Source: Gaetbulibacter sp. 4G1 (GTDB lineage: Bacteria > Bacteroidota > Bacteroidia > Flavobacteriales > Flavobacteriaceae). Taken from it: a stretch of 64,000 nt of DNA. Both the position numbers and the translations under genes were made by a program. Numbering within the stretch: the first letter of the stretch is position 1; every line of letters begins with the position of its first letter. Below the pieces are notes generated by a model. The model saw nothing but the letters and a program-made list of their open reading frames with translations. It searched no databases and was not told the origin of the DNA. Of this stretch, positions 1 through 64,000 are shown in pieces. The stretch spans positions 124,001 to 188,000 of the forward strand of contig NZ_MDVN01000022.1 in the NCBI RefSeq assembly GCF_002741945.1, read 5' to 3'.

Positions 1-686
1 GCAAAATCTACAAAACACAAACCATTATTTTGATGCATTATTCTTGCTACTTGATGATAATTAGTTCTAATACCAGTAACATTAGAGCAGCCTGTTACCG
101 CTGCTATTTTTATTGGGCAGTCTCTATGTTTTTCAATAAGTTTCTCTAAATTTTCTAAACAAGGTAAGCCCTGACTATTAGAAGGTATTACTTCTACTCT
201 TGCTATGGTTTCTAACCATGATGTTTGGTTAGAATGATGTTCCATATGAGACACAAAAATGATAGGCCGTTTTTCTTCAGGGATTTCTGTATGATCTTTT
301 AAATTCTCATTAACTTTTAAACCTAAAATTCGTTGAAACTTATTTATAGCTCCTGTCATTCCTGTGCCAACTGTTATTAATACATCTTCTTTAGAGGCAT
401 TAACGTGCTTTTTAATTATGTTTCTGGCATCATGATAAGCCAACGTCATTGCTGATCCTGTTATAGCAGTTTCTGTATGAGTATTAGCTACATATGGCCC
501 AATCTCATTAAGCAGCTTTTCTTCTATAGGTCTATATAATCTTCCACTTGCTGTCCAATCTGCATAAATCACCTTTTTTCTGCCATAAGGAGAGTTGAAA
601 TATTTATCAATTCCAATAATATTTTCCCTGAATGGCTTGAAATAATTTTCAAGATTCGTCGATTTTTTAATAGTTGGATTAATCAT
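1..686 (-). CDS. Class V aminotransferase / cysteine desulfurase-like protein (partial, C-terminus outside window)
   Basis: The frame is open from ATG at 686 to the left edge, so only the first 228 residues are visible. The translation begins MINPTIKKSTNLENYF and contains YADWTASGRLYRPIE and HTETAITGSAMT, which are typical of the N-terminal half of class V, PLP-dependent enzymes of the SufS/NifS/kynureninase fold. SHMEHHSN and AAVTGCSNVTG further on match the conserved region before the cofactor lysine, which would lie beyond the window. The substrate cannot be assigned because the catalytic loop is missing. The gene starts 18 bp downstream of the dsbD-like stop on the same strand and may be co-transcribed with it. 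Confidence 0.8.
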   Translation of the reverse strand, partial: MINPTIKKSTNLENYFKPFRENIIGIDKYFNSPYGRKKVIYADWTASGRLYRPIEEKLLNEIGPYVANTHTETAITGSAMTLAYHDARNIIKKHVNASKEDVLITVGTGMTGAINKFQRILGLKVNENLKDHTEIPEEKRPIIFVSHMEHHSNQTSWLETIARVEVIPSNSQGLPCLENLEKLIEKHRDCPIKIAAVTGCSNVTGIRTNYHQVARIMHQNNGLCFVDF

Positions 687-703
687 AGTAGAATATAATT
701 AAG

Positions 704-2695
704 TTAGTTTTGTTTGTTAAAAGCGTCCAAGCCTTTTTGCAAGAATTGAGCATATTCGTCTTCATCTGGCGTATACCCGACTGGTTCATTTAAAACCTCG
801 TTATTGTTAGGGTTAAATAAAACGTAATAAGGTTGAGAATTTGATTTAAAGAATTGTGTTTGAAAATTAGCCCATTTATGCCCATAATTTTTAAGTAACC
901 TTGTACCTCCATTAACTCTGTTAACTTCAACTTTCTGGCTATCTGGAAGGTCTTTTTTATCATCAACATATAAAGAGATTAACACATAATCATTTCTCAA
1001 ATAACTATCTATTTTTTCTAATGGCCATATATGCTCTTCCATTTTTCTACAATTTACACAGGCATACCCAGTAAAATCAATCATGATGGGTTTATTGACT
1101 TGTTTTGCATAAGCAATTCCTTCTTTTAAATCTTTAAAAGTTTTTAAATTATTGGTAGTATTACTAGGTAAAAACCAACTATAGCCAACAGGAGGCGCCA
1201 AACCACTTAATAAAGTTAATGAGGTAAATGTATTAGTCTCTTTATTAACTCTAAATCCTGATGCTAAATATATAGCGAACGATGTTACCAGAATACCTCC
1301 GGCTATTCTTGAAAAAGAAAGCTTTTTAATAGGTGAATCGTGAGGAAATTTAATTTTTCCAAAAAGGTAAAGCGCTAAGCCTGCAAAAATGATAATCCAT
1401 ATCACCAAAAATGGTTCAATTTTTAAAATACCCCAGCGTTTTACTAAATCTGCATTTGATAAAAATTTAAAAGCTAATGCTAACTCCAAGAAACCTAATA
1501 TTACTTTTGTTGTATTTAGCCAACCACCAGATTTTGGTAGCGCATTCATCATATTAGGGAACATAGCAAATATTGCAAATGGAAGCCCTAATGATACACC
1601 AAATCCAGCCATACCCGCTGTAAGTTGCCATGCACCGCCATCGGCTGTAAGCGAACCTGCAAGTAATGATCCTAAAATAGGTCCTGTACATGAAAATGAT
1701 ACAATTGCTAATGTCAATGCCATAAAGAAAATACCAATTATACCACCTGCGTTCTCGCCTTGGGTAGTTTTTGTTGTCCAGCTTGAAGGAAGTGTTAATT
1801 CATAGTATCCAAAGAATGAAAATGCAAAAAACACAAATATGGCAAAGAAAATAATGTTCAACCATATATTGGTTGATATCTCATTTAAAATGTCTGGATT
1901 AACAGAGTCTAAAAGATGAAAAGGAATACTTAAAATTAAATAGACCATTAAAATGAAAAATCCATAAAGAATTGCTTTAGAAACGCCAGAACCTTTTCCT
2001 TGATCTCCTTTTTTGGTAAAAAAGCTAACTGTTAATGGAATCATTGGAAATACACAAGGTGTTAAAAGCGCAAGTAACCCACCTAAAAATCCTAACCCAA
2101 ATATAGTCCAGAGTGACTTTTTTTCAACTGAAGTAACTTCGGTTAACTTTACATCTTCAGGAACCATTCCGTACAATAGTTTATTAATGTTATCATTATC
2201 AACAGATCCATTCTGGAGTGTATTTGAATTCTGAGTTTTGTTACTATTATTAAAATTGAATACCAAATCAACCTCAGTTGGTGGCAAACACCTTGTATCA
2301 TCACAAACCATAAATTCAACAGTTCCTCTAACTTCATTTATACTATCAATAACTTCTATAGTTTGCGTAAAAGTTGCAGATTCTTCAAAAAACTTAATTT
2401 TCATATTGAAAACAGGGTCGTCTACAGTATGCCCAATGTCTTCAGAAGTATTTCCAATAACTTTGAAGGCTGTATCATCTTCATCTCCATATAAAAATGT
2501 AGTAGGTATTGGTCCATCCTCAGGAACATTTTGAGAATACAAATGCCAGCCAGATTCAATCGTAGCTTTAGTTATTAATTTATATTTAGTATCTGAAACT
2601 TTCTCAACTGAAGTGGTCCATTTTACTGGATCCAGTATTTGTGAAAAAGCATTTAAGCTTAGTGATAATAGGAGAATTAAAAATAATTTCTTCAT
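704..2695 (-). CDS. dsbD: DsbD-type protein-disulfide reductase (cytochrome c biogenesis/thioredoxin fusion)
   Basis: This 663-residue protein passes reducing power from the cytoplasm across the inner membrane to extracytoplasmic thiols. It has a signal peptide (about 1-18), an N-terminal DsbD-alpha domain with the cysteine pair C131/C136 in CDDTRCLPP, and a membrane core of about eight helices (195-480). The core carries C214 in LTPCVFPMIP and C336 in SFSCTGP. A C-terminal thioredoxin domain has C546 and C549 in YACVNCRKME. All three redox pairs of the family are therefore present and the length is normal. It is transcribed toward the class V aminotransferase. I see nothing unusual in it. 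Confidence 0.93.
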   Translation of the reverse strand: MKKLFLILLLSLSLNAFSQILDPVKWTTSVEKVSDTKYKLITKATIESGWHLYSQNVPEDGPIPTTFLYGDEDDTAFKVIGNTSEDIGHTVDDPVFNMKIKFFEESATFTQTIEVIDSINEVRGTVEFMVCDDTRCLPPTEVDLVFNFNNSNKTQNSNTLQNGSVDNDNINKLLYGMVPEDVKLTEVTSVEKKSLWTIFGLGFLGGLLALLTPCVFPMIPLTVSFFTKKGDQGKGSGVSKAILYGFFILMVYLILSIPFHLLDSVNPDILNEISTNIWLNIIFFAIFVFFAFSFFGYYELTLPSSWTTKTTQGENAGGIIGIFFMALTLAIVSFSCTGPILGSLLAGSLTADGGAWQLTAGMAGFGVSLGLPFAIFAMFPNMMNALPKSGGWLNTTKVILGFLELALAFKFLSNADLVKRWGILKIEPFLVIWIIIFAGLALYLFGKIKFPHDSPIKKLSFSRIAGGILVTSFAIYLASGFRVNKETNTFTSLTLLSGLAPPVGYSWFLPSNTTNNLKTFKDLKEGIAYAKQVNKPIMIDFTGYACVNCRKMEEHIWPLEKIDSYLRNDYVLISLYVDDKKDLPDSQKVEVNRVNGGTRLLKNYGHKWANFQTQFFKSNSQPYYVLFNPNNNEVLNEPVGYTPDEDEYAQFLQKGLDAFNKQN

Positions 2696-3163
2696 TTATA
2701 AATTATTATATTTTTCAAAAATAGAATTATGTTTCTTGTTTAAAGGTAACATGTGTTACTTAAAAGCATAAGTATTATTAAAGGTAGTATAAATTATTAC
2801 TTGTTAGTTTATAAAAAGAACTATTAATTATCCTTTCTGTTACCTTTAAATCATTAACTAACTAAAATTGCTTTCACAAAACAAAAGTATTAAAGAAAGA
2901 CTTAAATTTTGCCATTCTCTATTTTCATTTAATTTAACATGTTTAACACGTGTACTTTTATGCTTATAAGACGTTTAAAAAGCCATTTCCCCTACTAAAA
3001 AAATGTTAAATAACATATTTTAGAATTTTAAGCTAGTACAAATAGCTAAGATATTTGCACGTTTTTATAAGAATTATTGAAGTATTTTAATTGTATTACG
3101 AACCGCATAAACAAATACATTTACCAGATTCTCATTTATTTTTTTCTAAGGAAAAGCCTTTAG
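2696..3163. other. Intergenic region with a 12-bp inverted repeat
   Basis: A 468-bp gap with no credible gene on either strand. TTTAAAGGTAAC at 2739-2750 is repeated as its exact reverse complement GTTACCTTTAAA at 2839-2850. The left copy runs into a nearly perfect short palindrome, GTAACA-TG-TGTTAC (2746-2759). These arms flank the upstream side of the DsbD gene and could be an operator or a remnant of a small repeat. I see no terminator with a clear T-run for the symporter gene, which ends at 3164. Confidence 0.5.
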
Positions 3164-4471
3164 TTATTTTACCGATTCGTAGTTATCGTCCCAATTTTTC
3201 ACTTTAGGTTCACCTAATTTCCCAATAGATTTTGCTACCAGCATTGAAACGGCAGCATCACCTGTTACATTTACTGCTGTGCGGCACATATCTAAAGGTC
3301 TATCTACAGCAAAAATAAGTGCTAATCCGGCTTCAGGTATTCCAGCGTAGCCTAATACACCAACTAACATAACCATGCCTGCTCCTGGTACAGCTGCACT
3401 ACCAATCGATGCCAATGTTGCGGTAGCTATAATGCCTATTTGTGTGCTAAAACTTAAATCCATACCAAAAGCTTGTGCTATAAAAACAGCGGCTACTGCT
3501 TGGTACAAACTTGTCCCATCCATGTTAATAGTTGCTCCAATTGGCAAGACAAAACTAGCGGCTTCTTCCTCAACTCCTAAGTGTTCTGTAACTCGTTCCA
3601 TAGTTACTGGTAATGTTGCTGCACTTGAACTTGTTGAAAATGCTAATAACTGCGCTGGAGATATTCCATTAATAAAAAAACTGGGTTTCTTCTTGGTAAA
3701 CACTAATACTAACATAGTATAAATTGCAATCATTAAAAGCAATCCTATAATTACTGTTAATGCATACCAACCTAATGCTTTGAATAAATCAACACTTGGT
3801 GATTCTACAACTAAAGCTGCTAATAAAGCAAATACCCCATATGGAGCTGCGAGCATAATAAGATCAACCATTTTCAAAATGACTTCATTAAATCCATCAA
3901 AGAAATTTTTAACGGTTTTGCCTTTTTCTTCAGGAATCAAAATCAATCCAATACCAAAAAATACCGCAAAAAAGATAACTTGCAGCATATTACGGTTACT
4001 AGTCGCTGATGAGAAAATATTTTCAGGCACCAAATCTTCTAAAGGTTTTAGCGGACCAGCTTCTTTTTGAGCTTTTGCCGTTTCTTTATACTTAGTGGCG
4101 TTATCGGCATAATTACCAACCATTTCCTGCCTAGTTTCTTCAGATATGGAATGCCCAGGGTTTACCAAATTAACCAGAAGCAACCCAATAGATACTGCAA
4201 TAATAGTAGTAGAAATATAAATACCTATAGTACGCCCTCCCATTTTTGAAAGCTTAGAGATATCTTTTAAATCAGACACACCCTTTATCAAAGCTGCCAA
4301 AATCAATGGTATGGCAATAAGCTTTAAGGAATTGATAAATATTTTTCCAAATGGCTTTATCCAATTTTGAACTATTTCTTTTCCCCCATCAAAATTCGTA
4401 AATAATAATCCTACTATTACTCCAAAAAGCATCCCTAGCAATATTCTCCAGTGTAGCGCAAGTTTCTTCAT
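3164..4471 (-). CDS. Dicarboxylate/amino-acid:cation symporter (DAACS, GltP/SdcS-like)
   Basis: A 435-residue inner-membrane transporter of the sodium/proton:glutamate-aspartate-dicarboxylate symporter family. The serine-rich re-entrant loop STSSSAATLPVT (about 280-292), the substrate and cation motif INMDGTSLYQ (about 313-322) and the end of the second hairpin (AAVPGAGMVML) are all visible, with about eight transmembrane helices. Family members carry L-Glu, L-Asp or C4 acids; the sequence does not say which. It is the last gene of a long minus-strand run that includes a glutamate-racemase-like lipoprotein. That context suggests acidic amino acids as cargo, which is inference. Confidence 0.9.
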   Translation of the reverse strand: MKKLALHWRILLGMLFGVIVGLLFTNFDGGKEIVQNWIKPFGKIFINSLKLIAIPLILAALIKGVSDLKDISKLSKMGGRTIGIYISTTIIAVSIGLLLVNLVNPGHSISEETRQEMVGNYADNATKYKETAKAQKEAGPLKPLEDLVPENIFSSATSNRNMLQVIFFAVFFGIGLILIPEEKGKTVKNFFDGFNEVILKMVDLIMLAAPYGVFALLAALVVESPSVDLFKALGWYALTVIIGLLLMIAIYTMLVLVFTKKKPSFFINGISPAQLLAFSTSSSAATLPVTMERVTEHLGVEEEAASFVLPIGATINMDGTSLYQAVAAVFIAQAFGMDLSFSTQIGIIATATLASIGSAAVPGAGMVMLVGVLGYAGIPEAGLALIFAVDRPLDMCRTAVNVTGDAAVSMLVAKSIGKLGEPKVKNWDDNYESVK

Positions 4472-4499
4472 GTTTTCAAAAATTTAATGGTTATATTTT

Positions 4500-5810
4500 T
4501 TAGTTAAACACACTTTTTAGTGCATTGCTCATTTTAATCCATTCATCAGCACTTTCCCTAAGTTTAGTTCTTTCCTGTTCTATATGAATAAATCGACCTG
4601 TAGTTTCTGATGCAGAAGCTGAACATGGGTTTGATGAACTATTTATTAATCGTCCTTGGGTATTCGTAAAACCTATAAGCCTCGTCCAACCAGTATCAAT
4701 ATGTGCCAACTTAAAAGTTAACGAGTTATCCTCAACTAAGAGTGCATCTTTTATTTGTGTGGCGTAATCTATTGATGGTGTTTCTCGTGTTCCATTGCTC
4801 AAAATAACATAAGGGTCGGTTGCATTTTTACCAAAACCATGTAATTGAATAAAAACAGAATTTGAAACTGCATTAAAAACATTTTCTGTTGTTTTTTGAA
4901 AAACAGAATTGACATTGTGAGCTAAATCAGAAACTCTGTAAGGTTGCGATCCAGAATTACATGTAGAAGTTGTCCCAGAACATGTTGACTCTTCACTATT
5001 ATTACAACGATGAGCCCCACTTATAAAAACCGCCTTAGCAACATTATTTTTAAAACAATACACGGCTTGTTTACCAGTATTGGTATCATTCTTTATATGT
5101 GGCGCTTGAATAATAAGGTTATTTATGGTAGGTGTTTTACTAAACACATAAGTTCCCCAATAATTAGATTTATCTGATTTCTCTTCTAAAATATAAAATA
5201 CTTGATTTGGTGTTAATGATGTATCAGTAAACTCATTAATTTGATAGTTTATTTCAGATGATTTTAAAACTGCATCATCAATATTTTCACCTAAAATAGC
5301 ATCAATTATTTCATCCCATGTAGTTAATTGTGCGTCTAAAGGAATTTTATAATTATTCCCAGAATCTCCAGGCACATCATCGATAAAACTTCCTAAATAG
5401 GCTTCAATATCTCCAGATGTAGTAACTAAAACCGCTGCACCATCATCCGTTTTAACGTTAACAACATTACTAAAGCCAGATTCGTTTCCTGCAGCATCCC
5501 TTGCTTTTAACTTAAAAGAATATGTGGTGTTAGCGTCTAATCCACTTGCTGTATGACTTGTTGATGATATTGTTGCTAAAGCTTCATCATCTTTATAAAT
5601 ACTATAATTTTTAACCCCAATATTGTCTGTAGAAGCTGTCCAGCTTAAATCTATAGACATTGTAGAAATACTTGTAACTATAAGGTTTGTTGGCGCCGAG
5701 GGGGCAGCAGTATCTGTTGTTGATGCAGGAGCTGAATCGTCAGAGCCTCCACTAGAACAACTTGAAATTATAACACAATATACTATGGCTAAATATCTAT
5801 AAACTTTCAT
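4500..5810 (-). CDS. Lipoprotein with fibronectin type III domain and uncharacterised possible hydrolase domain
   Basis: The 436-residue product has a lipoprotein signal peptide ending at C18 (VIISSC) followed by a GGSDDS export-type stretch. One fibronectin type III domain follows (about 38-122, with APTNLIVTSIS and TTYSFKLKARDAAGNES). The remaining 300 residues are not a family I can name. Regularly placed polar residues suggest a metal hydrolase: H238 in QAPHIKND, H267 in SGAHRCN, H298 in DLAHN, H324 in IQLHGF and E411/E413 near the end. It starts 10 bp after the racemase-like gene's stop, so it belongs to the same operon. A role in attacking the imported polymer is inference. Confidence 0.75.
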   Translation of the reverse strand: MKVYRYLAIVYCVIISSCSSGGSDDSAPASTTDTAAPSAPTNLIVTSISTMSIDLSWTASTDNIGVKNYSIYKDDEALATISSTSHTASGLDANTTYSFKLKARDAAGNESGFSNVVNVKTDDGAAVLVTTSGDIEAYLGSFIDDVPGDSGNNYKIPLDAQLTTWDEIIDAILGENIDDAVLKSSEINYQINEFTDTSLTPNQVFYILEEKSDKSNYWGTYVFSKTPTINNLIIQAPHIKNDTNTGKQAVYCFKNNVAKAVFISGAHRCNNSEESTCSGTTSTCNSGSQPYRVSDLAHNVNSVFQKTTENVFNAVSNSVFIQLHGFGKNATDPYVILSNGTRETPSIDYATQIKDALLVEDNSLTFKLAHIDTGWTRLIGFTNTQGRLINSSSNPCSASASETTGRFIHIEQERTKLRESADEWIKMSNALKSVFN

Positions 5811-5820
5811 CCTCTAATAA

Positions 5821-7359
5821 CTAAATTTTACTTTCTTCCTTTAGTGATTTTGTTTTATTATTTTTCTGATTAAAACCCTGCATTAATTGATATACATATG
5901 GGATTTGCTTTTGAAAACGTGTTAAAATATCATACGAGATATTGTCTCGACTAAAAGGGACAACTTTTACATACTCTTGAATTTCATCTACATTCCTACC
6001 ATATTTGTAATCATAAGGAAAACGACCATCTGCATCAATTATATTATTTGCATTGTCTTTGTTGGCAACACTAATGTAAAACTCGCTATCTTTAATATTT
6101 CCGTTAGGGTTAAACAAAGATTCATTATTTAAATAATCGTGTAGTTCTTTGGCTGTATCAACTGCTGGGTCTATTAAGTTTATATTTTCAACCATAAATT
6201 CACGGTACATATACTTGCCTTTTTTCCCTTTGTAGCTATATAATTCTTTTAAAATATCATCAATCTCATTCGTCATATATGGATAATGTGTACAACCTAA
6301 AATGATTGATTTTAATTTGTTATTAGTTTTTGATTGACGGATTTGCTCCATTAAAGTTACTAAGTGATAACGCACATAATTTTTTGCATCATTAATTTGA
6401 AGGATTGAGCAATCGTCAACCTTTTCAGTATCGCAAAGCATTTTACTATTATCGAAATCGAAATTATAAATATCGAAAAGCGCTTTATCTATTTTTACAT
6501 CTCCATCTAAACCAGGTCCTTTATAATCGTTTCGTGGTTTTTTCAAGTTCTTATCAAAATAATTTGGGTCTTCGTCAACAGCTTCTGCAATACCAATACC
6601 TCCTTGAGAAAACACTTCAATATTCCCGTTATAACCTAAATCTTCTTTAAACTTTAAAAGTGTATTTCTATAACCTTTAGAAGCCACAGTTCCTGCTGTA
6701 GCCAGCACTCCAATAATAGCATCCTCATCTTTTTCAATGGTTGCCAATGTGCCTCTAACTCCGGCATCAATAACACCAATTACTTTTAGGTTTGAATTGG
6801 CTTTTCTTAAGAATTCTTCAATATATTCTTTTCCGTAAGCTGTAGCAGTGTTGCAAGCAATTACCAAGGCTTTTACAGGTTGTTTATCTGTATTAACTGA
6901 ATTATCTGTGGCATCTAAATAATAATTATTGCTCATTAAAAACTGTGCGTCTTTAATAATATGCTCATTTAGTAAATCAACTTTATCTTCTTTTGAGTAA
7001 TTGCCATAAGGCATATTAGCTTGGTCTCCCAGATATATAAAGGATTCTTTAATAAAATCTATCTCACCATCGCTTCCTTTTTTATGGTTTTCGTTATTAT
7101 TTTCATCATAATTAACAATAGCTTTAAGAACTGTTAATCCGCCAGTTCCAGAATCGAAAACACCAATTGGTAAACTTTTATCTCCATTAGGATAATTATT
7201 AAAATCGATATGATAAAAACTATTTTTGTCTTCAATAATGGTAGTAATAATATCTTTCTTTACTTCAGAAGTTTGTGATACTTCTTCTGTTTTTGCCACC
7301 TTTTTACAACTTACTATTAGCAATGCTAATAACAAAAACAAGAGTTTTAACTGTCTCAT
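5821..7359 (-). CDS. Glutamate/aspartate racemase-like lipoprotein (exported MurI homologue)
   Basis: The 512-residue product has a lipoprotein signal with lipidation cysteine C18 (LALLIVSCKK), then a complete cofactor-independent Asp/Glu racemase core. The family signatures are IGVFDSGTGG (D69, S70), LVIACNTAT with catalytic C169, and LGCTHYPYM with catalytic C356 and H358. Cytoplasmic MurI enzymes are about 260-285 residues and have no export signal; this one carries large insertions (about 85-105, 265-330) and a C-terminal extension. Both catalytic cysteines are kept, so activity is plausible. It sits 2 bp from the D-aminoacylase gene and upstream of an acidic-amino-acid-type symporter. 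I infer conversion of released D-Glu (or D-Asp) to the L form outside the cytoplasm; peptidoglycan synthesis is unlikely at this location. Confidence 0.85.
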   Translation of the reverse strand: MRQLKLLFLLLALLIVSCKKVAKTEEVSQTSEVKKDIITTIIEDKNSFYHIDFNNYPNGDKSLPIGVFDSGTGGLTVLKAIVNYDENNNENHKKGSDGEIDFIKESFIYLGDQANMPYGNYSKEDKVDLLNEHIIKDAQFLMSNNYYLDATDNSVNTDKQPVKALVIACNTATAYGKEYIEEFLRKANSNLKVIGVIDAGVRGTLATIEKDEDAIIGVLATAGTVASKGYRNTLLKFKEDLGYNGNIEVFSQGGIGIAEAVDEDPNYFDKNLKKPRNDYKGPGLDGDVKIDKALFDIYNFDFDNSKMLCDTEKVDDCSILQINDAKNYVRYHLVTLMEQIRQSKTNNKLKSIILGCTHYPYMTNEIDDILKELYSYKGKKGKYMYREFMVENINLIDPAVDTAKELHDYLNNESLFNPNGNIKDSEFYISVANKDNANNIIDADGRFPYDYKYGRNVDEIQEYVKVVPFSRDNISYDILTRFQKQIPYVYQLMQGFNQKNNKTKSLKEESKI

Positions 7360-7361
7360 AA

Positions 7362-8939
7362 TTATTTCTTTTTTAATACTTTTCCGTTTAAAAGCCCTGT
7401 GAATTCACCTTTCTCAATAGATACTTTTCCATTGATGATACTATACACTAACCCTTCTGCATATTGAAAAGCATCTTTGTAATCTGCTATATCTCTAAAA
7501 GTTTCTGGGTTAAAAATGATTATATCTGCATAATAACCTTCTTTAATTTGCCCTCGCTTAGGTATTCTAAATATGTCTGCTGTTTTTGAAGTGCTCCCAT
7601 TAATAAATGTTGCCATATCAACTATACTATCTTGTTTTACATATTTGTGATACTTACGCGGAAATGTTCCATATTTTCTAGGATGCCCTGTATTTCCATC
7701 TGATCCAGTAACTACCCAATCTTGTTTCATGAAATTGTGAATATCATCAGGATTCATGTTAAATGAAGCTACTCTTACATATCCAGTTTCTAGAACTGGG
7801 TATACAGCTTGTTCTGGCGGTATGTTTAACAATTCTGATATTTGCTGAAGTGTTTTACCCAAATAAGTAGCATTATTACATTTAACAACAAGCAGTTTTT
7901 CTGCACCACCTCTGCGCCTAATATTATTTCTGGTTTCTTCAAAAATGCGCCCTTTTAATTTTGGATTGGAAGCACGATACAATAAAGAATCTTTCCCTCC
8001 GCTTTCTGCCCAACGTGGTGAAACTGCAGCATTCAAACTAGTACCAGAGGCATCATACGGGTATTGGTTTGCTGTTATTTCAATACCTTCTTTTCTTGCT
8101 GTTTCAATAATTTTAATAATAGAATCGCTTTGATGCCAAACATCAACGCCTAAGCATTTTATATGTGAAATATGTATTGGCAATTTTGCCTGACGTCCAA
8201 TTTGTATAGCTTCTTGAACCGATGCTACCAAACCAATGGTATTAGAGCTTTCATCTCGCAAATGCGTATCATAAATACCTCCATTTTTTGCAACAATTTC
8301 TGCCAGGGCGATAACCTCATTTGTACTCGTATAACTCCCAGGAGCATAATATAATCCTGTTGACATGCCAAAGGCTCCTGCATCCATTTCTTTTTGCATT
8401 AACTCTTGCATTTTAGCAATATCATCAGGTGTAGGTTCAACATTACTTTTCCCAATAACTGCTTTTAAAATTTCGTGATGCCCTATAAGTTGTACAGCAT
8501 TAGTACCAATACCTTGTTCTGAATATAGCCTTTGATATTTCTTAGCAGGATAAAAACTATCACCATCATTACCAACTATGGTTGTGGTGATGCCTTGTAT
8601 CATAAAAGGGAGGTTGTGAGCTGTTTTTTTGTCTTTATACTCTCTATCGGCATGCGTATGTGGATCTATAAAGCCTGGTGATACGATTAATCCTTTTGCA
8701 TCGATTGTCTTTGTTGCTGTTATTTTAACTTCATCTTCATTCCCTACAAAAACAATTTTATCATCTTTTATTGCAATTGATGAATTTTTTGGAATACGAT
8801 CTGCTCCATTATAAACTGCTCCATTTTGAATTAAAATATCTACTTTAATTTCTTTTTTACATGAAATCAAGCAGCTAATCATAATTAAAGGAAAAAGAAG
8901 TTTTATTTTTCTCAATGGTTCTATAGGTTTTAGTTTCAA
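7362..8939 (-). CDS. N-acyl-D-amino-acid deacylase family lipoprotein (D-aminoacylase, amidohydrolase)
   Basis: A 525-residue amidohydrolase-fold enzyme with an N-terminal lipoprotein signal (cysteine at about 27 in CLISCKK). Metal-binding signatures are IDPHTHADRE (H94, H96), YDTHLRDES, PIHISHIKCLG and TGSDGNTGHP, in the order seen in D-aminoacylases (EC 3.5.1.81) and D-Glu/D-Asp deacylases. The reaction expected from the family is removal of an acyl or peptidyl group from the nitrogen of a D-amino acid. Genes on both sides are 1-2 bp away, which indicates tight translational coupling. Export of this enzyme together with a racemase is the notable point. Confidence 0.88.
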   Translation of the reverse strand: MKLKPIEPLRKIKLLFPLIMISCLISCKKEIKVDILIQNGAVYNGADRIPKNSSIAIKDDKIVFVGNEDEVKITATKTIDAKGLIVSPGFIDPHTHADREYKDKKTAHNLPFMIQGITTTIVGNDGDSFYPAKKYQRLYSEQGIGTNAVQLIGHHEILKAVIGKSNVEPTPDDIAKMQELMQKEMDAGAFGMSTGLYYAPGSYTSTNEVIALAEIVAKNGGIYDTHLRDESSNTIGLVASVQEAIQIGRQAKLPIHISHIKCLGVDVWHQSDSIIKIIETARKEGIEITANQYPYDASGTSLNAAVSPRWAESGGKDSLLYRASNPKLKGRIFEETRNNIRRRGGAEKLLVVKCNNATYLGKTLQQISELLNIPPEQAVYPVLETGYVRVASFNMNPDDIHNFMKQDWVVTGSDGNTGHPRKYGTFPRKYHKYVKQDSIVDMATFINGSTSKTADIFRIPKRGQIKEGYYADIIIFNPETFRDIADYKDAFQYAEGLVYSIINGKVSIEKGEFTGLLNGKVLKKK

Positions 8940-8940
8940 A

Positions 8941-10167
8941 TTATTTTTTTAGTAAAACACGCATCATTTGTTCGGCCGTAACTTTACCTATTAATTTTAT
9001 TCTATCTTTAGGTGTTGCATCTCCAATTTCATAAGTTATACCTGTAGCATTATGCCCATATAAAAACCAGCCTTTAGATACAGGTTTAGTACTGTTTCCT
9101 GCAGCTTCATTTACTTTATAATTAGGTATATTTTGTTCTAAGGCTTTAAACCAATCGTCAATAAAATTTGGTAAGGTTGTTCCTTTTCTAATTGTATTTG
9201 TATAAAAAACATCTTTGTAAGTGGAATGAAAGTCTAACCCTAGTATCACTTTAGCCTTATTTTTTCGTAAAGTTTTTGTAATATATTCTACAGTTTGTTT
9301 CACTTCTGGTTGGTTGTATATTGACCAATCTCTGTTTGTGTCTACACCTCCTGCATTATGACGCCAATGCCCAAGATCAACTCCATCTGGGTTCATAATA
9401 GGAAAAGCCAATACCCGATACTTATTTAAAAATATATCAGAAATATTAGATTGAGTTAAAATGGTTTTTAAAAACTCTTGAAACGCAAAATAACCAGTAA
9501 CTTCAGGTGGGTGTTGGCGCGTTAATAGAACAATAATATCTTTGTTTTTTTTATCTCCTTTATAAATATCAAGAACAGGTAAATTTCTCCCTAATGTTGA
9601 TTTTCCAAAATTGCTAAAGTGTACATAATCCTCTTTTCCTTTAATTAAGTTTGTATACCACAATTTAACATCTGATGACGAATTTATTTGCTGAGCTGCC
9701 ACAGTTAAAGGAGACTTATCTAATTTTAGCTTTATAGTTACAATGCTATCTCTTTTGAGAAAATTAGTAGAATCAATGATAAACCAATTTTTATCTTTTT
9801 TTAATTTAGGTGCATATCTATGTTTATACCCTTTTGGATATTGAAACTTTAAGTAAAATGACTTTGGGGTTTTTGACCAAATTTTAAAGGCATAATATGC
9901 ACTATTATTAATGGGCTCATTTTCAGGATTTATTAAGAGAACAGCTGTGCTATCATTTTCCTTTTTCAACCCATTCAATCTTGCGCCATCAAACTCATTG
10001 CTAGCATAAACCCCTAAATCATCTAAAGTAAACGTTTGTTTCTTTTGAGATTTAATGGACTTTGTTGTAGTGTCTACAGGTGTTTTAAAAGAAACAGTGT
10101 CTGCGCTTTTACAACTAACTAAAATTAGAATAATTAGTACTAAATAGTTACGATGAAATAGTTTCAT
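8941..10167 (-). CDS. M14 family zinc carboxypeptidase lipoprotein
   Basis: A 408-residue lipoprotein (C19 in LILVSCK) with an N-terminal beta-rich region (about 45-180) and an M14 carboxypeptidase domain (about 185-405). Zinc ligands are H219 and E222 in RQHPPEV and H314 in LDFHST. MNPDGVD and the RHN...TNRDW stretch match the substrate carboxylate site, and E380 in ITYEIGD is the general base. The domain order resembles the M14 proteins with an N-terminal cytosolic-carboxypeptidase-like domain. M14 enzymes include gamma-D-glutamyl-diamino acid peptidases that cut peptidoglycan stem peptides. It is a paralogue of the next gene upstream. Confidence 0.9.
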   Translation of the reverse strand: MKLFHRNYLVLIILILVSCKSADTVSFKTPVDTTTKSIKSQKKQTFTLDDLGVYASNEFDGARLNGLKKENDSTAVLLINPENEPINNSAYYAFKIWSKTPKSFYLKFQYPKGYKHRYAPKLKKDKNWFIIDSTNFLKRDSIVTIKLKLDKSPLTVAAQQINSSSDVKLWYTNLIKGKEDYVHFSNFGKSTLGRNLPVLDIYKGDKKNKDIIVLLTRQHPPEVTGYFAFQEFLKTILTQSNISDIFLNKYRVLAFPIMNPDGVDLGHWRHNAGGVDTNRDWSIYNQPEVKQTVEYITKTLRKNKAKVILGLDFHSTYKDVFYTNTIRKGTTLPNFIDDWFKALEQNIPNYKVNEAAGNSTKPVSKGWFLYGHNATGITYEIGDATPKDRIKLIGKVTAEQMMRVLLKK

Positions 10168-10178
10168 AAATTCGTTCT

Positions 10179-11333
10179 TTAAAAATTATTACTTTTATTT
10201 AATGTTGCCATAAATTCGTGGGCGTATACTTGAGCTCTTTTTATTATGAGGTCTCTATCTACCTCATCACCTTCCTCATAGGTTACTGCCTCACAACCAA
10301 ATTTGTTAAAGAAGTAATTATAACAATACGGCAAGCTTTGAGCTCGTCTTCTAGCTTCAACCTTAAACGTTGAGTTATTTTCAATTCGAGGAATCCAATT
10401 TGGAATAACTTTATTCCTTTTTGCTTCATTTATTGAATCTAAAATTAAAAGGTATGGCCCTGAGTATGATGTATGAAAATCAAGTGCAAATCGAATTTTT
10501 TTTCCTTGGCTAGTTTTATGAGTTAAATATTTATCAACCATTTGAGTTTCTGGTTGTGTAAAGTCTACCCAATCTCGATTTAAATCTACACCATTAGCAT
10601 TGTGCCTCCAATTACCCATATCTGCTCCATCTGGATTTAATAAAGGAAACGTATAGATATTAAATTTACTTCTAAAAGTATTGGCTGTTTTATAGTTACT
10701 TAATAGCTTTTCGTAAAAAGCTTTAAATGCAATAGTACCACCAGGAACTTCTGGTGGATGCTGTCTGGCAATTAATACTATTGTATTTACAATACTATCA
10801 TTATCAACCTCTAAAGCATAATTATTTTTGTTTAAAACTGTTTTTCCAGCAACTATTTTATTGATTTTTGGATGCTTAATCAATAATTGATTCATCCATA
10901 AATAGGTGTTTTCTGATGATTCTATTTCTTGCGCAGCAACGTATAATTTTTGAGGAGAAACATTTAACTTCAATGTTGCTATTCCTGTGCTAGTATCAAT
11001 CTTAATTTTTTGAGAGTCAATTTTCTCCCAATTCTTTTTGTCAATACTTAATTTAGGAATATAGCGGTGCTTATACTTACCATAATTAAGCTTTAACTCT
11101 ATCTGTTTATTTATTTTAGAACTAATACCAAAAGCAAACCATGGACTTTTATTTACCGGTTCGAAGGCTGGAGAAATATAAGCTGTATACTTATTTGCTC
11201 CTGTCTTCTCTACTTTGGTTAATTTTGAGCCATCAAAGTCTGTGTAAAAAATAGCATCTTCAGACACTTTTTTATTACAACTAATTATGCTACTTATTAC
11301 AACCAAACAAAAAATAAATTGAAAAAGCTTCAT
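10179..11333 (-). CDS. M14 family zinc carboxypeptidase lipoprotein (second paralogue)
   Basis: A 384-residue lipoprotein (C19 in SSIISCNKK) built like its downstream neighbour. An N-terminal beta domain is followed by an M14 domain with zinc ligands H192/E195 in RQHPPEV and H287 in LDFHTS, substrate-site NPDGAD and LNRDW, and the base glutamate at E353 or E354 in VTYEEGD. Two diverged copies in tandem suggest cleavage of two related bonds or substrates. It follows the SusD gene after 143 bp, the largest gap in the operon, so an extra promoter or processing site may lie there, although I see no clear one. Confidence 0.9.
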   Translation of the reverse strand: MKLFQFIFCLVVISSIISCNKKVSEDAIFYTDFDGSKLTKVEKTGANKYTAYISPAFEPVNKSPWFAFGISSKINKQIELKLNYGKYKHRYIPKLSIDKKNWEKIDSQKIKIDTSTGIATLKLNVSPQKLYVAAQEIESSENTYLWMNQLLIKHPKINKIVAGKTVLNKNNYALEVDNDSIVNTIVLIARQHPPEVPGGTIAFKAFYEKLLSNYKTANTFRSKFNIYTFPLLNPDGADMGNWRHNANGVDLNRDWVDFTQPETQMVDKYLTHKTSQGKKIRFALDFHTSYSGPYLLILDSINEAKRNKVIPNWIPRIENNSTFKVEARRRAQSLPYCYNYFFNKFGCEAVTYEEGDEVDRDLIIKRAQVYAHEFMATLNKSNNF

Positions 11334-11476
11334 ATAGGTTTACTTTAGTATTGAGAATAAAATATTAGTGCATAGGCTTATATAACTACTCGCCATTACT
11401 TAAAATGAGGGATTGTCTTTAATAAGAAGTTCTTAAAAACAACCCCTACACTAACTCAAAAATCAAACTTTTTTGT

Positions 11477-12874
11477 CTATTGATTTATTTGTGTTTTCAC
11501 AAAAATATCAGCTATATCAGGTACATTATCCGCATTGGTGTTTTCTTCATCAAACGGATATAAGAATCGTTGTGGTCTTTGTGACCCTGTATTAAAAGGT
11601 ACAGGCACTTGTAATGCCGTAGCGTCTTTTTCAGTTCTTCTAATATCGTTAAAGCTTAAAATATCGGCAAAGAAAGTTACATAACGTTCTTCAATAATTT
11701 CTCTAAGCAAAGCATCTTCTTTTGATAAAGAGCTGTCAGCATTTTCAATCCCGCCTGCTTCAAAATCTGCTTCAACATAATCGTCATAAATTCCAGAACT
11801 TGTAGAGAAGTATACACCATTTCTCAAATTAGCTCTATGCTCATTTAATTTAGCTAAAGCTGAATTAAAATTAGTAGAGTTTGAACGTAATGATGCTTCT
11901 GCCCAAGTTAGCAGATTCTCTTGATATGATATCTGATTCATTGGCTCGTTGTTTGCTGCTATTCCTGATAAATTAATATCTACACCATCATAATAATAAG
12001 CAGCACGATCTACTTCATCCGTTTTAGCATTGTTTCTACTACTAGCACCAGTTCCTACCAAATCAATTAAAAAAGATCCTTCTGTAGTCAAATCATCTGG
12101 AAAGCTACCAGTAAAAAACTGATTTAATAAATTTGTATCACCAGTTAAAACAACCGCTGGCGGGTAATATTTCATAGATTCAGATTCTGAAGATATCCCG
12201 TTTTGAGCAGCCGCCGCCGCATTAGAATAATCCCTAACATCTAAAAACAATCTTGCCTTTAATGTATAAGCAGCTTTAATCCATTTACTTGAGTCGCCTC
12301 CAAAATAAATATCTTCGTTTATTCCTCCACTTGTCCCTGCTACCTGCAAATCTGATATAGCTTCATCTAATAAAACTTGCAGAGCTGTATAAACCTCTGT
12401 TTGGCTATCATACTTTGGTGTTGGTATTTCATCATTGCTCGCTTCTGAATAGGGTACATCTCCGAACACATTTACTGCTGTACCAACAGCATAAGCTTCT
12501 AAAACTTTTGAAGCCCCATAAAAAAAGTTTTTATTAGTAACTTCTATTCCGCTTCTTATTTCTCTAGCTTGCTTTACAACACCAACATAAATATTACGCC
12601 AAGGCGTATTCGAATTAGTGTTTCCGTATTCATAGTTTTGTACTGGAGCAAATCTACCAGAACCTACAAAGTTTCCTGTCCAAACTCCTGCAGCCCAATT
12701 TAAATAGCCAGATTGTGCAGTTGTATTTGCTAATTGCATACCTGTAAATAATGTTTGACCATCTACAACTCCAATTTTATTTGGGTTGTTATCATTTATA
12801 TCGTCAACAACGCTTTGGCATGCTACTAAACATATAAAGGTCGCTATAATTAAACTTGTTTTAAATAATCGCAT
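11477..12874 (-). CDS. SusD/RagB-family nutrient-binding outer-membrane lipoprotein
   Basis: A 465-residue surface lipoprotein (C19 in ICLVACQS) of the SusD-like type. The N-terminal NNPNKIGVVDG and helical repeats, and the late motif LLREIIEERYVTFF (about 385-400), are family signatures; the latter is the usual R-x-I-x-x-E-R element near the end. It forms the lid of the SusC barrel and captures substrate at the cell surface. The gene begins 11 bp after SusC on the same strand. The peptidases downstream suggest a peptide or amino-acid polymer rather than a glycan as ligand; no glycoside hydrolase is present in this operon. Confidence 0.92.
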   Translation of the reverse strand: MRLFKTSLIIATFICLVACQSVVDDINDNNPNKIGVVDGQTLFTGMQLANTTAQSGYLNWAAGVWTGNFVGSGRFAPVQNYEYGNTNSNTPWRNIYVGVVKQAREIRSGIEVTNKNFFYGASKVLEAYAVGTAVNVFGDVPYSEASNDEIPTPKYDSQTEVYTALQVLLDEAISDLQVAGTSGGINEDIYFGGDSSKWIKAAYTLKARLFLDVRDYSNAAAAAQNGISSESESMKYYPPAVVLTGDTNLLNQFFTGSFPDDLTTEGSFLIDLVGTGASSRNNAKTDEVDRAAYYYDGVDINLSGIAANNEPMNQISYQENLLTWAEASLRSNSTNFNSALAKLNEHRANLRNGVYFSTSSGIYDDYVEADFEAGGIENADSSLSKEDALLREIIEERYVTFFADILSFNDIRRTEKDATALQVPVPFNTGSQRPQRFLYPFDEENTNADNVPDIADIFVKTQINQ

Positions 12875-12885
12875 AATTAATTTTT

Positions 12886-15800
12886 TTAAAATGTTATATT
12901 TAAATTAAACATATAAGACTTTGTGGATGGGTTTGTGTAATAATCTAACCCTCTAGAATTACCAACTCCTGCAAAATTCTTATCAGGATCATTACCAATC
13001 ACATCAGTCCATAAAACCAAGTTTCTACCTGTTACACTAAAGGCAACCGCTGATAATTTTAATTTGTCCAATACTTTTTGTCCTAAAGAATATGTTAATG
13101 TTAATTCTCTTAAACGTGTCCATGTTGCATCTTGTAGCCATAGCTCACTAAACCCTCTATTTCCTGCTCCATTACCTCTATACCAGTTTTGTTCTAAAAG
13201 TACTTGTCCTGCACCAAAATCGTATAAATTACCTCTTACTACATCTCCTGGAGTATAGGCGTTACCATTAACATCTACTACTCCTCCTGCTGGAATAGTA
13301 ACCTTATTCCCTGATTCTGCACTAAAACCTCTTTGAGAATTAATTTGCCTTGTCATGTCATAAAAATCTCCACCTTGTGAGTGCTCAAATAACACATTCA
13401 TTGACAGATTTTTAAATCCAATATTAAAACCTAAGCCTCCAGTCCAGTCTGGGTTTGGGTCTCCAATTATATCATAAACAGGAGTTCCTACCGGAAAACC
13501 ATTAGCATCTAATTCAATACTTCCATCTGCATTTCTAGGTAATTTACCTCCAAATATGGCTCCCATTTGATACCCTTCTGCTGCAACAGAATCACCTGTA
13601 CCAAAACCAGTTAAAGCTTGAATATCTGCTCCTGCCAAACTTGTTACTTCATTTTTATTGGTACCAAAATTACCATAAGGAGAGAATGACCAATTCTCAT
13701 TATCTCTTAATAGATTGGCATTAAACTCAAACTCAAATCCATTATTTTTCATTGCAGCTCCATTAGTATAAATACTTGTAAAGCCTCCACTTGGAGCTCT
13801 ATCTAAAGTTAATAGGATATCCTCAATATCATTTGAGTAATATGTGAAACTTGTAGACAATGCATTATTAAAAAAGCGTAACTCTAAACCTCCTTCAATT
13901 TCTGTTTTTATTTCTGGTTTTAAATCTGCATTTCCTAATTGATTATCTAACCTAAATCCTCCTCCATGGTTAGTTGAAGAAAGGTTACCAAAAATACCAT
14001 TACTATAAGTGAAATCTCCTTCATAATTTGTAGCGCTTCGGTAAATTCCTGGTTGAATACCTACTTTACCCCAACTTAACCTAGCTTTTGCAAAACTTAT
14101 AAAACTATCTTCTGGGAAGAAGCTAGCATCTGAGAATTGCCATGCAGCACTAGCCGCTGGATAAAAGAATGGCTTATTAATTGTTGAAGCTGCTTCTACT
14201 GTACCAGATAAATCTATAAATAGTTGGTTATCTATTCCAAAATTTGCAGTTGCAAACCCCCTGTTGGATCTACGATGACTTATAAAATTATCAGCTTGAA
14301 TTATTCGTGAATTATCTAAAGTATAAATTTCAGCATTTACTATAAAGTCACTACCCACAGTAGTTTCTCTATTAAACTTTCTATCGTTAACATTCCAGCC
14401 CAACACAAACGAAGAGGTAATTTTTTCATTAATATCTGTATCATACTTAGCAATAGCATCAAAATTCAATTCTGTAGCCCCTATGCTTTCAAATGTTAAG
14501 TTACCTTCAAGTCGTGGTTGAGATCCTGTTCTAGCCGATCCTCTTGGATATAAATAAGTTCTATCATCACTATAAGTATCAACACCACCTCTTAACTTAA
14601 CATTTAAGCCCTTAATTGGAAAAACATCAAGCTCTGCAGAGTATATGTGCCTATTTACAATATTTGGTGCTTTTTGTTTATTGGTTGTCCATAATGGGTT
14701 ATTATAGAATGGTCTTTCACTAGCTCCTATCGGGTTTCGATATGATCTATGACGGCCACTTGTTTCTGCACCAGAGGCACTTACATAAGTTCCTGTATAA
14801 TCTTCAATATCAAAATCTGAAATATTTCTATAAAACCCTAGTAATAATCCTGCAGTATTTGAGTTTTGCTGAATTCTGTTAGCACTTACTCTTGAATATT
14901 TACCTTTAAGTTTTAAACTGATAAAGTCACTAAACTTCCGAGAAGCACTCAAATTTACAGTATGTCTTTTATAGTCATTATTTCTAACAACACCTTCATG
15001 ATCTGTATTTCCTAAACTGAAAAAGATATTACTATTATCATCTCCACCACTTATACTAACGGATTGTTCTAACAATATTCCTGTTTGGAATACTTGATCG
15101 AAATTCTTTTGTAAAAATGTTTCTTTAGAATTTTTACCTCCGTGAAGATTTGTAGAAGTTCCATCTGGAATATCATAATATATTCTACCTGTTTGGTCTC
15201 CTATAAAGTAAGCTCCCGAAGTATCAAATGCATCTTCTCCTCCAGATCTGGTTGATATTTCATCTCCCCAACCGTGTAAATAACCATATCTAAACCTACC
15301 ACTTAATCCTTGACCATAATTAGATTGAAGAGGTGCAGTTGCGTTAACTTCGTCCAGAGCTAAAGATGTTTTTAAAGACACTTTAAATCCTTTTTTTCCA
15401 GATTTAGTTGTAATAATTACTACTCCATTTGATGCTCTTGACCCCCATAACGCTGCAGCTGATGCGCCTTTTAAAACTTGTAAGGTTTCAATATCATTAG
15501 GGTTAATATCATTTAAACGAGATTGTTGTGATGTACCGTTTCCTGTAGACGAACTAGCACCACCTTGCGAGTTACTATTACTTACAGGAATACCATCAAC
15601 AATAATGAGTGGTTGCGTACTTCCAAAGATAGTATTAGCTCCTCTAATTCTAATATTAGAACCAGAACCAGGATCGCCATTTGAGCGTGTAATATTAACA
15701 CCAGACATTTTACCTTGTATAGCATTCGCTACAGAAGTTTCTCCGGATCGAGTCATCGCTTCTGCTTTAACACTAGATACAGCACTACCTAGTTTATCTG

Positions 15801-16470
15801 TCTTAACAGCAAAACCTAAGGCATTAATCACAACCTCATCTAAACTTGCTGCATCTTCCTCTAAAGTAACATTGATTTCTGTTTGGTTTCCAACAACAAT
15901 TTCAACTGTTTTAAAACCTATATAGCTTAAAACAAGAATAGCTCCCTCTTCTACATCTAAACTAAAATTTCCATCAAAATCTGTTGAGGTTCCTGTTGAA
16001 GTTCCTTTAACTATAACATTAACACCAGGTAACGGAACACCATAATTATCGGTTATTGTACCCGTTAGTGTTTTTTGTTTATTTTTTTTAATTATTATCT
16101 CTGGCTTTTCATTAATAACGATTGAGTTATTTTCTGAAACCTCAAAATTATAATTACTGACTGAAAAACATTTCTTCAATAACTTGTGTAGCCTGATGGT
16201 TCCTTTAGTAATATGAACCTTAGGCAAGTCTTTAAATAAATCTGTTTTATAAATAAATTTATAATCTGTTTGATTACTGATTAATTTAAAAACCTCATCA
16301 ATACTTACAGTTTTATCCTGGTCAATAACGACTTTTACATTCTGGGATAAAACATTGTTCGGAGTTAAACTGAAAACTACGGAGCAGAAAAAGAATATTA
16401 AAGTTTTCATAACGATTGTTAGTAGTTTCTTTCTAAAAAAGAACAAAACTTTAGTTGGTTTAATTTTCAT
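12886..16470 (-). CDS. SusC/RagA TonB-dependent outer-membrane transporter with STN signalling domain
   Basis: A 1194-residue TonB-dependent receptor. After a signal peptide ending near 43 comes an STN domain (about 45-120). A carboxypeptidase-regulatory-like beta domain follows (134-205, LTGTITDNYGVPLPGVNV), then the plug (about 220-345) and a 22-strand barrel ending in the aromatic YMFNLNITF. The STN domain marks receptors that signal through an anti-sigma factor, and FecR and ECF sigma genes are directly upstream. The start at 16470 gives a long basic N-terminus; the ATG encoding M21 (16410) would give a more typical signal peptide and is a real alternative. Confidence 0.93.
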   Translation of the reverse strand: MKIKPTKVLFFFRKKLLTIVMKTLIFFFCSVVFSLTPNNVLSQNVKVVIDQDKTVSIDEVFKLISNQTDYKFIYKTDLFKDLPKVHITKGTIRLHKLLKKCFSVSNYNFEVSENNSIVINEKPEIIIKKNKQKTLTGTITDNYGVPLPGVNVIVKGTSTGTSTDFDGNFSLDVEEGAILVLSYIGFKTVEIVVGNQTEINVTLEEDAASLDEVVINALGFAVKTDKLGSAVSSVKAEAMTRSGETSVANAIQGKMSGVNITRSNGDPGSGSNIRIRGANTIFGSTQPLIIVDGIPVSNSNSQGGASSSTGNGTSQQSRLNDINPNDIETLQVLKGASAAALWGSRASNGVVIITTKSGKKGFKVSLKTSLALDEVNATAPLQSNYGQGLSGRFRYGYLHGWGDEISTRSGGEDAFDTSGAYFIGDQTGRIYYDIPDGTSTNLHGGKNSKETFLQKNFDQVFQTGILLEQSVSISGGDDNSNIFFSLGNTDHEGVVRNNDYKRHTVNLSASRKFSDFISLKLKGKYSRVSANRIQQNSNTAGLLLGFYRNISDFDIEDYTGTYVSASGAETSGRHRSYRNPIGASERPFYNNPLWTTNKQKAPNIVNRHIYSAELDVFPIKGLNVKLRGGVDTYSDDRTYLYPRGSARTGSQPRLEGNLTFESIGATELNFDAIAKYDTDINEKITSSFVLGWNVNDRKFNRETTVGSDFIVNAEIYTLDNSRIIQADNFISHRRSNRGFATANFGIDNQLFIDLSGTVEAASTINKPFFYPAASAAWQFSDASFFPEDSFISFAKARLSWGKVGIQPGIYRSATNYEGDFTYSNGIFGNLSSTNHGGGFRLDNQLGNADLKPEIKTEIEGGLELRFFNNALSTSFTYYSNDIEDILLTLDRAPSGGFTSIYTNGAAMKNNGFEFEFNANLLRDNENWSFSPYGNFGTNKNEVTSLAGADIQALTGFGTGDSVAAEGYQMGAIFGGKLPRNADGSIELDANGFPVGTPVYDIIGDPNPDWTGGLGFNIGFKNLSMNVLFEHSQGGDFYDMTRQINSQRGFSAESGNKVTIPAGGVVDVNGNAYTPGDVVRGNLYDFGAGQVLLEQNWYRGNGAGNRGFSELWLQDATWTRLRELTLTYSLGQKVLDKLKLSAVAFSVTGRNLVLWTDVIGNDPDKNFAGVGNSRGLDYYTNPSTKSYMFNLNITF

Positions 16471-16566
16471 AAATTTGCATGTGTTAATTAGTTACATTTA
16501 ATTGATTAATTACCTAAAGGGGGAGGAAATGTTTGCGGTGAGATGTTAATACTTCCGACCCTCTTT

Positions 16567-17718
16567 TTATTTTAATATGATAGTATTATTGTTTATTTCA
16601 TAAGCATTAATAATTTTTGTTTTTTTGATTAAATCTAATACGTCTTCTATTTTTTGATCTCTACCTAACTCTCCATTGAATTCTGTGTTTTCAAAAGATT
16701 TATTTTGAAAAATTATAGTAACATCATACCATCTAGAAAGCACTTTCATTATTTCTTTTAATGGCTTTTTGTAAAAAATGAATTCTCCATTAATCCAACT
16801 AATTTCACTATTAACATCAACCTCTCTAATCCTTATATTATTAGTAGATACATCAATAACAGATTGCTGGTTAGGTTTTAAAAATTCTGTTTTATCATTA
16901 TTTTTAACCGAAACTTTACCCTCAACTAGCGTTGTATATATAGCACTTTCATCTTTATAAGCCTTAATATTAAACTCTGTTCCTATAACTTCAATTTCTT
17001 GAACATCAGAAAGTATTTTGAATTTTGAGCCTTTATGTTTTGTACTTGGAGATACATCAAAATACGCTTCGCCATATATTAATTCTACTCTACGGGTTTC
17101 TCCTTCAATGAAACTTACTGGGTATTTTAGTTGAGATTCAGAATTTAACCAAACTTGGGTTCCATCTGAGAGTTTTACAAAAAACTGACCTCCCCTAGGT
17201 ATTGTAAGATAATTATATACTATTTCGGATGGTTTATTTTTGTTAGCAGAGCCATAAACTATTTGTTCTCCATTACTGTTTGCATTTTTAGTTTTAAAAG
17301 ACTCTCCTTTTTCCAATTCTACAACAGAACCATCACTTAGTGTTAATGTGGCTTTATCTGTACCAGATTCAATATTATTTACAATTATTGGGCTGTTTTC
17401 TACAGGATTATAAAATATATTATCTCTGAAAAAATAACTTGAAGCCAATATTCCTATAAAAACTGCAGCAGCAACGTACTTTACTATATTACTATTTTTA
17501 CGTTTTTCTTTTCTTATACTACCTAATATATCTTTCTTAGCTTTTCTAATATCATACTTACTTACAAGCATATTAGCATAAGCGTTAGTCTTAATATATT
17601 CAAAAAACAATGTTTCGTTTTTAGGATTACTTATCCATAATTCCAACTGCCTAAGCTCATCAATATTTGCTTCATTAGTAAGAAACTTTGTAATTATTAT
17701 TTCGGTCTTTTTATCCAT
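16567..17718 (-). CDS. FecR-family anti-sigma factor
   Basis: A 383-residue single-pass inner-membrane regulator. The cytoplasmic N-terminus (1-78) should bind the ECF sigma factor. A transmembrane helix lies at about 80-100 (KYVAAAVFIGILASSYFF). The periplasmic FecR domain (about 120-220, RGGQFFVKLSDGTQVWLNS) is followed by a C-terminal STN-like domain that contacts the receptor STN domain (FYKKPLKEIMKVLSRWYDV). It precedes SusC on the same strand by 96 bp and is divergent from the sigma gene. Confidence 0.93.
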   Translation of the reverse strand: MDKKTEIIITKFLTNEANIDELRQLELWISNPKNETLFFEYIKTNAYANMLVSKYDIRKAKKDILGSIRKEKRKNSNIVKYVAAAVFIGILASSYFFRDNIFYNPVENSPIIVNNIESGTDKATLTLSDGSVVELEKGESFKTKNANSNGEQIVYGSANKNKPSEIVYNYLTIPRGGQFFVKLSDGTQVWLNSESQLKYPVSFIEGETRRVELIYGEAYFDVSPSTKHKGSKFKILSDVQEIEVIGTEFNIKAYKDESAIYTTLVEGKVSVKNNDKTEFLKPNQQSVIDVSTNNIRIREVDVNSEISWINGEFIFYKKPLKEIMKVLSRWYDVTIIFQNKSFENTEFNGELGRDQKIEDVLDLIKKTKIINAYEINNNTIILK

Positions 17719-17824
17719 TTCTTTTACGGCATCTATATTTGTATAACGAAACTAAAATTACTATACCACCACGCTTTATTAAAAAAAAATTAAATTTGTT
17801 TTAACTTAATTCCATATTATCTAA

Positions 17825-18412
17825 TTGCGCTACGTATTTTCTAATCAAAAAAAACTCATAAAACACCTTAGAAAAGGTAATACTGCTGCATATTCTTATT
17901 TGGTAGATCTCCATTATAAAAAGTTATGTGATTATGCTAGTAATCTTGCTAGAGATAATTTCAAATCAGAAGATATTGTCCAAAATGTTATTACCAGAAT
18001 GTGGATAAATCGGAAAAAATTAAGTCCTGATATTTCTATTAAGAATTACCTTTATAAATCAGTTTACAATGAATTTATAGATCAATATAGAAAAGAAATA
18101 GCCGTTACAATTTTAGAAAAAAAATATATAGAAGGCTTAGAGACAATTATTGAAATAAAGGATATTCCTGAAACAAATAAACTAATGACTCTTGTACAAA
18201 ATGAAATAGAACAATTACCACCTAGGTGCAAAGAAACCTTTTTACTAAGTAAGCAGGACGGCCTTACATATGTTGAAATTGCAGAATATCAAAATGTATC
18301 TGTCAATACTGTTGAAAAACAAATGGTTAAGGCCTTCTCAATTCTTAGGAAAAAGATGAAAGAAAAGGTTATGTCGTTTATGTTTTTACTATTTAATATT
18401 AAAAGCTCCTAA
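17825..18412 (+). CDS. ECF RNA polymerase sigma factor (FecI-like)
   Basis: A 195-residue ECF sigma factor with region 2 (about 25-95, [16 protein letters not shown]) and region 4 (about 125-185, [29 protein letters not shown]). It should direct transcription of the SusC/SusD operon when released from FecR. The frame has no ATG near its beginning and is closed by TAA at 17822-17824, so TTG at 17825 is the most likely start. This rare codon may limit expression. In Bacteroidota the sigma gene usually lies upstream of FecR on the same strand; here the two are divergent across 106 bp. The stop overlaps the convergent kbl stop by 4 bp. Confidence 0.9.
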
Positions 18413-19596
18413 ATAACTTCTAACTTTTTACCTACTTTAACGAAAGCTTTAATGGCTTTTTGAATATGTTCTTTATTATGTGCAGCAGACAATTGCACTC
18501 TTATTCTGGCTTTTCCTTTAGGTACCACTGGAAAGAAAAAACCAATAACATAAATACCTTCTTCTAATAAATACTTAGCAAAGCTCTGAGCCAATTTTGC
18601 ATCGTATAACATAATTGGAACTATAGGGTGATGTCCTGATATAATATCAAACCCTGCCGCCGTCATTTCAGAGCGAAAATACTTTGTGTTTTCTTCTAGT
18701 TTATCTCTTAACTCTGTTGAATTTGATATTTTGTCTAGTACCTTTAAAGTTGCTCCAACAATAGCTGGCGCCAAAGTATTTGAAAATAGATAAGGGCGAG
18801 AGTTTTGCCTTAAAATATCAACAATCTCTTTTCTAGCTGCTGTAAAACCTCCTGAAGCACCTCCTAAAGCTTTACCGTATGTACCAGTAATAATATCAAC
18901 TCTATCCATAACATTATGATACTCATGAATCCCTCTACCTGTAGCGCCCATAAATCCTGTTGAATGGCATTCATCTATCATTACTAAAGCATTATACTTA
19001 TCAGCTAAATCGCAAATTTTATTTAATTGTGCAATAGTTCCGTCCATTGAAAAAGATCCGTCAGTTACAATTAATCTACGCCTAGAAGAACTCGCTTGTA
19101 TAAGTTGTTCTTCAAGACTAGACATATCGTTATGTATATATCTAAACCTTTTTGCTTTACAAAGACGAATACCATCAATAATAGAGGCATGGTTTAAAGC
19201 ATCAGAAATAACTGCATCTTCTGCAGAAAGCAAAGGTTCAAATAAACCTCCATTGGCATCAAAAGCTGCAGCATATAAAATGCAATCTTCCATGCCTAAA
19301 AACTGTGCGGTTTTTTGCTCCAGTTCTTTATGAATGTCTTGTGTACCGCAAATAAATCTCACCGATGACAAACCAAAACCATAGTTTTTAATGGCATTTA
19401 CTCCAGCTTCAATAACTTCAGAGTTAGAAGCTAACCCTAAATAATTATTGGCGCAAAAATTTAGAACCTCTTCTTGAGTTGTCGTGCTTATACTTGCTCC
19501 TTGTTTTGAGGTAATTATACGTTCATTTTTATAAAGACCGTTAGATTTAATAGTTTCAATTTCTGTTATTAAATCATCTTTTAAATTGCCGTACAT
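18409..19596 (-). CDS. kbl: Glycine C-acetyltransferase (2-amino-3-ketobutyrate CoA ligase)
   Basis: A 395-residue PLP enzyme of the alpha-oxoamine synthase family. It splits 2-amino-3-oxobutyrate with CoA into glycine and acetyl-CoA, the second step of threonine breakdown. Signatures include NNYLGLAS (51-57), [15 protein letters not shown] (208-222) and cofactor lysine K242 in [10 protein letters not shown]. The length is that of E. coli Kbl. It lies 3 bp after the threonine dehydrogenase gene, which settles the choice of this family member over 8-amino-7-oxononanoate synthase or 5-aminolevulinate synthase. Confidence 0.95.
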
Positions 19597-19599
19597 AAA

Positions 19600-20562
19600 T
19601 TATATAGTTATAGGGTTGTTATTGTATTTAAGTTCTAAGTTTCTAAGCATGACATCTGTCATTAACTTTAAATCAAATTTAGGTTGCCAATCCCAATCTT
19701 TTTTAGCATCGGAATCATCTATACTCATTGGCCAAGAATTTGCAATATCTTGCCTAAAGTCTGGCTTGTATGTTATCTGAAAATTTGGATGAATTTCTTT
19801 TATGGCTGTCGCTAATTGTTTTGGGTTAAAACTACACCCGGCAATGTTATATGATGTTCTAACAGTTATTCTCTCCTTTGGAGCTTCCATTAGCTCTAAT
19901 GTCGCTCTTATTGCATCATCCATATAAATCATAGGCAACACGGTTGATGCACTTAAAAAACATTCAAACTTCTGATTATTAACTGCTTTATGAAAAATAT
20001 CTACAGCATAATCGGTAGTACCTCCACCAGGTAAAGATTGATACCCTATAACACCTGGATACCTCAAAGAACGAACATCCAATCCATATTTTTCATAATA
20101 ATAATTTCCCCAGTTTTCTCCAGCAGCTTTACTAATTCCATAAACTGTTGTGGGTGTTAAATTAGAAGATTGTGGTGTATTTAATCGTTCTACATTATTG
20201 CCAAACACTGCAATAGAACTTGGGAAAAAGACTTTTTTGATATTGTATAATCTTGAAACTTCTAAAACATTAAAAAAGGTTTTCATATTTATATCCCAAG
20301 TGTTTAAAGGAGCCTTCTCTCCATTTGCAGATAAAATTGCCGCAAGATGATATATTTGAGTGATTTTATACTTTAAAATAATCGCTTTTATCGCTTCAAA
20401 ATTTGAAACATCAAGAACTTCAAATTGCCCATTAAAATCTCTATCATACCTCAAATCAGAGGCAATTACATTATCAACACCATATTTCTTTTGTAGCTTT
20501 TTTGTTAAAACAGTCCCTAATTGTCCGCTAGATCCAGTTATTAATATGATTTCTTGGCTCAT
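19600..20562 (-). CDS. tdh: L-threonine 3-dehydrogenase, SDR/epimerase type
   Basis: A 320-residue extended short-chain dehydrogenase. The Rossmann motif ITGSSGQLGTVL (7-18) binds NAD; TTVYGISKAAGENW carries the YxxxK catalytic pair at about 142-146, and SIAVFG precedes it. The fold is that of NAD-dependent epimerases, which includes the bacterial Tdh type unrelated to zinc-dependent E. coli Tdh. It is coupled to kbl with a 3-bp gap, so it is expected to oxidise L-threonine to 2-amino-3-oxobutyrate. A divergent Lrp-type regulator starts 169 bp away. Confidence 0.92.
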   Translation of the reverse strand: MSQEIILITGSSGQLGTVLTKKLQKKYGVDNVIASDLRYDRDFNGQFEVLDVSNFEAIKAIILKYKITQIYHLAAILSANGEKAPLNTWDINMKTFFNVLEVSRLYNIKKVFFPSSIAVFGNNVERLNTPQSSNLTPTTVYGISKAAGENWGNYYYEKYGLDVRSLRYPGVIGYQSLPGGGTTDYAVDIFHKAVNNQKFECFLSASTVLPMIYMDDAIRATLELMEAPKERITVRTSYNIAGCSFNPKQLATAIKEIHPNFQITYKPDFRQDIANSWPMSIDDSDAKKDWDWQPKFDLKLMTDVMLRNLELKYNNNPITI

Positions 20563-20731
20563 TCTTATTAAAATATTAAAAGAATAAAATTAAATAATTT
20601 GCTTATTTTACAATTAAAAAAGCTTTTAATAATAAAAAAATAAGTAATTTTATCTTTTATTTATCTCTTCATAAGAAATATAATCTTTAAATAATATTCG
20701 TTAAACATAAAAAAAGAAAATTTATCTTCAA

Positions 20732-21193
20732 ATGGAAAAGCTAGACGAAGTAGACCTTAAAATTTTAAGAATTCTACAAAAAGATTCAAAAAAAACAACT
20801 AAAGAAGTTGCAGAAATACTTAATCTAACTCCATCGCCAGTATATGAACGCATAAGAAGATTAGAAAAAAAAGGGTATATTAAAAAGTATGTAGCACTTT
20901 TAAATAAAAAACTTCTTAATATTCCCATAACCGCTATTTGTATGGTATCACTAAGATATCATAATGAAGGCTTTATTGATAAATTTGATAAGCAAATCAA
21001 AGCCTTAAAAGAAGTACAGGAATGCTATCATATGGCTGGGAAAGTTGACTTTTTTTTAAAAATTAATTTAGATAGCCTTGACGAATATCATGAGTTTGTT
21101 CGATTAAAATTATCGAAAATTGAAAACATTGGTGTTCTGGAAAGTTATTTCGTTTTAAAAGAAATTAAATCTACTACTGAATACTTTATATAA
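20732..21193 (+). CDS. Lrp/AsnC-family transcriptional regulator
   Basis: A 153-residue regulator with an N-terminal winged HTH (about 5-60, DLKILRILQKDSKKTTKEVAEILNL shortened here to its start) and a C-terminal amino-acid-sensing RAM domain (about 65-150, ECYHMAGKVDFFLKI). Lrp-type proteins respond to amino acids. Being divergent from tdh-kbl, it is a good candidate to control threonine catabolism, and perhaps itself, from the AT-rich 169-bp region between them. The target is inferred from position only. Confidence 0.9.
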   Translation: MEKLDEVDLKILRILQKDSKKTTKEVAEILNLTPSPVYERIRRLEKKGYIKKYVALLNKKLLNIPITAICMVSLRYHNEGFIDKFDKQIKALKEVQECYHMAGKVDFFLKINLDSLDEYHEFVRLKLSKIENIGVLESYFVLKEIKSTTEYFI

Positions 21194-21327
21194 TAAACAG
21201 ATGAAAATTCTGCCTTTTTATAAGATTTAGCCTAAAATATCAGTGTGCAAAAACCGTTTATTCGGAATACTTAGCGCTTATTACATTAGCATTTGCCAAT
21301 ATAAATGTTCTCTATAGTTTTGATGTT

Positions 21328-21750
21328 ATGGAAAAAATTTATTTTGAAAGTATAAATAGGCATTATTTAAGTTTGCTTATTTTTATTCCTATAGCTATAC
21401 TGCTTCTTCTAACTAATGAAAACTTAGATTGGTACATATATCTTATAGTATTTATTCTAGCAGAAATAATAGGTTTATTTAGTCCTTTTATTTTCACAAA
21501 CTATATTAGATACAACAAAGAAGCTATCTTTATAAGATTTAATAGCCTTAAGGGACATCACATTAAAATTAAAGATATAAAGAAAATTATTTTTATTAAT
21601 TCATGCTTAATTATCCGATTATATTCTGGCAATAGTTTTGTTTTCAACACAAAAAATATTGGAGATCATAGCATAACAACTTTAGAGAATTTGTTTGAAC
21701 GAATTATGCCTAAAGAAACAAAAGAGCATTATTGTCAGCAGATAATTTAA
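21328..21750 (+). CDS. Hypothetical membrane protein, PH-like domain possible
   Basis: A 140-residue protein with two transmembrane helices (about 15-30, LLIFIPIAILLLL, and 37-58) followed by a soluble basic region (60-140). The arrangement of two helices then a beta-rich tail, with RYNKEAIFIRFN and KKIIFINSCLIIRL, resembles small bacterial PH-domain proteins, but I cannot assign it firmly. It stands alone, with an Lrp gene before and a long untranslated stretch after. Confidence 0.6.
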   Translation: MEKIYFESINRHYLSLLIFIPIAILLLLTNENLDWYIYLIVFILAEIIGLFSPFIFTNYIRYNKEAIFIRFNSLKGHHIKIKDIKKIIFINSCLIIRLYSGNSFVFNTKNIGDHSITTLENLFERIMPKETKEHYCQQII

Positions 21751-22143
21751 TAATTACATTCTCCCTTTTTAAGATTCATTGAAGACTTTTTTTAGTAAAA
21801 TACTAAAAAAAATGGTGCTTATAGACTCAACATTAAAACAGTTATTATTGTTTTTACCCATTTATTAGAATATAGCCTCCTTATATTACATTCTAGGTTG
21901 TTATTAAAGTATATAACCTTATGTTTGAATATCCATAACTTTAATAAGTAGGTTAAGTTTATGGTTGATTTGGGGCAAAAGGCGGACATCTGTTCGCCTT
22001 TTACATTTTACTTTGATCTATTAAATGGTAGATTAGTATTCTTTATTTTGAAGACTGAAATAAATCTCTTAAAAATATTCTTACAACTACTTATCGATAA
22101 CATTAAGAAGTTATCAAATTATATTTATACTTAACAAAAATAA
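21751..22143. other. Intergenic region between a membrane-protein gene and tRNA-Leu
   Basis: About 390 bp without a credible gene on either strand. It contains one clear hairpin (annotated separately at 21977-22002) and a weak AT palindrome around 21787-21805 (TTTTTTAGTA-AAA-TACTAAAAAA). I see no other conserved element. Confidence 0.5.
21977..22002 (+). terminator. Rho-independent-like hairpin
   Basis: AAAAGGCG (21977-21984) pairs with CGCCTTTT (21995-22002) around a short loop that can pair further through a G-U pair. The downstream side on the plus strand is moderately T-rich. It lies 227 bp after the membrane-protein stop, so it may end that transcript or an unannotated short RNA. Confidence 0.5.
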
Positions 22144-22173
22144 AAAAGGCTTCTCAAATTTGAGAAGCCTTTT
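22144..22173 (-). terminator. Terminator downstream of tRNA-Leu
   Basis: A perfect palindrome centred at 22158/22159 (AAGGCTTCTCAAA joined to its reverse complement) with A/T flanks. On the minus strand it is followed by a T-rich run (TTTTTTATTTTTG) and sits 10 bp after the 3' end of the tRNA, as expected for its terminator. Confidence 0.8.
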
Positions 22174-22182
22174 CCTTTACAG

Positions 22183-22264
22183 TGCGGGCGGGGAGACTCG
22201 AACTCCCACACCTCGCGGCACTAGATCCTAAGTCTAGCGTGTCTACCAATTCCACCACGCCCGC
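22183..22264 (-). tRNA. tRNA-Leu (anticodon UAG)
   Basis: On the minus strand the 82-nt sequence begins GCGGGCGTGGTGGAATTGG and ends with CGCCCGC plus discriminator A, giving a 7-bp acceptor stem. The anticodon arm is CTAGA-CTTAGGA-TCTAG with anticodon TAG. The long variable arm GTGCCGCGAGGTGT is typical of a class II leucine tRNA, and GTTCGAGTC is the T loop. The CCA end is not encoded. Confidence 0.97.
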
Positions 22265-22365
22265 TAAAGGACTGCAAATATAAACAAGATTTTTAAATTG
22301 CAAACTTCTTTATCATTAAAAACATTCTTTTTTTATACTTTTGATAAGAACTTTACAAACACCAT

Positions 22366-23754
22366 ATGGATAACATACAATCATATATTAAAGCGCATAA
22401 ACAACGCTTTTTAAACGAACTCGTGGAACTCCTAAAAATTCCATCAATAAGTGCCGATTCAGCATACAAAAATGATGTACTTAAAACTGCCGACAAAATA
22501 AAAATTAGTCTTGAAAATGCAGGATGCGATCATGTAGAAATCTGCGAAACTAAAGGATATCCTATTGTTTATGGCGAAAAAATAATTGACAAAAATTTAC
22601 CAACAATTTTAGTTTATGGCCATTATGATGTACAACCACCAGATCCTTTAAATTTGTGGCATTCACCTCCTTTTGAACCCATAATTAAAACAACAAAACG
22701 CCATCCCGAAGGCGCAATTTTTGCTCGTGGAGCATGCGACGATAAAGGACAAATGTATATGCACGTTAAGGCATTAGAATTTATGACATCTTCAAATCAA
22801 TTGCCTTGTAATGTTAAATTTATGATTGAAGGTGAAGAAGAAGTAGGAAGCTCAAACCTTGCCATATTTGTAAAAGAAAACCAAGAAAAACTAAAAAATG
22901 ATGTTATTCTAATTTCCGATACTGGTATGATAGCCAATGACACTCCTTCAATTACTACAGGCCTACGCGGATTGAGCTATGTGGAAGTGGAAGTCACTGG
23001 CCCTAACCGCGATTTACACTCTGGTTTATATGGTGGTGCTGTAGCAAATCCTATAAACATATTAACCAAAATGATTGCGTCACTTCATGATGAAAACAAT
23101 CATATAACAATTCCTGGTTTTTACGATAAAGTAGAAGAGCTATCAAAAGAAGAGCGTGCAGAAATGGCTAAAGCTCCTTTCAGTTTAGAAAGCTACAAAA
23201 AAGCACTAGATATTGAAGCTGTTTATGGTGAAGCAGGTTACACCACAAACGAAAGAAATTCTATCCGCCCTACGCTAGATGTTAATGGTATTTGGGGAGG
23301 GTATATAGGCGAAGGTGCTAAAACCGTTATTGCTAGTAAAGCGTACGCAAAAATATCGATGCGTTTGGTTCCACATCAAGATTGGGAAGAGATTACCCAA
23401 TTGTTCAAAATACATTTTGAAAGCATTGCTCCAGCTGGTGTTATTGTAAAAGTAAAACCACACCATGGTGGGCAAGGTTACGTAACCCCAATAAATAGTT
23501 TAGGGTATCAAGCGGCAAGTAAAGCATATCAAGACACTTTTGGAAAAACACCAATTCCGCAACGAAGTGGTGGCAGTATTCCTATTGTATCGTTATTTGA
23601 GCAAGAATTAAAAAGCAAAACTATTTTAATGGGCTTTGGGTTAGATAGTGACGCTATTCATTCTCCAAACGAGCATTTCGGAGTTTTCAATTATTTAAAA
23701 GGAATCGAAACTATTCCGTTGTTTTACAAGTATTTTACCGAATTATCTAAATAA
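22366..23754 (+). CDS. M20 family dipeptidase
   Basis: A 462-residue metallopeptidase of the M20 (carnosinase-like) dipeptidase group. Zinc-site motifs are YGHYDVQPPDP, ARGACDDKG, EGEEEVGS and SDTGM, and the C-terminal LRSGGSIPI-like stretch (QRSGGSIPIV) and HSPNEHFG complete the active site. The dimerisation lid occupies about residues 205-370. It is expected to act on dipeptides in the cytoplasm, since no signal peptide is present. It stands alone, followed by a structured repeat. Confidence 0.93.
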   Translation: MDNIQSYIKAHKQRFLNELVELLKIPSISADSAYKNDVLKTADKIKISLENAGCDHVEICETKGYPIVYGEKIIDKNLPTILVYGHYDVQPPDPLNLWHSPPFEPIIKTTKRHPEGAIFARGACDDKGQMYMHVKALEFMTSSNQLPCNVKFMIEGEEEVGSSNLAIFVKENQEKLKNDVILISDTGMIANDTPSITTGLRGLSYVEVEVTGPNRDLHSGLYGGAVANPINILTKMIASLHDENNHITIPGFYDKVEELSKEERAEMAKAPFSLESYKKALDIEAVYGEAGYTTNERNSIRPTLDVNGIWGGYIGEGAKTVIASKAYAKISMRLVPHQDWEEITQLFKIHFESIAPAGVIVKVKPHHGGQGYVTPINSLGYQAASKAYQDTFGKTPIPQRSGGSIPIVSLFEQELKSKTILMGFGLDSDAIHSPNEHFGVFNYLKGIETIPLFYKYFTELSK

Positions 23755-23761
23755 TATTTTG

Positions 23762-23860
23762 GGTGTTACCGCCATTTGCTTTTAAGTAGCAAAAGGCGGT
23801 CGCGCTTTTCACTATATCTTTTGCAAAAAAGCAAAAGGATGCCGTTGCAATCGCTAACAC
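23762..23860 (+). repeat. Structured intergenic element with outer stem and two inner hairpins
   Basis: GTGTTA (23763-23768) pairs with TAACAC (23855-23860) and encloses two hairpins. The first is CCGCC-A-TTTGCT paired with AGCAAA-A-GGCGG (23769-23799); the second is CTTTTGC paired with GCAAAAG (23818-23837). The intervening words CGCGCTTTTCACTATATC and GGATGCCGTTGCAATCGCTAACAC look like a recurrent intergenic element I recall from Flavobacteriaceae genomes; that family assignment is from memory. It lies between two plus-strand genes and contains no ORF. Confidence 0.7.
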
Positions 23861-23875
23861 AACAAGCGTTAATAA

Positions 23876-24739
23876 ATGAACAACCAACATAGCAAACACC
23901 TTCTTCTACTTTTATTGGCTACACTTTTTATAAGTACCTCTGGAGCTTTAGGTAAATATATAGATATGTCTATTCCTGTTATTATTTGGTGGCGTTCAAT
24001 TATTGCTTCAGTTTTACTATTTGCGTTTTGTCGTTATAAAAAAATTAGCCTCAAATTAAAATCAAAAAAAGAAATCATCCTCTTTATAATTAGTGGTGTT
24101 TTTTTAGCAGCTCATTGGATTACATATTTCTATGCTTTAAAGTTATCCAATGTAGCTATTGGTATGCTTTCATTATTTGTTTACCCCATACTAACAGCAT
24201 TTTTAGAACCTTTATTTATAAAAGTAAAGTTCGATCCAATTTATATATTCCTTGGAATTATGGTACTAATAGGCATTTATATTTTAGCGCCAGAATTTAG
24301 TTTGGAAAGTGCTCACTTAAAAGGTATTTTATTCGGTTTAGCTTCTGCACTATTTTATGCTATTCGCAACATTATTTCAAAACAATTGGTAACCAATTAC
24401 AATGGTACCGCAATCATGTTATATCAAATTGGTATCATTACCATTGTTTTATCACCTATGCTATTTTTTATGGATACATCTGGCATAGCTACACAATTCC
24501 CTTATATAATAATTCTAGCAGTAATTACTACTGCCATTGGCCACACTATGTTAGTTAATAGTTTAAACCATTTTACGGTAAGCACTGCCAGTATCATTAG
24601 TAGCACTCAACCCATTTTAGGAATTATTATAGCATTCATCTTCTTAAACGAAATACCAACAAGGAATACTTTTTTTGGAGGCCTCATTATTCTTTCAACC
24701 GTAGTTATTGAAAGTATTCGGTCTAGAAAAAGCAGTTAA
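23876..24739 (+). CDS. EamA/DMT-family permease
   Basis: A 287-residue inner-membrane protein with about ten transmembrane helices arranged as two EamA repeats (about 8-135 and 148-282). Typical features are WWRSIIASVLLFAF after helix 1, the paired-repeat start GILFGLASALFYAIRNIISK, and STQPILGIIIAFIFLNE near the end. Members export metabolites or amino acids, but substrate cannot be read from sequence. It starts 15 bp after the structured repeat and is followed by the BlaI promoter region. Confidence 0.88.
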   Translation: MNNQHSKHLLLLLLATLFISTSGALGKYIDMSIPVIIWWRSIIASVLLFAFCRYKKISLKLKSKKEIILFIISGVFLAAHWITYFYALKLSNVAIGMLSLFVYPILTAFLEPLFIKVKFDPIYIFLGIMVLIGIYILAPEFSLESAHLKGILFGLASALFYAIRNIISKQLVTNYNGTAIMLYQIGIITIVLSPMLFFMDTSGIATQFPYIIILAVITTAIGHTMLVNSLNHFTVSTASIISSTQPILGIIIAFIFLNEIPTRNTFFGGLIILSTVVIESIRSRKSS

Positions 24740-24807
24740 CCACTACTTATTTATCAAGTCGAGTACTGTCAAAATCTCATTTTTATTTTCAAAAAATATT
24801 TTTTTAC

Positions 24808-24849
24808 TCTACACTTGTAGAATCAAAATATTTACTCTACATTTGTAGA
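24808..24849 (+). promoter_or_regulatory. Two BlaI-type operators overlapping the blaI-like promoter
   Basis: TCTACACTTGTAGA (24808-24821) and TCTACATTTGTAGA (24836-24849) are near-identical dyads of the TACA-N2-TGTA type bound by BlaI/MecI repressors, with starts 28 bp apart. The second contains a full Bacteroidota -7 box, TACATTTG (24838-24845); TTG in the first (24815-24817) sits 20 bp upstream as the -33 element. Bound repressor would thus cover both promoter elements. A half site, CTGTAGA, lies just before the ATG at 24872. Confidence 0.85.
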
Positions 24850-24871
24850 AGTAATTCTAACTCTGTAGAAA

Positions 24872-25237
24872 ATGAAATTATCAAAAGCCGAAGAAGATTT
24901 AATGAATCATTTATGGAAACTCGAAAAAGCATTCATGAAAGATTTGCTTGAGGCTTATCCAGAACCAAAACCAGCCACCACAACCGTAGCAACGCTTTTA
25001 AAACGCATGAGTGACAAAGGTTTTATTGCATACAATTTATTCGGAAATTCAAGACAATACTACCCTTTGGTAAAAAAGAAAGATTATTTCTCCAAACACG
25101 TAAATGGTTTAATAAAAAATTTTTTCAACGATAGCGCATCACAGTTTGCATCATTTTTCACCAAGGAAACCAACCTTACAAAAGAAGAGTTGGAAGATTT
25201 AAAAGCCTTAATTGATAACGAAATTAAAAAGAAATAA
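24872..25237 (+). CDS. BlaI/MecI/CopY-family transcriptional repressor
   Basis: A 121-residue winged-helix repressor. The N-terminal DNA-binding domain contains SKAEEDLMNHLWKLEKAF and TVATLLKRMSDKGFI (recognition helix and wing). The C-terminal helices form the dimer and carry the site usually cut or released on signalling. It precedes an M56 sensor peptidase by 2 bp, the standard pairing, and its own promoter carries two cognate-looking dyads, so autoregulation is very likely. Confidence 0.95.
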   Translation: MKLSKAEEDLMNHLWKLEKAFMKDLLEAYPEPKPATTTVATLLKRMSDKGFIAYNLFGNSRQYYPLVKKKDYFSKHVNGLIKNFFNDSASQFASFFTKETNLTKEELEDLKALIDNEIKKK

Positions 25238-25239
25238 TT

Positions 25240-26664
25240 ATGCTTTTGTTTGTATTAAAATCCAGTGCTTGTTTAGCTGTTTTTATGGTATTCTATAAAC
25301 TATGTTTAGAAAAAACTAGCGCACACACTTTTAAACGTTTTTATTTAATTGGGGTAATTTTAATTTCTATTAGCATACCGCTTATAACTTTTACAGAATA
25401 TATCGAATTATCAAAAACAGATTTTGAGAATGCTCTACCTATTGAAGTAACAGATCAGAGCAAAACATTCTACGATCTTCTTCCAGTTATTTTATGGAGT
25501 ATTTATGTCTTAGGTCTAATAATATTTTTATTTAGGTTCTTTAAAAACATATACAGATTATTTCAAAAAATAAAAACAAATCCAAAACTCAAAAGCGAAA
25601 ACTTTATCAATGTTTTATTGAACGATTTAATTATTCCGCATACTTTTTTAAATTATATTTTTCTAAACAAGACTAAATATGAAAACAAATTAATTCCCGA
25701 CGAAGTATTGTTGCACGAACAAATTCATGCAAAACAAAAGCATGCTTTAGATATATTGTTTGTTGAATTATTTCAAATATTATTTTGGTTTAATCCTTTG
25801 CTTTATTTCATAAAAAAAGACATTAAGCTTAATCATGAATTCTTAGCAGATCATGCCGTTTTAAAGCAAGGTATAGACTCATCAACTTACCAAAAAACAT
25901 TGCTCACATTCTCGTCTCCCAATAGCTTTCGAGATAATCAAAATCAACAAATAGTAAATGCCATCAATTATTCATTAATCAAAAAACGATTTACAGTTAT
26001 GAAAACAAAAACGTCAAAAACAATTATTTGGCTTAGAAGCCTTATTATTTTACCCTTATTAGCAATTCTAATTTATAGCTTTAGCAATAAAGCTATAATT
26101 GAAACTGAAAACACAACAGAACAATCTGTATATCAAAAAAAAGCAACTCAAAAAGAAATTGCAGAATACAATAGATTGGCAAAAAAATACAATAATCCTC
26201 AAGGTAGAGTTATTATAAAAAACAAGGAAGTTGAACGCTTAAATTACATTTATAGGGTTATGACTGTAGAACAAAGAAAAAAAGCTGAGCCATTTCCAGT
26301 ATTTCCACCTCCACCTCCAGTTCCAGGTGAGCCATCTAAATTAAGAGGAGTTGTTGAAGTTCCAGCTCCAGAACCAACACCTGTAAAAGTTGTAGAAGTA
26401 AGAGAAGTTCCTGCACCTGTAGAAGTAAGGGAAGTTGTTGAAGTTCCACCACCGCCACCGCCTCCAAAAAGCCCTTTAGAACACGTAAAAGATATGGCAA
26501 AAAAAGGAGCTAAGTTTTACTATAATAAAAAGGAAATATCTTCAAAAAAGGCCATAAGTATCTTAACTAAAAACAAGAACATTAGCATTACTACAAATCA
26601 TTCAAATGATAACGATTATGTTGTTCAGCTTTCAACAAAACCCATAGTTATCAAAGAAGATTAA
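25240..26664 (+). CDS. BlaR1-type M56 membrane metallopeptidase with proline-rich C-terminal region
   Basis: A 474-residue membrane protein: helices at about 3-22, 35-52 and 82-102, then the M56 zinc-peptidase motif HEQIH with downstream HEFLADHAVL, and another helix near 262-282 (IIWLRSLIILPLLAILIYSF). In place of the penicillin-binding sensor of BlaR1 there is a periplasmic region of about 190 residues rich in proline and VEVP/VREV repeats (about 345-415), like TonB linkers. The usual logic is ligand sensing, then cleavage of the BlaI repressor. The signal sensed is unknown. It ends just before a strong terminator. Confidence 0.9.
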   Translation: MLLFVLKSSACLAVFMVFYKLCLEKTSAHTFKRFYLIGVILISISIPLITFTEYIELSKTDFENALPIEVTDQSKTFYDLLPVILWSIYVLGLIIFLFRFFKNIYRLFQKIKTNPKLKSENFINVLLNDLIIPHTFLNYIFLNKTKYENKLIPDEVLLHEQIHAKQKHALDILFVELFQILFWFNPLLYFIKKDIKLNHEFLADHAVLKQGIDSSTYQKTLLTFSSPNSFRDNQNQQIVNAINYSLIKKRFTVMKTKTSKTIIWLRSLIILPLLAILIYSFSNKAIIETENTTEQSVYQKKATQKEIAEYNRLAKKYNNPQGRVIIKNKEVERLNYIYRVMTVEQRKKAEPFPVFPPPPPVPGEPSKLRGVVEVPAPEPTPVKVVEVREVPAPVEVREVVEVPPPPPPPKSPLEHVKDMAKKGAKFYYNKKEISSKKAISILTKNKNISITTNHSNDNDYVVQLSTKPIVIKED

Positions 26665-26677
26665 ATTAATTAAAATT

Positions 26678-26706
26678 AAGCCTAAAAAAATCTTTAGGCT
26701 TTTTTT
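26678..26706 (+). terminator. Rho-independent terminator after the M56 gene
   Basis: AAGCCTAAA (26678-26686) pairs with TTTAGGCTT (26693-26701) around AAAATC, followed by seven T residues. It lies 13 bp after the M56 stop. Confidence 0.9.
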
Positions 26707-26774
26707 AGCTCTATAATGTAACAAAATGTCAGTTTCAGCGTTCTAATAAGCAATCAATCAAAATCAATCACACC

Positions 26775-27875
26775 ATGTTAAAACGCTTTTTTATTATCTG
26801 CTCCGGTTCAGATACGGACATTTTGGAAACATGTTCTGTTGGTGAACAAAATAAATACGCAGGAATTGGTGCTACTGTTTTCTTTACAGCCGTTATGGCC
26901 TTTATCGCATCTAGTTATGCGCTTTACACAGTTTTCGACAATCTTTATACAGCTATATTTTTTGGCTTAATTTGGGGCTTACTCATTTTTAACTTAGACC
27001 GTTATATTGTTTCAACAATTAAAAAAACAGGCAATGTTATTGATGAACTTATACAGGCGTCTCCTCGAATAATACTAGCGATAATTATAGCCATAGTAAT
27101 CTCAAAACCTTTAGAATTAAAAATATTTGAGAAAGAAATTAATCAAGTGTTGCTAGAACAGAAGAATGATTTAACATTAGCTAACCAACAACAAATTGCT
27201 GAGCAATTCAATCCAAACATTGCTTCACTTCAAGGTGAAATAAAAGGCTTACAAAATGAAATAGACACCAAAGAAACTGAGGTAAATGCACTATACGACA
27301 CTTACATTGCAGAAGCTGAAGGAACTGCTGGTACAAAATTGCTAGGCAAAGGACCTGTTTATAAAGAAAAAAGAGAAAAGCACGATGCATTATTAGCTGA
27401 ATTACAACTACTAAAGGAAGAAAACAAATCTAAAATTGCAACTGCTGAAAATAAAATAGCAGAACTTAAAGGTGATTATGAGACTCAGGTTGTAAACACA
27501 CAGCCCATAATTAGTAATTTTGATGGTTTAATGGCTCGGGTTAATGCTTTAGGAAAACTTCCTTGGTTGCCATCATTTTTTATATTCTTATTGTTTTTAG
27601 CTATTGAAACATCTCCAATTTTGGCCAAATTATTATCGCCAAAAGGAGCATATGATTTTAAACTTGAAGATCAAGAAACTGCTATAAAAACAACAGTACT
27701 CCAAAATACAAATCAAAGAGAAGCCTTGTTAAAAACAGATTATGCCATTAACGATCGCATTTATAGTGATATAGAAAATGAAGAAGAATTGTATACTTAC
27801 AAGCGCAAAAAAGCGAGGGAACTTATGCAACTTCAAGCTGATGCCTTTTATAAGCATCAAAAAAACGCGTTGTAA
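26775..27875 (+). CDS. DUF4407 domain membrane protein
   Basis: A 366-residue protein with three closely spaced N-terminal transmembrane helices (about 30-55, 60-80, 95-112). A long coiled-coil segment follows (about 125-245, Glu/Lys-rich with IASLQGEIKGLQNEID), then a fourth helix (about 265-285, PSFFIFLLFLAIETSPILAK). The layout and the LIFNLDRYIVS and ETSPILAKLLSPKG motifs match DUF4407 proteins of Bacteroidota, whose function is not known. It has its own transcription unit and is convergent with a STAS-domain gene. Confidence 0.85.
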   Translation: MLKRFFIICSGSDTDILETCSVGEQNKYAGIGATVFFTAVMAFIASSYALYTVFDNLYTAIFFGLIWGLLIFNLDRYIVSTIKKTGNVIDELIQASPRIILAIIIAIVISKPLELKIFEKEINQVLLEQKNDLTLANQQQIAEQFNPNIASLQGEIKGLQNEIDTKETEVNALYDTYIAEAEGTAGTKLLGKGPVYKEKREKHDALLAELQLLKEENKSKIATAENKIAELKGDYETQVVNTQPIISNFDGLMARVNALGKLPWLPSFFIFLLFLAIETSPILAKLLSPKGAYDFKLEDQETAIKTTVLQNTNQREALLKTDYAINDRIYSDIENEEELYTYKRKKARELMQLQADAFYKHQKNAL

Positions 27876-27884
27876 TGTTTGTTT

Positions 27885-28163
27885 TTACGCTGCAAAATCA
27901 GATTTAAAATGCTCATATAAATCTTTGCATCCTAAACCAATTATAGACATTTTCTTATTTTTAGATATAGCCTCATAATGCAACTCTGCTAAAGCATTTA
28001 CGCCATATTTATCCATCCACTCAATGTTTTCAATGCTAATAGTAAGTGCGCCTACTTTATCAAAAATATTATTAAATTCATTCTTAAATACGCCCAAGTT
28101 ACGCTTACTAAGAATGCCTTTCATTTTAAAAAAATTGTTGTAGCTTGAAATCTCTAATTCCAT
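27885..28163 (-). CDS. STAS-like single-domain protein without phosphorylatable serine/threonine
   Basis: A 92-residue protein with the size and pattern of a lone STAS (anti-sigma antagonist) domain: beta strands at the start, ISIENIEWMDKYGVNALAEL in the middle and KMSIIGLG near the end. At the position after D51, where antagonists carry a phosphorylatable Ser or Thr, it has K52-Y53. Two other STAS proteins of this window (53783-54091 and 54116-54394) align at D51 and keep S or T. It may therefore not be regulated by phosphorylation. It is convergent with the DUF4407 gene. Confidence 0.7.
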   Translation of the reverse strand: MELEISSYNNFFKMKGILSKRNLGVFKNEFNNIFDKVGALTISIENIEWMDKYGVNALAELHYEAISKNKKMSIIGLGCKDLYEHFKSDFAA

Positions 28164-28385
28164 AATATAAGATATTTGTACTGGTTAAACAATAAATTTG
28201 AGGGAGACTAATTAATTGATTTTCATATAAATGTATAAACACAAAAAAGGTTTTACATTATTTTATCGATAAATAGATTTTAACTCTAGATAAAAAAATA
28301 ATAAATGCAAAATTAATCGATGAGCAACCACATTTAAAATAAGATTTTGCTATTTTTACTTTTGCTAAAACATATAATATTTATT

Positions 28386-28817
28386 ATGAAGCACCTTATT
28401 TTAATACTATTTATAACAACTTTTTTTTATGGCAATGCTCAATCTACTGAGAATGAAGATAAAAAAGCTATTCAAAGTGTTTTAAAAGCACAAAGAATTG
28501 CTTGGTCTAAAAACAATATTGAAAAGTTTATGGAAGGCTATTGGAAAAGCGACTCGCTTAAATTTTATGGCAGTAATGGTGTTACTTATGGGTGGCAGAA
28601 TACTTTAGAGCGCTATAAAAAAAGTTATCCAACCGAAGACCACACAGGTAAATTAAGCTTTAAAATTAACGATATTTCTAAAATTAGCGAGGGAGCTTAC
28701 TTTGTTTTAGGTGAATATCATTTAAAACGTGTGGTTGGAAACGCCGATGGGATTTTCATGATTATTTTCAAAAAAATTAATGGTGAGTGGAAAATTATTG
28801 CTGATACATCTAGTTAA
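28386..28817 (+). CDS. Secreted SnoaL/NTF2-like protein (DUF4440 type)
   Basis: Starting at the ATG at 28386 gives a 143-residue protein with a clean signal peptide (MKHLILILFITTFFYGNAQ). An upstream in-frame ATG at 28347 would add 13 hydrophobic residues and is less likely. The mature part is a cone-shaped NTF2-like fold of about 120 residues: KKAIQSVLKAQRIAWSKNN, a middle YGWQNTLERYKKSYP and a final ANGEWKI-like strand (NGEWKIIAD). Relatives are often annotated as nuclear transport factor 2 family. Ligand or activity is unknown. The GNAT gene follows after 3 bp. Confidence 0.8.
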   Translation: MKHLILILFITTFFYGNAQSTENEDKKAIQSVLKAQRIAWSKNNIEKFMEGYWKSDSLKFYGSNGVTYGWQNTLERYKKSYPTEDHTGKLSFKINDISKISEGAYFVLGEYHLKRVVGNADGIFMIIFKKINGEWKIIADTSS

Positions 28818-28820
28818 GTT

Positions 28821-29294
28821 ATGCAACCAATTGTTAGAAAAGCTACTTTAAATGATGTCCCTATTTTATTAGAGTTTGAACAAGGACTTATTGAAGCCGA
28901 ACGACCAATGGATATTACCATTAAGGAAGGAAAAATAAGTTATTATGATGTTACAGAGTTTATAAAAAATAAGGATTCAGAATTATTTGTCGCTGAATTA
29001 AATAATGAAATAGTTGCTTCTGGTTACGCAAAAATAAAAGAAGACAGACATTATTTAAAACACGACAAGCAAGGGTATTTAGGTTTTATGTTTGTACCAA
29101 AAAAACATAGAGGGAATGGTTATAACAAGCTAGTAATGCAGGCTCTTTTAGAATGGTGCCAAACTAAAGAAATAACCGAAATTAGATTAGATGTTTATGA
29201 GGATAACCCATCTGCTATTAGAGCATATGAAAAAGTTGGTTTTAAAAAGCATATGATAAGTATGCGACTAGATATTGAAAACTTAGATTTATAA
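28821..29294 (+). CDS. GNAT-family N-acetyltransferase
   Basis: A 157-residue acyl-CoA acyltransferase. The acetyl-CoA loop is KKHRGNGYNKLVMQ (about 93-106), preceded by YLGFMFVPK and followed by IRLDVYEDNPSAIRAYEKVGFKKH, the strand and helix that close the GNAT fold. The acceptor substrate cannot be assigned. It begins 3 bp after the NTF2-like gene, so the two are translated together. Confidence 0.9.
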   Translation: MQPIVRKATLNDVPILLEFEQGLIEAERPMDITIKEGKISYYDVTEFIKNKDSELFVAELNNEIVASGYAKIKEDRHYLKHDKQGYLGFMFVPKKHRGNGYNKLVMQALLEWCQTKEITEIRLDVYEDNPSAIRAYEKVGFKKHMISMRLDIENLDL

Positions 29295-29305
29295 TAACTT
29301 ATGTA

Positions 29306-30628
29306 TTATTCTTTTAAAGGAAAGACTTCTATATTATCACCCAACCATTCACTTAACTTGTTGTATATTTTTTGCTGATCTTTTTCAGAAAAGTGTTTTA
29401 TTCTAGTTCCATGATGTCCGTCTTCTAAAACCATCTTTAAAGCATCTACATCTGGTGCAGGTGTTGGCGCACATGCTCCCCACGGATCGTAAGCACCGTA
29501 TATATATAAAATATTATTCCCTTTATTTTCAGCATAATCTCTAACTTTTTTAATATACTCGGGGTTATATGTTAAATCTACATCAGTTGGAGCAAACCGC
29601 AAATTTGAAGGCGATTTAACTACTTTAAGTAAATCCTTTACAGGCTCTAAATCAAAACCATAATATCCTAATTCCCTCATATGCTGATAAAACGATGGTA
29701 AGTATTTAGTATAACCTTCATCACTATAAAAATCTATACCAACTGTTTTATGCATATATTTTACCAAATCACCAATTGGTGCATCTTTGCTAGGTATTTC
29801 CTCGCACTTATCTCCTCGCCATTGCCAAAAAGAAAAAGGAAATTCTAGTACAGTATATTCTAAAGCTTCTTCATAAGGAACCTCAGTAAATGTCATCTTA
29901 TTTTCATTGGCTATTTCTTTAAAAATTTCAAGCGCTTTGTCTTTATTTTTTAGTACTGTTCTTTGAAGTTCCTTTATTTTATTTCTACATTCAATAGTTC
30001 CAACCGTATTAATTAAATCATTTGTACGTTGGTCTTCCAAACCATTTATCATAGGCGCTACATAAGGCACAGACACGTCAACATCGCTAGGGTATTTAGA
30101 CTTATAAATTAAAGTGGTTTCTCCTCCTTTGCTTATTCCTGTAGAAATCCATTTGTTTTTATAAAGTAGTTTCAATTTATTAATTAATGCATGATAATCT
30201 TCAACTGCCTGATCGTTAGTTAAGTATTCCCACGGAATTGGTTCTGGTCTAGACTTACCATAAAATCGATACTCAACCATAACTTGGTTAGACTGTAAAA
30301 CCTTACTCAATTCATAAGTTTTATGTTTGGCACTATACCCTTCGGTTACCAAAACTGTAGGCTTTAAATAATCTGTATGAGATATGTATACATAATGATT
30401 AAAACTCCCTGCTTTAATATTGCTGTGATCCAAAGGTTGTTTTAAAATAAGTTGATACGCATTCTTAAAATGATCTTCTACCTTTACTGGACTTATCTCT
30501 GCAGTAGGAAATAATACTTTTAACTGCTCTTCAAAAGTTAAAGCATCAAAATTTACTTTGGACTCTTTACAAGAATATATACTAATGCTTACTAAAAATA
30601 AGACTAATATTTTTTTAATAGAATTCAT
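29306..30628 (-). CDS. S37-type (tripeptidyl/prolyl aminopeptidase-like) serine peptidase lipoprotein
   Basis: A 440-residue lipoprotein (C20 in SISIYSCKES) with an alpha/beta-hydrolase fold. The nucleophile is S166 in TGISKGGET; YGAYDPWGACAP supplies the acid and EDGHHGTRI the histidine. VEYRFYGKSRP and the helical lid are typical of the S37/S28 group, which removes Pro-containing N-terminal tripeptides. Directly upstream, divergent, are hydroxyproline catabolic genes, so release of Pro/Hyp-rich peptides such as collagen fragments fits. That link is inference from position. Confidence 0.82.
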   Translation of the reverse strand: MNSIKKILVLFLVSISIYSCKESKVNFDALTFEEQLKVLFPTAEISPVKVEDHFKNAYQLILKQPLDHSNIKAGSFNHYVYISHTDYLKPTVLVTEGYSAKHKTYELSKVLQSNQVMVEYRFYGKSRPEPIPWEYLTNDQAVEDYHALINKLKLLYKNKWISTGISKGGETTLIYKSKYPSDVDVSVPYVAPMINGLEDQRTNDLINTVGTIECRNKIKELQRTVLKNKDKALEIFKEIANENKMTFTEVPYEEALEYTVLEFPFSFWQWRGDKCEEIPSKDAPIGDLVKYMHKTVGIDFYSDEGYTKYLPSFYQHMRELGYYGFDLEPVKDLLKVVKSPSNLRFAPTDVDLTYNPEYIKKVRDYAENKGNNILYIYGAYDPWGACAPTPAPDVDALKMVLEDGHHGTRIKHFSEKDQQKIYNKLSEWLGDNIEVFPLKE

Positions 30629-30764
30629 TTGTGATCATTTTAAGTTTTAAAGATAAGCTTTCAAAAAAAATGACATCTGTATTATATTATCCATATTAAG
30701 TATCATTTTAGTTTATTCGTAAATAATATTGAATTAAAAATAATGATTTTGTTACATTTAACTC

Positions 30765-31724
30765 ATGGAAAAGATTTTACAAATAGACGATGCCTTTATT
30801 GAAAATAATACTGTGTTTTCTGAATTAATTCAAGAACTAAAGCATGGATTCTCTAACAATAAAACAATCATCCCAATGCGGCATCATCATGACTTTCCAA
30901 ACCCAGAAGTTAATGCTGATTCTACATTATTATTAATGCCTGCTTGGAATCCAAATAAAGATGCTGGCGTAAAAATAGTTACCGTAAGTCCTGAAAACAG
31001 ACAATTTAATTTACCTTCAATACAAGGTACATATATATATTTTGATGCCGTAAAAGGAACTATAAAAGCCATTTTAGAAGCAAAAAGCTTAACTGTTAAG
31101 CGTACAGCTTCAGCATCTGCTCTAGCTTCAGCATATTTATCTCGAAAAGACTCAAGCTCAATGTTAATGGTTGGTACTGGAGCATTATCAATTAACCTCA
31201 TCAAAGCACATGCATCAGTAAGACCCTTAAAAAATGTATTTATATGGGGGCGTAGTTTTGAAAAAGCACAAGGCATAGCTTCGGCATTAAAAAATGAGAG
31301 TTTTAGTATTAAAGCTATTAAAACAATTAAAGAAAAAATATCAGATGTCGATATCATTTCATGTGCAACATTATCTAAAACACCTCTGATTTTTGGCAAA
31401 TATTTAAAAACAGGACAACACATTGATTTGGTTGGGGCTTACAAAAAAGATATGAGAGAAGCAGACGATGAAACCATTGTTAAAGCCTCTGTTTTTGTAG
31501 ATACGTTTCAAGGCGGATTAAAAGAAAGCGGGGATATTGTTATTCCAATTGAAAAAAACATTCTTAAAAAAGAGCATATCAAAGCCGATTTATTTCAGCT
31601 TTGTGCAAATAAACAAAAAGGACGAACTTTTGAAAAAGAAATTACAGTATTTAAATCGGTAGGTCATGCACTCGAAGATTTAGTTGCAGCTGGATATTAT
31701 TTTAAAAAATTTAAAAATGAATAA
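30765..31724 (+). CDS. Delta1-pyrroline-2-carboxylate reductase (ornithine cyclodeaminase/mu-crystallin family)
   Basis: A 319-residue NAD(P)H enzyme. RHHHDFPNPE and LLLMPAWN at the substrate side and the Rossmann region MLMVGTGALSINLIKAH (about 128-144) are standard for this family. The partner gene overlaps its stop and encodes a trans-3-hydroxyproline dehydratase, whose product is pyrroline-2-carboxylate. Reduction of that compound to L-proline is therefore the most likely activity, rather than ornithine cyclodeaminase. It starts a plus-strand pair that converges on the M24 peptidase operon. Confidence 0.87.
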   Translation: MEKILQIDDAFIENNTVFSELIQELKHGFSNNKTIIPMRHHHDFPNPEVNADSTLLLMPAWNPNKDAGVKIVTVSPENRQFNLPSIQGTYIYFDAVKGTIKAILEAKSLTVKRTASASALASAYLSRKDSSSMLMVGTGALSINLIKAHASVRPLKNVFIWGRSFEKAQGIASALKNESFSIKAIKTIKEKISDVDIISCATLSKTPLIFGKYLKTGQHIDLVGAYKKDMREADDETIVKASVFVDTFQGGLKESGDIVIPIEKNILKKEHIKADLFQLCANKQKGRTFEKEITVFKSVGHALEDLVAAGYYFKKFKNE

Positions 31725-32784
31725 TACATATCAAAATATACTTAATAAAACCCATTTTGAACCATCAAAAGATTGGTTGCAAATTAAAACAATTGATATG
31801 CATACTGGCGGTGAGCCTTTAAGAGTTATTGTTGATGGCTTTCCAAAATTAAAAGGTAATTCTGTTTTAGAGTACCGTAGATATTGCAAAGAAAATTTTG
31901 ACTTTTTACGTACTACATTAATGTTTGAACCCCGCGGTCATGCCGATATGTATGGTTGTATTTTATTACCTCCAAATGATGATGATGGTGATTTTGGAAT
32001 TGTTTTTTTACATAACGAGGGATATTCAACCATGTGTGGCCATGCTATTATTGCTATTTCTACTTTGGCTATTGAAATGCAATGGGTAGATGTAAAAGAA
32101 GGAGACAATATAATCAAAATTGATGCACCTTGTGGAAGAATCACCTCTTTTGCTCATGTTGAAAACGGAAAAGTAACCGGAGTAAGGTTTCATTGTGTGC
32201 CAAGTTTTGTGATTGGACTAGACAGAGCCGTTAATGTTGAAGGGTTAGGGAAAGTAATCTACGATCTTGCTTATGGGGGCGGTTTCTACGCTTATGTTGA
32301 CATGGCTAAAAACAACTTTAATTTTAATTTGACCCCTGAAAGTTACAGAAGTTTGATTCAGTCCGGAATGGACATCAAACATGCTGTTATGGAAACTGAT
32401 AAGGAAATTATACACCCTTATGAAGAAGAGCTCAGTTATTTATACGGAACAATATTTATTGATAACAATAAGCAAATCTCTGGTAATGACAGTCGTAATG
32501 TTTGCATTTTTGCAGAAGGCGAGGTAGACCGATGCCCTACAGGTTCTGGTGTATCTGGAAGAATGGCCATACACAAAACTAGAGGAGACATTGATTTTGG
32601 AGAAATCATGACTATTGAAAGTATTACAGGTTCTGTTTTTAAAGGATCTGTTGTTTCTGAAGAAAATTACGGTCCATTTAAAGCCGTAATTCCTCAAGTT
32701 GAAGGCACTGCTTATATTACTGGCATGCAAACTTTTGTAATTGACCCTAATGACCCAATGAAAGACGGATTTATTTTAAGATAG
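31717..32784 (+). CDS. Trans-3-hydroxy-L-proline dehydratase (proline racemase family, Cys/Thr type)
   Basis: A 355-residue member of the proline racemase family. The first active-site position keeps cysteine (C107 in TMCGHA), but the second is threonine (T275 in DRCPTGSG) where racemases and epimerases have cysteine. This Cys/Thr pair is the mark of trans-3-hydroxyproline dehydratases, including human L3HYPDH of almost the same length. I chose ATG 31717, which overlaps the upstream stop by 8 bp (ATGAATAA); an ATG at 31684 would add 11 residues inside the previous gene. The product, pyrroline-2-carboxylate, is reduced by the preceding gene's enzyme. Confidence 0.9.
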   Translation: MNNTYQNILNKTHFEPSKDWLQIKTIDMHTGGEPLRVIVDGFPKLKGNSVLEYRRYCKENFDFLRTTLMFEPRGHADMYGCILLPPNDDDGDFGIVFLHNEGYSTMCGHAIIAISTLAIEMQWVDVKEGDNIIKIDAPCGRITSFAHVENGKVTGVRFHCVPSFVIGLDRAVNVEGLGKVIYDLAYGGGFYAYVDMAKNNFNFNLTPESYRSLIQSGMDIKHAVMETDKEIIHPYEEELSYLYGTIFIDNNKQISGNDSRNVCIFAEGEVDRCPTGSGVSGRMAIHKTRGDIDFGEIMTIESITGSVFKGSVVSEENYGPFKAVIPQVEGTAYITGMQTFVIDPNDPMKDGFILR

Positions 32785-32792
32785 ATAAGTTA

Positions 32793-34001
32793 CTATAATC
32801 CAAATGGGTTTTCTATACTATACATGGGCTTAGTAAACCATTTTGGACCATTTTCGGTCATGTAAATATGGTCTTCATGACGAACCCCAAATTCATTTGG
32901 CACACAAATCATAGGCTCGTTGCTAAAGCACATTCCAGGTTCTAAAACTGTTTCATCTCCTTTAACAATATATGGGTATTCATGAATATCTAAACCAATA
33001 CCATGGCCTGTTCTGTGTGGTAACCCAGGAAGCTTATAATCTGGCCCAAGACCGTGAGACTCTAACACTTTTCTAGATGCCAAATCAATTGTAGCGCATG
33101 TATTCCCTAACCTAGCGGCATCAAAAGCTGCTTGTTGAGTTTCCTTTTCTATATTCCAAATACGTCGTTGTAAATCATTTGCTTCTCCAAAAACATAAGT
33201 TCGTGTAATATCAGATATGTAATCATGTAATACACAGCCTGTATCGATAAGAACCATATCATTCATTTCTAAATTCTTTGGTTTACTTACACCATGTGGA
33301 AACGAAGAATCTACACCAAATAATACAATACAAAAATAAGACCCCGAAGTGGCGCCAAATCGTTTATGAGCTTCATTAATAAAATCTACAACTTGCTTAG
33401 CAGTAATGCCAACTTTTAAAATTCTTGCTGCCGCTTTTTGAACTTCTAAAGTAATATCCATTGCATGCTGCATAATGGCAATTTCTGCATCAGACTTAAT
33501 CATCCTACAACCTGAAATAACTGGTTTTGCATTAATTAAGGTATATACAGGTGAGGCTTTTAAAATACCTTCTGATATAAAAAATGGGGTAGTTTCGTCA
33601 ATTAAAATTTCACCATTTGCTACACCATTATCTTTAAGGGTTTGATTAAATAATTGAAAAGGGCTTTCGTGTTCTTCCCAACAATGAACTTCTCCATTAA
33701 TAATCATAAAATCTAAAATGGTTCCTTTTTCAAATTGAGGTGCGATATAATGAACTTCTCCATTTGGAAACAATAAGGCTCCAACCATTCGCTCGCTAGA
33801 ATTCCAATGAGTTCCTGTAAAATAGTACAAATTAGTTCCTGAATGCAAATACAAAGCTTGAGCATTTTTAGCTTTCATCAAACGGCAAGCCTTTTTAATG
33901 CGATTCTGAAATTCTTCTTTTTGAATGGGCTTTACTAAATGTGCTTTGGGTTTAATAGCATTTAATTCTGCTTCAATTGTCGATCCTCCAATTCCAATCA
34001 T
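32793..34001 (-). CDS. M24 family Xaa-Pro peptidase (prolidase-like)
   Basis: A 402-residue pita-bread metallopeptidase with a creatinase-like N-terminal domain (about 25-160) and a catalytic domain (about 170-400). Metal ligands lie in LIDTGCVLHDYISDITRT (two Asp), GHGIGLDIHEYP (His), SNEPMIC (Glu) and RHEDHI (Glu). It removes residues in front of Pro or Hyp. It is the distal gene of the hydroxyproline operon and 5 bp from a second M24 gene. No signal peptide is visible, so it acts on imported peptides in the cytoplasm. Confidence 0.92.
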   Translation of the reverse strand: MIGIGGSTIEAELNAIKPKAHLVKPIQKEEFQNRIKKACRLMKAKNAQALYLHSGTNLYYFTGTHWNSSERMVGALLFPNGEVHYIAPQFEKGTILDFMIINGEVHCWEEHESPFQLFNQTLKDNGVANGEILIDETTPFFISEGILKASPVYTLINAKPVISGCRMIKSDAEIAIMQHAMDITLEVQKAAARILKVGITAKQVVDFINEAHKRFGATSGSYFCIVLFGVDSSFPHGVSKPKNLEMNDMVLIDTGCVLHDYISDITRTYVFGEANDLQRRIWNIEKETQQAAFDAARLGNTCATIDLASRKVLESHGLGPDYKLPGLPHRTGHGIGLDIHEYPYIVKGDETVLEPGMCFSNEPMICVPNEFGVRHEDHIYMTENGPKWFTKPMYSIENPFGL

Positions 34002-34006
34002 CCTTT

Positions 34007-35299
34007 TTAATTATTCATTAGTGCTTCAATATCTTCAATTTCGATCGGCATAGCTTCGGTTAAGTTGATATTCCCATCTTTAGTAATAAGATAGTCGTTT
34101 TCCAAACGACAGCCTATACCTTCTTCTGGAATATAAATTCCTGGCTCGCAGGTTAAAACCATTCCTACTTCAAATGGACGAGAATACAAGCCTACATCAT
34201 GTACATCTAAACCAATATGGTGTGCTGTACCATGCATAAAATATTTCTTATACAGAGGTTTTTCTGTATCTTGTTTTAAAACTTCATCAGCATTTAATAA
34301 GCCTAACTTTATCAATTCTGTTTCAATTAAAGTTGCCATTTGTTGCTCATAATCAGACGATATCATTCCTGGTTTTAAAAGTTTACTCCCTTCTTTCAAA
34401 CAATACAAAACAGAACTATATACTTCTTTTTGTCTATCTGAAAATTTTCCGTTTACAGGAAAACATCGTGTTGTATCACTATTATAATTGGCATAACAAA
34501 CACCAAAATCCATTAAAACCATTTCATCATTTTTACAAACTGCATCATTTGTATTATAATGTAGTGCGCAAGCATTTTTTCCTGAAGCAACAATAGGTTG
34601 AAAAGCATGACGAATAGCTCCCGATTTTATTAAATTATAAGTCAATTCTGCTTCTAACTCATATTCTTTGATATTAGGCTTGCACGTTTTTAAAACACGT
34701 TTAAACGATTCAATACTAATATTAGCTGCCTTTTGAATTAATTTAATTTCTTCCTCAGATTTAATTTGCCTTAACGTTCTAGTTACCTTAGCTGCTCGAA
34801 AATATTGGTGTAAAGGATATTTTTCTTTACACCACTTAATCATTCTATCTTGTTGTGTTTCTTGGCTTTTTGTTACACGTTTTAAATGTTCGTTATGTCC
34901 TAAATAAAAACCTTCAGCTTCAAAAGCCATGTATTGCAAAACCATTTCGAAATCTTGAATCCATTCTACACGTTTAATTCCTGAGATTTCACTCGCTTGC
35001 TTTTTTGTTAGCTTTTCGCCGTCCCATATTTTAATATGCTCATTCGTTTCTTTTATAAATAAAATCTCTCGATTTTCCTTTTTATAAGCGTCTGGATATA
35101 AAACCAATAGCGTTTCCTCTTGGTCAATGCCAGATAGGTAAAACAAATCATTATTTTGAGTAAAACCCATTACATCATCAGCATTATTGTGTTTTACATC
35201 ATTTGATGTTAAAACTGTAATGGTATTTTCACTCATTTTCGAACAGAAATTAGCTCTGTTTTTTATGAATAATGTATTAGAAATTTTATCATACCTCAT
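34007..35299 (-). CDS. M24B aminopeptidase P-type peptidase
   Basis: A 430-residue aminopeptidase P-like enzyme with an N-terminal domain containing GFTQNNDLFYLSGIDQEE and a catalytic domain with LMDFGVCYANYNSDTTR, HGTAHHIGLDVHDVG, CEPGIYIPEEG and RLENDYLIT as metal-site motifs. Aminopeptidase P releases the first residue from X-Pro peptides, complementing the prolidase-like neighbour. It starts 2 bp after the FAD oxidoreductase gene, so it is part of the operon that turns Pro/Hyp peptides into free imino acids and then into central metabolites. Confidence 0.92.
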   Translation of the reverse strand: MRYDKISNTLFIKNRANFCSKMSENTITVLTSNDVKHNNADDVMGFTQNNDLFYLSGIDQEETLLVLYPDAYKKENREILFIKETNEHIKIWDGEKLTKKQASEISGIKRVEWIQDFEMVLQYMAFEAEGFYLGHNEHLKRVTKSQETQQDRMIKWCKEKYPLHQYFRAAKVTRTLRQIKSEEEIKLIQKAANISIESFKRVLKTCKPNIKEYELEAELTYNLIKSGAIRHAFQPIVASGKNACALHYNTNDAVCKNDEMVLMDFGVCYANYNSDTTRCFPVNGKFSDRQKEVYSSVLYCLKEGSKLLKPGMISSDYEQQMATLIETELIKLGLLNADEVLKQDTEKPLYKKYFMHGTAHHIGLDVHDVGLYSRPFEVGMVLTCEPGIYIPEEGIGCRLENDYLITKDGNINLTEAMPIEIEDIEALMNN

Positions 35300-35301
35300 A
35301 A

Positions 35302-36549
35302 TTAAAAAGTTCTATCTGGGTGGTAACTAGTTATATCTAAAGAGGTTTTTTGTTCAGAAATAATTTCAGAAACCAATTTCCCTGTAGCTGTTGCCATTGT
35401 CCAGCCCATCATAGCATGGCCAGTAGCAATAGTTAAATTTTTACATTTATTAGATTTACCAATATACGGCAATCCGTCTGGAGATACTGGACGCAAACCA
35501 GAGGCAGCTCCATTTTTTTCTTCCTGCGTTAATTCAATACTTGGATAATATTTTTTTGTAGCATTAGCTATCGCTTCAACTCTTACCCTATTAATATTAT
35601 GATTTATGCCTGCTATCTCCATTGTACCTGCAAAGCGAGTAAACCCATTCATTGGAGTAACAGCAACTTTCGCTTCTGATAAAATTGCCGGAATAGAAAT
35701 TCCTGTTTCTTTTTCTGAGTTAATTCTGTATCCTTTCCCAGCTTGAAGCAATAATTTTAGTTCTAACTTTTTACTTAATATAGAACTCCAAGAGCCTGCA
35801 GCTAAAACAAATTCGTCTGCTTTTAACGTTTGCTTGTTAGTCTTAATTCCTGAAATTTTTTGATTTTCAACTTCTAAGTCCTCAACCTTTTCATTGGTGT
35901 AAAAAACAACGCCTTCTCTTTTTAAATGCGTTTTCATGTCGCTCATAAACTCATGCGGTGTAGTATGAGAATCACATTTATAATAAGTTCCTCCTTTTAC
36001 ATTTATATCTACATTTGGTTCTAATTGTTTTAAAGCGTCAATACTAATTTCTTCTACATCTAAGCCTTTTTGTTTTGCTAAATGAGCCGTTTTTATTTCT
36101 TCATCTAACATTTTATTGGTTTGACATAACATGAGTAAACCTTTTTTCTCGTAATGAAAAGTAAAGTTTTCATCGCGTTTTATATCATCATATAAATCTT
36201 GGCTTAAAAGCGAAATGTTTTTAATTGCAGGAATGGCCTTATTTACATGTTTTATATTACATGATTTGTTAAAGGCAAGAGTCCATTTAAAAAAATCTAA
36301 ATCTAACCGCGGTTTAATATAAAGAGGGCTTGATTTATCAAACATCCATTTTATTCCTTTTTTCATAACACCTGGAGCAGATAAAGGAATAATATGACTT
36401 GGAGATAAATACCCTGCATTGACATATGATGCTCCAGAATCAAGATTCGACTGATCGACGATAGTAACTTGATGTCCTTCTTTTTGAAGATAATATGCAG
36501 AACATAAACCAATAATTCCGCCACCAATGACTACAATATTTTTACTCAT
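35302..36549 (-). CDS. FAD-dependent D-amino-acid dehydrogenase, probable D-hydroxyproline dehydrogenase (DadA-like)
   Basis: A 415-residue DAO-family flavoprotein. The dinucleotide motif VIGGGIIGLCSAYYLQKEG starts at residue 6, YVNAGYLSPSHI contacts the flavin, and LRPVSPDGLPYIG plus TGHAMMGWTMA near the C-terminus are family signatures. It lies 12 bp after the 4-hydroxyproline epimerase gene. In the known pathway cis-4-hydroxy-D-proline is oxidised to pyrroline-4-hydroxy-2-carboxylate, and this is its likely job. No membrane anchor is visible, so the electron acceptor is unknown. Confidence 0.88.
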   Translation of the reverse strand: MSKNIVVIGGGIIGLCSAYYLQKEGHQVTIVDQSNLDSGASYVNAGYLSPSHIIPLSAPGVMKKGIKWMFDKSSPLYIKPRLDLDFFKWTLAFNKSCNIKHVNKAIPAIKNISLLSQDLYDDIKRDENFTFHYEKKGLLMLCQTNKMLDEEIKTAHLAKQKGLDVEEISIDALKQLEPNVDINVKGGTYYKCDSHTTPHEFMSDMKTHLKREGVVFYTNEKVEDLEVENQKISGIKTNKQTLKADEFVLAAGSWSSILSKKLELKLLLQAGKGYRINSEKETGISIPAILSEAKVAVTPMNGFTRFAGTMEIAGINHNINRVRVEAIANATKKYYPSIELTQEEKNGAASGLRPVSPDGLPYIGKSNKCKNLTIATGHAMMGWTMATATGKLVSEIISEQKTSLDITSYHPDRTF

Positions 36550-36561
36550 TTTAATAAAAAA

Positions 36562-37569
36562 TCAAATTACTTGAAAACCATATGCATATGGATCATCATC
36601 ATCTATTGTAATTGTATTATGTCCATATATTCTTGCCCAACCTTTTATACTTGGAATTACTGCAGGTTTTCCGTCTAAAAATACTTCTTTTTCAACACAA
36701 CCAATAAATTTACTTCCAATAAAACTTTCATGAATAAAGTCTTCTCCTTTTTTAAGTTTCCCTTTTGCATGCAGTTGTGCAATTCTTGCCGATGTTCCTG
36801 TTCCACATGGTGATCGATCTATAGCTTTATCGCCATAAAAAACAGCATTTCTTCCAGAAGATTTTGGGTCAATTGGGTTTCCTGTCCACAGCATATGTGT
36901 AACATCTTTAATCGTTTCATTTTCTGGATGAATAAATTTATTTGGATATTTTTCGTTGATTCTATCTCTCACTACTTGAGAGTATTGAATAATTTTTGAA
37001 GCTGTAAAATCGTGAATTCCAGAAAAGTTTTTTTGAGGATCTACTATGGCATAGTAATTCCCACCATAAGCAACATCAAAAGTGATTTCTCCTAATTCTG
37101 GACAATCAACAGTTAAGTTTTCTGCAGCTAAATAACTTTTTACATTAGTTAGTTTAACCCAATCTACCTTTTTACCTCTTTGTCCATATTCAATCTGAAC
37201 CAAACCAGCTGGTGCTTCCATTCTAATTTTTCCAGGGGCTTTGGGTACAACCAACCCTTCTTCAATAGCTATTGTGATTGTTCCAATTGTACCGTGTCCG
37301 CACATTGGTAAACATCCTGAAGTTTCAATAAATAGAATTGCAAAATCATTTTCAGGATTATGCGGTGGAAATAAAATGGAGCCACTCATCATATCATGCC
37401 CGCGTGGTTCATACATTAACCCTTTTCTAATCCAATCGTATTCTTTTAAAAAATGCTGGCGTTTTTCGCTCATGGTATTCCCAACTAAACGTGGGCCTCC
37501 ACTTTTTACGACTCTTACAGGGTTTCCGCAAGTATGAGCATCTATACATACAAAAGTATTACTTGCCAT
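36562..37569 (-). CDS. 4-hydroxyproline 2-epimerase (proline racemase family, Cys/Cys type)
   Basis: A 335-residue proline racemase-fold enzyme with both catalytic cysteines: C90 in LPMCGHGTIG and C255 in DRSPCGTGTSAR. It interconverts trans-4-hydroxy-L-proline and cis-4-hydroxy-D-proline, the entry step of bacterial hydroxyproline breakdown. Proline racemase itself is the alternative, but the operon (D-amino-acid dehydrogenase, DHDPS-family enzyme, semialdehyde dehydrogenase) points to hydroxyproline. The other proline-racemase-family gene in the window (31717-32784) has Thr at the second site and a different reaction. Confidence 0.92.
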   Translation of the reverse strand: MASNTFVCIDAHTCGNPVRVVKSGGPRLVGNTMSEKRQHFLKEYDWIRKGLMYEPRGHDMMSGSILFPPHNPENDFAILFIETSGCLPMCGHGTIGTITIAIEEGLVVPKAPGKIRMEAPAGLVQIEYGQRGKKVDWVKLTNVKSYLAAENLTVDCPELGEITFDVAYGGNYYAIVDPQKNFSGIHDFTASKIIQYSQVVRDRINEKYPNKFIHPENETIKDVTHMLWTGNPIDPKSSGRNAVFYGDKAIDRSPCGTGTSARIAQLHAKGKLKKGEDFIHESFIGSKFIGCVEKEVFLDGKPAVIPSIKGWARIYGHNTITIDDDDPYAYGFQVI

Positions 37570-37676
37570 TTAAATTAATTTTTTTAGTAAATAGTTTAAA
37601 ACTTAAAGGGTGCTATAAAATGCACCCAATAAGCCTCTATTTGAGTTAGTCAAACTCTTATTAATTGTTCTTTACT

Positions 37677-39260
37677 TTATATTTTATTTACACTTTTATT
37701 CCCATTAACCAATCTTGAAATGCCTAGTGGGTTTTCGTTTTTTAATTCGTCTGGCAACAATTCATTTGGCCAAGATTGAAAACTAAACGGTCGAACCCAT
37801 CGCTTAATAGAATCTACTCCTACTGCTGTAAAGCGGCTATCAGAAGATGCAGGGTAAGGTCCTCCATGAAGCATAGATGGGCAAACCTCAACACCAGTTG
37901 GAACGCCATTGAAAATTATGCGCCCTACTCTATTTTGCAGCGCATCAACAATATTAGAACTATTAATCAACTCGTCTTCATCAGCAATTATTGTTCCCGT
38001 TAATTGTCCTTCTAAATTATTAATTACTTCTTCTAATTGTGCTTCGTTTTCACACTCAACCAGCATTGAAAATGGTCCAAAAACCTCATTATGCAACGTT
38101 GGGTTTTCTAAAAATGTTGACACCTTAACTTTAGACACTGTTTGCCTAGCATAATTACTTTCCACATCAGAATTATAATCTGCTAAAATATTTACTTCAG
38201 ATTGTTCCAAAGCTGTCGCCTTATTATTTTCGTATGCTCCATAAATATTTGGGTGCAGCATACATGAAGGTTCTATTTTAACAATCTCTTCTGATAAAAC
38301 ATTTGCAAACGTTGTTAAGCCTTCTCCTTTAATTCCCAATAACAATCCTGGGTTTGTACAAAATTGTCCAGATCCTAAAGTAATTGACCCTGCATAAGTT
38401 TTTGCCCAATCTGCCGCTTTGTTATTTAATGCATTTGGCAACATTATTACTGGGTTAACACTTCCCATTTCTGCAAATACTGGAATAGGTTCTTCTCGTT
38501 TTGTTGCTAAATCAAATAAAGCTCTACCGCCTTTAATGCTCCCTGTAAATCCTACTGCTTTTACTTTTGGATGTTTTACCAATTCTTGCCCAACTTCTAT
38601 CCCACTACTATTCAAATTTGAAAAAACGCCATTTGGCATACCCGTTTTTTCAGCTGCTTTAATTACTGCTGAGGCTACCATTTCGCCAGTTCCTGCATGC
38701 ATTGGATGTGATTTAACAATTACTGGACAGCCTGCTGCTAATGCTGAAGCTGTATCTCCTCCGGCCGTTGAAAATGCTAATGGAAAATTTGATGCTCCAA
38801 AAACTACAACTGGGCCTAATGCCACATTCATTTTTCTTAAATCTGTTTTTGGAATAGGTTGTCTATCTGGTTGTGCCGTATCTATTGATGCATCTACCCA
38901 GTTTCCTTCTGTAATATGATTTGCAAAAGCACGTAATTGGCCAATTGTTCTACCACGTTCGCCCATGGCTCTTCCATTTGGCAATCCGCTTTCAGAAGAA
39001 TACACCTGTAATAGCTCATCGCCTAATGCTTCTATCTCATCTGCAATGGTATTTAAAAACAGTGCTTTTTCTTTGCCCGATTTTTTTGAGTATTCTTTAA
39101 ATGCCTTAGCTGCTAAATTTGCCGTTGTGTTTATTTCATCAGAGGTGGCTTCAACAAATACATTATCATTTTCAATATTTAATTGTGGGTTAAATGTTTT
39201 ATATGATTTGTTTCCTTTTGCTGAAAGTTGATTTCCGATGTAATTTTTTCCTGTTATCAT
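37677..39260 (-). CDS. Aldehyde dehydrogenase, probable alpha-ketoglutaric semialdehyde dehydrogenase
   Basis: A 527-residue NADP-type aldehyde dehydrogenase. The catalytic nucleophile is C301 in GSGQFCTNPG and the general base E264 in FAEMGSVNP; FGASNFPLAFS and KSHPMHAGT line the cofactor site. The length and these motifs fit the 2,5-dioxopentanoate dehydrogenase branch, which makes 2-oxoglutarate in hydroxyproline and pentose catabolism. It starts 4 bp inside the preceding small zinc-ribbon-like gene and ends 107 bp before the epimerase gene. Confidence 0.92.
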   Translation of the reverse strand: MITGKNYIGNQLSAKGNKSYKTFNPQLNIENDNVFVEATSDEINTTANLAAKAFKEYSKKSGKEKALFLNTIADEIEALGDELLQVYSSESGLPNGRAMGERGRTIGQLRAFANHITEGNWVDASIDTAQPDRQPIPKTDLRKMNVALGPVVVFGASNFPLAFSTAGGDTASALAAGCPVIVKSHPMHAGTGEMVASAVIKAAEKTGMPNGVFSNLNSSGIEVGQELVKHPKVKAVGFTGSIKGGRALFDLATKREEPIPVFAEMGSVNPVIMLPNALNNKAADWAKTYAGSITLGSGQFCTNPGLLLGIKGEGLTTFANVLSEEIVKIEPSCMLHPNIYGAYENNKATALEQSEVNILADYNSDVESNYARQTVSKVKVSTFLENPTLHNEVFGPFSMLVECENEAQLEEVINNLEGQLTGTIIADEDELINSSNIVDALQNRVGRIIFNGVPTGVEVCPSMLHGGPYPASSDSRFTAVGVDSIKRWVRPFSFQSWPNELLPDELKNENPLGISRLVNGNKSVNKI

Positions 39261-39523
39261 TCTTTATTTAATCTTTTTAAATGCGCTTCAATATCTACTG
39301 GTTTATGAACTATTTTAGTTGACACTGGATATTTTTCTAATAAGTTTTTAGGGCGTATTGGTCGTTTTTCAAAGTCTCCTCCACAGTTTGGACATACTTC
39401 TTGCAATATGTTTTCTACACAGTCTTTACAAAAGGTACATTCAAATGTACAAATCATTGCCTCTTGAGAATCAAATGGCAATGATTTGTTACAGTTTTCG
39501 CATGTTGGTCTTATCTCTAACAT
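39257..39523 (-). CDS. DUF1272 cysteine-rich small protein
   Basis: An 88-residue protein with nine cysteines, mostly in paired CxxC-type motifs (CENCNKS, CTFECTFCKDC, CPNCGGD), consistent with one or two zinc-binding knuckles, followed by KRPIRPKNLLEKYP. This matches DUF1272, a family of unknown function. It overlaps the aldehyde dehydrogenase start by 4 bp and the stop of the truncated DHDPS remnant by 7 bp, so it is co-translated with the pathway. A role as a metal chaperone or assembly factor would be speculation. Confidence 0.82.
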   Translation of the reverse strand: MLEIRPTCENCNKSLPFDSQEAMICTFECTFCKDCVENILQEVCPNCGGDFEKRPIRPKNLLEKYPVSTKIVHKPVDIEAHLKRLNKE

Positions 39524-39779
39524 ACATATTTTAGATTCTGCACTAATTTAGTACTAATATCTAACTCTAGCAACGGCAAAAACCAATGATAAATTTCGAT
39601 AGCTTCTTGAATTCTACCTGCATTTACCAAATTGTTAATTGCTACTGTTTCTGTAGGAAATGCACAAACCAATCCATCTGCTCCCAATAATGCACTTTCT
39701 AAGGCCAATGTATCTACTCCACATAAGATTGCAAAACGATCTCCAAAACGATTTTTCATTCTTGTAATATTTGAAAGGC
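39517..39779 (-). pseudogene. Fragment of a DHDPS-family gene, truncated at both ends
   Basis: From the ATG at 39759 an 80-residue frame reads FGDRFAILCGVDTLALES, then LGADGLVCAFPTE and FLPLLELDISTKLVQN. This is the middle-to-C-terminal part of a dihydrodipicolinate-synthase-fold enzyme. In-frame codons continue upstream (SNITRM) right up to the stop codon of the intact DHDPS-family gene, as if the N-terminal half had been replaced. The C-terminus also stops about 45 residues early, against the DUF1272 start. The fragment is poorly similar to the intact neighbour, so it is a relic of a different subfamily and not a tandem duplicate. It cannot form a barrel by itself. Confidence 0.8.
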
Positions 39780-40736
39780 TTAACCTATTAAGTCCAAAAT
39801 TTCAAGTCTTTCTTTTGCCAGAATATATCTTGCACGGACATCATCAATTTGCTGTTGAGTTAATTTCTTCCCAAAGGTACGAAGCCCTCCAGCAACATCA
39901 TTATGATGAATTCCCATAGCAAGTTTAAGATATTCCATAAGCAACGGCTGAGCATCCAGATACGATAATGAATTTAAAGCCTGAGAAATTTTGTTTGCCT
40001 CTGCCCATTCTCCATTTAAAACATACTCCTGCATAGTAACACTTGCTTTTGGGAAGATACAACCAACACCTGTAATTCCACCACATGCACCTGCAAGTCC
40101 TGCATGTACAGTGACTGTGTCTACTCCTGCCAAAACTTTTGAGTCTTTGTTCTCTAACACCAAGGTTTCAATAATTGAAACATCTATAGTCGATATTTTA
40201 AGAGCAGTTACCTTAGGAAGAACAGAGAGTCTTTTAAGAAGATCTGTTGACAGCGCATGATAACCAGCTGCATCAGGATTATTATAAGGCATAATTGTAA
40301 CGCCTACATCTTTTGCAGTTTCTTCAGAAAGTGCATAGTACTCATACATTTCTTTTTCAGAAGGAACCGCCTTAGTTTTTGGTGGCATGACCATGACTGT
40401 ATCAACTCCAACTGTTGCAAGTCCTTCAACGATTTTGGCAAGTTCTTCCTTAGTTTCTGCTGCTGCTCCACTAATCAACGGGACATTGTATTCTTTAGCA
40501 ACCTCAGAAAGGGATTTAAGTAAGGAAAGACGCTGTTTGGTGCTCAGGTAGCTATTCTCACCCAGAGTTCCAGAACCGACAAGTCCGCTCATTCTGCTTC
40601 CGCCCTTTCCTTGAACTTTTAAAATACCTGCAGCCTGTTTTTGTGTTGCATCAAGGTCAATTTCAAGAGCGCCGGATTTTGACTCTTTCAACCATGTAAA
40701 CACGGCTGGCATTACGCCATTCCATTTTAAACTCAT
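39780..40736 (-). CDS. DHDPS/N-acetylneuraminate lyase family aldolase-deaminase
   Basis: A 318-residue TIM-barrel enzyme with GVMPAVFTW at the N-terminus, GSGTLGEN in place of the usual GTTGE loop, Y151 in MPYNNP and Schiff-base lysine K180 in VTALKIS. In hydroxyproline operons this family supplies pyrroline-4-hydroxy-2-carboxylate deaminase, giving 2-oxoglutarate semialdehyde; that is the likely function here. By eye its codons are more G+C-rich than those of its neighbours (for example GGC, CTT, GAC), which hints at acquisition from outside. It is first in the operon and faces the AraC gene. Confidence 0.85.
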   Translation of the reverse strand: MSLKWNGVMPAVFTWLKESKSGALEIDLDATQKQAAGILKVQGKGGSRMSGLVGSGTLGENSYLSTKQRLSLLKSLSEVAKEYNVPLISGAAAETKEELAKIVEGLATVGVDTVMVMPPKTKAVPSEKEMYEYYALSEETAKDVGVTIMPYNNPDAAGYHALSTDLLKRLSVLPKVTALKISTIDVSIIETLVLENKDSKVLAGVDTVTVHAGLAGACGGITGVGCIFPKASVTMQEYVLNGEWAEANKISQALNSLSYLDAQPLLMEYLKLAMGIHHNDVAGGLRTFGKKLTQQQIDDVRARYILAKERLEILDLIG

Positions 40737-40758
40737 TGTTTGATAATTTATTTTTTAG

Positions 40759-40827
40759 CAAAATTATAGTTTGTTTGGCTTGCTTAATAATGCCTGTTTA
40801 TCCAAAATAAATACTATATTATCCAAA
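40759..40827 (-). promoter_or_regulatory. Promoter of the hydroxyproline operon with 21-bp-spaced direct repeats
   Basis: On the minus strand a -7 box TAATTTTG (plus-strand 40759-40766) lies 22 bp before the DHDPS-family ATG. Upstream of it the plus strand carries TTATCCAAA twice, at 40798-40806 and 40819-40827, exactly 21 bp apart, the two-helical-turn spacing used by AraC-type activators. No good -33 box is present, as expected for an activated promoter. TATATTATCCA (40815-40825) recurs exactly at 30683-30693, upstream of the trans-3-hydroxyproline genes. Confidence 0.65.
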
Positions 40828-40915
40828 TACGAAATTTTAACAATTAATTAGAGTATTATTTATGTATTTTTGAATGAGATGTGTTTATTGAGGCACTGAA
40901 ACAAATTTAATACAA

Positions 40916-41776
40916 GTGAAAGTTTTACCATTTAAAATACCAAAACCTGAAGACGATGCTTTTGTTTTTCAGGTAGATTATGCAAATACCTTTTACGACA
41001 AACTGCATCAACATGAAGAAATTCAAATAAGTTATATTGTTGAAGGTGAAGGCACTTTAATTGTTGGAGACACCATAAATTATTATACCAAAGATGATGT
41101 TTTGATTATTGGAAGTAATATTCCTCATGTATTTAAAACTGATGTGGAAGCTTCAAAAAAATCGCATATGCTCACCTTGTTTTTCACCAATCAATCTTTT
41201 GGACCTTACTTTTTTGGGCTTGAAGAATTAAAAGAATTAGCACCATTTTTTAAACGTGCTAAACATGGTTTTAAAGTAACTTCGAAACAAAAAGTAATTA
41301 AAGATTTGTTTTTTGAAGTTGAAAACTCATCTAAACTAAACCGATTCATTACGCTTCTTCAACTTTTAAAAATCACATCAAAATGTAATTACAAAAGTTT
41401 ATCTTCTTTTATTTATGATAAAAAATACTCTGACAATGAAGGTAATAGAATGCGTAATGTGTTTGAATACACTATGAATAATTTTGAAAAGGAGATTACA
41501 TTAGATACTATCGCTGAAGTTGCAAACATGACTAAAAATGCGTTTTGCAAATACTTTAAAAAACGTACTAATAAAACTTATGTTCAGTTTTTAAATGAAC
41601 TACGGTTAGAACATGCCAGTAAACTTTTGCTATCAAGCGAAGATTTATCAATTTCTGAAGTTGCAGAAAAATCTGGTTTTAATAATATGTCTAACTTTAA
41701 CAGACAGTTTAAGGTTGTAAAAAACACTAGTCCTTCTTTATTTAAAAAGAATAATCGTTATACGAAAGTTCTATAA
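40916..41776 (+). CDS. AraC-family transcriptional regulator with cupin sensor domain
   Basis: A 286-residue regulator with an N-terminal cupin-like ligand domain (about 15-110, HQHEEIQISYIVEGEGTLIVG shortened) and a C-terminal double HTH (about 185-282, LDTIAEVANMTKNAFCKYF and ISEVAEKSGFNNMSNFNRQFK). The frame has no ATG at its beginning; GTG at 40916 is the only usable start after an in-frame TGA at 40889. It is divergent from the hydroxyproline operon and is the obvious candidate to activate it through the paired TTATCCAAA repeats. Confidence 0.92.
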   Translation: MKVLPFKIPKPEDDAFVFQVDYANTFYDKLHQHEEIQISYIVEGEGTLIVGDTINYYTKDDVLIIGSNIPHVFKTDVEASKKSHMLTLFFTNQSFGPYFFGLEELKELAPFFKRAKHGFKVTSKQKVIKDLFFEVENSSKLNRFITLLQLLKITSKCNYKSLSSFIYDKKYSDNEGNRMRNVFEYTMNNFEKEITLDTIAEVANMTKNAFCKYFKKRTNKTYVQFLNELRLEHASKLLLSSEDLSISEVAEKSGFNNMSNFNRQFKVVKNTSPSLFKKNNRYTKVL

Positions 41777-41809
41777 GCAAAGGTTCCATTAAGTTTATTT
41801 TGCTAAAAG

Positions 41810-42640
41810 TTATGCTGCTATTTGTTGGCTTATATTATATGTTGAAATAATTGTAATATCATCCGTTGCTATTACTTGACCTTCTTCAATAATATTAGCA
41901 AAAACTGATAAGATTGTATAAGAGAACCAAATATTAACCAACATTAAAGGTATTTGCAAGGCATCTTTTATTCCTAATTTTGAATCATCTACATGTACCC
42001 ATCTATCCAAAGGTTGCTCATACATACAATTCATTATGTTTTTTGAACCAAAGTGTTTTTTTAGCCTTAAAAATATTTCTACATCAAATAACCACCTTGT
42101 TAAAAATGAATTGTCATACGCAACTGGAATAATATTTCGTTTAAAAACTTTTGCACCGCATTGAGTATCTTCAATTGGTAAGCCTAAAATTAAATAAACT
42201 ATCATTTTTACCATTTTAGAAAAAACATTTCTAAACAAGTTTCTTTCAATTTGCCCTTCACCTTTTCCTCTTGAGCCATATACTAAAGACAACTTATCAT
42301 TGTTATGCAATGTATCTACCAACTTTTTAAAGTCTTTAAAATCGGTAGATAAGTCTGCATCAATAAAACCTATGTAGTCAATATCTTGTCTATTATAAAG
42401 ATAGCGCGCACCAGATCTTACAGCTGCTGCTTTACCTGCATTCTTTTTCACATCTACAATACTTATTTTATTTTGAGCTTGCTCTTGAATGTCTTGTAAT
42501 ACCTTTAATGTATTATCTTTACTTCCATCATTAACAAAACATAAATGGTATTTGTTATGTGATTGAATAAATTTAATAAAAGCTTTAGTATCCAATCTTT
42601 TTTCTTCGTTATAACACGGTATAATAATTCCAGTTTTCAT
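41810..42640 (-). CDS. Glycosyltransferase family 2 (dolichyl-phosphate glucosyltransferase-like)
   Basis: A 276-residue GT-A enzyme: IIIPCYNEEKRL at the start, VNDGSKDNT, and the metal-binding DAD of GFIDADLSTD at about 94. GLPIEDTQCGAKVFKR is characteristic of transferases that load a sugar onto a polyprenyl phosphate carrier. A hydrophobic segment near residues 235-260 suggests membrane association. It is divergent from the large membrane protein gene, and a LytTR-type double site lies between them. It probably supplies lipid-linked sugar for the GT-C-like protein next door. Confidence 0.9.
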   Translation of the reverse strand: MKTGIIIPCYNEEKRLDTKAFIKFIQSHNKYHLCFVNDGSKDNTLKVLQDIQEQAQNKISIVDVKKNAGKAAAVRSGARYLYNRQDIDYIGFIDADLSTDFKDFKKLVDTLHNNDKLSLVYGSRGKGEGQIERNLFRNVFSKMVKMIVYLILGLPIEDTQCGAKVFKRNIIPVAYDNSFLTRWLFDVEIFLRLKKHFGSKNIMNCMYEQPLDRWVHVDDSKLGIKDALQIPLMLVNIWFSYTILSVFANIIEEGQVIATDDITIISTYNISQQIAA

Positions 42641-42665
42641 AGTAAACTTGTTTTGATTTATGTCT

Positions 42666-42734
42666 CAAAAGTATCAGCGATTGACGTCTTTTTTGGGTGT
42701 AATTCGTTGGCTGGAGAGGTTGTGTAGATGAATG
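42666..42734 (-). promoter_or_regulatory. Site A: 21-bp-spaced direct repeat and -7 box
   Basis: TTCGTTGGCTG (42703-42713) and GTAGATGAATG (42724-42734) have starts 21 bp apart. On the minus strand a -7 box TACTTTTG (plus-strand 42666-42673) lies 29 bp from the near edge of the pair, upstream of the GT2 gene. The same arrangement, with 28 bp, occurs at site D (62412-62479). The pair also lies 84-115 bp upstream of the plus-strand operon at 42818 and may serve both directions. Confidence 0.65.
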
Positions 42735-42817
42735 AAAACTTTACTTCGATAAATACCACTCGTCGAAACAAAACTTTGTTATATCTTTAATTCGTAGAAA
42801 AGAGCTTACATTTTTCA

Positions 42818-45800
42818 ATGAAAGAAAAGTCAAATAAATATTTAATTGTTGCTATACTTATAGGATTAGCATTTCATGGAACTTCTATATTTTTTACTTT
42901 AGAAGAAACATACGATGCCCTGATTCATTTGTTTTTTGCAGATCATTATGCCAATAGTTGGTTTGAGCCTTGGAATTATAAATGGTATACAGGGTTTACG
43001 GTAATGAGCTATCCGCCATTAGTGCATCAAGCTATTGCTGCATTTTCTTTTATTGGAGGTTTAAAATTTGGGTTATTTACTATAGCTATAATTAGTGTAA
43101 TATTATTTATAACTGGAGTTTATCGATTTTCTTTATTAATCACTTCAAATAAAGCTGTTGCAGGTTACGCAGCAATTTTATCTGTATTTTCTTCTTCTTT
43201 TGTAGAGACTTTACACTTATTTGGACAATTACCAAGTATTATTGGTATATCTATTTTAATGCATGCCTTACCAGAAATTTATTTGTGGTTAAAAACGGGA
43301 AAATATCGATTTCTATTTACTTCATTATCCCTAATAGCTGTTACTGTAACATCACACCATGTAACTCCTATTTTTGGTATGGTCTTTTTTATTTTTCCAC
43401 TAATAGGCATGGTTATTATGGACGAATCAAGAGAACAGGTTGGATCCATAAAAGCTGTTACAATTAAAGCCTTTCTTAATAGTTTCTTTAAATTATTTAA
43501 GCGTATTATAAGTTTTGGGTTAAGTTCTCTTGTTATAATTATAGGATGTATACTGCCTTATTGGATAAATTCAAAAAACAACCCTATTACCCAAGTTCCT
43601 ATCCCTCATGGATCTCGCGATAATTTTTTAGAAATATCCTCTTCAGGGTTGGTGTTCTTCTTAATTCCTTGGGGTGTACTACTTATACTTCTTCCTTACA
43701 TTTTTTATAGATATTACAGTAAACGCTATTTGTTTTTTGGTTTATCAATAAGTATATTATTTATTTTAGGAACTGGAGGCACAACGTTTATCCCTAAGTT
43801 TGTGTTAGGTGAAACCGCCTATAATATTTTAACACTTGACCGATTTACACTTTGGGCATCAATCATGTCTTTACCTCTTTTTGGGGAATTTACGTATCGA
43901 TTTGTTCAAGGCGATTTAAAAACTATAATTCAAGACAAATTTGGAGCTATTTATCATCGAATTATTGGTGGACTACTCGCCAGCTTGGTTATTTTCATGA
44001 CTATTTTTACCATGAGTTTGGGGTATTTTAGACCTTCACAACCTCAGCAAATTAAAATGTTGCCTATTGTTAATTTTCTTAATCAAGATCAGCATGACCA
44101 ATGGCGCTATATGACTTTAGGTTTTGGCGATCAAATGGCTTGGTTATCTACACAAACTAATGCCTTAAGCGTTGATGGCAACTATCATTCAGCAAGACGA
44201 TTACCAGAACTCACAACACGGCCTATTGAGCGCCTTGAGAACTCCAAATTTAAAGGTTTAGAAGGCATTGGGTCTTTACAACAGTTTTTAACTACCCCAG
44301 AAAAGTATCATCTTAAGTATGTCTTTTCTAACGATAAGTTTTACGACCCCATATTATATTTCTGTGGGTGGCAGCGTTTGCGTCAGTTAGAAAATGGTAT
44401 TCAAGTATGGGAAAAGCTAAATGTTCCACCTATCTCATCCATTTTACCTAAAGAAGAGGTTGCAACATGGCAAAAACTACTTTGGGGTATTGTTCCATTT
44501 TTAACTATTATTATAGCTTTTATATTAAATATCCAATGGCTATGGATTCGAGCTTTAAAAGCAAGATCTAGAACAATTCCTGAGTATTTGAGTTTTGAGA
44601 ATAGTTATAGTTTGTTTCCAAAAGGGCTTCTTAAAACAACACATATTTGGGCTGTATTTTTGGTTATCGTTATAGGCTATAGCGTCTATAAATTCTATAT
44701 AAAAAATGATGCTCATCATTCGCCAGAAAATGCCATATTGGCTTATTATGATGCACTTGATTTTAAAGAATTTGAAAAAGCACATCATCTTATTAACCCA
44801 GAAAGCAATATGCCAATTGCTCAATATATGCTAGAGATTTCGGTAACTGACGGCTTATTGAGTTCGTATGCCAAATTAGATGCTATAGAAACCATTATTA
44901 CTAATAAGACAGACCGTTTAGCAACTATTAAAGTAAATACCAATTGGATTACACCTTTAGAAAAAATTAAGAAAACCAATTATAAATCTCTTATTAAATT
45001 AAATAGTAAATGGTATATCCAACCAGAAGATATTGATTTAGATTTACCACCAGACCAGCTATATTCTGATAATTCCACTGGATATTTTAATCAAGGTCGT
45101 AGACGCATTACTACAGAACAAACCCATCATGAAGATGTTTTGAAACAACCAGTTTTAGAAATACTTTCAGCTAAATTGATAAAACGTGATAATAGTTATG
45201 CTTTAATTGGAGAAATTCAAAATATAGATAATGTTCCAGCAGATGTTGTTTTAAAAGGCACTTTATATAATGATGATGATAAAGAACTAGCAACCTTTAA
45301 CGCCAAATATCATGTAAAACATAAATTACTACCAAAGGAAGTTACTTCCTTTAAAATTAATTTTGAAGGCATTGCATGGTCTAAAACTCAAGATTCTATA
45401 CCTAAAACATTTAACCCTGATGAGTTTACACCTATTGAATTTAGTGAGCAACCTACTAAATTCAACTTACAAGTTGCTGGTAATGTTTCTGGATCTGATT
45501 TGTATAAAAAAGTTACTATTAGTGATTTAAATATCTCTCCAGAAGCTATTAGCGGTAAATTATTCAATTCTGGATTAAAAGAAATTACCATTCCCCAATT
45601 ACTTATTACCTATTATGATGAAAACAAAAATATGATTTGGGTAGATCATTTATTTCTAGAAGAAGGTATCAGACAGCAGCGGCAACAAGGTTTTGAATAT
45701 CTACTTTTAAAAGACAAAAACCTCAACATAATAACTGATAATATGGAAAACTGTTTTGTAAATGGTTTACCAAATGAAGATATTTCTAATAAAATAGTAC

Positions 45801-45907
45801 CCAATAGAATTAAAAACCAAGCACATGTTGCTTTACAAACCATAGAACACGCAAATTATAAGTTTATAAAAATAGAAACTAATAGTTATATAGGAAATTC
45901 AAATTAA
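42818..45907 (+). CDS. Large GT-C-like polytopic membrane protein with periplasmic C-terminal domain
   Basis: A 1029-residue protein with about 12 transmembrane helices in the first 410 residues, one helix near 550-570, another near 615-635, and a soluble C-terminal part (640-1029). The first loop has LEETYDALIHLFFADHY with an acidic residue where GT-C glycosyltransferases keep the catalytic Asp. The region resembles the 6-pyruvoyl-tetrahydropterin-synthase-related membrane domain family, but a firm assignment is not possible. The C-terminal part looks like an NTF2-type domain followed by beta-rich modules. Its stop overlaps the next start (TAATG), so it heads a three-gene operon for polymer assembly or export. 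Confidence 0.75.
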   Translation: MKEKSNKYLIVAILIGLAFHGTSIFFTLEETYDALIHLFFADHYANSWFEPWNYKWYTGFTVMSYPPLVHQAIAAFSFIGGLKFGLFTIAIISVILFITGVYRFSLLITSNKAVAGYAAILSVFSSSFVETLHLFGQLPSIIGISILMHALPEIYLWLKTGKYRFLFTSLSLIAVTVTSHHVTPIFGMVFFIFPLIGMVIMDESREQVGSIKAVTIKAFLNSFFKLFKRIISFGLSSLVIIIGCILPYWINSKNNPITQVPIPHGSRDNFLEISSSGLVFFLIPWGVLLILLPYIFYRYYSKRYLFFGLSISILFILGTGGTTFIPKFVLGETAYNILTLDRFTLWASIMSLPLFGEFTYRFVQGDLKTIIQDKFGAIYHRIIGGLLASLVIFMTIFTMSLGYFRPSQPQQIKMLPIVNFLNQDQHDQWRYMTLGFGDQMAWLSTQTNALSVDGNYHSARRLPELTTRPIERLENSKFKGLEGIGSLQQFLTTPEKYHLKYVFSNDKFYDPILYFCGWQRLRQLENGIQVWEKLNVPPISSILPKEEVATWQKLLWGIVPFLTIIIAFILNIQWLWIRALKARSRTIPEYLSFENSYSLFPKGLLKTTHIWAVFLVIVIGYSVYKFYIKNDAHHSPENAILAYYDALDFKEFEKAHHLINPESNMPIAQYMLEISVTDGLLSSYAKLDAIETIITNKTDRLATIKVNTNWITPLEKIKKTNYKSLIKLNSKWYIQPEDIDLDLPPDQLYSDNSTGYFNQGRRRITTEQTHHEDVLKQPVLEILSAKLIKRDNSYALIGEIQNIDNVPADVVLKGTLYNDDDKELATFNAKYHVKHKLLPKEVTSFKINFEGIAWSKTQDSIPKTFNPDEFTPIEFSEQPTKFNLQVAGNVSGSDLYKKVTISDLNISPEAISGKLFNSGLKEITIPQLLITYYDENKNMIWVDHLFLEEGIRQQRQQGFEYLLLKDKNLNIITDNMENCFVNGLPNEDISNKIVPNRIKNQAHVALQTIEHANYKFIKIETNSYIGNSN

Positions 45908-47121
45908 TGACATTAAAACCTACATATCTTTTAATAATTACATTGGTGTTTTCATCATTCGTATCATCTGTAGATGAATCGATTATTAATAACAACATTC
46001 AATTACTTACTTCAGAAACTGAGTTTGAGGCAGGAAACACTATCGCTTTAACATTTTCAAATACTAATGCTTCTAAACCTAACTTATATTTAAGTAATAG
46101 TTATGGCTCTACAATTATTAACCCTCATCTAGAAAATGGTATTTTAAATTATCAACTTCCCAAAACCTTCAGCAATAAAACGGGGGTAATTAGCTGGAAT
46201 TTATTAGGTGATGATACACCGCTTTCTGGTAAGCTTAATATATATCCAAAACAAGAAGTAACAACTATGGAAACGTACTTAGGCCCTCCAAGTATTGAAG
46301 CTGGAGGAGCAGATTATACCATGTTAGTTGTTATTCCAAAAGATATTTACGATAACCCTTTAAAAGATGGTACGGCGGTTTCAGTAAAATATCAATTTTC
46401 AGAAAATAAGAGTAAAGATGTAGTTTACATGAAAAATAGTATCAGCTATAGAAATATATATTCAGAGACAAAAACAGGTAGAATCCTTATCAGTTCTGAA
46501 TGTCTTAGCAAAAACTCAAAAGAATATGATGTTAATGTTATGCCAGCAATTCCAACAGATTTCACCATAACCTACAATCGTAATCACGAGTATGCCGATG
46601 GGAATCAAATCACAAATTTTTCAACCTCTATTATAAAAGACAAATACGGCAATATTGTTAGCGATGGTACTTATGTTGATTTTTTTATAACCAATGCTTC
46701 TAACCATATTCTCAAAACGTCTGGCAGCACCATTAATGGCATTGCAAAAGCTAAAATGATTCATCCAGACCACGAAGAAAATTGGGTGGTTAAAGCCTTT
46801 ATAGGAGGGATGGCTGAAAGTGATAGCTTATCATTAATTTACAAACAGGCTATTTTAGATTTTCAAATTGCTTTTTCTGATGATAACAGAACGATAAGCG
46901 TTGGCCCTTTAAAAAGTTTTATGAACCAAATGATTCCTGATGGTTTAGAAGTAAAGCTACACATCTACCAAAACGATAAAAAAGTTAAAACACTTTTTAA
47001 AAGCACATTTGAAGGTTATACCAATTTTAAATTGAGTTCTGATATTTTTACAAAAGGCACTTATACTTTTAAAATAGAAACTGCTGGTATTCAAAAAATA
47101 TATCAAAATATAAAACTATGA
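45907..47121 (+). CDS. Secreted Ig-like beta-sandwich protein of the polysaccharide locus
   Basis: A 404-residue protein with a signal peptide (about 1-20, TYLLIITLVFSSFVSS) and no further membrane segment. The mature part reads as three or four beta-sandwich modules; EAGGADYTMLVVIPKDIYDNPLKDG and ANGNQITNFSTSIIKDKYGN-like stretches resemble invasin/intimin-type Ig repeats. No catalytic motif is seen. One-base overlap with the gene before (TAATG) and ATGA overlap with the glycoside hydrolase after it indicate a single functional unit. It may be a periplasmic scaffold for polymer export. I do not recognise a named family. Confidence 0.7.
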   Translation: MTLKPTYLLIITLVFSSFVSSVDESIINNNIQLLTSETEFEAGNTIALTFSNTNASKPNLYLSNSYGSTIINPHLENGILNYQLPKTFSNKTGVISWNLLGDDTPLSGKLNIYPKQEVTTMETYLGPPSIEAGGADYTMLVVIPKDIYDNPLKDGTAVSVKYQFSENKSKDVVYMKNSISYRNIYSETKTGRILISSECLSKNSKEYDVNVMPAIPTDFTITYNRNHEYADGNQITNFSTSIIKDKYGNIVSDGTYVDFFITNASNHILKTSGSTINGIAKAKMIHPDHEENWVVKAFIGGMAESDSLSLIYKQAILDFQIAFSDDNRTISVGPLKSFMNQMIPDGLEVKLHIYQNDKKVKTLFKSTFEGYTNFKLSSDIFTKGTYTFKIETAGIQKIYQNIKL

Positions 47122-48635
47122 TAGGCATTAATAAAAACATATTACGTGCGGTTTTAATACTATCTTATATCGCTATAACTGCATTGGTTGTTTTTGGTAT
47201 TAGTAGTTTATACAGTTATCTTAACACAGGTGCAGATAGAAGTGCTATACTGCATACAGATATTAAAAAAACAGACCAGTACTTACCAAAAATTACCTGG
47301 GCGCCTTTAAACAACGAAGGTCGACCAATGAATGAGCAAACCTTAAATGCTATTGAAAATGATTATTTAGATGCTTGGTATGTAAAACATGTAGCCTATA
47401 AAACAAATAAAACCATTGGTATAGACGATTATTATACTGACAGTTCGCGTGAAAATATCTTCAATATTATTGAACAAAATAAAACTAAAAACATCACTGT
47501 TGAAGGTACAACATTAAAGCATCATCCAACCTTAGAGTTTTTTAGTGAAGATGGTCAATTAGTGGTTATAACAGATAACGATGTTGTTGAATACAAGCGT
47601 ATTTATGAAAATGAAAATATCATTTTAGAAACCACAGAAAAATCGACTTACAAAGTTATTTTATTATTAGAAGATGGGTTTTGGCGTATTCGGCATATTA
47701 TAAAACAAAAAACAGAGGTTTATAATGCAGATATTAATCCGGTTTTAAATAACATAACCAGCATAAAAGGCATTAATTATTATCCTCAAGCTACACCTTG
47801 GAATATGTTTGGCGACAAATTTGATCCAGCAATCATTACCAAAGACTTTAAACTTATTAAAGAATCTGGACTCAATAGCATTCGAATTTTTGTGCCTTAC
47901 GAAGCTTTTGGAAAAGCCAATATTAATAGTAAAAAACTAAAAAAACTTACTCAATTATTAAACTTGGCTGAGACACAACAATTAAAGGTAGTGGTGACTT
48001 TGTTTGATTTTTATGGTGACTATTCGGTACTGGATTGGACGTTAAACCAACGTCATGCAGAAACCATAGTATCTACTTTAAAAAACCATAACGCATTATT
48101 AGCTTGGGATATAAAAAACGAACCTAATTTAGATTTTGAATCCCGTGGACAAAAACACGTCATAGCTTGGTTGGATAACATGATTGATTTAGTGAAATCT
48201 GTTGATAAGAAGCATCCTGTTACTATAGGGTGGTCTAATGCTAAAAGCGCTAAGTTTCTAAAAAACAAACTGGATTTTATCACTTTTCATTATTATGAAG
48301 ATTTAGATGATTTGGAGGCAATATACAAAGGCTTAAAACAAGACATTCCTAATAAACCTATCGCAATTACCGAATTTGGCATGTCGTCATATAAAGGACT
48401 TTGGAATCCTTTTGGCAATTCAGAAAAGAATCAAGCTGAGTATCATAAACAAGCACAAAACATTTTTAGCAATAATGAAATATCATTTATGTCTTGGACG
48501 CTTTATGACTTTATAGAAATACCAAAGGAAGTCGTTGGACGACTTCCTTGGAGAAAACGGGCTCAAGAACATTTCGGATTTATAACCCAAAACGGAGAGA
48601 CTAAACCCGCTTTTAAATACATCTCTAAAGAATAG
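47118..48635 (+). CDS. Membrane-anchored glycoside hydrolase (clan GH-A, GH5/GH2-like)
   Basis: A 505-residue protein with one N-terminal transmembrane helix (about 9-34), a linker domain (about 60-205) and a TIM-barrel hydrolase (215-500). GINYYPQATPW starts the barrel; the acid/base is E335 in WDIKNEPN and the nucleophile E419 in AITEFGMS, the spacing of clan GH-A retaining enzymes. Polysaccharide secretion systems often include a periplasmic hydrolase that trims product (BcsZ, PelA, PgaB). Position in this locus suggests the same here. Substrate is unknown. Confidence 0.87.
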   Translation: MIGINKNILRAVLILSYIAITALVVFGISSLYSYLNTGADRSAILHTDIKKTDQYLPKITWAPLNNEGRPMNEQTLNAIENDYLDAWYVKHVAYKTNKTIGIDDYYTDSSRENIFNIIEQNKTKNITVEGTTLKHHPTLEFFSEDGQLVVITDNDVVEYKRIYENENIILETTEKSTYKVILLLEDGFWRIRHIIKQKTEVYNADINPVLNNITSIKGINYYPQATPWNMFGDKFDPAIITKDFKLIKESGLNSIRIFVPYEAFGKANINSKKLKKLTQLLNLAETQQLKVVVTLFDFYGDYSVLDWTLNQRHAETIVSTLKNHNALLAWDIKNEPNLDFESRGQKHVIAWLDNMIDLVKSVDKKHPVTIGWSNAKSAKFLKNKLDFITFHYYEDLDDLEAIYKGLKQDIPNKPIAITEFGMSSYKGLWNPFGNSEKNQAEYHKQAQNIFSNNEISFMSWTLYDFIEIPKEVVGRLPWRKRAQEHFGFITQNGETKPAFKYISKE

Positions 48636-48707
48636 ATTCATTAACACTTAACTTTTAAATAGGCTTTTCTTTCAAGATATATGGGGCAAAAAGTTTGGGT
48701 AACTATT

Positions 48708-49919
48708 TTAAGCTATAATTTGATCTTCTATTATTACTACTTCTTTTTTATTAATGATATTCTCAAATGTATGTATATACATATCTGCAATTTTTGACAT
48801 TGGATAAGCTGTTGCCGCTTTATAATTTGCTTTTTCTAATTCAACTCTATAAGCATTGTTTGAAAGAATATTTACTATGGCTTGAGCTAAACTGTTAACA
48901 CTTTCTGGTTCAAAAAATTCACCTCTGTAACCTTCATCTTTTACCAGCAGTGCCAAATCTCCTAAATCTGGCATAACTACTGCTTTACCATAACTTCCTG
49001 CCTGGTGTAATACTCCAGAGCTTCCTGTTGTAGACGTATAAGGAAAAACCACTACAGCACTTTCTTTAAATAGTTTTGGCACATCTTCTTCTGCTACATA
49101 TCCAGTAAAGGTTACACCTTCTACATGGCTATATGCTTCTTTTACAGATTCTAAATATCCTGGTGTATTAGGGTTATCTGTTCCTGCAATAACTACCTCT
49201 AAATTAAAATTTGAATGTTCTTTAATTAATTCAACAGCTTCAATCATTCCTTCCACTTTTTTGTAGGTTCCAAACTTCCCAAAAGTCATCACTTTAAAAG
49301 GTTGTAATGGCACATCATAAGCAGGTTCTTCAAGAATTTCAAAAGTACCATGAGGTATTAATTTTACATTTTTAGCATTATATTTTTCTTCTAAAATATC
49401 TACATACTTTTGCATGGTTAAAGCAACTACATCAGCTTGCAGAATTAACCTTGTAAGCGTGCTTCCTATAAATCCATAAATTTTTTGCATGATTTTGTTA
49501 TTGGTAAACCCTGCTTTTCCTAAATCTACTTCTTCTAAAATATTGTGTAACAAAACGATATTAGGTATTTTCTTTAGCTTACAAACAAATGGCAGCATTA
49601 AACCTAAAGCAGCAGCTACTTTTTTATCACCAAATTTCATAAACTGTAAATTAAATAACACAGAGTCTGGTTTAGTTTCATTAATAGCTTTAGTAACACT
49701 ATAAATGTTTTTATAGCTATTAAATGTCCAACATTCTTTTATTGTTATTTTACAACCAGCTTCGGCAAAATTGATATCTTTTTCACCTTCAGTTCTGTCA
49801 GTTAACAATACAATTTCTGTAATATCTTCTTTTTGTCTAAAGTGCTTTACTAAATGATAAGCGTATTCATTTAAAGTGACTTTACTTGGCGGATATGCTG
49901 TTACAATTGCTAGTTTCAT
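48708..49919 (-). CDS. Glycosyltransferase family 4
   Basis: Starting at ATG 49919 gives a 403-residue GT-B enzyme beginning MKLAIVTAYPP; an in-frame ATG at 49943 would add eight polar residues and is less likely. HNILEEVDLGKAGF lies in the acceptor domain; MTFGKFGTYKKVEG and the late FPYTSTTGSSGVLHQAGSYGKAVV form the nucleotide-sugar site with the family's ESxG-like region. It probably works in the cytoplasm on polymer initiation or elongation. It runs toward the convergent hydrolase gene; its upstream region carries site B. Confidence 0.9.
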   Translation of the reverse strand: MKLAIVTAYPPSKVTLNEYAYHLVKHFRQKEDITEIVLLTDRTEGEKDINFAEAGCKITIKECWTFNSYKNIYSVTKAINETKPDSVLFNLQFMKFGDKKVAAALGLMLPFVCKLKKIPNIVLLHNILEEVDLGKAGFTNNKIMQKIYGFIGSTLTRLILQADVVALTMQKYVDILEEKYNAKNVKLIPHGTFEILEEPAYDVPLQPFKVMTFGKFGTYKKVEGMIEAVELIKEHSNFNLEVVIAGTDNPNTPGYLESVKEAYSHVEGVTFTGYVAEEDVPKLFKESAVVVFPYTSTTGSSGVLHQAGSYGKAVVMPDLGDLALLVKDEGYRGEFFEPESVNSLAQAIVNILSNNAYRVELEKANYKAATAYPMSKIADMYIHTFENIINKKEVVIIEDQIIA

Positions 49920-50071
49920 AAGTTCTTTTTTTATTGTTATCAAATGGTCTTATGGTGTATCCAGTTTTTATTTATTCAGAATATGAACATTTAGTTCTGG
50001 ACGATTCATAATGATTAGTTTTTTAATTACACTGTAAATTTGGGGTTTTTAAATACTAAAAAAGGAGCATT

Positions 50072-50103
50072 ATAGACGGGTTAACATTTACTGTAGACGA
50101 ATG
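50072..50103 (-). promoter_or_regulatory. Site B: 21-bp-spaced direct repeat upstream of GT4
   Basis: ATAGACGGGTT (50072-50082) and GTAGACGAATG (50093-50103) share TAGACG and have starts 21 bp apart. The pair lies 153-184 bp upstream of the GT4 start. Unlike sites A and D, I find no TAnnTTTG box on the minus strand at the expected distance; the plus strand has TAAATTTG at 50035-50042, which points the other way. Confidence 0.55.
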
Positions 50104-50122
50104 GTAGTTTTCTTTAGGTTAG

Positions 50123-50305
50123 CCTTTTTATAGTATAAGAAGTTGCTGTGCAGATAATAAAATTAACTTCGTAGAAGATACTAAACTTGAAAAAGGGTTT
50201 TTAAAGCAATTATTGGAAGGTATGGAGAGGTTAAAGAGTCAAATAAAGTATGATAAAAATTGTGCTATAAAACTATATTTTCATTATATATATTCAAAAC
50301 TCTAA
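50123..50305 (+). other. Possible coding remnant
   Basis: A frame without ATG runs open from just after TAG (50120-50122) to TAA (50303-50305), 60 codons. Its middle reads FVEDTKLEKGFLKQLLEGM, which looks like real protein more than chance AT-rich sequence. It could be the C-terminal relic of a gene lost when the peptide/VKOR unit arrived. No family is recognised. The rest of the 480-bp gap 49920-50400 holds only site B and a terminator. Confidence 0.25.
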
Positions 50306-50364
50306 ATACTTTTGACTAAAATGAATTTGCTAAGAAATGTTTTTATTTTTTTAAAATAAATTAA

Positions 50365-50390
50365 CAGGAGCTAGTAAAAACTGGCCCCTG
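50365..50390 (-). terminator. Terminator after the double-glycine peptide gene
   Basis: On the minus strand CAGGGGCCAGT pairs with ACTAGCTCCTG across TTTT, with one mismatch and one G-U pair, followed by a T/A-rich run. It lies 10 bp after the peptide stop. Confidence 0.7.
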
Positions 50391-50400
50391 CTAAAAACTT

Positions 50401-50586
50401 TTAAGCTGGTACACATATATATGTGCCTAAAGGAGCTTCACAACGAAGATCACAGGTCATTGAACCACATTCATAATGGCCGCTACAAGGGTTTCCAAGA
50501 TTCCAACAACCGCCGTTACCACCGTTTATTGATTTTTGCTCTGCCTTAGTTAAAACTCTTCCGAAATTCAAAATTGATTTTTTCAT
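50401..50586 (-). CDS. Double-glycine-leader cysteine-rich peptide (bacteriocin-like precursor)
   Basis: A 61-residue peptide. The leader MKKSILNFGRVLTKAEQKSINGG has the form of the bacteriocin-type leaders common in Bacteroidota, with LTKAEQKSINGG and a GG cleavage site at 22-23 (a second GG at 25-26). The core is 35-38 residues with six cysteines (C27, C34, C40, C45, C49, C58), an even number fit for three disulfides, with glycines and a C-terminal ICVPA. The gene lies 103 bp downstream of a C39-like/VKOR/thioredoxin fusion gene, which could oxidise those cysteines. A weak hairpin (CCTTGA/TCAAGG, 50613-50638) between the genes may adjust the ratio of the two products. A toxin or signal role is inference. 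Confidence 0.82.
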   Translation of the reverse strand: MKKSILNFGRVLTKAEQKSINGGNGGCWNLGNPCSGHYECGSMTCDLRCEAPLGTYICVPA

Positions 50587-50689
50587 TATTGAATAATTTA
50601 ATTTTATTAAAGCCTTGAACTTTTAAAGACACTCAAGGTTTATGTCTATCCTTCGCGAGAGAATATTATTATAAGACAAAACTCTAGAC

Positions 50690-52306
50690 TTAGAGGCTTG
50701 CTACAAACTGCATATTAGTCGATATATTGGGGTTATGATTTTCTTCCAATTCTTCAATAAAAAAGACAATATCTTCCCTATTGTATTCTTTGGGGTAAGC
50801 TTTACCATTGATTAAAATTTCTGGGGTAAAGTTTATATTATTGTTGATACACCAGTTTTTTTCCTTCATCAAAATCTTCATATAACTTTCCATATCAATC
50901 GCATACCCCCATTTTTTGAACCATTTTTCTGATGACATGTCTCCATATATATCATTCAAGGCCTCTAAGAAACCACCTTCTACATCATAAAGCTCCAATA
51001 TTCTACTAGCAATTAATACAGCTTTTCCTTTTATTAAATCAGTATTTACATTAAAGCGTATTCGAATTTTGACAATGTCTCCGTATTTTTCTACAATATT
51101 ATGCACTGCTTTGTGAACGGGTTTACAGTGTCCGCATAAAGGGTTAGTTACAATTAGCAGCTCCAGTTTTGAACTTTGATTTCCAAGTACAATTTCTTTA
51201 AGATTTTCAATTTTAGTATCTAACTTCTTTGATTTGGCTAATAAACTTTCAAATAAACTGTAGTTTTTTTTAAACTTTAAAAAAGTGATTTTTTCATTCC
51301 TAAGAGCAATTGAATCTAATATTATAGGCTTTATGAGTCTCCATGCTAAAATAATCATGGAGAAGAACAGCAAAGACATAATCAAATTATCTATACTCAC
51401 TTGTTCAAAAGAATTCCCATGCAAAAATGCAATTAACGATTGTCCCCATAAAACAGAAACTATACCCAAGCAAAGTATACACCATTTTTTTACCACCCAA
51501 TGTTGATAATATATAGAGTATAATGTTATAGGTAGTGCCAATAGGCTAAATATATATGACAATTTTGGTTCACTATGGATAATAATTGATCCAAAAGCAA
51601 TAAGTAATACACCAGAAAAATAGAGTAAGGAAATATCACTTAATTTATAACCTTTAAAAATCACTGCTCCTTTAGAAGATAATACGGCGTCACAATCTTT
51701 TTTATCATCTCCTTCAGTGCAAAATGTATCGCCAATTAGTGTTGACACACCATATTCTTGCTTAATGATGGAGATACTAATTATTATACCTAAGAGTGTA
51801 AGAATAATATAACTTATACAATACAAAGAGGCATCAAATAAAAACATCAGTGAAACAAAGAGTGAAATAATTAGTCCGAACAATACATTCACAATTGAGA
51901 ACTGCTCCTTTTTATTGATTAACTCTTCACTTTTTTCGGATTTCTCAACAGCTATAATTACTCCTGTAAATACTTCTAGAAATTCGTCTTCGGTAAAAGT
52001 TTTTTTTGCTCCATTACTACTTATAATCTGAATTTGTTGATTTTGTTCTACAGAAACCAACCCTGTATTTTGGTTGCTAGTAATTTGCGCTATAAAACAT
52101 TGGGGAAGTTGCTGAAGTACCTGAGCTTCAACAGGTACTTGAGCCGCAACATTTTCTATGTTGAAATGGTCAAGAACTCCCGTTACTGAATGTAAACTTG
52201 GATAGGATGGGTGGCTTTGTATTTGAAAATCAAGTTCTTCCTTATTAAAAGGAATTTTATTTTTTTTTAACACGCGACTTACCAAGCGTGCAAGCGGACT
52301 TTTCAT
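50690..52306 (-). CDS. Fusion protein: C39-like domain, vitamin K epoxide reductase (VKOR) domain and thioredoxin domain
   Basis: A 538-residue membrane protein. Residues 1-120 resemble a peptidase C39 domain (SHPSYPSLHSVTGVLDHF) but show no N-terminal catalytic cysteine, so this part probably binds a leader without cutting it. Residues 135-335 form a VKOR domain with several helices, loop cysteines C196 and C205, and the active-site pair C276/C279 in WCILC. Residues 375-538 form a DsbA/thioredoxin-like domain with C391/C394 in CGHC and a cis-Pro in FTPEILING. The whole is a self-contained disulfide-forming machine. The six-cysteine GG-leader peptide just downstream is its likely substrate. 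No C39 ABC exporter lies nearby in the window. Confidence 0.88.
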   Translation of the reverse strand: MKSPLARLVSRVLKKNKIPFNKEELDFQIQSHPSYPSLHSVTGVLDHFNIENVAAQVPVEAQVLQQLPQCFIAQITSNQNTGLVSVEQNQQIQIISSNGAKKTFTEDEFLEVFTGVIIAVEKSEKSEELINKKEQFSIVNVLFGLIISLFVSLMFLFDASLYCISYIILTLLGIIISISIIKQEYGVSTLIGDTFCTEGDDKKDCDAVLSSKGAVIFKGYKLSDISLLYFSGVLLIAFGSIIIHSEPKLSYIFSLLALPITLYSIYYQHWVVKKWCILCLGIVSVLWGQSLIAFLHGNSFEQVSIDNLIMSLLFFSMIILAWRLIKPIILDSIALRNEKITFLKFKKNYSLFESLLAKSKKLDTKIENLKEIVLGNQSSKLELLIVTNPLCGHCKPVHKAVHNIVEKYGDIVKIRIRFNVNTDLIKGKAVLIASRILELYDVEGGFLEALNDIYGDMSSEKWFKKWGYAIDMESYMKILMKEKNWCINNNINFTPEILINGKAYPKEYNREDIVFFIEELEENHNPNISTNMQFVASL

Positions 52307-52365
52307 TTTTAGAGAATTGAGGTACTTTTTTTGAAGCCTAACTATACGTTTTCAACGTTGAATTT

Positions 52366-52373
52366 CAAAAATA
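52366..52373 (-). promoter_or_regulatory. Possible -7 box of the VKOR-fusion/peptide operon
   Basis: TATTTTTG on the minus strand fits the Bacteroidota TAnnTTTG element and lies 60 bp before the ATG at 52306. A clear -33 element at normal spacing is not seen. The rest of the 254-bp gap (52307-52560) shows nothing else I can support. Confidence 0.4.
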
Positions 52374-52560
52374 AAAGTAGTATAATAAATCTAATAAAAC
52401 AAATTTTTTCTTACACAAAAATAAAATTGAAGGATTATTAACTCAATTCTATATAGCTGAATTAAAAACAAATATACCTCATCAAGTCATCTTCACATTA
52501 ATTTTAAATTGATAAAGGTGTAATATGCATATATAACGTCTTCAAAACGGCATACAATTA

Positions 52561-53802
52561 CTATAATCTTTTTTGATCTAGTTTAAAGAATACTACCTGA
52601 ATGATTAATAATAATATCATTGCGAAAATCTGCATGTGTACTACTTGCTCTAAACTCTCATGGTAAAAAACAACCAACACCATTTGAAGCATTCCAAACA
52701 CTCCTGAAATAATAACTGGCACATACCTATCTAAAGACAAATAGTAATACGCAAATATGTTAGAAATGGCAAACATACTTGTGGCAATAGCATACTTCCA
52801 TAAAAGCGGTGCCATAGTTATATAACTGTTACCAAATAGTAAGTTTATAATGGTTTCTGGAAAACTTAAACATGTTAAAACAATGGCAAATGAAATAATC
52901 GCTATATACCCAACGTATTTAAATAATATAGATGCTGTTTCTTTTCCTTCTTTTTTAAGTTGAACCACTGTTGGCAATAAAAGCATTACAAACATCCAAG
53001 CTATAAAGTAAACTACACGCCCTATTAAAGCTAACGAAGCATATAAACCAGCTTCATAAGATTCAAAATAATGTTTAACTAAAAGAATATCACTGTTATT
53101 AATAATGATTTGTGTCAACTCATAAAACGCCGTTAAAATAAAAAATCGTTTTACCTGTTTAGCGTGCGATACATCTATTAATGTTTTTGTTTTAAAAGCA
53201 ATCGTTTTGAATTTAAAAGGGACTAATCCAAACCCAAAAGAAATTAAAATTCCAATAGCAATAACAACTGAAGATTGAATGTTAAATAAAAATAGTAACC
53301 CCAATGTAATTAATAGGCGACTCAACATTTCGGCCTGATACGTTACAGATAATGCTTTAAATGCTTTTTTCCCTTGAAAAACACCTCTATTCACACTCAT
53401 TAAAAAATACAAAGGCACACCACAGCCAAAAATCACAAACATACTAGAGGTTGATGTATTAAACAGATGCTGTAATTGTGCAGCAAAGCATATAATTATT
53501 GCACCCATAGCAATACCTACCGCAAGCGCATTTTTATAAATTTTTGAAATAAAGATTTTAAATAATTGATTTTCGAATAGTACTGAAAATTTTGCTGTTA
53601 CTAATTGAAAAGTCATAGCTATAAAAGAGAGCACCAATAAAAATGTAATAAGTACTGCAGCATCAGCAAATTGAGCTGGCCCTAGCAAACGACCAAGAAT
53701 TAAATTATACAAATAATTCCCTCCGTTTACAGCCAGAACACTTATCATAAACAACTGTTCTGGTGTTATCTTTTTTCTCAAATTATTTGCTATTGTAATC
53801 AT
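52561..53802 (-). CDS. Oligosaccharide flippase-like membrane protein (Wzx/PST type)
   Basis: A protein of about 413 residues with roughly 12 transmembrane helices spread over its length and few charged loops. NYLYNLILGRLLGPAQFADAAVLITF at the start (G-R-x-L-G-P) is the signature of polysaccharide flippases in the MATE-like superfamily. An ATG at 53835 lies further inside the upstream gene; ATG 53802, which overlaps the STAS stop by 20 bp, leaves a shorter cytoplasmic tail and is preferred. It is coupled to two STAS genes, which is unusual, and belongs to the polysaccharide locus. Confidence 0.85.
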   Translation of the reverse strand: MITIANNLRKKITPEQLFMISVLAVNGGNYLYNLILGRLLGPAQFADAAVLITFLLVLSFIAMTFQLVTAKFSVLFENQLFKIFISKIYKNALAVGIAMGAIIICFAAQLQHLFNTSTSSMFVIFGCGVPLYFLMSVNRGVFQGKKAFKALSVTYQAEMLSRLLITLGLLFLFNIQSSVVIAIGILISFGFGLVPFKFKTIAFKTKTLIDVSHAKQVKRFFILTAFYELTQIIINNSDILLVKHYFESYEAGLYASLALIGRVVYFIAWMFVMLLLPTVVQLKKEGKETASILFKYVGYIAIISFAIVLTCLSFPETIINLLFGNSYITMAPLLWKYAIATSMFAISNIFAYYYLSLDRYVPVIISGVFGMLQMVLVVFYHESLEQVVHMQIFAMILLLIIQVVFFKLDQKRL

Positions 53803-54091
53803 TTCTAAAAATGTTATTAAGGTTTGCCGTTTCAAATTCTTTACTAATACGTTTGTTATCTTTTCCTAAAACAAATAATATCTTGCTTCGTCTTTTTGCT
53901 TTAGCCGAAATAAACTGCATAACGCTTAAAGCTCTACTGTCTATACGCTTAACTTGTTTAAGGCATATAACAATCTCGTAATACCTATCTAGCAAATTGT
54001 TAAAGTAATTGGCTACTTGGTTACTATGTGCATTTGTAAAATCGCCGTGGATTTCAAAAACACCTTTGTTGTTTATTATTTGAAAGTTCAT
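53783..54091 (-). CDS. STAS-domain protein (anti-sigma factor antagonist-like)
   Basis: A 102-residue single STAS domain: FQIINNKGVFEIHGDFT, then VICLKQVKRIDSRALSVMQF, with S52 after D51 at the position that antagonists of the SpoIIAA type phosphorylate, and KILFVLGKD near the end. It overlaps the flippase gene and follows another STAS gene by 24 bp. STAS proteins can control polysaccharide loci, as SypA does in Vibrio fischeri. No partner kinase with an RsbW/SpoIIAB fold is seen in the window. Confidence 0.82.
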   Translation of the reverse strand: MNFQIINNKGVFEIHGDFTNAHSNQVANYFNNLLDRYYEIVICLKQVKRIDSRALSVMQFISAKAKRRSKILFVLGKDNKRISKEFETANLNNIFRNDYNSK

Positions 54092-54115
54092 AATATTTAA
54101 TTTAGGTTCTATTCT

Positions 54116-54394
54116 TTATGCTACATTACTTAAATACAAATCATCATAAACCTCTTTGCATCCTGTTCCAACAACAAAAAACTTTATGTCATGTTTTACG
54201 GTATAAGCATATATAGATCGTAAAGCAATCATACCACCAGTATCAATCTCTGTTACATTTTCTATATTAATAACTAAATCTTCTAGATTTAGCATAACAG
54301 TTTCAATATGGTTTTTAAAGCTTAGTGCAGTCATTACATTAATAGCTCCAGCTGCAAAATAAATTCCGTTTTGTTCTGTAATTGTAAGTGCCAT
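54116..54394 (-). CDS. STAS-domain protein (anti-sigma factor antagonist-like)
   Basis: A 92-residue single STAS domain with VINIENVTEIDTGGMIALRS; T52 follows D51 in DTGG, close to the DSSG motif of phosphorylated antagonists. The C-terminal part has FFVVGTGCKEVYDDL. It is first in a three-gene minus-strand unit (STAS, STAS, flippase). Site C, a 21-bp-spaced direct repeat, lies 79-110 bp upstream. Confidence 0.82.
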   Translation of the reverse strand: MALTITEQNGIYFAAGAINVMTALSFKNHIETVMLNLEDLVINIENVTEIDTGGMIALRSIYAYTVKHDIKFFVVGTGCKEVYDDLYLSNVA

Positions 54395-54433
54395 AATTTC
54401 TATTTTTTAAGTTTATATTGATTTGGTTTCTGA

Positions 54434-54504
54434 TGTAAATATCATTTAACAATCAATAGAAAGACTGTATATTTCGGTGAGTTGCAGTTTGCTGTAGATG
54501 AATG
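54434..54504 (-). promoter_or_regulatory. Site C: 21-bp-spaced direct repeat between the STAS operon and TPR/barrel gene
   Basis: TTCGGTGAGTT (54473-54483) and GTAGATGAATG (54494-54504) have starts 21 bp apart. A degenerate -7 candidate TATTTACA on the minus strand (plus-strand 54434-54441) is 31 bp away. The right half contains an ATG (54502-54504) that opens the longest frame of the TPR/barrel gene; this makes that ATG unlikely as the real start. Confidence 0.55.
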
Positions 54505-54531
54505 AATCGATACTTATGCTTAACTTGCATT

Positions 54532-56628
54532 ATGATAAAAAACCAAATGATGCCCTTTAAATTTCGAATCAAAATACTTGTGTTATTAATAACTACTTCT
54601 ATGTATGCGCAAGACATGCAAACAGGTTTCAATTACTTAGAAACAGGTAAATATGAAGCTGCACAATCGTTTTTTGAAACCGTATTAAAAGACTATCCAG
54701 ACAACAAAATCGCTAAATTATGCTATGGTCGAGCGGTTGGATTAAACGGAAATTCGAAAGAGGCTGTTTCCATATTTACTAACCTACTAAAAACGTATCC
54801 GAACGACTTTGAAATTAAACTCAATTATGCCGAGGCTTTACTTTGGAATAAAAATTATAATGTTGCGAAACCTTTTTACAAAAATCTAATAGAAGAAAAT
54901 AATCAAAGCTTCCCAGCTCTTTTGGGTTATGCTAATACATTATCAAATCTTAAAATTTATGATGAAGCTTTAGTTTATGTCAATAAGGCGTTAAACGTTT
55001 CTCCAGGCAACCAAAATGCTTTAACCTCTAAAAAATATATGTATTTAGGTTATGCTTACCAAAACCAGCAGCAACAAAACTATACTGAAGCAGAAAGGCT
55101 TTTAAAAGAAAACCTTGAGATTTTTAAAGATGATAAAGACACCTTATTAAATCTTGCCAACTTGTATTTAATTTCAAATGAATTAGACAAAGCACGTGAC
55201 ACTTATGCTATTATTGCTAAAAGCCCAGAGAATAAAATCACAGCATTAAACGGATTAGCTTTGGTAGAACATTTAAACGGAAAAGAAAAAGACGCATTAA
55301 AAATAAGTCAACAAGCATTTAATGCTTTAGATAAAAACACGGATGAAGCCTTAATAAAACAAACCAAAGAACGCTATATACAAGCCTTAATTTGGAATAA
55401 AAAATATAAACAAGCCAAAGCCTCGATAAATGCATTAGTAAGTAAGTTGCCCAATGAAAATTGGGTTTTGGCTTTACGAGCTACTCTAAACATTTATAAA
55501 AGTGATTTTAAAAAGAGTGTTGCGGATTACAACCAGATTTTAGTGAACGATAGCAGCTCTTTTGATGGTAACTTAGGAAAGGCAAACGCCTTAAAAGCTT
55601 TAGGTTTTTATGATGATGCTTATACATCGGCAGAAAACACATTAACCTTTTATAAAAATCAAAAAGATGCTACTAACTTTATAAAAGATTTAAATACCAG
55701 TTTCACACCTTTTTTAGAAACAAAAGCCTCGTATAGTTTTGATAATGGTGATAATGAAGCTTTTTCTTTTCAAAACAATATAGCCATTCCAACGTCTACT
55801 AAATTTAAATGGTTAGCTAATTATAGTTACCGCACTACAAGCAACAACATAACTAATAACAAAGCAACATCAAACAACTTCTCTGCTGGTTTAGTGTATC
55901 AATTGCTACCCAATATAACGTTTAAGGGAACTACTGGTGTTACTTCAGCAAAAGCAAATACAAATGATTACACCCAATTATTAACTGATATATCGTTTAA
56001 CATCAAACCTTTTAAACTTCAGGTTTTAGATATTGGCTACAAACGTGAGATTCAAAATTTTAATGCTGATTTATTAGATCGGGAAATTGTAATGAATAAT
56101 TTTTATGCCAATTATAACCTGAGCACCAATTTTAATTTAGGTTGGTTTACGCAATATTATTACACATCACAAAATGATGATAACACCAGAAACCTATTGT
56201 TTACCTCGTTGTATTATAACATTTTAAGTAAACCATCATTAAAAGCAGGTTTAAATTACCAATACATTACATTTAAAAACCAAGTGCCAACAATTTATTT
56301 CAGTCCTTCAACATTTAATGCTGGTGAGATTTTTATAAACCTTATCAAAGATGAAATTATTACAAAACCTAACGAATGGTTTTACGAGTTAACCGCTGCT
56401 ACAGGTTTACAATACATTGAAGATAATAGCAGCCAAAGTACCTATAGAATACAAGGTAAATTAGGTTATAAATTTTCAGATCGGGCGCTTTTAAATGTAT
56501 TTGGAACACGTAGTAATATTGCCTCAGCCACGGCTGCAGGATTTACATTTACCGAAATTGGTTTACGTTTTAAATGGTATTTGTTTAAGAGTCCTATTTT
56601 TAGGCAGCAAACTACTTCTAGAAATTAA
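54532..56628 (+). CDS. TPR-containing outer-membrane beta-barrel protein (YaiO-type)
   Basis: A protein of about 698 residues from ATG 54532, which gives a signal peptide ending in LITTSMYAQ. ATG 54502 lies inside site C and is rejected; ATGs at 54547 and 54550 are also possible. Residues 15-380 consist of tetratricopeptide repeats (FNYLETGKYEAAQSFFETVL; KIYDEALVYVNKALNVSPGN). The C-terminal 300 residues alternate polar and aromatic strands typical of an outer-membrane barrel, close to the YaiO family. TPR-barrel proteins such as BcsC, PelB and PgaA are export pores for exopolysaccharide. The same role is inferred here. Confidence 0.82.
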   Translation: MIKNQMMPFKFRIKILVLLITTSMYAQDMQTGFNYLETGKYEAAQSFFETVLKDYPDNKIAKLCYGRAVGLNGNSKEAVSIFTNLLKTYPNDFEIKLNYAEALLWNKNYNVAKPFYKNLIEENNQSFPALLGYANTLSNLKIYDEALVYVNKALNVSPGNQNALTSKKYMYLGYAYQNQQQQNYTEAERLLKENLEIFKDDKDTLLNLANLYLISNELDKARDTYAIIAKSPENKITALNGLALVEHLNGKEKDALKISQQAFNALDKNTDEALIKQTKERYIQALIWNKKYKQAKASINALVSKLPNENWVLALRATLNIYKSDFKKSVADYNQILVNDSSSFDGNLGKANALKALGFYDDAYTSAENTLTFYKNQKDATNFIKDLNTSFTPFLETKASYSFDNGDNEAFSFQNNIAIPTSTKFKWLANYSYRTTSNNITNNKATSNNFSAGLVYQLLPNITFKGTTGVTSAKANTNDYTQLLTDISFNIKPFKLQVLDIGYKREIQNFNADLLDREIVMNNFYANYNLSTNFNLGWFTQYYYTSQNDDNTRNLLFTSLYYNILSKPSLKAGLNYQYITFKNQVPTIYFSPSTFNAGEIFINLIKDEIITKPNEWFYELTAATGLQYIEDNSSQSTYRIQGKLGYKFSDRALLNVFGTRSNIASATAAGFTFTEIGLRFKWYLFKSPIFRQQTTSRN

Positions 56629-56648
56629 TTAAACACGTTTAGCTACTT

Positions 56649-57026
56649 TTATTTTTTTTCTTTTCGTAAAATTTTCTCCATTTTACGACCTCTTGCTAAT
56701 TCATCAATAAGCTTTTCCATGCGTCTACATTGTTTATACAATTCAAATTCATCCTCTATTTCTTCAATGCGATAACCACAAACGACTCCTTTAATCATGT
56801 GTGCATTAGGATGAATTTTAGCTTTTTGAAAAAATGTTCTAAAAGTTGCTTTTTCATCAATGAGTGTTTTTAAAGCATCTTTATCAAAACCTGTAAACCA
56901 TTCTATTACTTGATTGAGTTCTTCTTTTGTTCTACCATTCTTCTCCAACCTATTCAAATAAAGTGGATAAATGGATCCAAATATCATATTAGCAACTTTT
57001 TCGTTTTTTTCAGCAGTAACCTTCAT
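56649..57026 (-). CDS. DUF2200 family protein
   Basis: A 125-residue soluble protein containing IFGSIYPLYLNRLEKNGRTKEELNQVI (shortened) and IEWFTGF, with NAHMIKGVVCGYRIEEI and IDELARGRKMEKIL at the C-terminus. These are the signatures of DUF2200, a family of unknown function with the usual length of about 115-125. It is convergent with the TPR/barrel gene. The first palindromic spacer of the cassette-like array lies just upstream, so this gene may be the outermost cassette or the flanking chromosome. Confidence 0.85.
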   Translation of the reverse strand: MKVTAEKNEKVANMIFGSIYPLYLNRLEKNGRTKEELNQVIEWFTGFDKDALKTLIDEKATFRTFFQKAKIHPNAHMIKGVVCGYRIEEIEDEFELYKQCRRMEKLIDELARGRKMEKILRKEKK

Positions 57027-57061
57027 TTTTATTTGATTTTGAATTAATTGGTGCTAGTGAT

Positions 57062-57190
57062 GTGTTCGTATATGGTTAGCTACATTAGCAAGAACAGAAC
57101 TAAGTTAGCAAAAGAAAATGAACCAGAGGAAAACTCATAGGTTTTTCCGAGTAACACAAATCCTAGCAATTAACCATACAGTTTGTTTTT
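57062..57190. repeat. Imperfect palindromic spacer 1 of the cassette-like array
   Basis: TATGGTTA (57071-57078) pairs with TAACCATA (57171-57178) as an outer stem. The inner hairpin is GGAAAA...TTTTCC (about 57128-57150). The 33-nt block 57096-57128 (AGAACTAAGTTAGCAAAAGA, then continuing) is repeated with 30 of 33 positions identical at 57559-57591 in spacer 2. Confidence 0.7.
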
Positions 57191-57196
57191 GCGTAT

Positions 57197-57505
57197 TTAA
57201 TTTTCTTTAATGAATTTTTTATTGTCTAATATCCAAATCCACATTCCCAAAAATCCAAGCCATAAAACCAGATGTGTACTTCTGTGTTTTTTTGCATTCT
57301 CAAAATCGGTTTTTCTCCAAATAAACCATAAGAACAGAATGAGCAAGGCAAAATGGAAAAACGGAACAATGTTTAGAAAAAAAGGTTTTTGTTCGTTTTG
57401 AAAAAAAGTTTCTAAGTTGGAGATAAAATAAATAAAAACGATAGTTTGAAGAATCGTATTTAAGGTTAATAGTATTCTAAGTTGATTAAAATCAGTTCTA
57501 TTCAC
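57197..57505 (-). CDS. Hypothetical small membrane protein (cassette gene)
   Basis: A 102-residue protein with three predicted transmembrane helices (about 8-28, 41-62, 77-96) joined by short basic loops (FIWRKTDFENAKKHRS). No family is recognised. It is enclosed by palindromic spacers on both sides, with no clear promoter of its own, in keeping with a captured single-gene unit. Confidence 0.6.
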   Translation of the reverse strand: MNRTDFNQLRILLTLNTILQTIVFIYFISNLETFFQNEQKPFFLNIVPFFHFALLILFLWFIWRKTDFENAKKHRSTHLVLWLGFLGMWIWILDNKKFIKEN

Positions 57506-57525
57506 AATCTTAGTTTTCAGGGCTT

Positions 57526-57675
57526 ACATAATTACACACAACGTGTTTGAGTATGATTAGAACTAAGTTAACAAAAGAAAACGAATCAGAGAAAATTCTA
57601 CAAATTTTCCGAATACAAACTAATCAAACTACTAACTACACAATCTATTAACCACCATTTTGTTTTTTCGAAATT
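57526..57675. repeat. Imperfect palindromic spacer 2 of the cassette-like array
   Basis: The spacer begins with ATTACACACAACGT (57530-57543), a word seen again at the array's right end (59629-59642). It contains a copy of the 33-nt block of spacer 1 and an inner hairpin GAAAAT/ATTTTC (57591-57609). The hairpin stems of spacers 1 and 2 differ in sequence but keep pairing. The right side, TTAACCA...TTTTGTTTTTTCG, resembles that of spacer 1. Confidence 0.7.
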
Positions 57676-57688
57676 CATAATCTCTATA

Positions 57689-58009
57689 TTATTTCCTATA
57701 AGAACTGTACCCAACTAAGCTCCATATAAAAAATAGTCCCAACAAACCAATTCTAACATAACCAAAAAACGCGCTAATCAAGAGCATAAGACTAAGTGAT
57801 AGAGCTATCATTTTTATGCCATTATTGAGTTTTCTCTTAGGTTTCGATCTCTTTTTTTGAATTAACTGATTTAGAAAGATTTCATCAGATCTTTTTAAAT
57901 AATATTGTATTTCAGATTCCTCAAACCCCTTCTCTTTCATTTTCTTTTTTATATCGATTGAGGCAAAACCTTTTTCTCTCAATGATATACTATAGTCTAA
58001 TTTATTCAT
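57689..58009 (-). CDS. Hypothetical small membrane protein (cassette gene)
   Basis: A 106-residue protein. The first 50 residues look like a charged helix pair (DIKKKMKEKGFEESEIQYYL), similar to short regulatory helices that precede a membrane anchor. Residues 65-100 form two transmembrane helices (MIALSLSLMLLISAFF; IGLLGLFFIWSLVGY). Function is unknown. It lies between spacers 2 and 3. Confidence 0.6.
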   Translation of the reverse strand: MNKLDYSISLREKGFASIDIKKKMKEKGFEESEIQYYLKRSDEIFLNQLIQKKRSKPKRKLNNGIKMIALSLSLMLLISAFFGYVRIGLLGLFFIWSLVGYSSYRK

Positions 58010-58019
58010 CTCACCTATT

Positions 58020-58165
58020 ATTGTGGCTAACGGTTACATATAAGAATAGTGCGATTTTATGACCGAGGATTTTCCAAAGGAAAAAATAGAAGCTAGCAAA
58101 CTTGAAACTACCTTTGGTTAAGCCCAATATTGAGTAATTATTTTTATCCATTATTGTAACGCGTT
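58020..58165. repeat. Imperfect palindromic spacer 3 of the cassette-like array
   Basis: AACGGTTACATATAA (58029-58043) on the left mirrors TTATTGTAACGCGTT (58151-58165) on the right as outer arms. An inner hairpin ATTTTCC-AAA-GGAAAA lies at about 58070-58084. This spacer is more diverged from spacers 1 and 2 in sequence but has the same plan. Confidence 0.6.
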
Positions 58166-58171
58166 TTTATT

Positions 58172-58456
58172 TCAGGCTACACTGAGAATATTAATTAATC
58201 CTCCAATGATTATTAAAAATATCATAGTCAAATAACTTTGTTTGCTGGTTATTTTCCCATTCATTAATTTTATTCCAAAATATAAGCTTATAATACTTAA
58301 TAATACATTTGAAAACAAAACCCAACTAGGATAAATAAAAGCAAAAAGAATATCGGTATAATTATATTTGTAATAAAGTGATATCATTTGACACATCCAA
58401 TAGAGAGATAATACCATTTGAATTAAGCCTAAAACTGTATTTACTCTACTTTTCAT
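58172..58456 (-). CDS. Hypothetical small membrane protein (cassette gene)
   Basis: A 94-residue protein with three predicted transmembrane helices (about 5-25, 35-60, 72-92) and little else. No family is recognised. Its start overlaps the stop of the GspG-like gene by one base, so these two genes form a two-gene unit between spacers 3 and 4. Confidence 0.6.
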   Translation of the reverse strand: MKSRVNTVLGLIQMVLSLYWMCQMISLYYKYNYTDILFAFIYPSWVLFSNVLLSIISLYFGIKLMNGKITSKQSYLTMIFLIIIGGLINILSVA

Positions 58457-58923
58457 TAATTAGATTTAATATCATCTTCAGTTCCAAATTTTCCGTCAGA
58501 ACCAGCAGAAATAATTAAAAATCCTTCCCCATTTTCCATAATCGTAAATTCATATTCTCGATTCCAAGCGTCTTTTTTCCAATCTTGTCTTAAAGGACTG
58601 TTTCCTATTAATTCATTCAGTTTTGTTGGATATTTCCCTAAATTATCGTTCCAATTTTCCATTCTTTCGCTCATTTCGGATATTTCTTTTTTCGTTTTTT
58701 CTGGAAACACAGATTTCCTTTGATAAGTAAAAAACAGAAAAGCACTTATAATTCCAATTACTAAAACAGAAATAAAAACTAATGCACTTGGTTGCATAAA
58801 ATATTTTTGAATCGGTCTTTTAATTCCGTCTTCTTTTTCCTTTTTGCTTATTCGTTTTTGATGTTTATAATCTTCACGAATGAGTCCAAATTCAGCTAAA
58901 GTCGAAAGTATTAATTCTATCAT
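58456..58923 (-). CDS. Membrane-anchored protein with GspG-like C-terminal domain
   Basis: A 155-residue protein: a basic N-terminus, one transmembrane helix (about 48-69, SALVFISVLVIGIISAFLFF), then a soluble domain. Here LGKYPTKLNELI, DAWNREYEF and ISAGSDGKFGTEDDI match the C-terminal half of type II secretion pseudopilin GspG, including the calcium-binding SAGxDGxxGTxDD loop. It lacks the prepilin cleavage motif, so it is not a pseudopilin. Similar stand-alone domains are common in Bacteroidota, with unknown function. Confidence 0.7.
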   Translation of the reverse strand: MIELILSTLAEFGLIREDYKHQKRISKKEKEDGIKRPIQKYFMQPSALVFISVLVIGIISAFLFFTYQRKSVFPEKTKKEISEMSERMENWNDNLGKYPTKLNELIGNSPLRQDWKKDAWNREYEFTIMENGEGFLIISAGSDGKFGTEDDIKSN

Positions 58924-58943
58924 TTAGTTCGTTTCTCAAATGT

Positions 58944-59084
58944 GCTACAACGGTCTCGTATAACCGTCAGTTACGGATTTTTAGGTTTTAATTTTCGGTT
59001 AAGCACTGACGCTCGCAATTCCGAGTGGATTCGGAGGTAGTCGAATCCGCCGTAATTGCGGTTATACATTGTTGTGTGTAGTGC
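58944..59084. repeat. Imperfect palindromic spacer 4 of the cassette-like array
   Basis: GTATAACCG (58958-58966) pairs with CGGTTATAC (59059-59067) as an outer stem, extended by CTACAACG against GTTGTGTGTAG. Inside, CGCAATT pairs with AATTGCG, and GGATTCG with CGAATCC. It is the most G+C-rich and best-preserved spacer. It overlaps the 3' end of the next gene (59062-59604) by 23 bp. Confidence 0.75.
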
Positions 59085-59604
59085 TTTCACATTTTTCTTT
59101 TAATTCATTGTTCGAGTATGTTATTTCATAAATCCATTTTCTTCCCTCATTTTCACGTTCTCGAATAAATTCCTCTGTTTTTTCGACACAAATGAATCCA
59201 GTACTTTTTGGATTAAATAAATAAATTTCGTCTTGGTCAATTTCGATTAAGTCAATCCAATTGTTACTTAATTTTTCCTTCGGTATTTTAATCAGTCCGA
59301 AGTTATAGTTTATAAGGAAAATATAAAGTTCAGAGTCTGTTATAAGGTCAAGAAAACTCTTTATAATATTTTCAATTATCAGAGTGTTTTCAATTTCGGT
59401 TTGAAAGTATAAGTTTTCTTTCCATTTATCATTTGGCCAATCGTCCGTTTCAGATTGAAAAGAATCAGATTCCTGAAAACTTAAAAAATCAAATGAGTTT
59501 TTTGGCAATATTGAATTCAGTTTCGGTTCGAGTTTTGCCTGTTTTTCTTTCCGTTCAATTTCCCACCTCAATTTTTCAATTCTATTTTTTTCTTTATCTG
59601 TCAT
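59062..59604 (-). CDS. Hypothetical protein (cassette gene)
   Basis: A 180-residue soluble acidic protein. The first 35 residues form a charged helix (DKEKNRIEKLRWEIERKEKQ); the rest is mixed, with WKENLYFQTEIENTLIIENI and WIDLIEIDQDEIYLFNPKS. No family is recognised. It is bordered by GTTGTGTGTAGTGC on the left and GGCATTACACACAACG on the right, which are inverted copies of the same core. Confidence 0.6.
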   Translation of the reverse strand: MTDKEKNRIEKLRWEIERKEKQAKLEPKLNSILPKNSFDFLSFQESDSFQSETDDWPNDKWKENLYFQTEIENTLIIENIIKSFLDLITDSELYIFLINYNFGLIKIPKEKLSNNWIDLIEIDQDEIYLFNPKSTGFICVEKTEEFIRERENEGRKWIYEITYSNNELKEKCESTTHNNV

Positions 59605-59625
59605 TTGAATTTCTCCGTTTTTACG

Positions 59626-59670
59626 GCATTACACACAACGTAGATATATAGTTAATAACTATATATATCT
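59626..59670. repeat. Right-end core of the cassette-like array and AT palindrome
   Basis: GGCATTACACACAACGTAG (59625-59643) is the inverted counterpart of the spacer 4 core. It is followed by ATATATAGTT-AAT-AACTATATAT, a near-perfect AT palindrome. No second arm like those of the other spacers follows, so this seems to be half an element. Confidence 0.55.
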
Positions 59671-59735
59671 ATTATATACACCACCAATATAGTAAGATTT
59701 TTCTTTTAATTTATTTACAAACTGCTTAAAAAATA

Positions 59736-59767
59736 AAAAGGCAAAAAACTTACGTTTTTTACCTTTT
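59736..59767 (-). terminator. Terminator of the type IX-secreted protein gene
   Basis: AAAAGGCAAAAAAC (59736-59749) pairs with GTTTTTTACCTTTT (59754-59767) with one mismatch; on the minus strand a T-run follows. It lies 37 bp after the stop at 59804. Confidence 0.7.
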
Positions 59768-59803
59768 TATCAAGTTAGGGCAATTGCTATTAATAACTCT
59801 TAT

Positions 59804-62392
59804 TTAATCTATAAGTAATTTTATGGTTTTATAATTTGTATTTTGGCCTTTAAGAGTACAAAAATATAAGCCAGTACTTAAGTGTTCTCTTGTTAATGGC
59901 AAACTGTTTTGGCCTTTTCTAGCTTTAAACGTTTGCTGCTTTACAAGTACGCCTAATTGGTTGTATACCATCAATTCTACATTTTCATTGGTTTGTGCCG
60001 TAAATTTTATAGTAGTATTGGCACGCATTGGGTTTGGTACAGCGATAGCTTTATTATAATCATCCTCTGCATTTAAAGTTTCAACCGAAAGGGTATTACT
60101 TTTAGAAAAACGCACGTGTTGTAAACTCATGGTTTTTGTTTCTTCAATACCATTTTCAGCTAGCATGGTAAATACTACCGAGGTTATATCGTTTGCTGTA
60201 AACACTTCGTTGTTTATAGATTTAAACTCAGAAAACGGAATGCTATAGGCTTTAAAATCATCACTAAGCTCTATACTTGCTTTATACTGTGTTTCCCAGT
60301 GATCAATACCCTCTTTTACAAGTCTAACAATTAGAGTTCCTGTTCCTTTTGCTTCCAATTGAAAACTGTTATAGCTTGTAAAATCTAGAGGATTAAATTT
60401 TGGTGTTAATGCTCTATAAGCTGCTATATATTCGCTTGTGGTAGCAGTTAACTCAATATTTCTCTCGATAGGAAACTCATCATCATTAAATGCTTCTTCG
60501 TTAGTGTTTACCGCATAATTAGTTACTGTTGTACTAGGTGCAGCATCATCATACCCCCACGGTCCATCAGACATAAATAAATCATCAGGTGTCGCCATGC
60601 CATCTCCTATTCTAAATCCAATATCAAAAAGATTCCCTGCATCTACTTCCATATTGGTAATGTAATTTCCATCTAAATCTAATGTTGACGATACATACTC
60701 TACCGTATTGGTTTCTGTAGCTCTTAGCCCACCATCAAAAACAACAGCTTCACTTCTATTGGTATTTACAATTTGTAAATCTAATTTACCGTTATGGTAT
60801 TTTCCTTTTCTAACAAATACCGTTGGCGGTGTAGAGTTATTATAGCTTGAAATTGGTTTTTGAACTTCTAACAAACGAACCACTTCTTCTCCAAGGCGTA
60901 ACAAATCATCTAACGAGTTTGACCATATTTGGAAATTGTAAAACGGTACATTATCCTCGTATTTATCTAAGTTCCAATGACTCTCTATGGCAAAGCTATT
61001 AGCATCTTTGGTTGCCTTTGCTGATAAGCTTAAAACAAATTCTAAAGAGCCATCAATGTTTCTTATTAATGCTTTTATAAATTGTTGCTCTCTAATTTCT
61101 ATAGTAGATACAGATATTAGCTGCGCGCCTAATAATCGGTCGCAAATGTATTTTGTATGCTCATATACACCATCTTCTGTTTTAAGTGCTAGTATAGAAC
61201 CCACAGTTTCTCCTGCTCTTAAATAATCAACAGAATACACATCGGTAGCATTTGTAATACCTATTAAATCTCTAGGAGAAGACTCAATAGCTAGGTCTTC
61301 ATTAACAACTTCTAGTGGAATTAAGTCTGCCAATTGAAATCCGCCTCCTTTATTAGATGTACTTTTTCCGTACTTTGATGATTTATTGAAACTTTTAGCA
61401 GTAGTTTTATCAAACTTATAACTGCTTTTTGCTCTGTTAAAGTTTCGTTTACTAATTTGTTGAGACAGTCTATTATTACTTTCTAAACCACCTGTATTCC
61501 CTCCTGTAGTTGGTGCTTCTATAACAGGGCATGCTGCATACCCCGAACAAGAAGGGTCTTCACAATCTATTAATCCATCTCCATCATCATCAATTCCATT
61601 TGTACAATCTTCTTGTGGAACTGGTGCCGTTGGACAACGTGCGCCATCGTTTTGAGAACTAGAAGGGCCAAAAGCAAACAAATTTGAATCCATTGCATTT
61701 GTGCCATTTAAATCTTGTACATTTTGAATCACATAAATAGTCCCTGTTTGATTAGCCGATACATAGAATCGACCAGATGCATCAAAGTAAACGGCACCAT
61801 AAGTATAGTTTAATCCTGAAAGAATAGGCACTTCCCCCATGCTTTCCATAACACCTGTTTCTGCATCTATACGATATAAAATATTTGTTTTCTTTTCTAC
61901 AGTATACAGTTTACCATCTACGGCATTAAATGCCCAATCGTGAATACTTATGTTTTTTGATAAGCTTTTTGTGGTTATATATGCTCCATAATTATCAGAT
62001 TCTGGGTTTACATCTAATGCGTAATAATCTGTACCTCCTCCTTTTAAATAGTAAACGCCATTTGCACTAACATCTCCAACATAACGTCCACTAGTTGGTA
62101 ACTCGTCAACATAAAAAATGAGTGTTGAGAAGTCTTTACCAATACGAACAATAGATTTTGATGGGAAACTTAATGATCCCCAGATAAATCCATCAGTAGG
62201 ATTGTATGCTGCTGCGTTAATAGTACCTTCAGTAACATCGGTAGCAACCGAATAAGAATTCCCCGAAGCTAAGTCTATAGCATACACATCATTGTATTGA
62301 AATAAGTACGCGTTATAATCGCAATTAAAAGGCGTTTCTTGTGCGTTAATGCTTAAAACTGAAATGAATAATAATAGTAATAGTTTTTTCAT
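59804..62392 (-). CDS. Large secreted protein with N-terminal propeller-like region and type IX sorting tail
   Basis: An 862-residue exported protein with a signal peptide (about 1-17). Residues 18-255 read as a DUF6923-like beta-propeller (NDVYAIDLASGNSYSV; YALDVNPES; LYRIDAETG). A short cysteine/aspartate loop NGIDDDGDGLIDCEDPSC (about 265-285) probably binds calcium. A long middle region (300-770) has no match I recognise and contains a galactose-binding-like sandwich near 660-775. The C-terminal 75 residues (PNPMRANTTIKF, ELMVYNQLGVLV, LSTGLYFCTL) are a type IX secretion sorting domain. Its upstream region carries site D. It may be a surface or matrix protein co-expressed with the polysaccharide. 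Confidence 0.82.
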   Translation of the reverse strand: MKKLLLLLFISVLSINAQETPFNCDYNAYLFQYNDVYAIDLASGNSYSVATDVTEGTINAAAYNPTDGFIWGSLSFPSKSIVRIGKDFSTLIFYVDELPTSGRYVGDVSANGVYYLKGGGTDYYALDVNPESDNYGAYITTKSLSKNISIHDWAFNAVDGKLYTVEKKTNILYRIDAETGVMESMGEVPILSGLNYTYGAVYFDASGRFYVSANQTGTIYVIQNVQDLNGTNAMDSNLFAFGPSSSQNDGARCPTAPVPQEDCTNGIDDDGDGLIDCEDPSCSGYAACPVIEAPTTGGNTGGLESNNRLSQQISKRNFNRAKSSYKFDKTTAKSFNKSSKYGKSTSNKGGGFQLADLIPLEVVNEDLAIESSPRDLIGITNATDVYSVDYLRAGETVGSILALKTEDGVYEHTKYICDRLLGAQLISVSTIEIREQQFIKALIRNIDGSLEFVLSLSAKATKDANSFAIESHWNLDKYEDNVPFYNFQIWSNSLDDLLRLGEEVVRLLEVQKPISSYNNSTPPTVFVRKGKYHNGKLDLQIVNTNRSEAVVFDGGLRATETNTVEYVSSTLDLDGNYITNMEVDAGNLFDIGFRIGDGMATPDDLFMSDGPWGYDDAAPSTTVTNYAVNTNEEAFNDDEFPIERNIELTATTSEYIAAYRALTPKFNPLDFTSYNSFQLEAKGTGTLIVRLVKEGIDHWETQYKASIELSDDFKAYSIPFSEFKSINNEVFTANDITSVVFTMLAENGIEETKTMSLQHVRFSKSNTLSVETLNAEDDYNKAIAVPNPMRANTTIKFTAQTNENVELMVYNQLGVLVKQQTFKARKGQNSLPLTREHLSTGLYFCTLKGQNTNYKTIKLLID

Positions 62393-62411
62393 GATATAGT
62401 AATTTATACCA

Positions 62412-62479
62412 CAAATTTATCTCTCTATAAAGGGTTAAAATTTAATTTTCGATGGATGAAAATTAAGTGTAGACGAATG
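62412..62479 (-). promoter_or_regulatory. Site D: 21-bp-spaced direct repeat and -7 box
   Basis: TTCGATGGATG (62448-62458) and GTAGACGAATG (62469-62479) have starts 21 bp apart. On the minus strand TAAATTTG (plus-strand 62412-62419) is a full -7 box, 28 bp from the pair and 20 bp before the ATG at 62392. No -33 element is visible, as expected for an activated promoter. The pair lies 15 bp from the stop of the LytTR regulator gene. Confidence 0.65.
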
Positions 62480-62493
62480 GAATTATTAGCAGG

Positions 62494-63207
62494 TTAAAGC
62501 AAATTTAACCGTTTCATTAACTCAGGTCTGTTTGAGCGACTTACCGGAATTACATCTTTTTTAATAAGCACACTATTATCCTCAATATCTACAATTTTTT
62601 TAATATTGATAATGTAAGAACGGTGAACTTTTAAGAATAAATCATTTGGTAATTTATCTTCAATTTTTTTTAGTGTAGAATGTACTGTATAATTTTTATC
62701 CTCTGTTTTCACATTAATGTAATCGCCTTTAGCCTCGATAAGATATATGCTAGGAATATCTAACTTTATTAGTCGTCTATCAATATTTATATATAAATCA
62801 TTGGCTGTAGATGCTTCAGTTTCTGTACCAGATGGAATTACTTTATTTTCAGCAACTTTTGTTGTTTCTGCTTTCTGAATTGCTTTTTCAAAACGTGGTA
62901 AGGCAATTGGTTTTACTAAATAATCTACAATGCAATCGTACTCAAAAGCTTCAATAGCAAATTGAGAATCTGATGTTGTTAAAATTATCTTTGGTGGGTT
63001 TTTTAATGTTTGGATAAAATCAAAGCCTGTAAAATCGGGCATATGAATATCTAAAAAAATCAAGTCTACTTCATTTTGGTTTAAATATTTCATTGCTTGA
63101 ATAGCATTAGGAAATTCTTCCAAAACATTTAAACTAGGGACATTTGTGCACAATTGTGCTATAATAGTTCTGGCAGTAGCCTCATCATCAACAATAATAC
63201 AGTTCAT
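62494..63207 (-). CDS. LytTR-type response regulator
   Basis: A 237-residue regulator with a receiver domain (1-120) and a LytTR DNA-binding domain (about 135-237). The receiver has the acidic pair D7/D8, phosphorylation site D53 in FLDIHMPD and K99 in YLVKP. The output domain has LYLIEAKGDYINV-like (IYLIEAKGDYINVKT) and FLKVHRSYIINIKKI, the two strongest LytTR motifs. LytTR proteins bind two direct half sites spaced about two helical turns apart, which matches the four repeats found in the window. HPt and histidine kinase genes follow on the same strand upstream. Confidence 0.95.
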   Translation of the reverse strand: MNCIIVDDEATARTIIAQLCTNVPSLNVLEEFPNAIQAMKYLNQNEVDLIFLDIHMPDFTGFDFIQTLKNPPKIILTTSDSQFAIEAFEYDCIVDYLVKPIALPRFEKAIQKAETTKVAENKVIPSGTETEASTANDLYINIDRRLIKLDIPSIYLIEAKGDYINVKTEDKNYTVHSTLKKIEDKLPNDLFLKVHRSYIINIKKIVDIEDNSVLIKKDVIPVSRSNRPELMKRLNLL

Positions 63208-63221
63208 AAAAATAAATAATA

Positions 63222-63539
63222 TTACAAAGTATTTAGAAAGTTTGTTATAACTTGAAGAATGTTATCAAAATCTTCTTTACCAGCAGCTTTATTTTTTTTT
63301 AAATTGTTTTCAAAATCCGCAGCTATAGCATAACTCTTTTCAAGTCCTAAAATACTAATTTTATGTTTAAGTTTGTGTACATTTTCTGAAGCTTCTTTAA
63401 ATTTTTTTGCTTCTATGTTTTTTAAATAAACTGCTTTTTCATCAGGAAACTCTGTTTTTATAATTGTAATTAGCTTATTCTTAAAAACATCATCACCTCC
63501 AGAGAGTGTATCTATATAAGACAAATTAGGCCGTTCCAT
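63222..63539 (-). CDS. Histidine phosphotransfer (HPt) domain protein
   Basis: A 105-residue four-helix HPt protein. The phospho-accepting residue is H55 in NVHKLKHKISILGL, in the standard HxLK context. It lies between the kinase (2 bp gap) and the LytTR regulator (14 bp gap). That gives a kinase, HPt, regulator chain and implies a phosphorelay with a hybrid kinase whose receiver is outside the window. Confidence 0.93.
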   Translation of the reverse strand: MERPNLSYIDTLSGGDDVFKNKLITIIKTEFPDEKAVYLKNIEAKKFKEASENVHKLKHKISILGLEKSYAIAADFENNLKKNKAAGKEDFDNILQVITNFLNTL

Positions 63540-63541
63540 AA

Positions 63542-64000
63542 TTATTTTTTTAATGTAAAATGAAAGGTTGTTCCTTTTGTTGGTATAGATTCTATCCAGA
63601 TTTCACCTTTAAATAAATCTATGATTTTTTTAACTATAGATAACCCAATTCCTGTAGACTCTTTACTTTCTTGCAAGGCATGAAAAATTTTAAAAATTTT
63701 GTTATGATACTTTTTATCTATACCAATACCATTGTCTTTTATTGAAAACTGATAAAATGATTTTTGATCTTGAACATCAATTTCAATGCGTCCTTCTTCT
63801 TTATCATTAAACTTAACAGCATTGCTAATTAAATTTTGAAACAATTGCTGAAGCTTCACTTTATCTCCGTAAACTATTGGTAATGGATTTAAAGTTTCTA
63901 TTTTAATATGTTCTGGCACAAATAAAATTTGCTTTAAATCTTCTATTAGGATATTTAAATCTACTTCTTCTTTTTTAGTAGAGTCTGAACCTACACTTGA
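63542..64000 (-). CDS. Sensor histidine kinase, C-terminal part (continues past window)
   Basis: The frame is open to the right edge; only the last 152 codons are visible. A start at the GTG at 63919 is not real because the reading frame continues upstream without a stop (VDLNILIEDLKQILFVPEH). The HATPase domain is clear: N-box LIGNAVKFN-like (NLISNAVKFNDKEEG), G1 IKDNGIGID, and G2 STGIGLSIVKKIIDLF. The dimerisation and sensing domains lie beyond the window. It should phosphorylate the HPt protein next to it. Confidence 0.92.
   Translation of the reverse strand, partial: SSVGSDSTKKEEVDLNILIEDLKQILFVPEHIKIETLNPLPIVYGDKVKLQQLFQNLISNAVKFNDKEEGRIEIDVQDQKSFYQFSIKDNGIGIDKKYHNKIFKIFHALQESKESTGIGLSIVKKIIDLFKGEIWIESIPTKGTTFHFTLKK

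Follow-up and report, generated by a model that had tools for sequence, protein, structure and literature searches.

A candidate LytTR regulon joined to an H-NOX operon at a polysaccharide and type IX locus of marine Flavobacteriaceae

A direct repeat with a 21-bp period precedes four genes or gene units of a polysaccharide and type IX locus in Gaetbulibacter sp. 4G1, and a fifth copy heads a nearby operon that encodes an H-NOX protein, a histidine kinase and a LytTR response regulator. We consider it quite likely that the neighbouring REC-LytTR protein reads these repeats and activates its own operon together with the polysaccharide and type IX genes, under an H-NOX phosphorelay in which NO would be the most likely signal setting its phosphorylation.

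Repeat elements and the genes that they face

The sequence-only reading of this DNA had reported the word GTAGAYGAATG four times on a single strand. An exact count in the window, which is the whole 64-kb stretch that was analysed (G000:C21:124001-188000, from a host genome of 3.89 Mb), agrees: there are exactly four copies, all on the plus strand, at 42724, 50093, 54494 and 62469. With at most one mismatch the window contains eight matches, against a shuffle mean of 1.35, and eight was reached in none of 100 shuffles. The partner half that the same reading placed 21 bp away is present at all four sites. The minus strand shows a direct repeat of the form CATTCRTCTAC-N10-half-site with a 21-bp period and a gap of 10 bp between the 11-bp words, in keeping with the gap of about 12 bp (period of 21-22 bp) of LytTR sites. 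LytTR proteins are described in the accessible text of PMC4064291 as binding two imperfect direct repeats about 12 bp apart. The sites and the genes around them are as follows.

42703..42755, minus strand: site A, TATTTATCGAA-N10-CATTCATCTAC-N10-CAGCCAACGAA, facing GT2 and divergent from the 1029-aa membrane protein gene
50072..50124, minus strand: site B, GGCTAACCTAA-N10-CATTCGTCTAC-N10-AACCCGTCTAT, with CCCCAAATTTAC further downstream, facing GT4
54473..54504, minus strand: site C, CATTCATCTAC-N10-AACTCACCGAA, with GATATTTAC further downstream, facing STAS-STAS-flippase
62448..62479, minus strand: site D, CATTCGTCTAC-N10-CATCCATCGAA, with TAAATTTG 28 bp further, facing the type IX-secreted protein gene
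G000:C21:190654-190706, minus strand: fifth site (E), three half-sites, 2.7 kb past the window, heading the LytTR operon
41810..42640, minus strand: GT2 glycosyltransferase, 276 aa, candidate target of site A
42818..48635, plus strand: 1029-aa membrane protein, 404-aa protein and 505-aa glycoside-hydrolase-like protein, divergent from site A
48708..49943, minus strand: GT4 glycosyltransferase, 411 aa, candidate target of site B
52561..54394, minus strand: STAS (54116-54394), STAS (53783-54091) and flippase (52561-53835), candidate targets of site C
54502..56628, plus strand: TPR-repeat, barrel-like protein, 708 aa (TPR by Pfam, barrel by a weak PgaA-type match), divergent from site C
59804..62392, minus strand: type IX-secreted protein, 862 aa (DUF6923 and Por_Secre_tail), candidate target of site D

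Each of sites A to D faces a minus-strand gene or unit of the polysaccharide/type IX locus, at a distance of 62 bp from site A to the listed GT2 start, 78 bp from site C to the STAS start and 55 bp from site D to the start of the type IX-secreted protein gene. The earlier placement of the sites upstream of GT2, GT4, STAS/flippase and the type IX gene stands. Site A may possibly control the divergent genes at 42818..48635 as well, of which the motif direction gives no indication, and site C extends over the listed first codon of the divergent TPR-barrel frame. The count of half-sites was correct in part: pairs are found at all four sites, but A and B each hold a third, weaker half-site (within 42703-42755 and 50072-50124). 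The TAnnTTTG boxes said to lie 29 bp from site A and 28 bp from site D are both there, the one beyond site A being TACTTTTG, of the -7 type. Site D, which had been described as adjoining the LytTR gene, does lie 14 bases past the LytTR stop codon, but it is not the LytTR promoter; because of this position we assign it to the type IX gene as part of its promoter region. LytTR autoregulation through site D is ruled out, as the site is 3' of the LytTR gene, and the operon promoter holds the fifth site.

Random scatter of the motif through the genome had been named as a result that would speak against the regulon. The close matches in the host genome proved to be the five promoters, all within 24 kb, plus two matches elsewhere. 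At two mismatches or fewer, six of the eight rows belong to the five promoters, of which the fifth accounts for two overlapping rows, and the remaining two are C23:420697, inside a reading frame of L025, and C1:157265. Raising the limit to three mismatches gives 23 matches, where the reversed control gives 21, and the weaker matches are therefore taken as background. The genome of a relative from the same genus (G240) has sites ahead of all five units.

An NCBIfam search gave the polysaccharide genes no precise names. Between the flippase and GT4, window positions 50690-52306 encode a protein of 538 aa that matches VKOR and thioredoxin and, weakly, a C39 peptidase; in several relatives the flippase and GT4 are about 1.4 kb apart from centre to centre, and therefore adjoin directly there. 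By eye, the proline-racemase-like, aldehyde-dehydrogenase-like and DapA-like genes and the AraC-like regulator at window positions 36562-41776 resemble a hydroxyproline breakdown cluster.

The H-NOX operon and its probable input

From the fifth site the minus-strand operon reads REC (134 aa), H-NOX (179 aa), histidine kinase (698 aa), HPT (105 aa) and REC-LytTR (237 aa), followed 3' of REC-LytTR by site D and then the type IX gene. The window contains its last part.

62494..63207, minus strand: REC-LytTR response regulator, 237 aa, last operon gene and presumed DNA-binding protein (Pfam LytTR 79.5 bits, Response_reg 67.2 bits)
63222..63539, minus strand: HPT phosphotransfer protein, 105 aa (Pfam Hpt E 8.2e-5, 23.2 bits, just below the 24.6 cut-off)
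63542..64000, minus strand: 3' part of the PAS-PAS-GAF histidine kinase, 698 aa, which runs on beyond the window, with H-NOX, REC and the fifth site further upstream

Residues D53 and K99 of REC-LytTR are invariant in an alignment of 12 orthologues, and the HPT gene has an equivalent place in relatives. The Pfam scan found no receiver domain in the histidine kinase itself, for which reason the stand-alone REC may supply the missing step of a His-Asp-His-Asp chain, running from the kinase through REC and HPT to LytTR. At the head of this possible relay, the H-NOX haem protein (Pfam HNOB 6.1e-40, 137 bits), adjacent to the histidine kinase in its own genome, would be the sensor, with NO most likely setting LytTR phosphorylation and thereby matrix production. 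It closely resembles the solved chains 6bdd and 6bde, which presumably come from Kordia algicida, along all 179 residues (E 3.7e-99). The PDB molecule field of both entries reads aldolase, though the chains closely resemble this H-NOX. To our knowledge only the sensor has been studied. Both are named once in PMC7356049; a difference from the system considered here is that no regulon is given for them among the literature matches listed.

The same Pfam scan, of the five operon proteins only, gave no GGDEF or EAL domain that would point to a c-di-GMP output, which is common though not general in the H-NOX systems studied. A FIST N/C protein beside the kinase, as expected for a NosP system, is absent from the operon of this genome. 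In relatives, a FIST N/C protein and a second histidine kinase are found between the H-NOX kinase and HPT, for example at L080:12430-14627 (FIST 1.2e-38, Pfam). Judged by eye, the operon includes a 377-aa gene together with a second kinase at 7 of the 14 loci compared, and the one that was scanned (L080) is FIST. NosP, an NO sensor, belongs to the FIST family, and FIST proteins are found in H-NOX neighbourhoods, as stated in the accessible parts of PMC8738867.

How far NO is the input can be weighed from the gene content of relatives. LytTR orthologues, defined by an E value of 1e-60 or better, occur in 114 of 299 genomes of the family, and H-NOX is present in 99 of these 114. Since the other 15 lack H-NOX, NO cannot be the sole input; LytTR without H-NOX implies that other inputs exist. 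The relay could thus be real with a signal other than NO, either because H-NOX senses another gas or a redox state, or because the PAS and GAF domains of the kinase dominate. This reading would account for LytTR with sites and without H-NOX in G005 and G115, where the order is REC-HK-HPT-LytTR, and in other genomes; the kinase does carry PAS and GAF domains, and redox sensing by H-NOX is noted in the accessible text of PMC8738867. Set against it are the 99 of 114 LytTR genomes with H-NOX and the FIST-type gene, with its second kinase, in the loci described above, NosP being a FIST protein. We regard a signal other than NO as unlikely, though as carrying real weight. For NO as the input, the preferred reading, the grounds are H-NOX itself and, in some relatives, the FIST-type protein with its second kinase.

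Direction of the sites and phasing to the promoter

Site direction was read in a named set of 80 LytTR loci (the best 80 of 561, from Algibacter, Winogradskyella, Lacinutrix, Psychroserpens, Aquimarina, Dokdonia and others), which is not an independent replicate because the 80 loci partly overlap the 299-genome set. Among these best 80 of 561, 77 have a site and 75 have H-NOX; the sites number 215, against 2-9 at control lags and 21 at lag 22, and 213 of the 215 point the same way as LytTR.

In the same best 80 of 561 loci, a TAnnTTTG box lies 28/29 or 49 (28+21) bp after the site at 25 of 30 type IX sites, with none in the reversed control. The strict box occurs in 10 of 70 operon (REC) promoters (reversed control, 2) and in none of the 25 GT4 and 32 STAS1 promoters (controls, 0 and 2) of these best 80 of 561. 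The shorter word [AT]TTTG, picked after the sequences were inspected, stands at phase 10/11 modulo 21 from the site end in 22 of 30 T9SS, 23 of 25 GT4 and 16 of 32 STAS1 promoters, against 2, 0 and 0 for the reversed word; for REC promoters the counts are 5 of 70 at phase 10/11 and 15 of 70 at 9/10 (all in the best 80 of 561). As expected of LytTR sites, the elements appear to hold a fixed place just upstream of the predicted promoter.

We propose that LytTR would bind pairs or triples of 21-bp-spaced half-sites of the CCATTCRTCKAC type just upstream of promoters and activate them, that the triple sites may accept a further subunit pair, and that the regulon would comprise the LytTR operon itself (autoregulation) with the polysaccharide and type IX genes. 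We regard activation as the most probable mode, because about 28 bp separate the end of the 32-bp pair from the -7 box, an arrangement similar to that of AgrA, whose direct repeats centre near -60 according to the accessible text of PMC4227749. A LytTR protein that represses, or acts both ways at divergent promoters, with the relay releasing it, would also use these sites as LytTR sites. Such a mode is suggested by sites A and C, which lie between divergent genes, by the overlap of site C with the listed TPR-barrel start and by similar divergent arrangements in relatives. We nevertheless find it rather doubtful, as the fixed direction (213 of 215 sites, best 80 of 561) and the fixed phase upstream of the -7 box fit an activator of the AgrA kind in the portion of PMC4227749 available.

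Conservation in relatives and relation to known systems

H-NOX is encoded in 105 of the 299 family genomes. We compared 100 of the 109 H-NOX places together with the original locus, giving 101 loci, at 88 of which REC, H-NOX, the kinase, HPT and LytTR are all present. Further genes in the stretches read at the 101 loci are the TPR barrel (47), the type IX relative (36), the flippase (26), GT4 (18) and the glycoside-hydrolase-like gene (16). A matrix built from 11 halves of the Gaetbulibacter genome only was used to score the 300 bases before REC at the 97 loci with REC adjoining H-NOX, or 96 without the original locus. Of these 96 operon-upstream regions, 84 exceed the 99% quantile of dinucleotide shuffles (threshold 10.8) and 64 score above every one of 1,940 shuffles. 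At lag 21 the mean best pair score is 21.6, against 11.7 at lag 42 and 4.6-10.0 at other lags from 14 to 35. The lag-21 threshold is also passed by 5-48 of the 96 regions at other lags and by 54 at lag 42, probably because one strong half can carry the pair sum.

The 12 regions below the threshold include three operons without LytTR (L085, L091, L102) and two divergent operons whose stretch lacks LytTR (L147, L149). The score of L135 rises to 21.8 when the region is extended by 30 bases into its assigned gene, a site scoring 32.1 in L137 lies under the REC reading frame assigned there, and L062 (10.0) and L080 (9.7) fall narrowly short of 10.8; L131, L138 and L139 are also below it. At L131:15544-16051, near a reading frame that by eye resembles a transposase, there are three equal-scoring site copies at a spacing of exactly 238 bp.

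Across the 101 loci the matrix gives 158 sites, those of the original locus included, against 1.0 at control lags: 73 before REC, 23 before type IX genes, 9 before GT4, 13 before STAS/flippase, 24 before other reading frames and 16 before none. The position of site A is shared by L174 (same genus), L158, L162 and L168, the place equivalent to site B ahead of GT4 is occupied in relatives, and counterparts of site C are found there as well. Judged by eye from first residues, the other targets include UDP-sugar-dehydrogenase-like and chain-length-like polysaccharide genes. A recurring extra target are small lipoprotein-like proteins with starts such as SCSVEE or similar, which follow a site in L093, L205, L229, L238 and L240 (and L086).

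The interpretation of the repeats as a LytTR regulon, already offered in the sequence-only reading, gains support from this retention of the element before orthologous genes in many genera and from its co-occurrence with the LytTR orthologue across the 299 genomes. A strict pattern with one mismatch allowed, picked after relatives were inspected, gives 113 matches in 77 of the 299 genomes (control, 1). LytTR orthologues are present in 73 of these 77 genomes (Fisher p 1.3e-34; such p values overstate independence because genomes share ancestry) and H-NOX in 67. By gene content, the motif occurs in 66 of 99 genomes with both genes, 7 of 15 with LytTR only, 1 of 6 with H-NOX only and 3 of 179 with neither; that the motif follows H-NOX is less well supported than that it follows LytTR, as the two middle figures indicate. 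The strict pattern found no match in 41 of the 114 genomes with a LytTR orthologue, and LytTR is present and a site near it absent in G082, G123 and G238. The genomes that encode the 1029-aa protein of the polysaccharide locus have a LytTR orthologue in 74 of 76 cases. Among 196 genomes of the order, 16 have the orthologue, two of the 16 being outside the family.

Genomes in which LytTR has parted from H-NOX bear on whether another regulator binds the repeats, with LytTR a bystander. An intact LytTR lies away from H-NOX in five genomes. In G011, G172 and G227 the site precedes the relocated REC-LytTR pair, and their H-NOX operons, which are without LytTR, have no site by the matrix (scores 1.6, 3.8 and 0.4). 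G179 shows the reverse, a weak site (15.2) and a LytTR remnant at the H-NOX operon and none at the intact LytTR, and in G197 no site was found at LytTR or at the H-NOX operon. That the motif always moves with LytTR is accordingly not borne out, the idea fitting three of the five. Four of the 77 motif genomes have no LytTR orthologue; the matches in G096 and G292 fall inside reading frames, leaving G049 and G158. In G049 a strong site (31.2) stands ahead of a decayed H-NOX operon (L086:7004-10745) in which the H-NOX frame is interrupted, the FIST-like gene is cut short and the second kinase, HPT and LytTR are absent. These misfits weaken the relocation argument; they do not exclude LytTR, because a trans-acting regulator need not adjoin its own sites. 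A bystander role would be favoured by the motif genomes without LytTR and by the site that G179 keeps where the remnant alone persists, but the 73 of 77 co-occurrence, the site beside the relocated REC-LytTR in three genomes and the LytTR-type pairing of direct repeats about 12 bp apart (accessible text of PMC4064291) make it highly improbable. Chance, or a dispersed genomic repeat, could appeal to there being just four exact copies in the window, and is practically negligible in view of the shuffles, the genome scan, the matrix on relatives and the strict pattern in 299 genomes, being contradicted by the conserved position, spacing and direction.

LytTR regulons and H-NOX relays are both already known; what would be new, judging from the literature matches listed, is their joining. 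AlgR of Pseudomonas aeruginosa, which acts on alginate genes, is likewise a LytTR response regulator with polysaccharide targets, and its core CCGTTCGTC differs from the half-site CCATTCGTC at 1 of 9 bases (PMC4064291, accessible text). The AlgR core itself is absent from the sites, which have CCATTCGTC at B, D and E and CATTCATC at A and C. In the accessible text on AlgR, its sites need not be paired at 12 bp and may stand hundreds of bp upstream, whereas those described here are pairs or triples with a 21-bp period adjoining the promoter. The AgrA/VirR type shares the two imperfect direct repeats about 12 bp apart, those of AgrA lying upstream of the promoters of its own operon in the source text available. 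The present system differs in its input, an H-NOX-linked relay where AgrA has peptide quorum sensing, in the half-site and in the Bacteroidota-type -7 box. The H-NOX/kinase NO signalling of Shewanella and Vibrio is similar in having H-NOX beside a kinase, a phosphorelay and a biofilm-type output. The accessible text of PMC8738867 details outputs through c-di-GMP enzymes or quorum-sensing relays and also mentions gene expression, both for V. fischeri and generally. The chain considered here ends instead in a LytTR protein, for which polysaccharide genes carry candidate sites. Topic searches, made without the motif letters and covering few subscription journals, gave no paper on an H-NOX-LytTR system among the matches listed; the two terms occur together in a review of NO and quorum sensing, in the accessible part of which LytTR is tied to AgrA, and, by title, in a Geobacter chemotaxis paper.

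We lean slightly towards a broader view, in which a gas-to-matrix switch operates across marine Flavobacteriaceae. In this view, one HPT and one LytTR activator would be fed by one or two haem NO sensors (H-NOX, joined in some relatives by a FIST/NosP-like protein with a second kinase). The activator would act on 21-bp-period pairs or triples at its own, polysaccharide and type IX promoters, bypassing c-di-GMP, and its DNA code would differ by one base from the AlgR code. Cultured genera, Algibacter and Winogradskyella among them, would make a test of this prediction straightforward. The system supplies a specific DNA code, a set of genes and a candidate signal through which a large marine bacterial family may control its extracellular polysaccharide, and, if true, NO gas may directly control the production of slime (polysaccharide) in many related bacteria.
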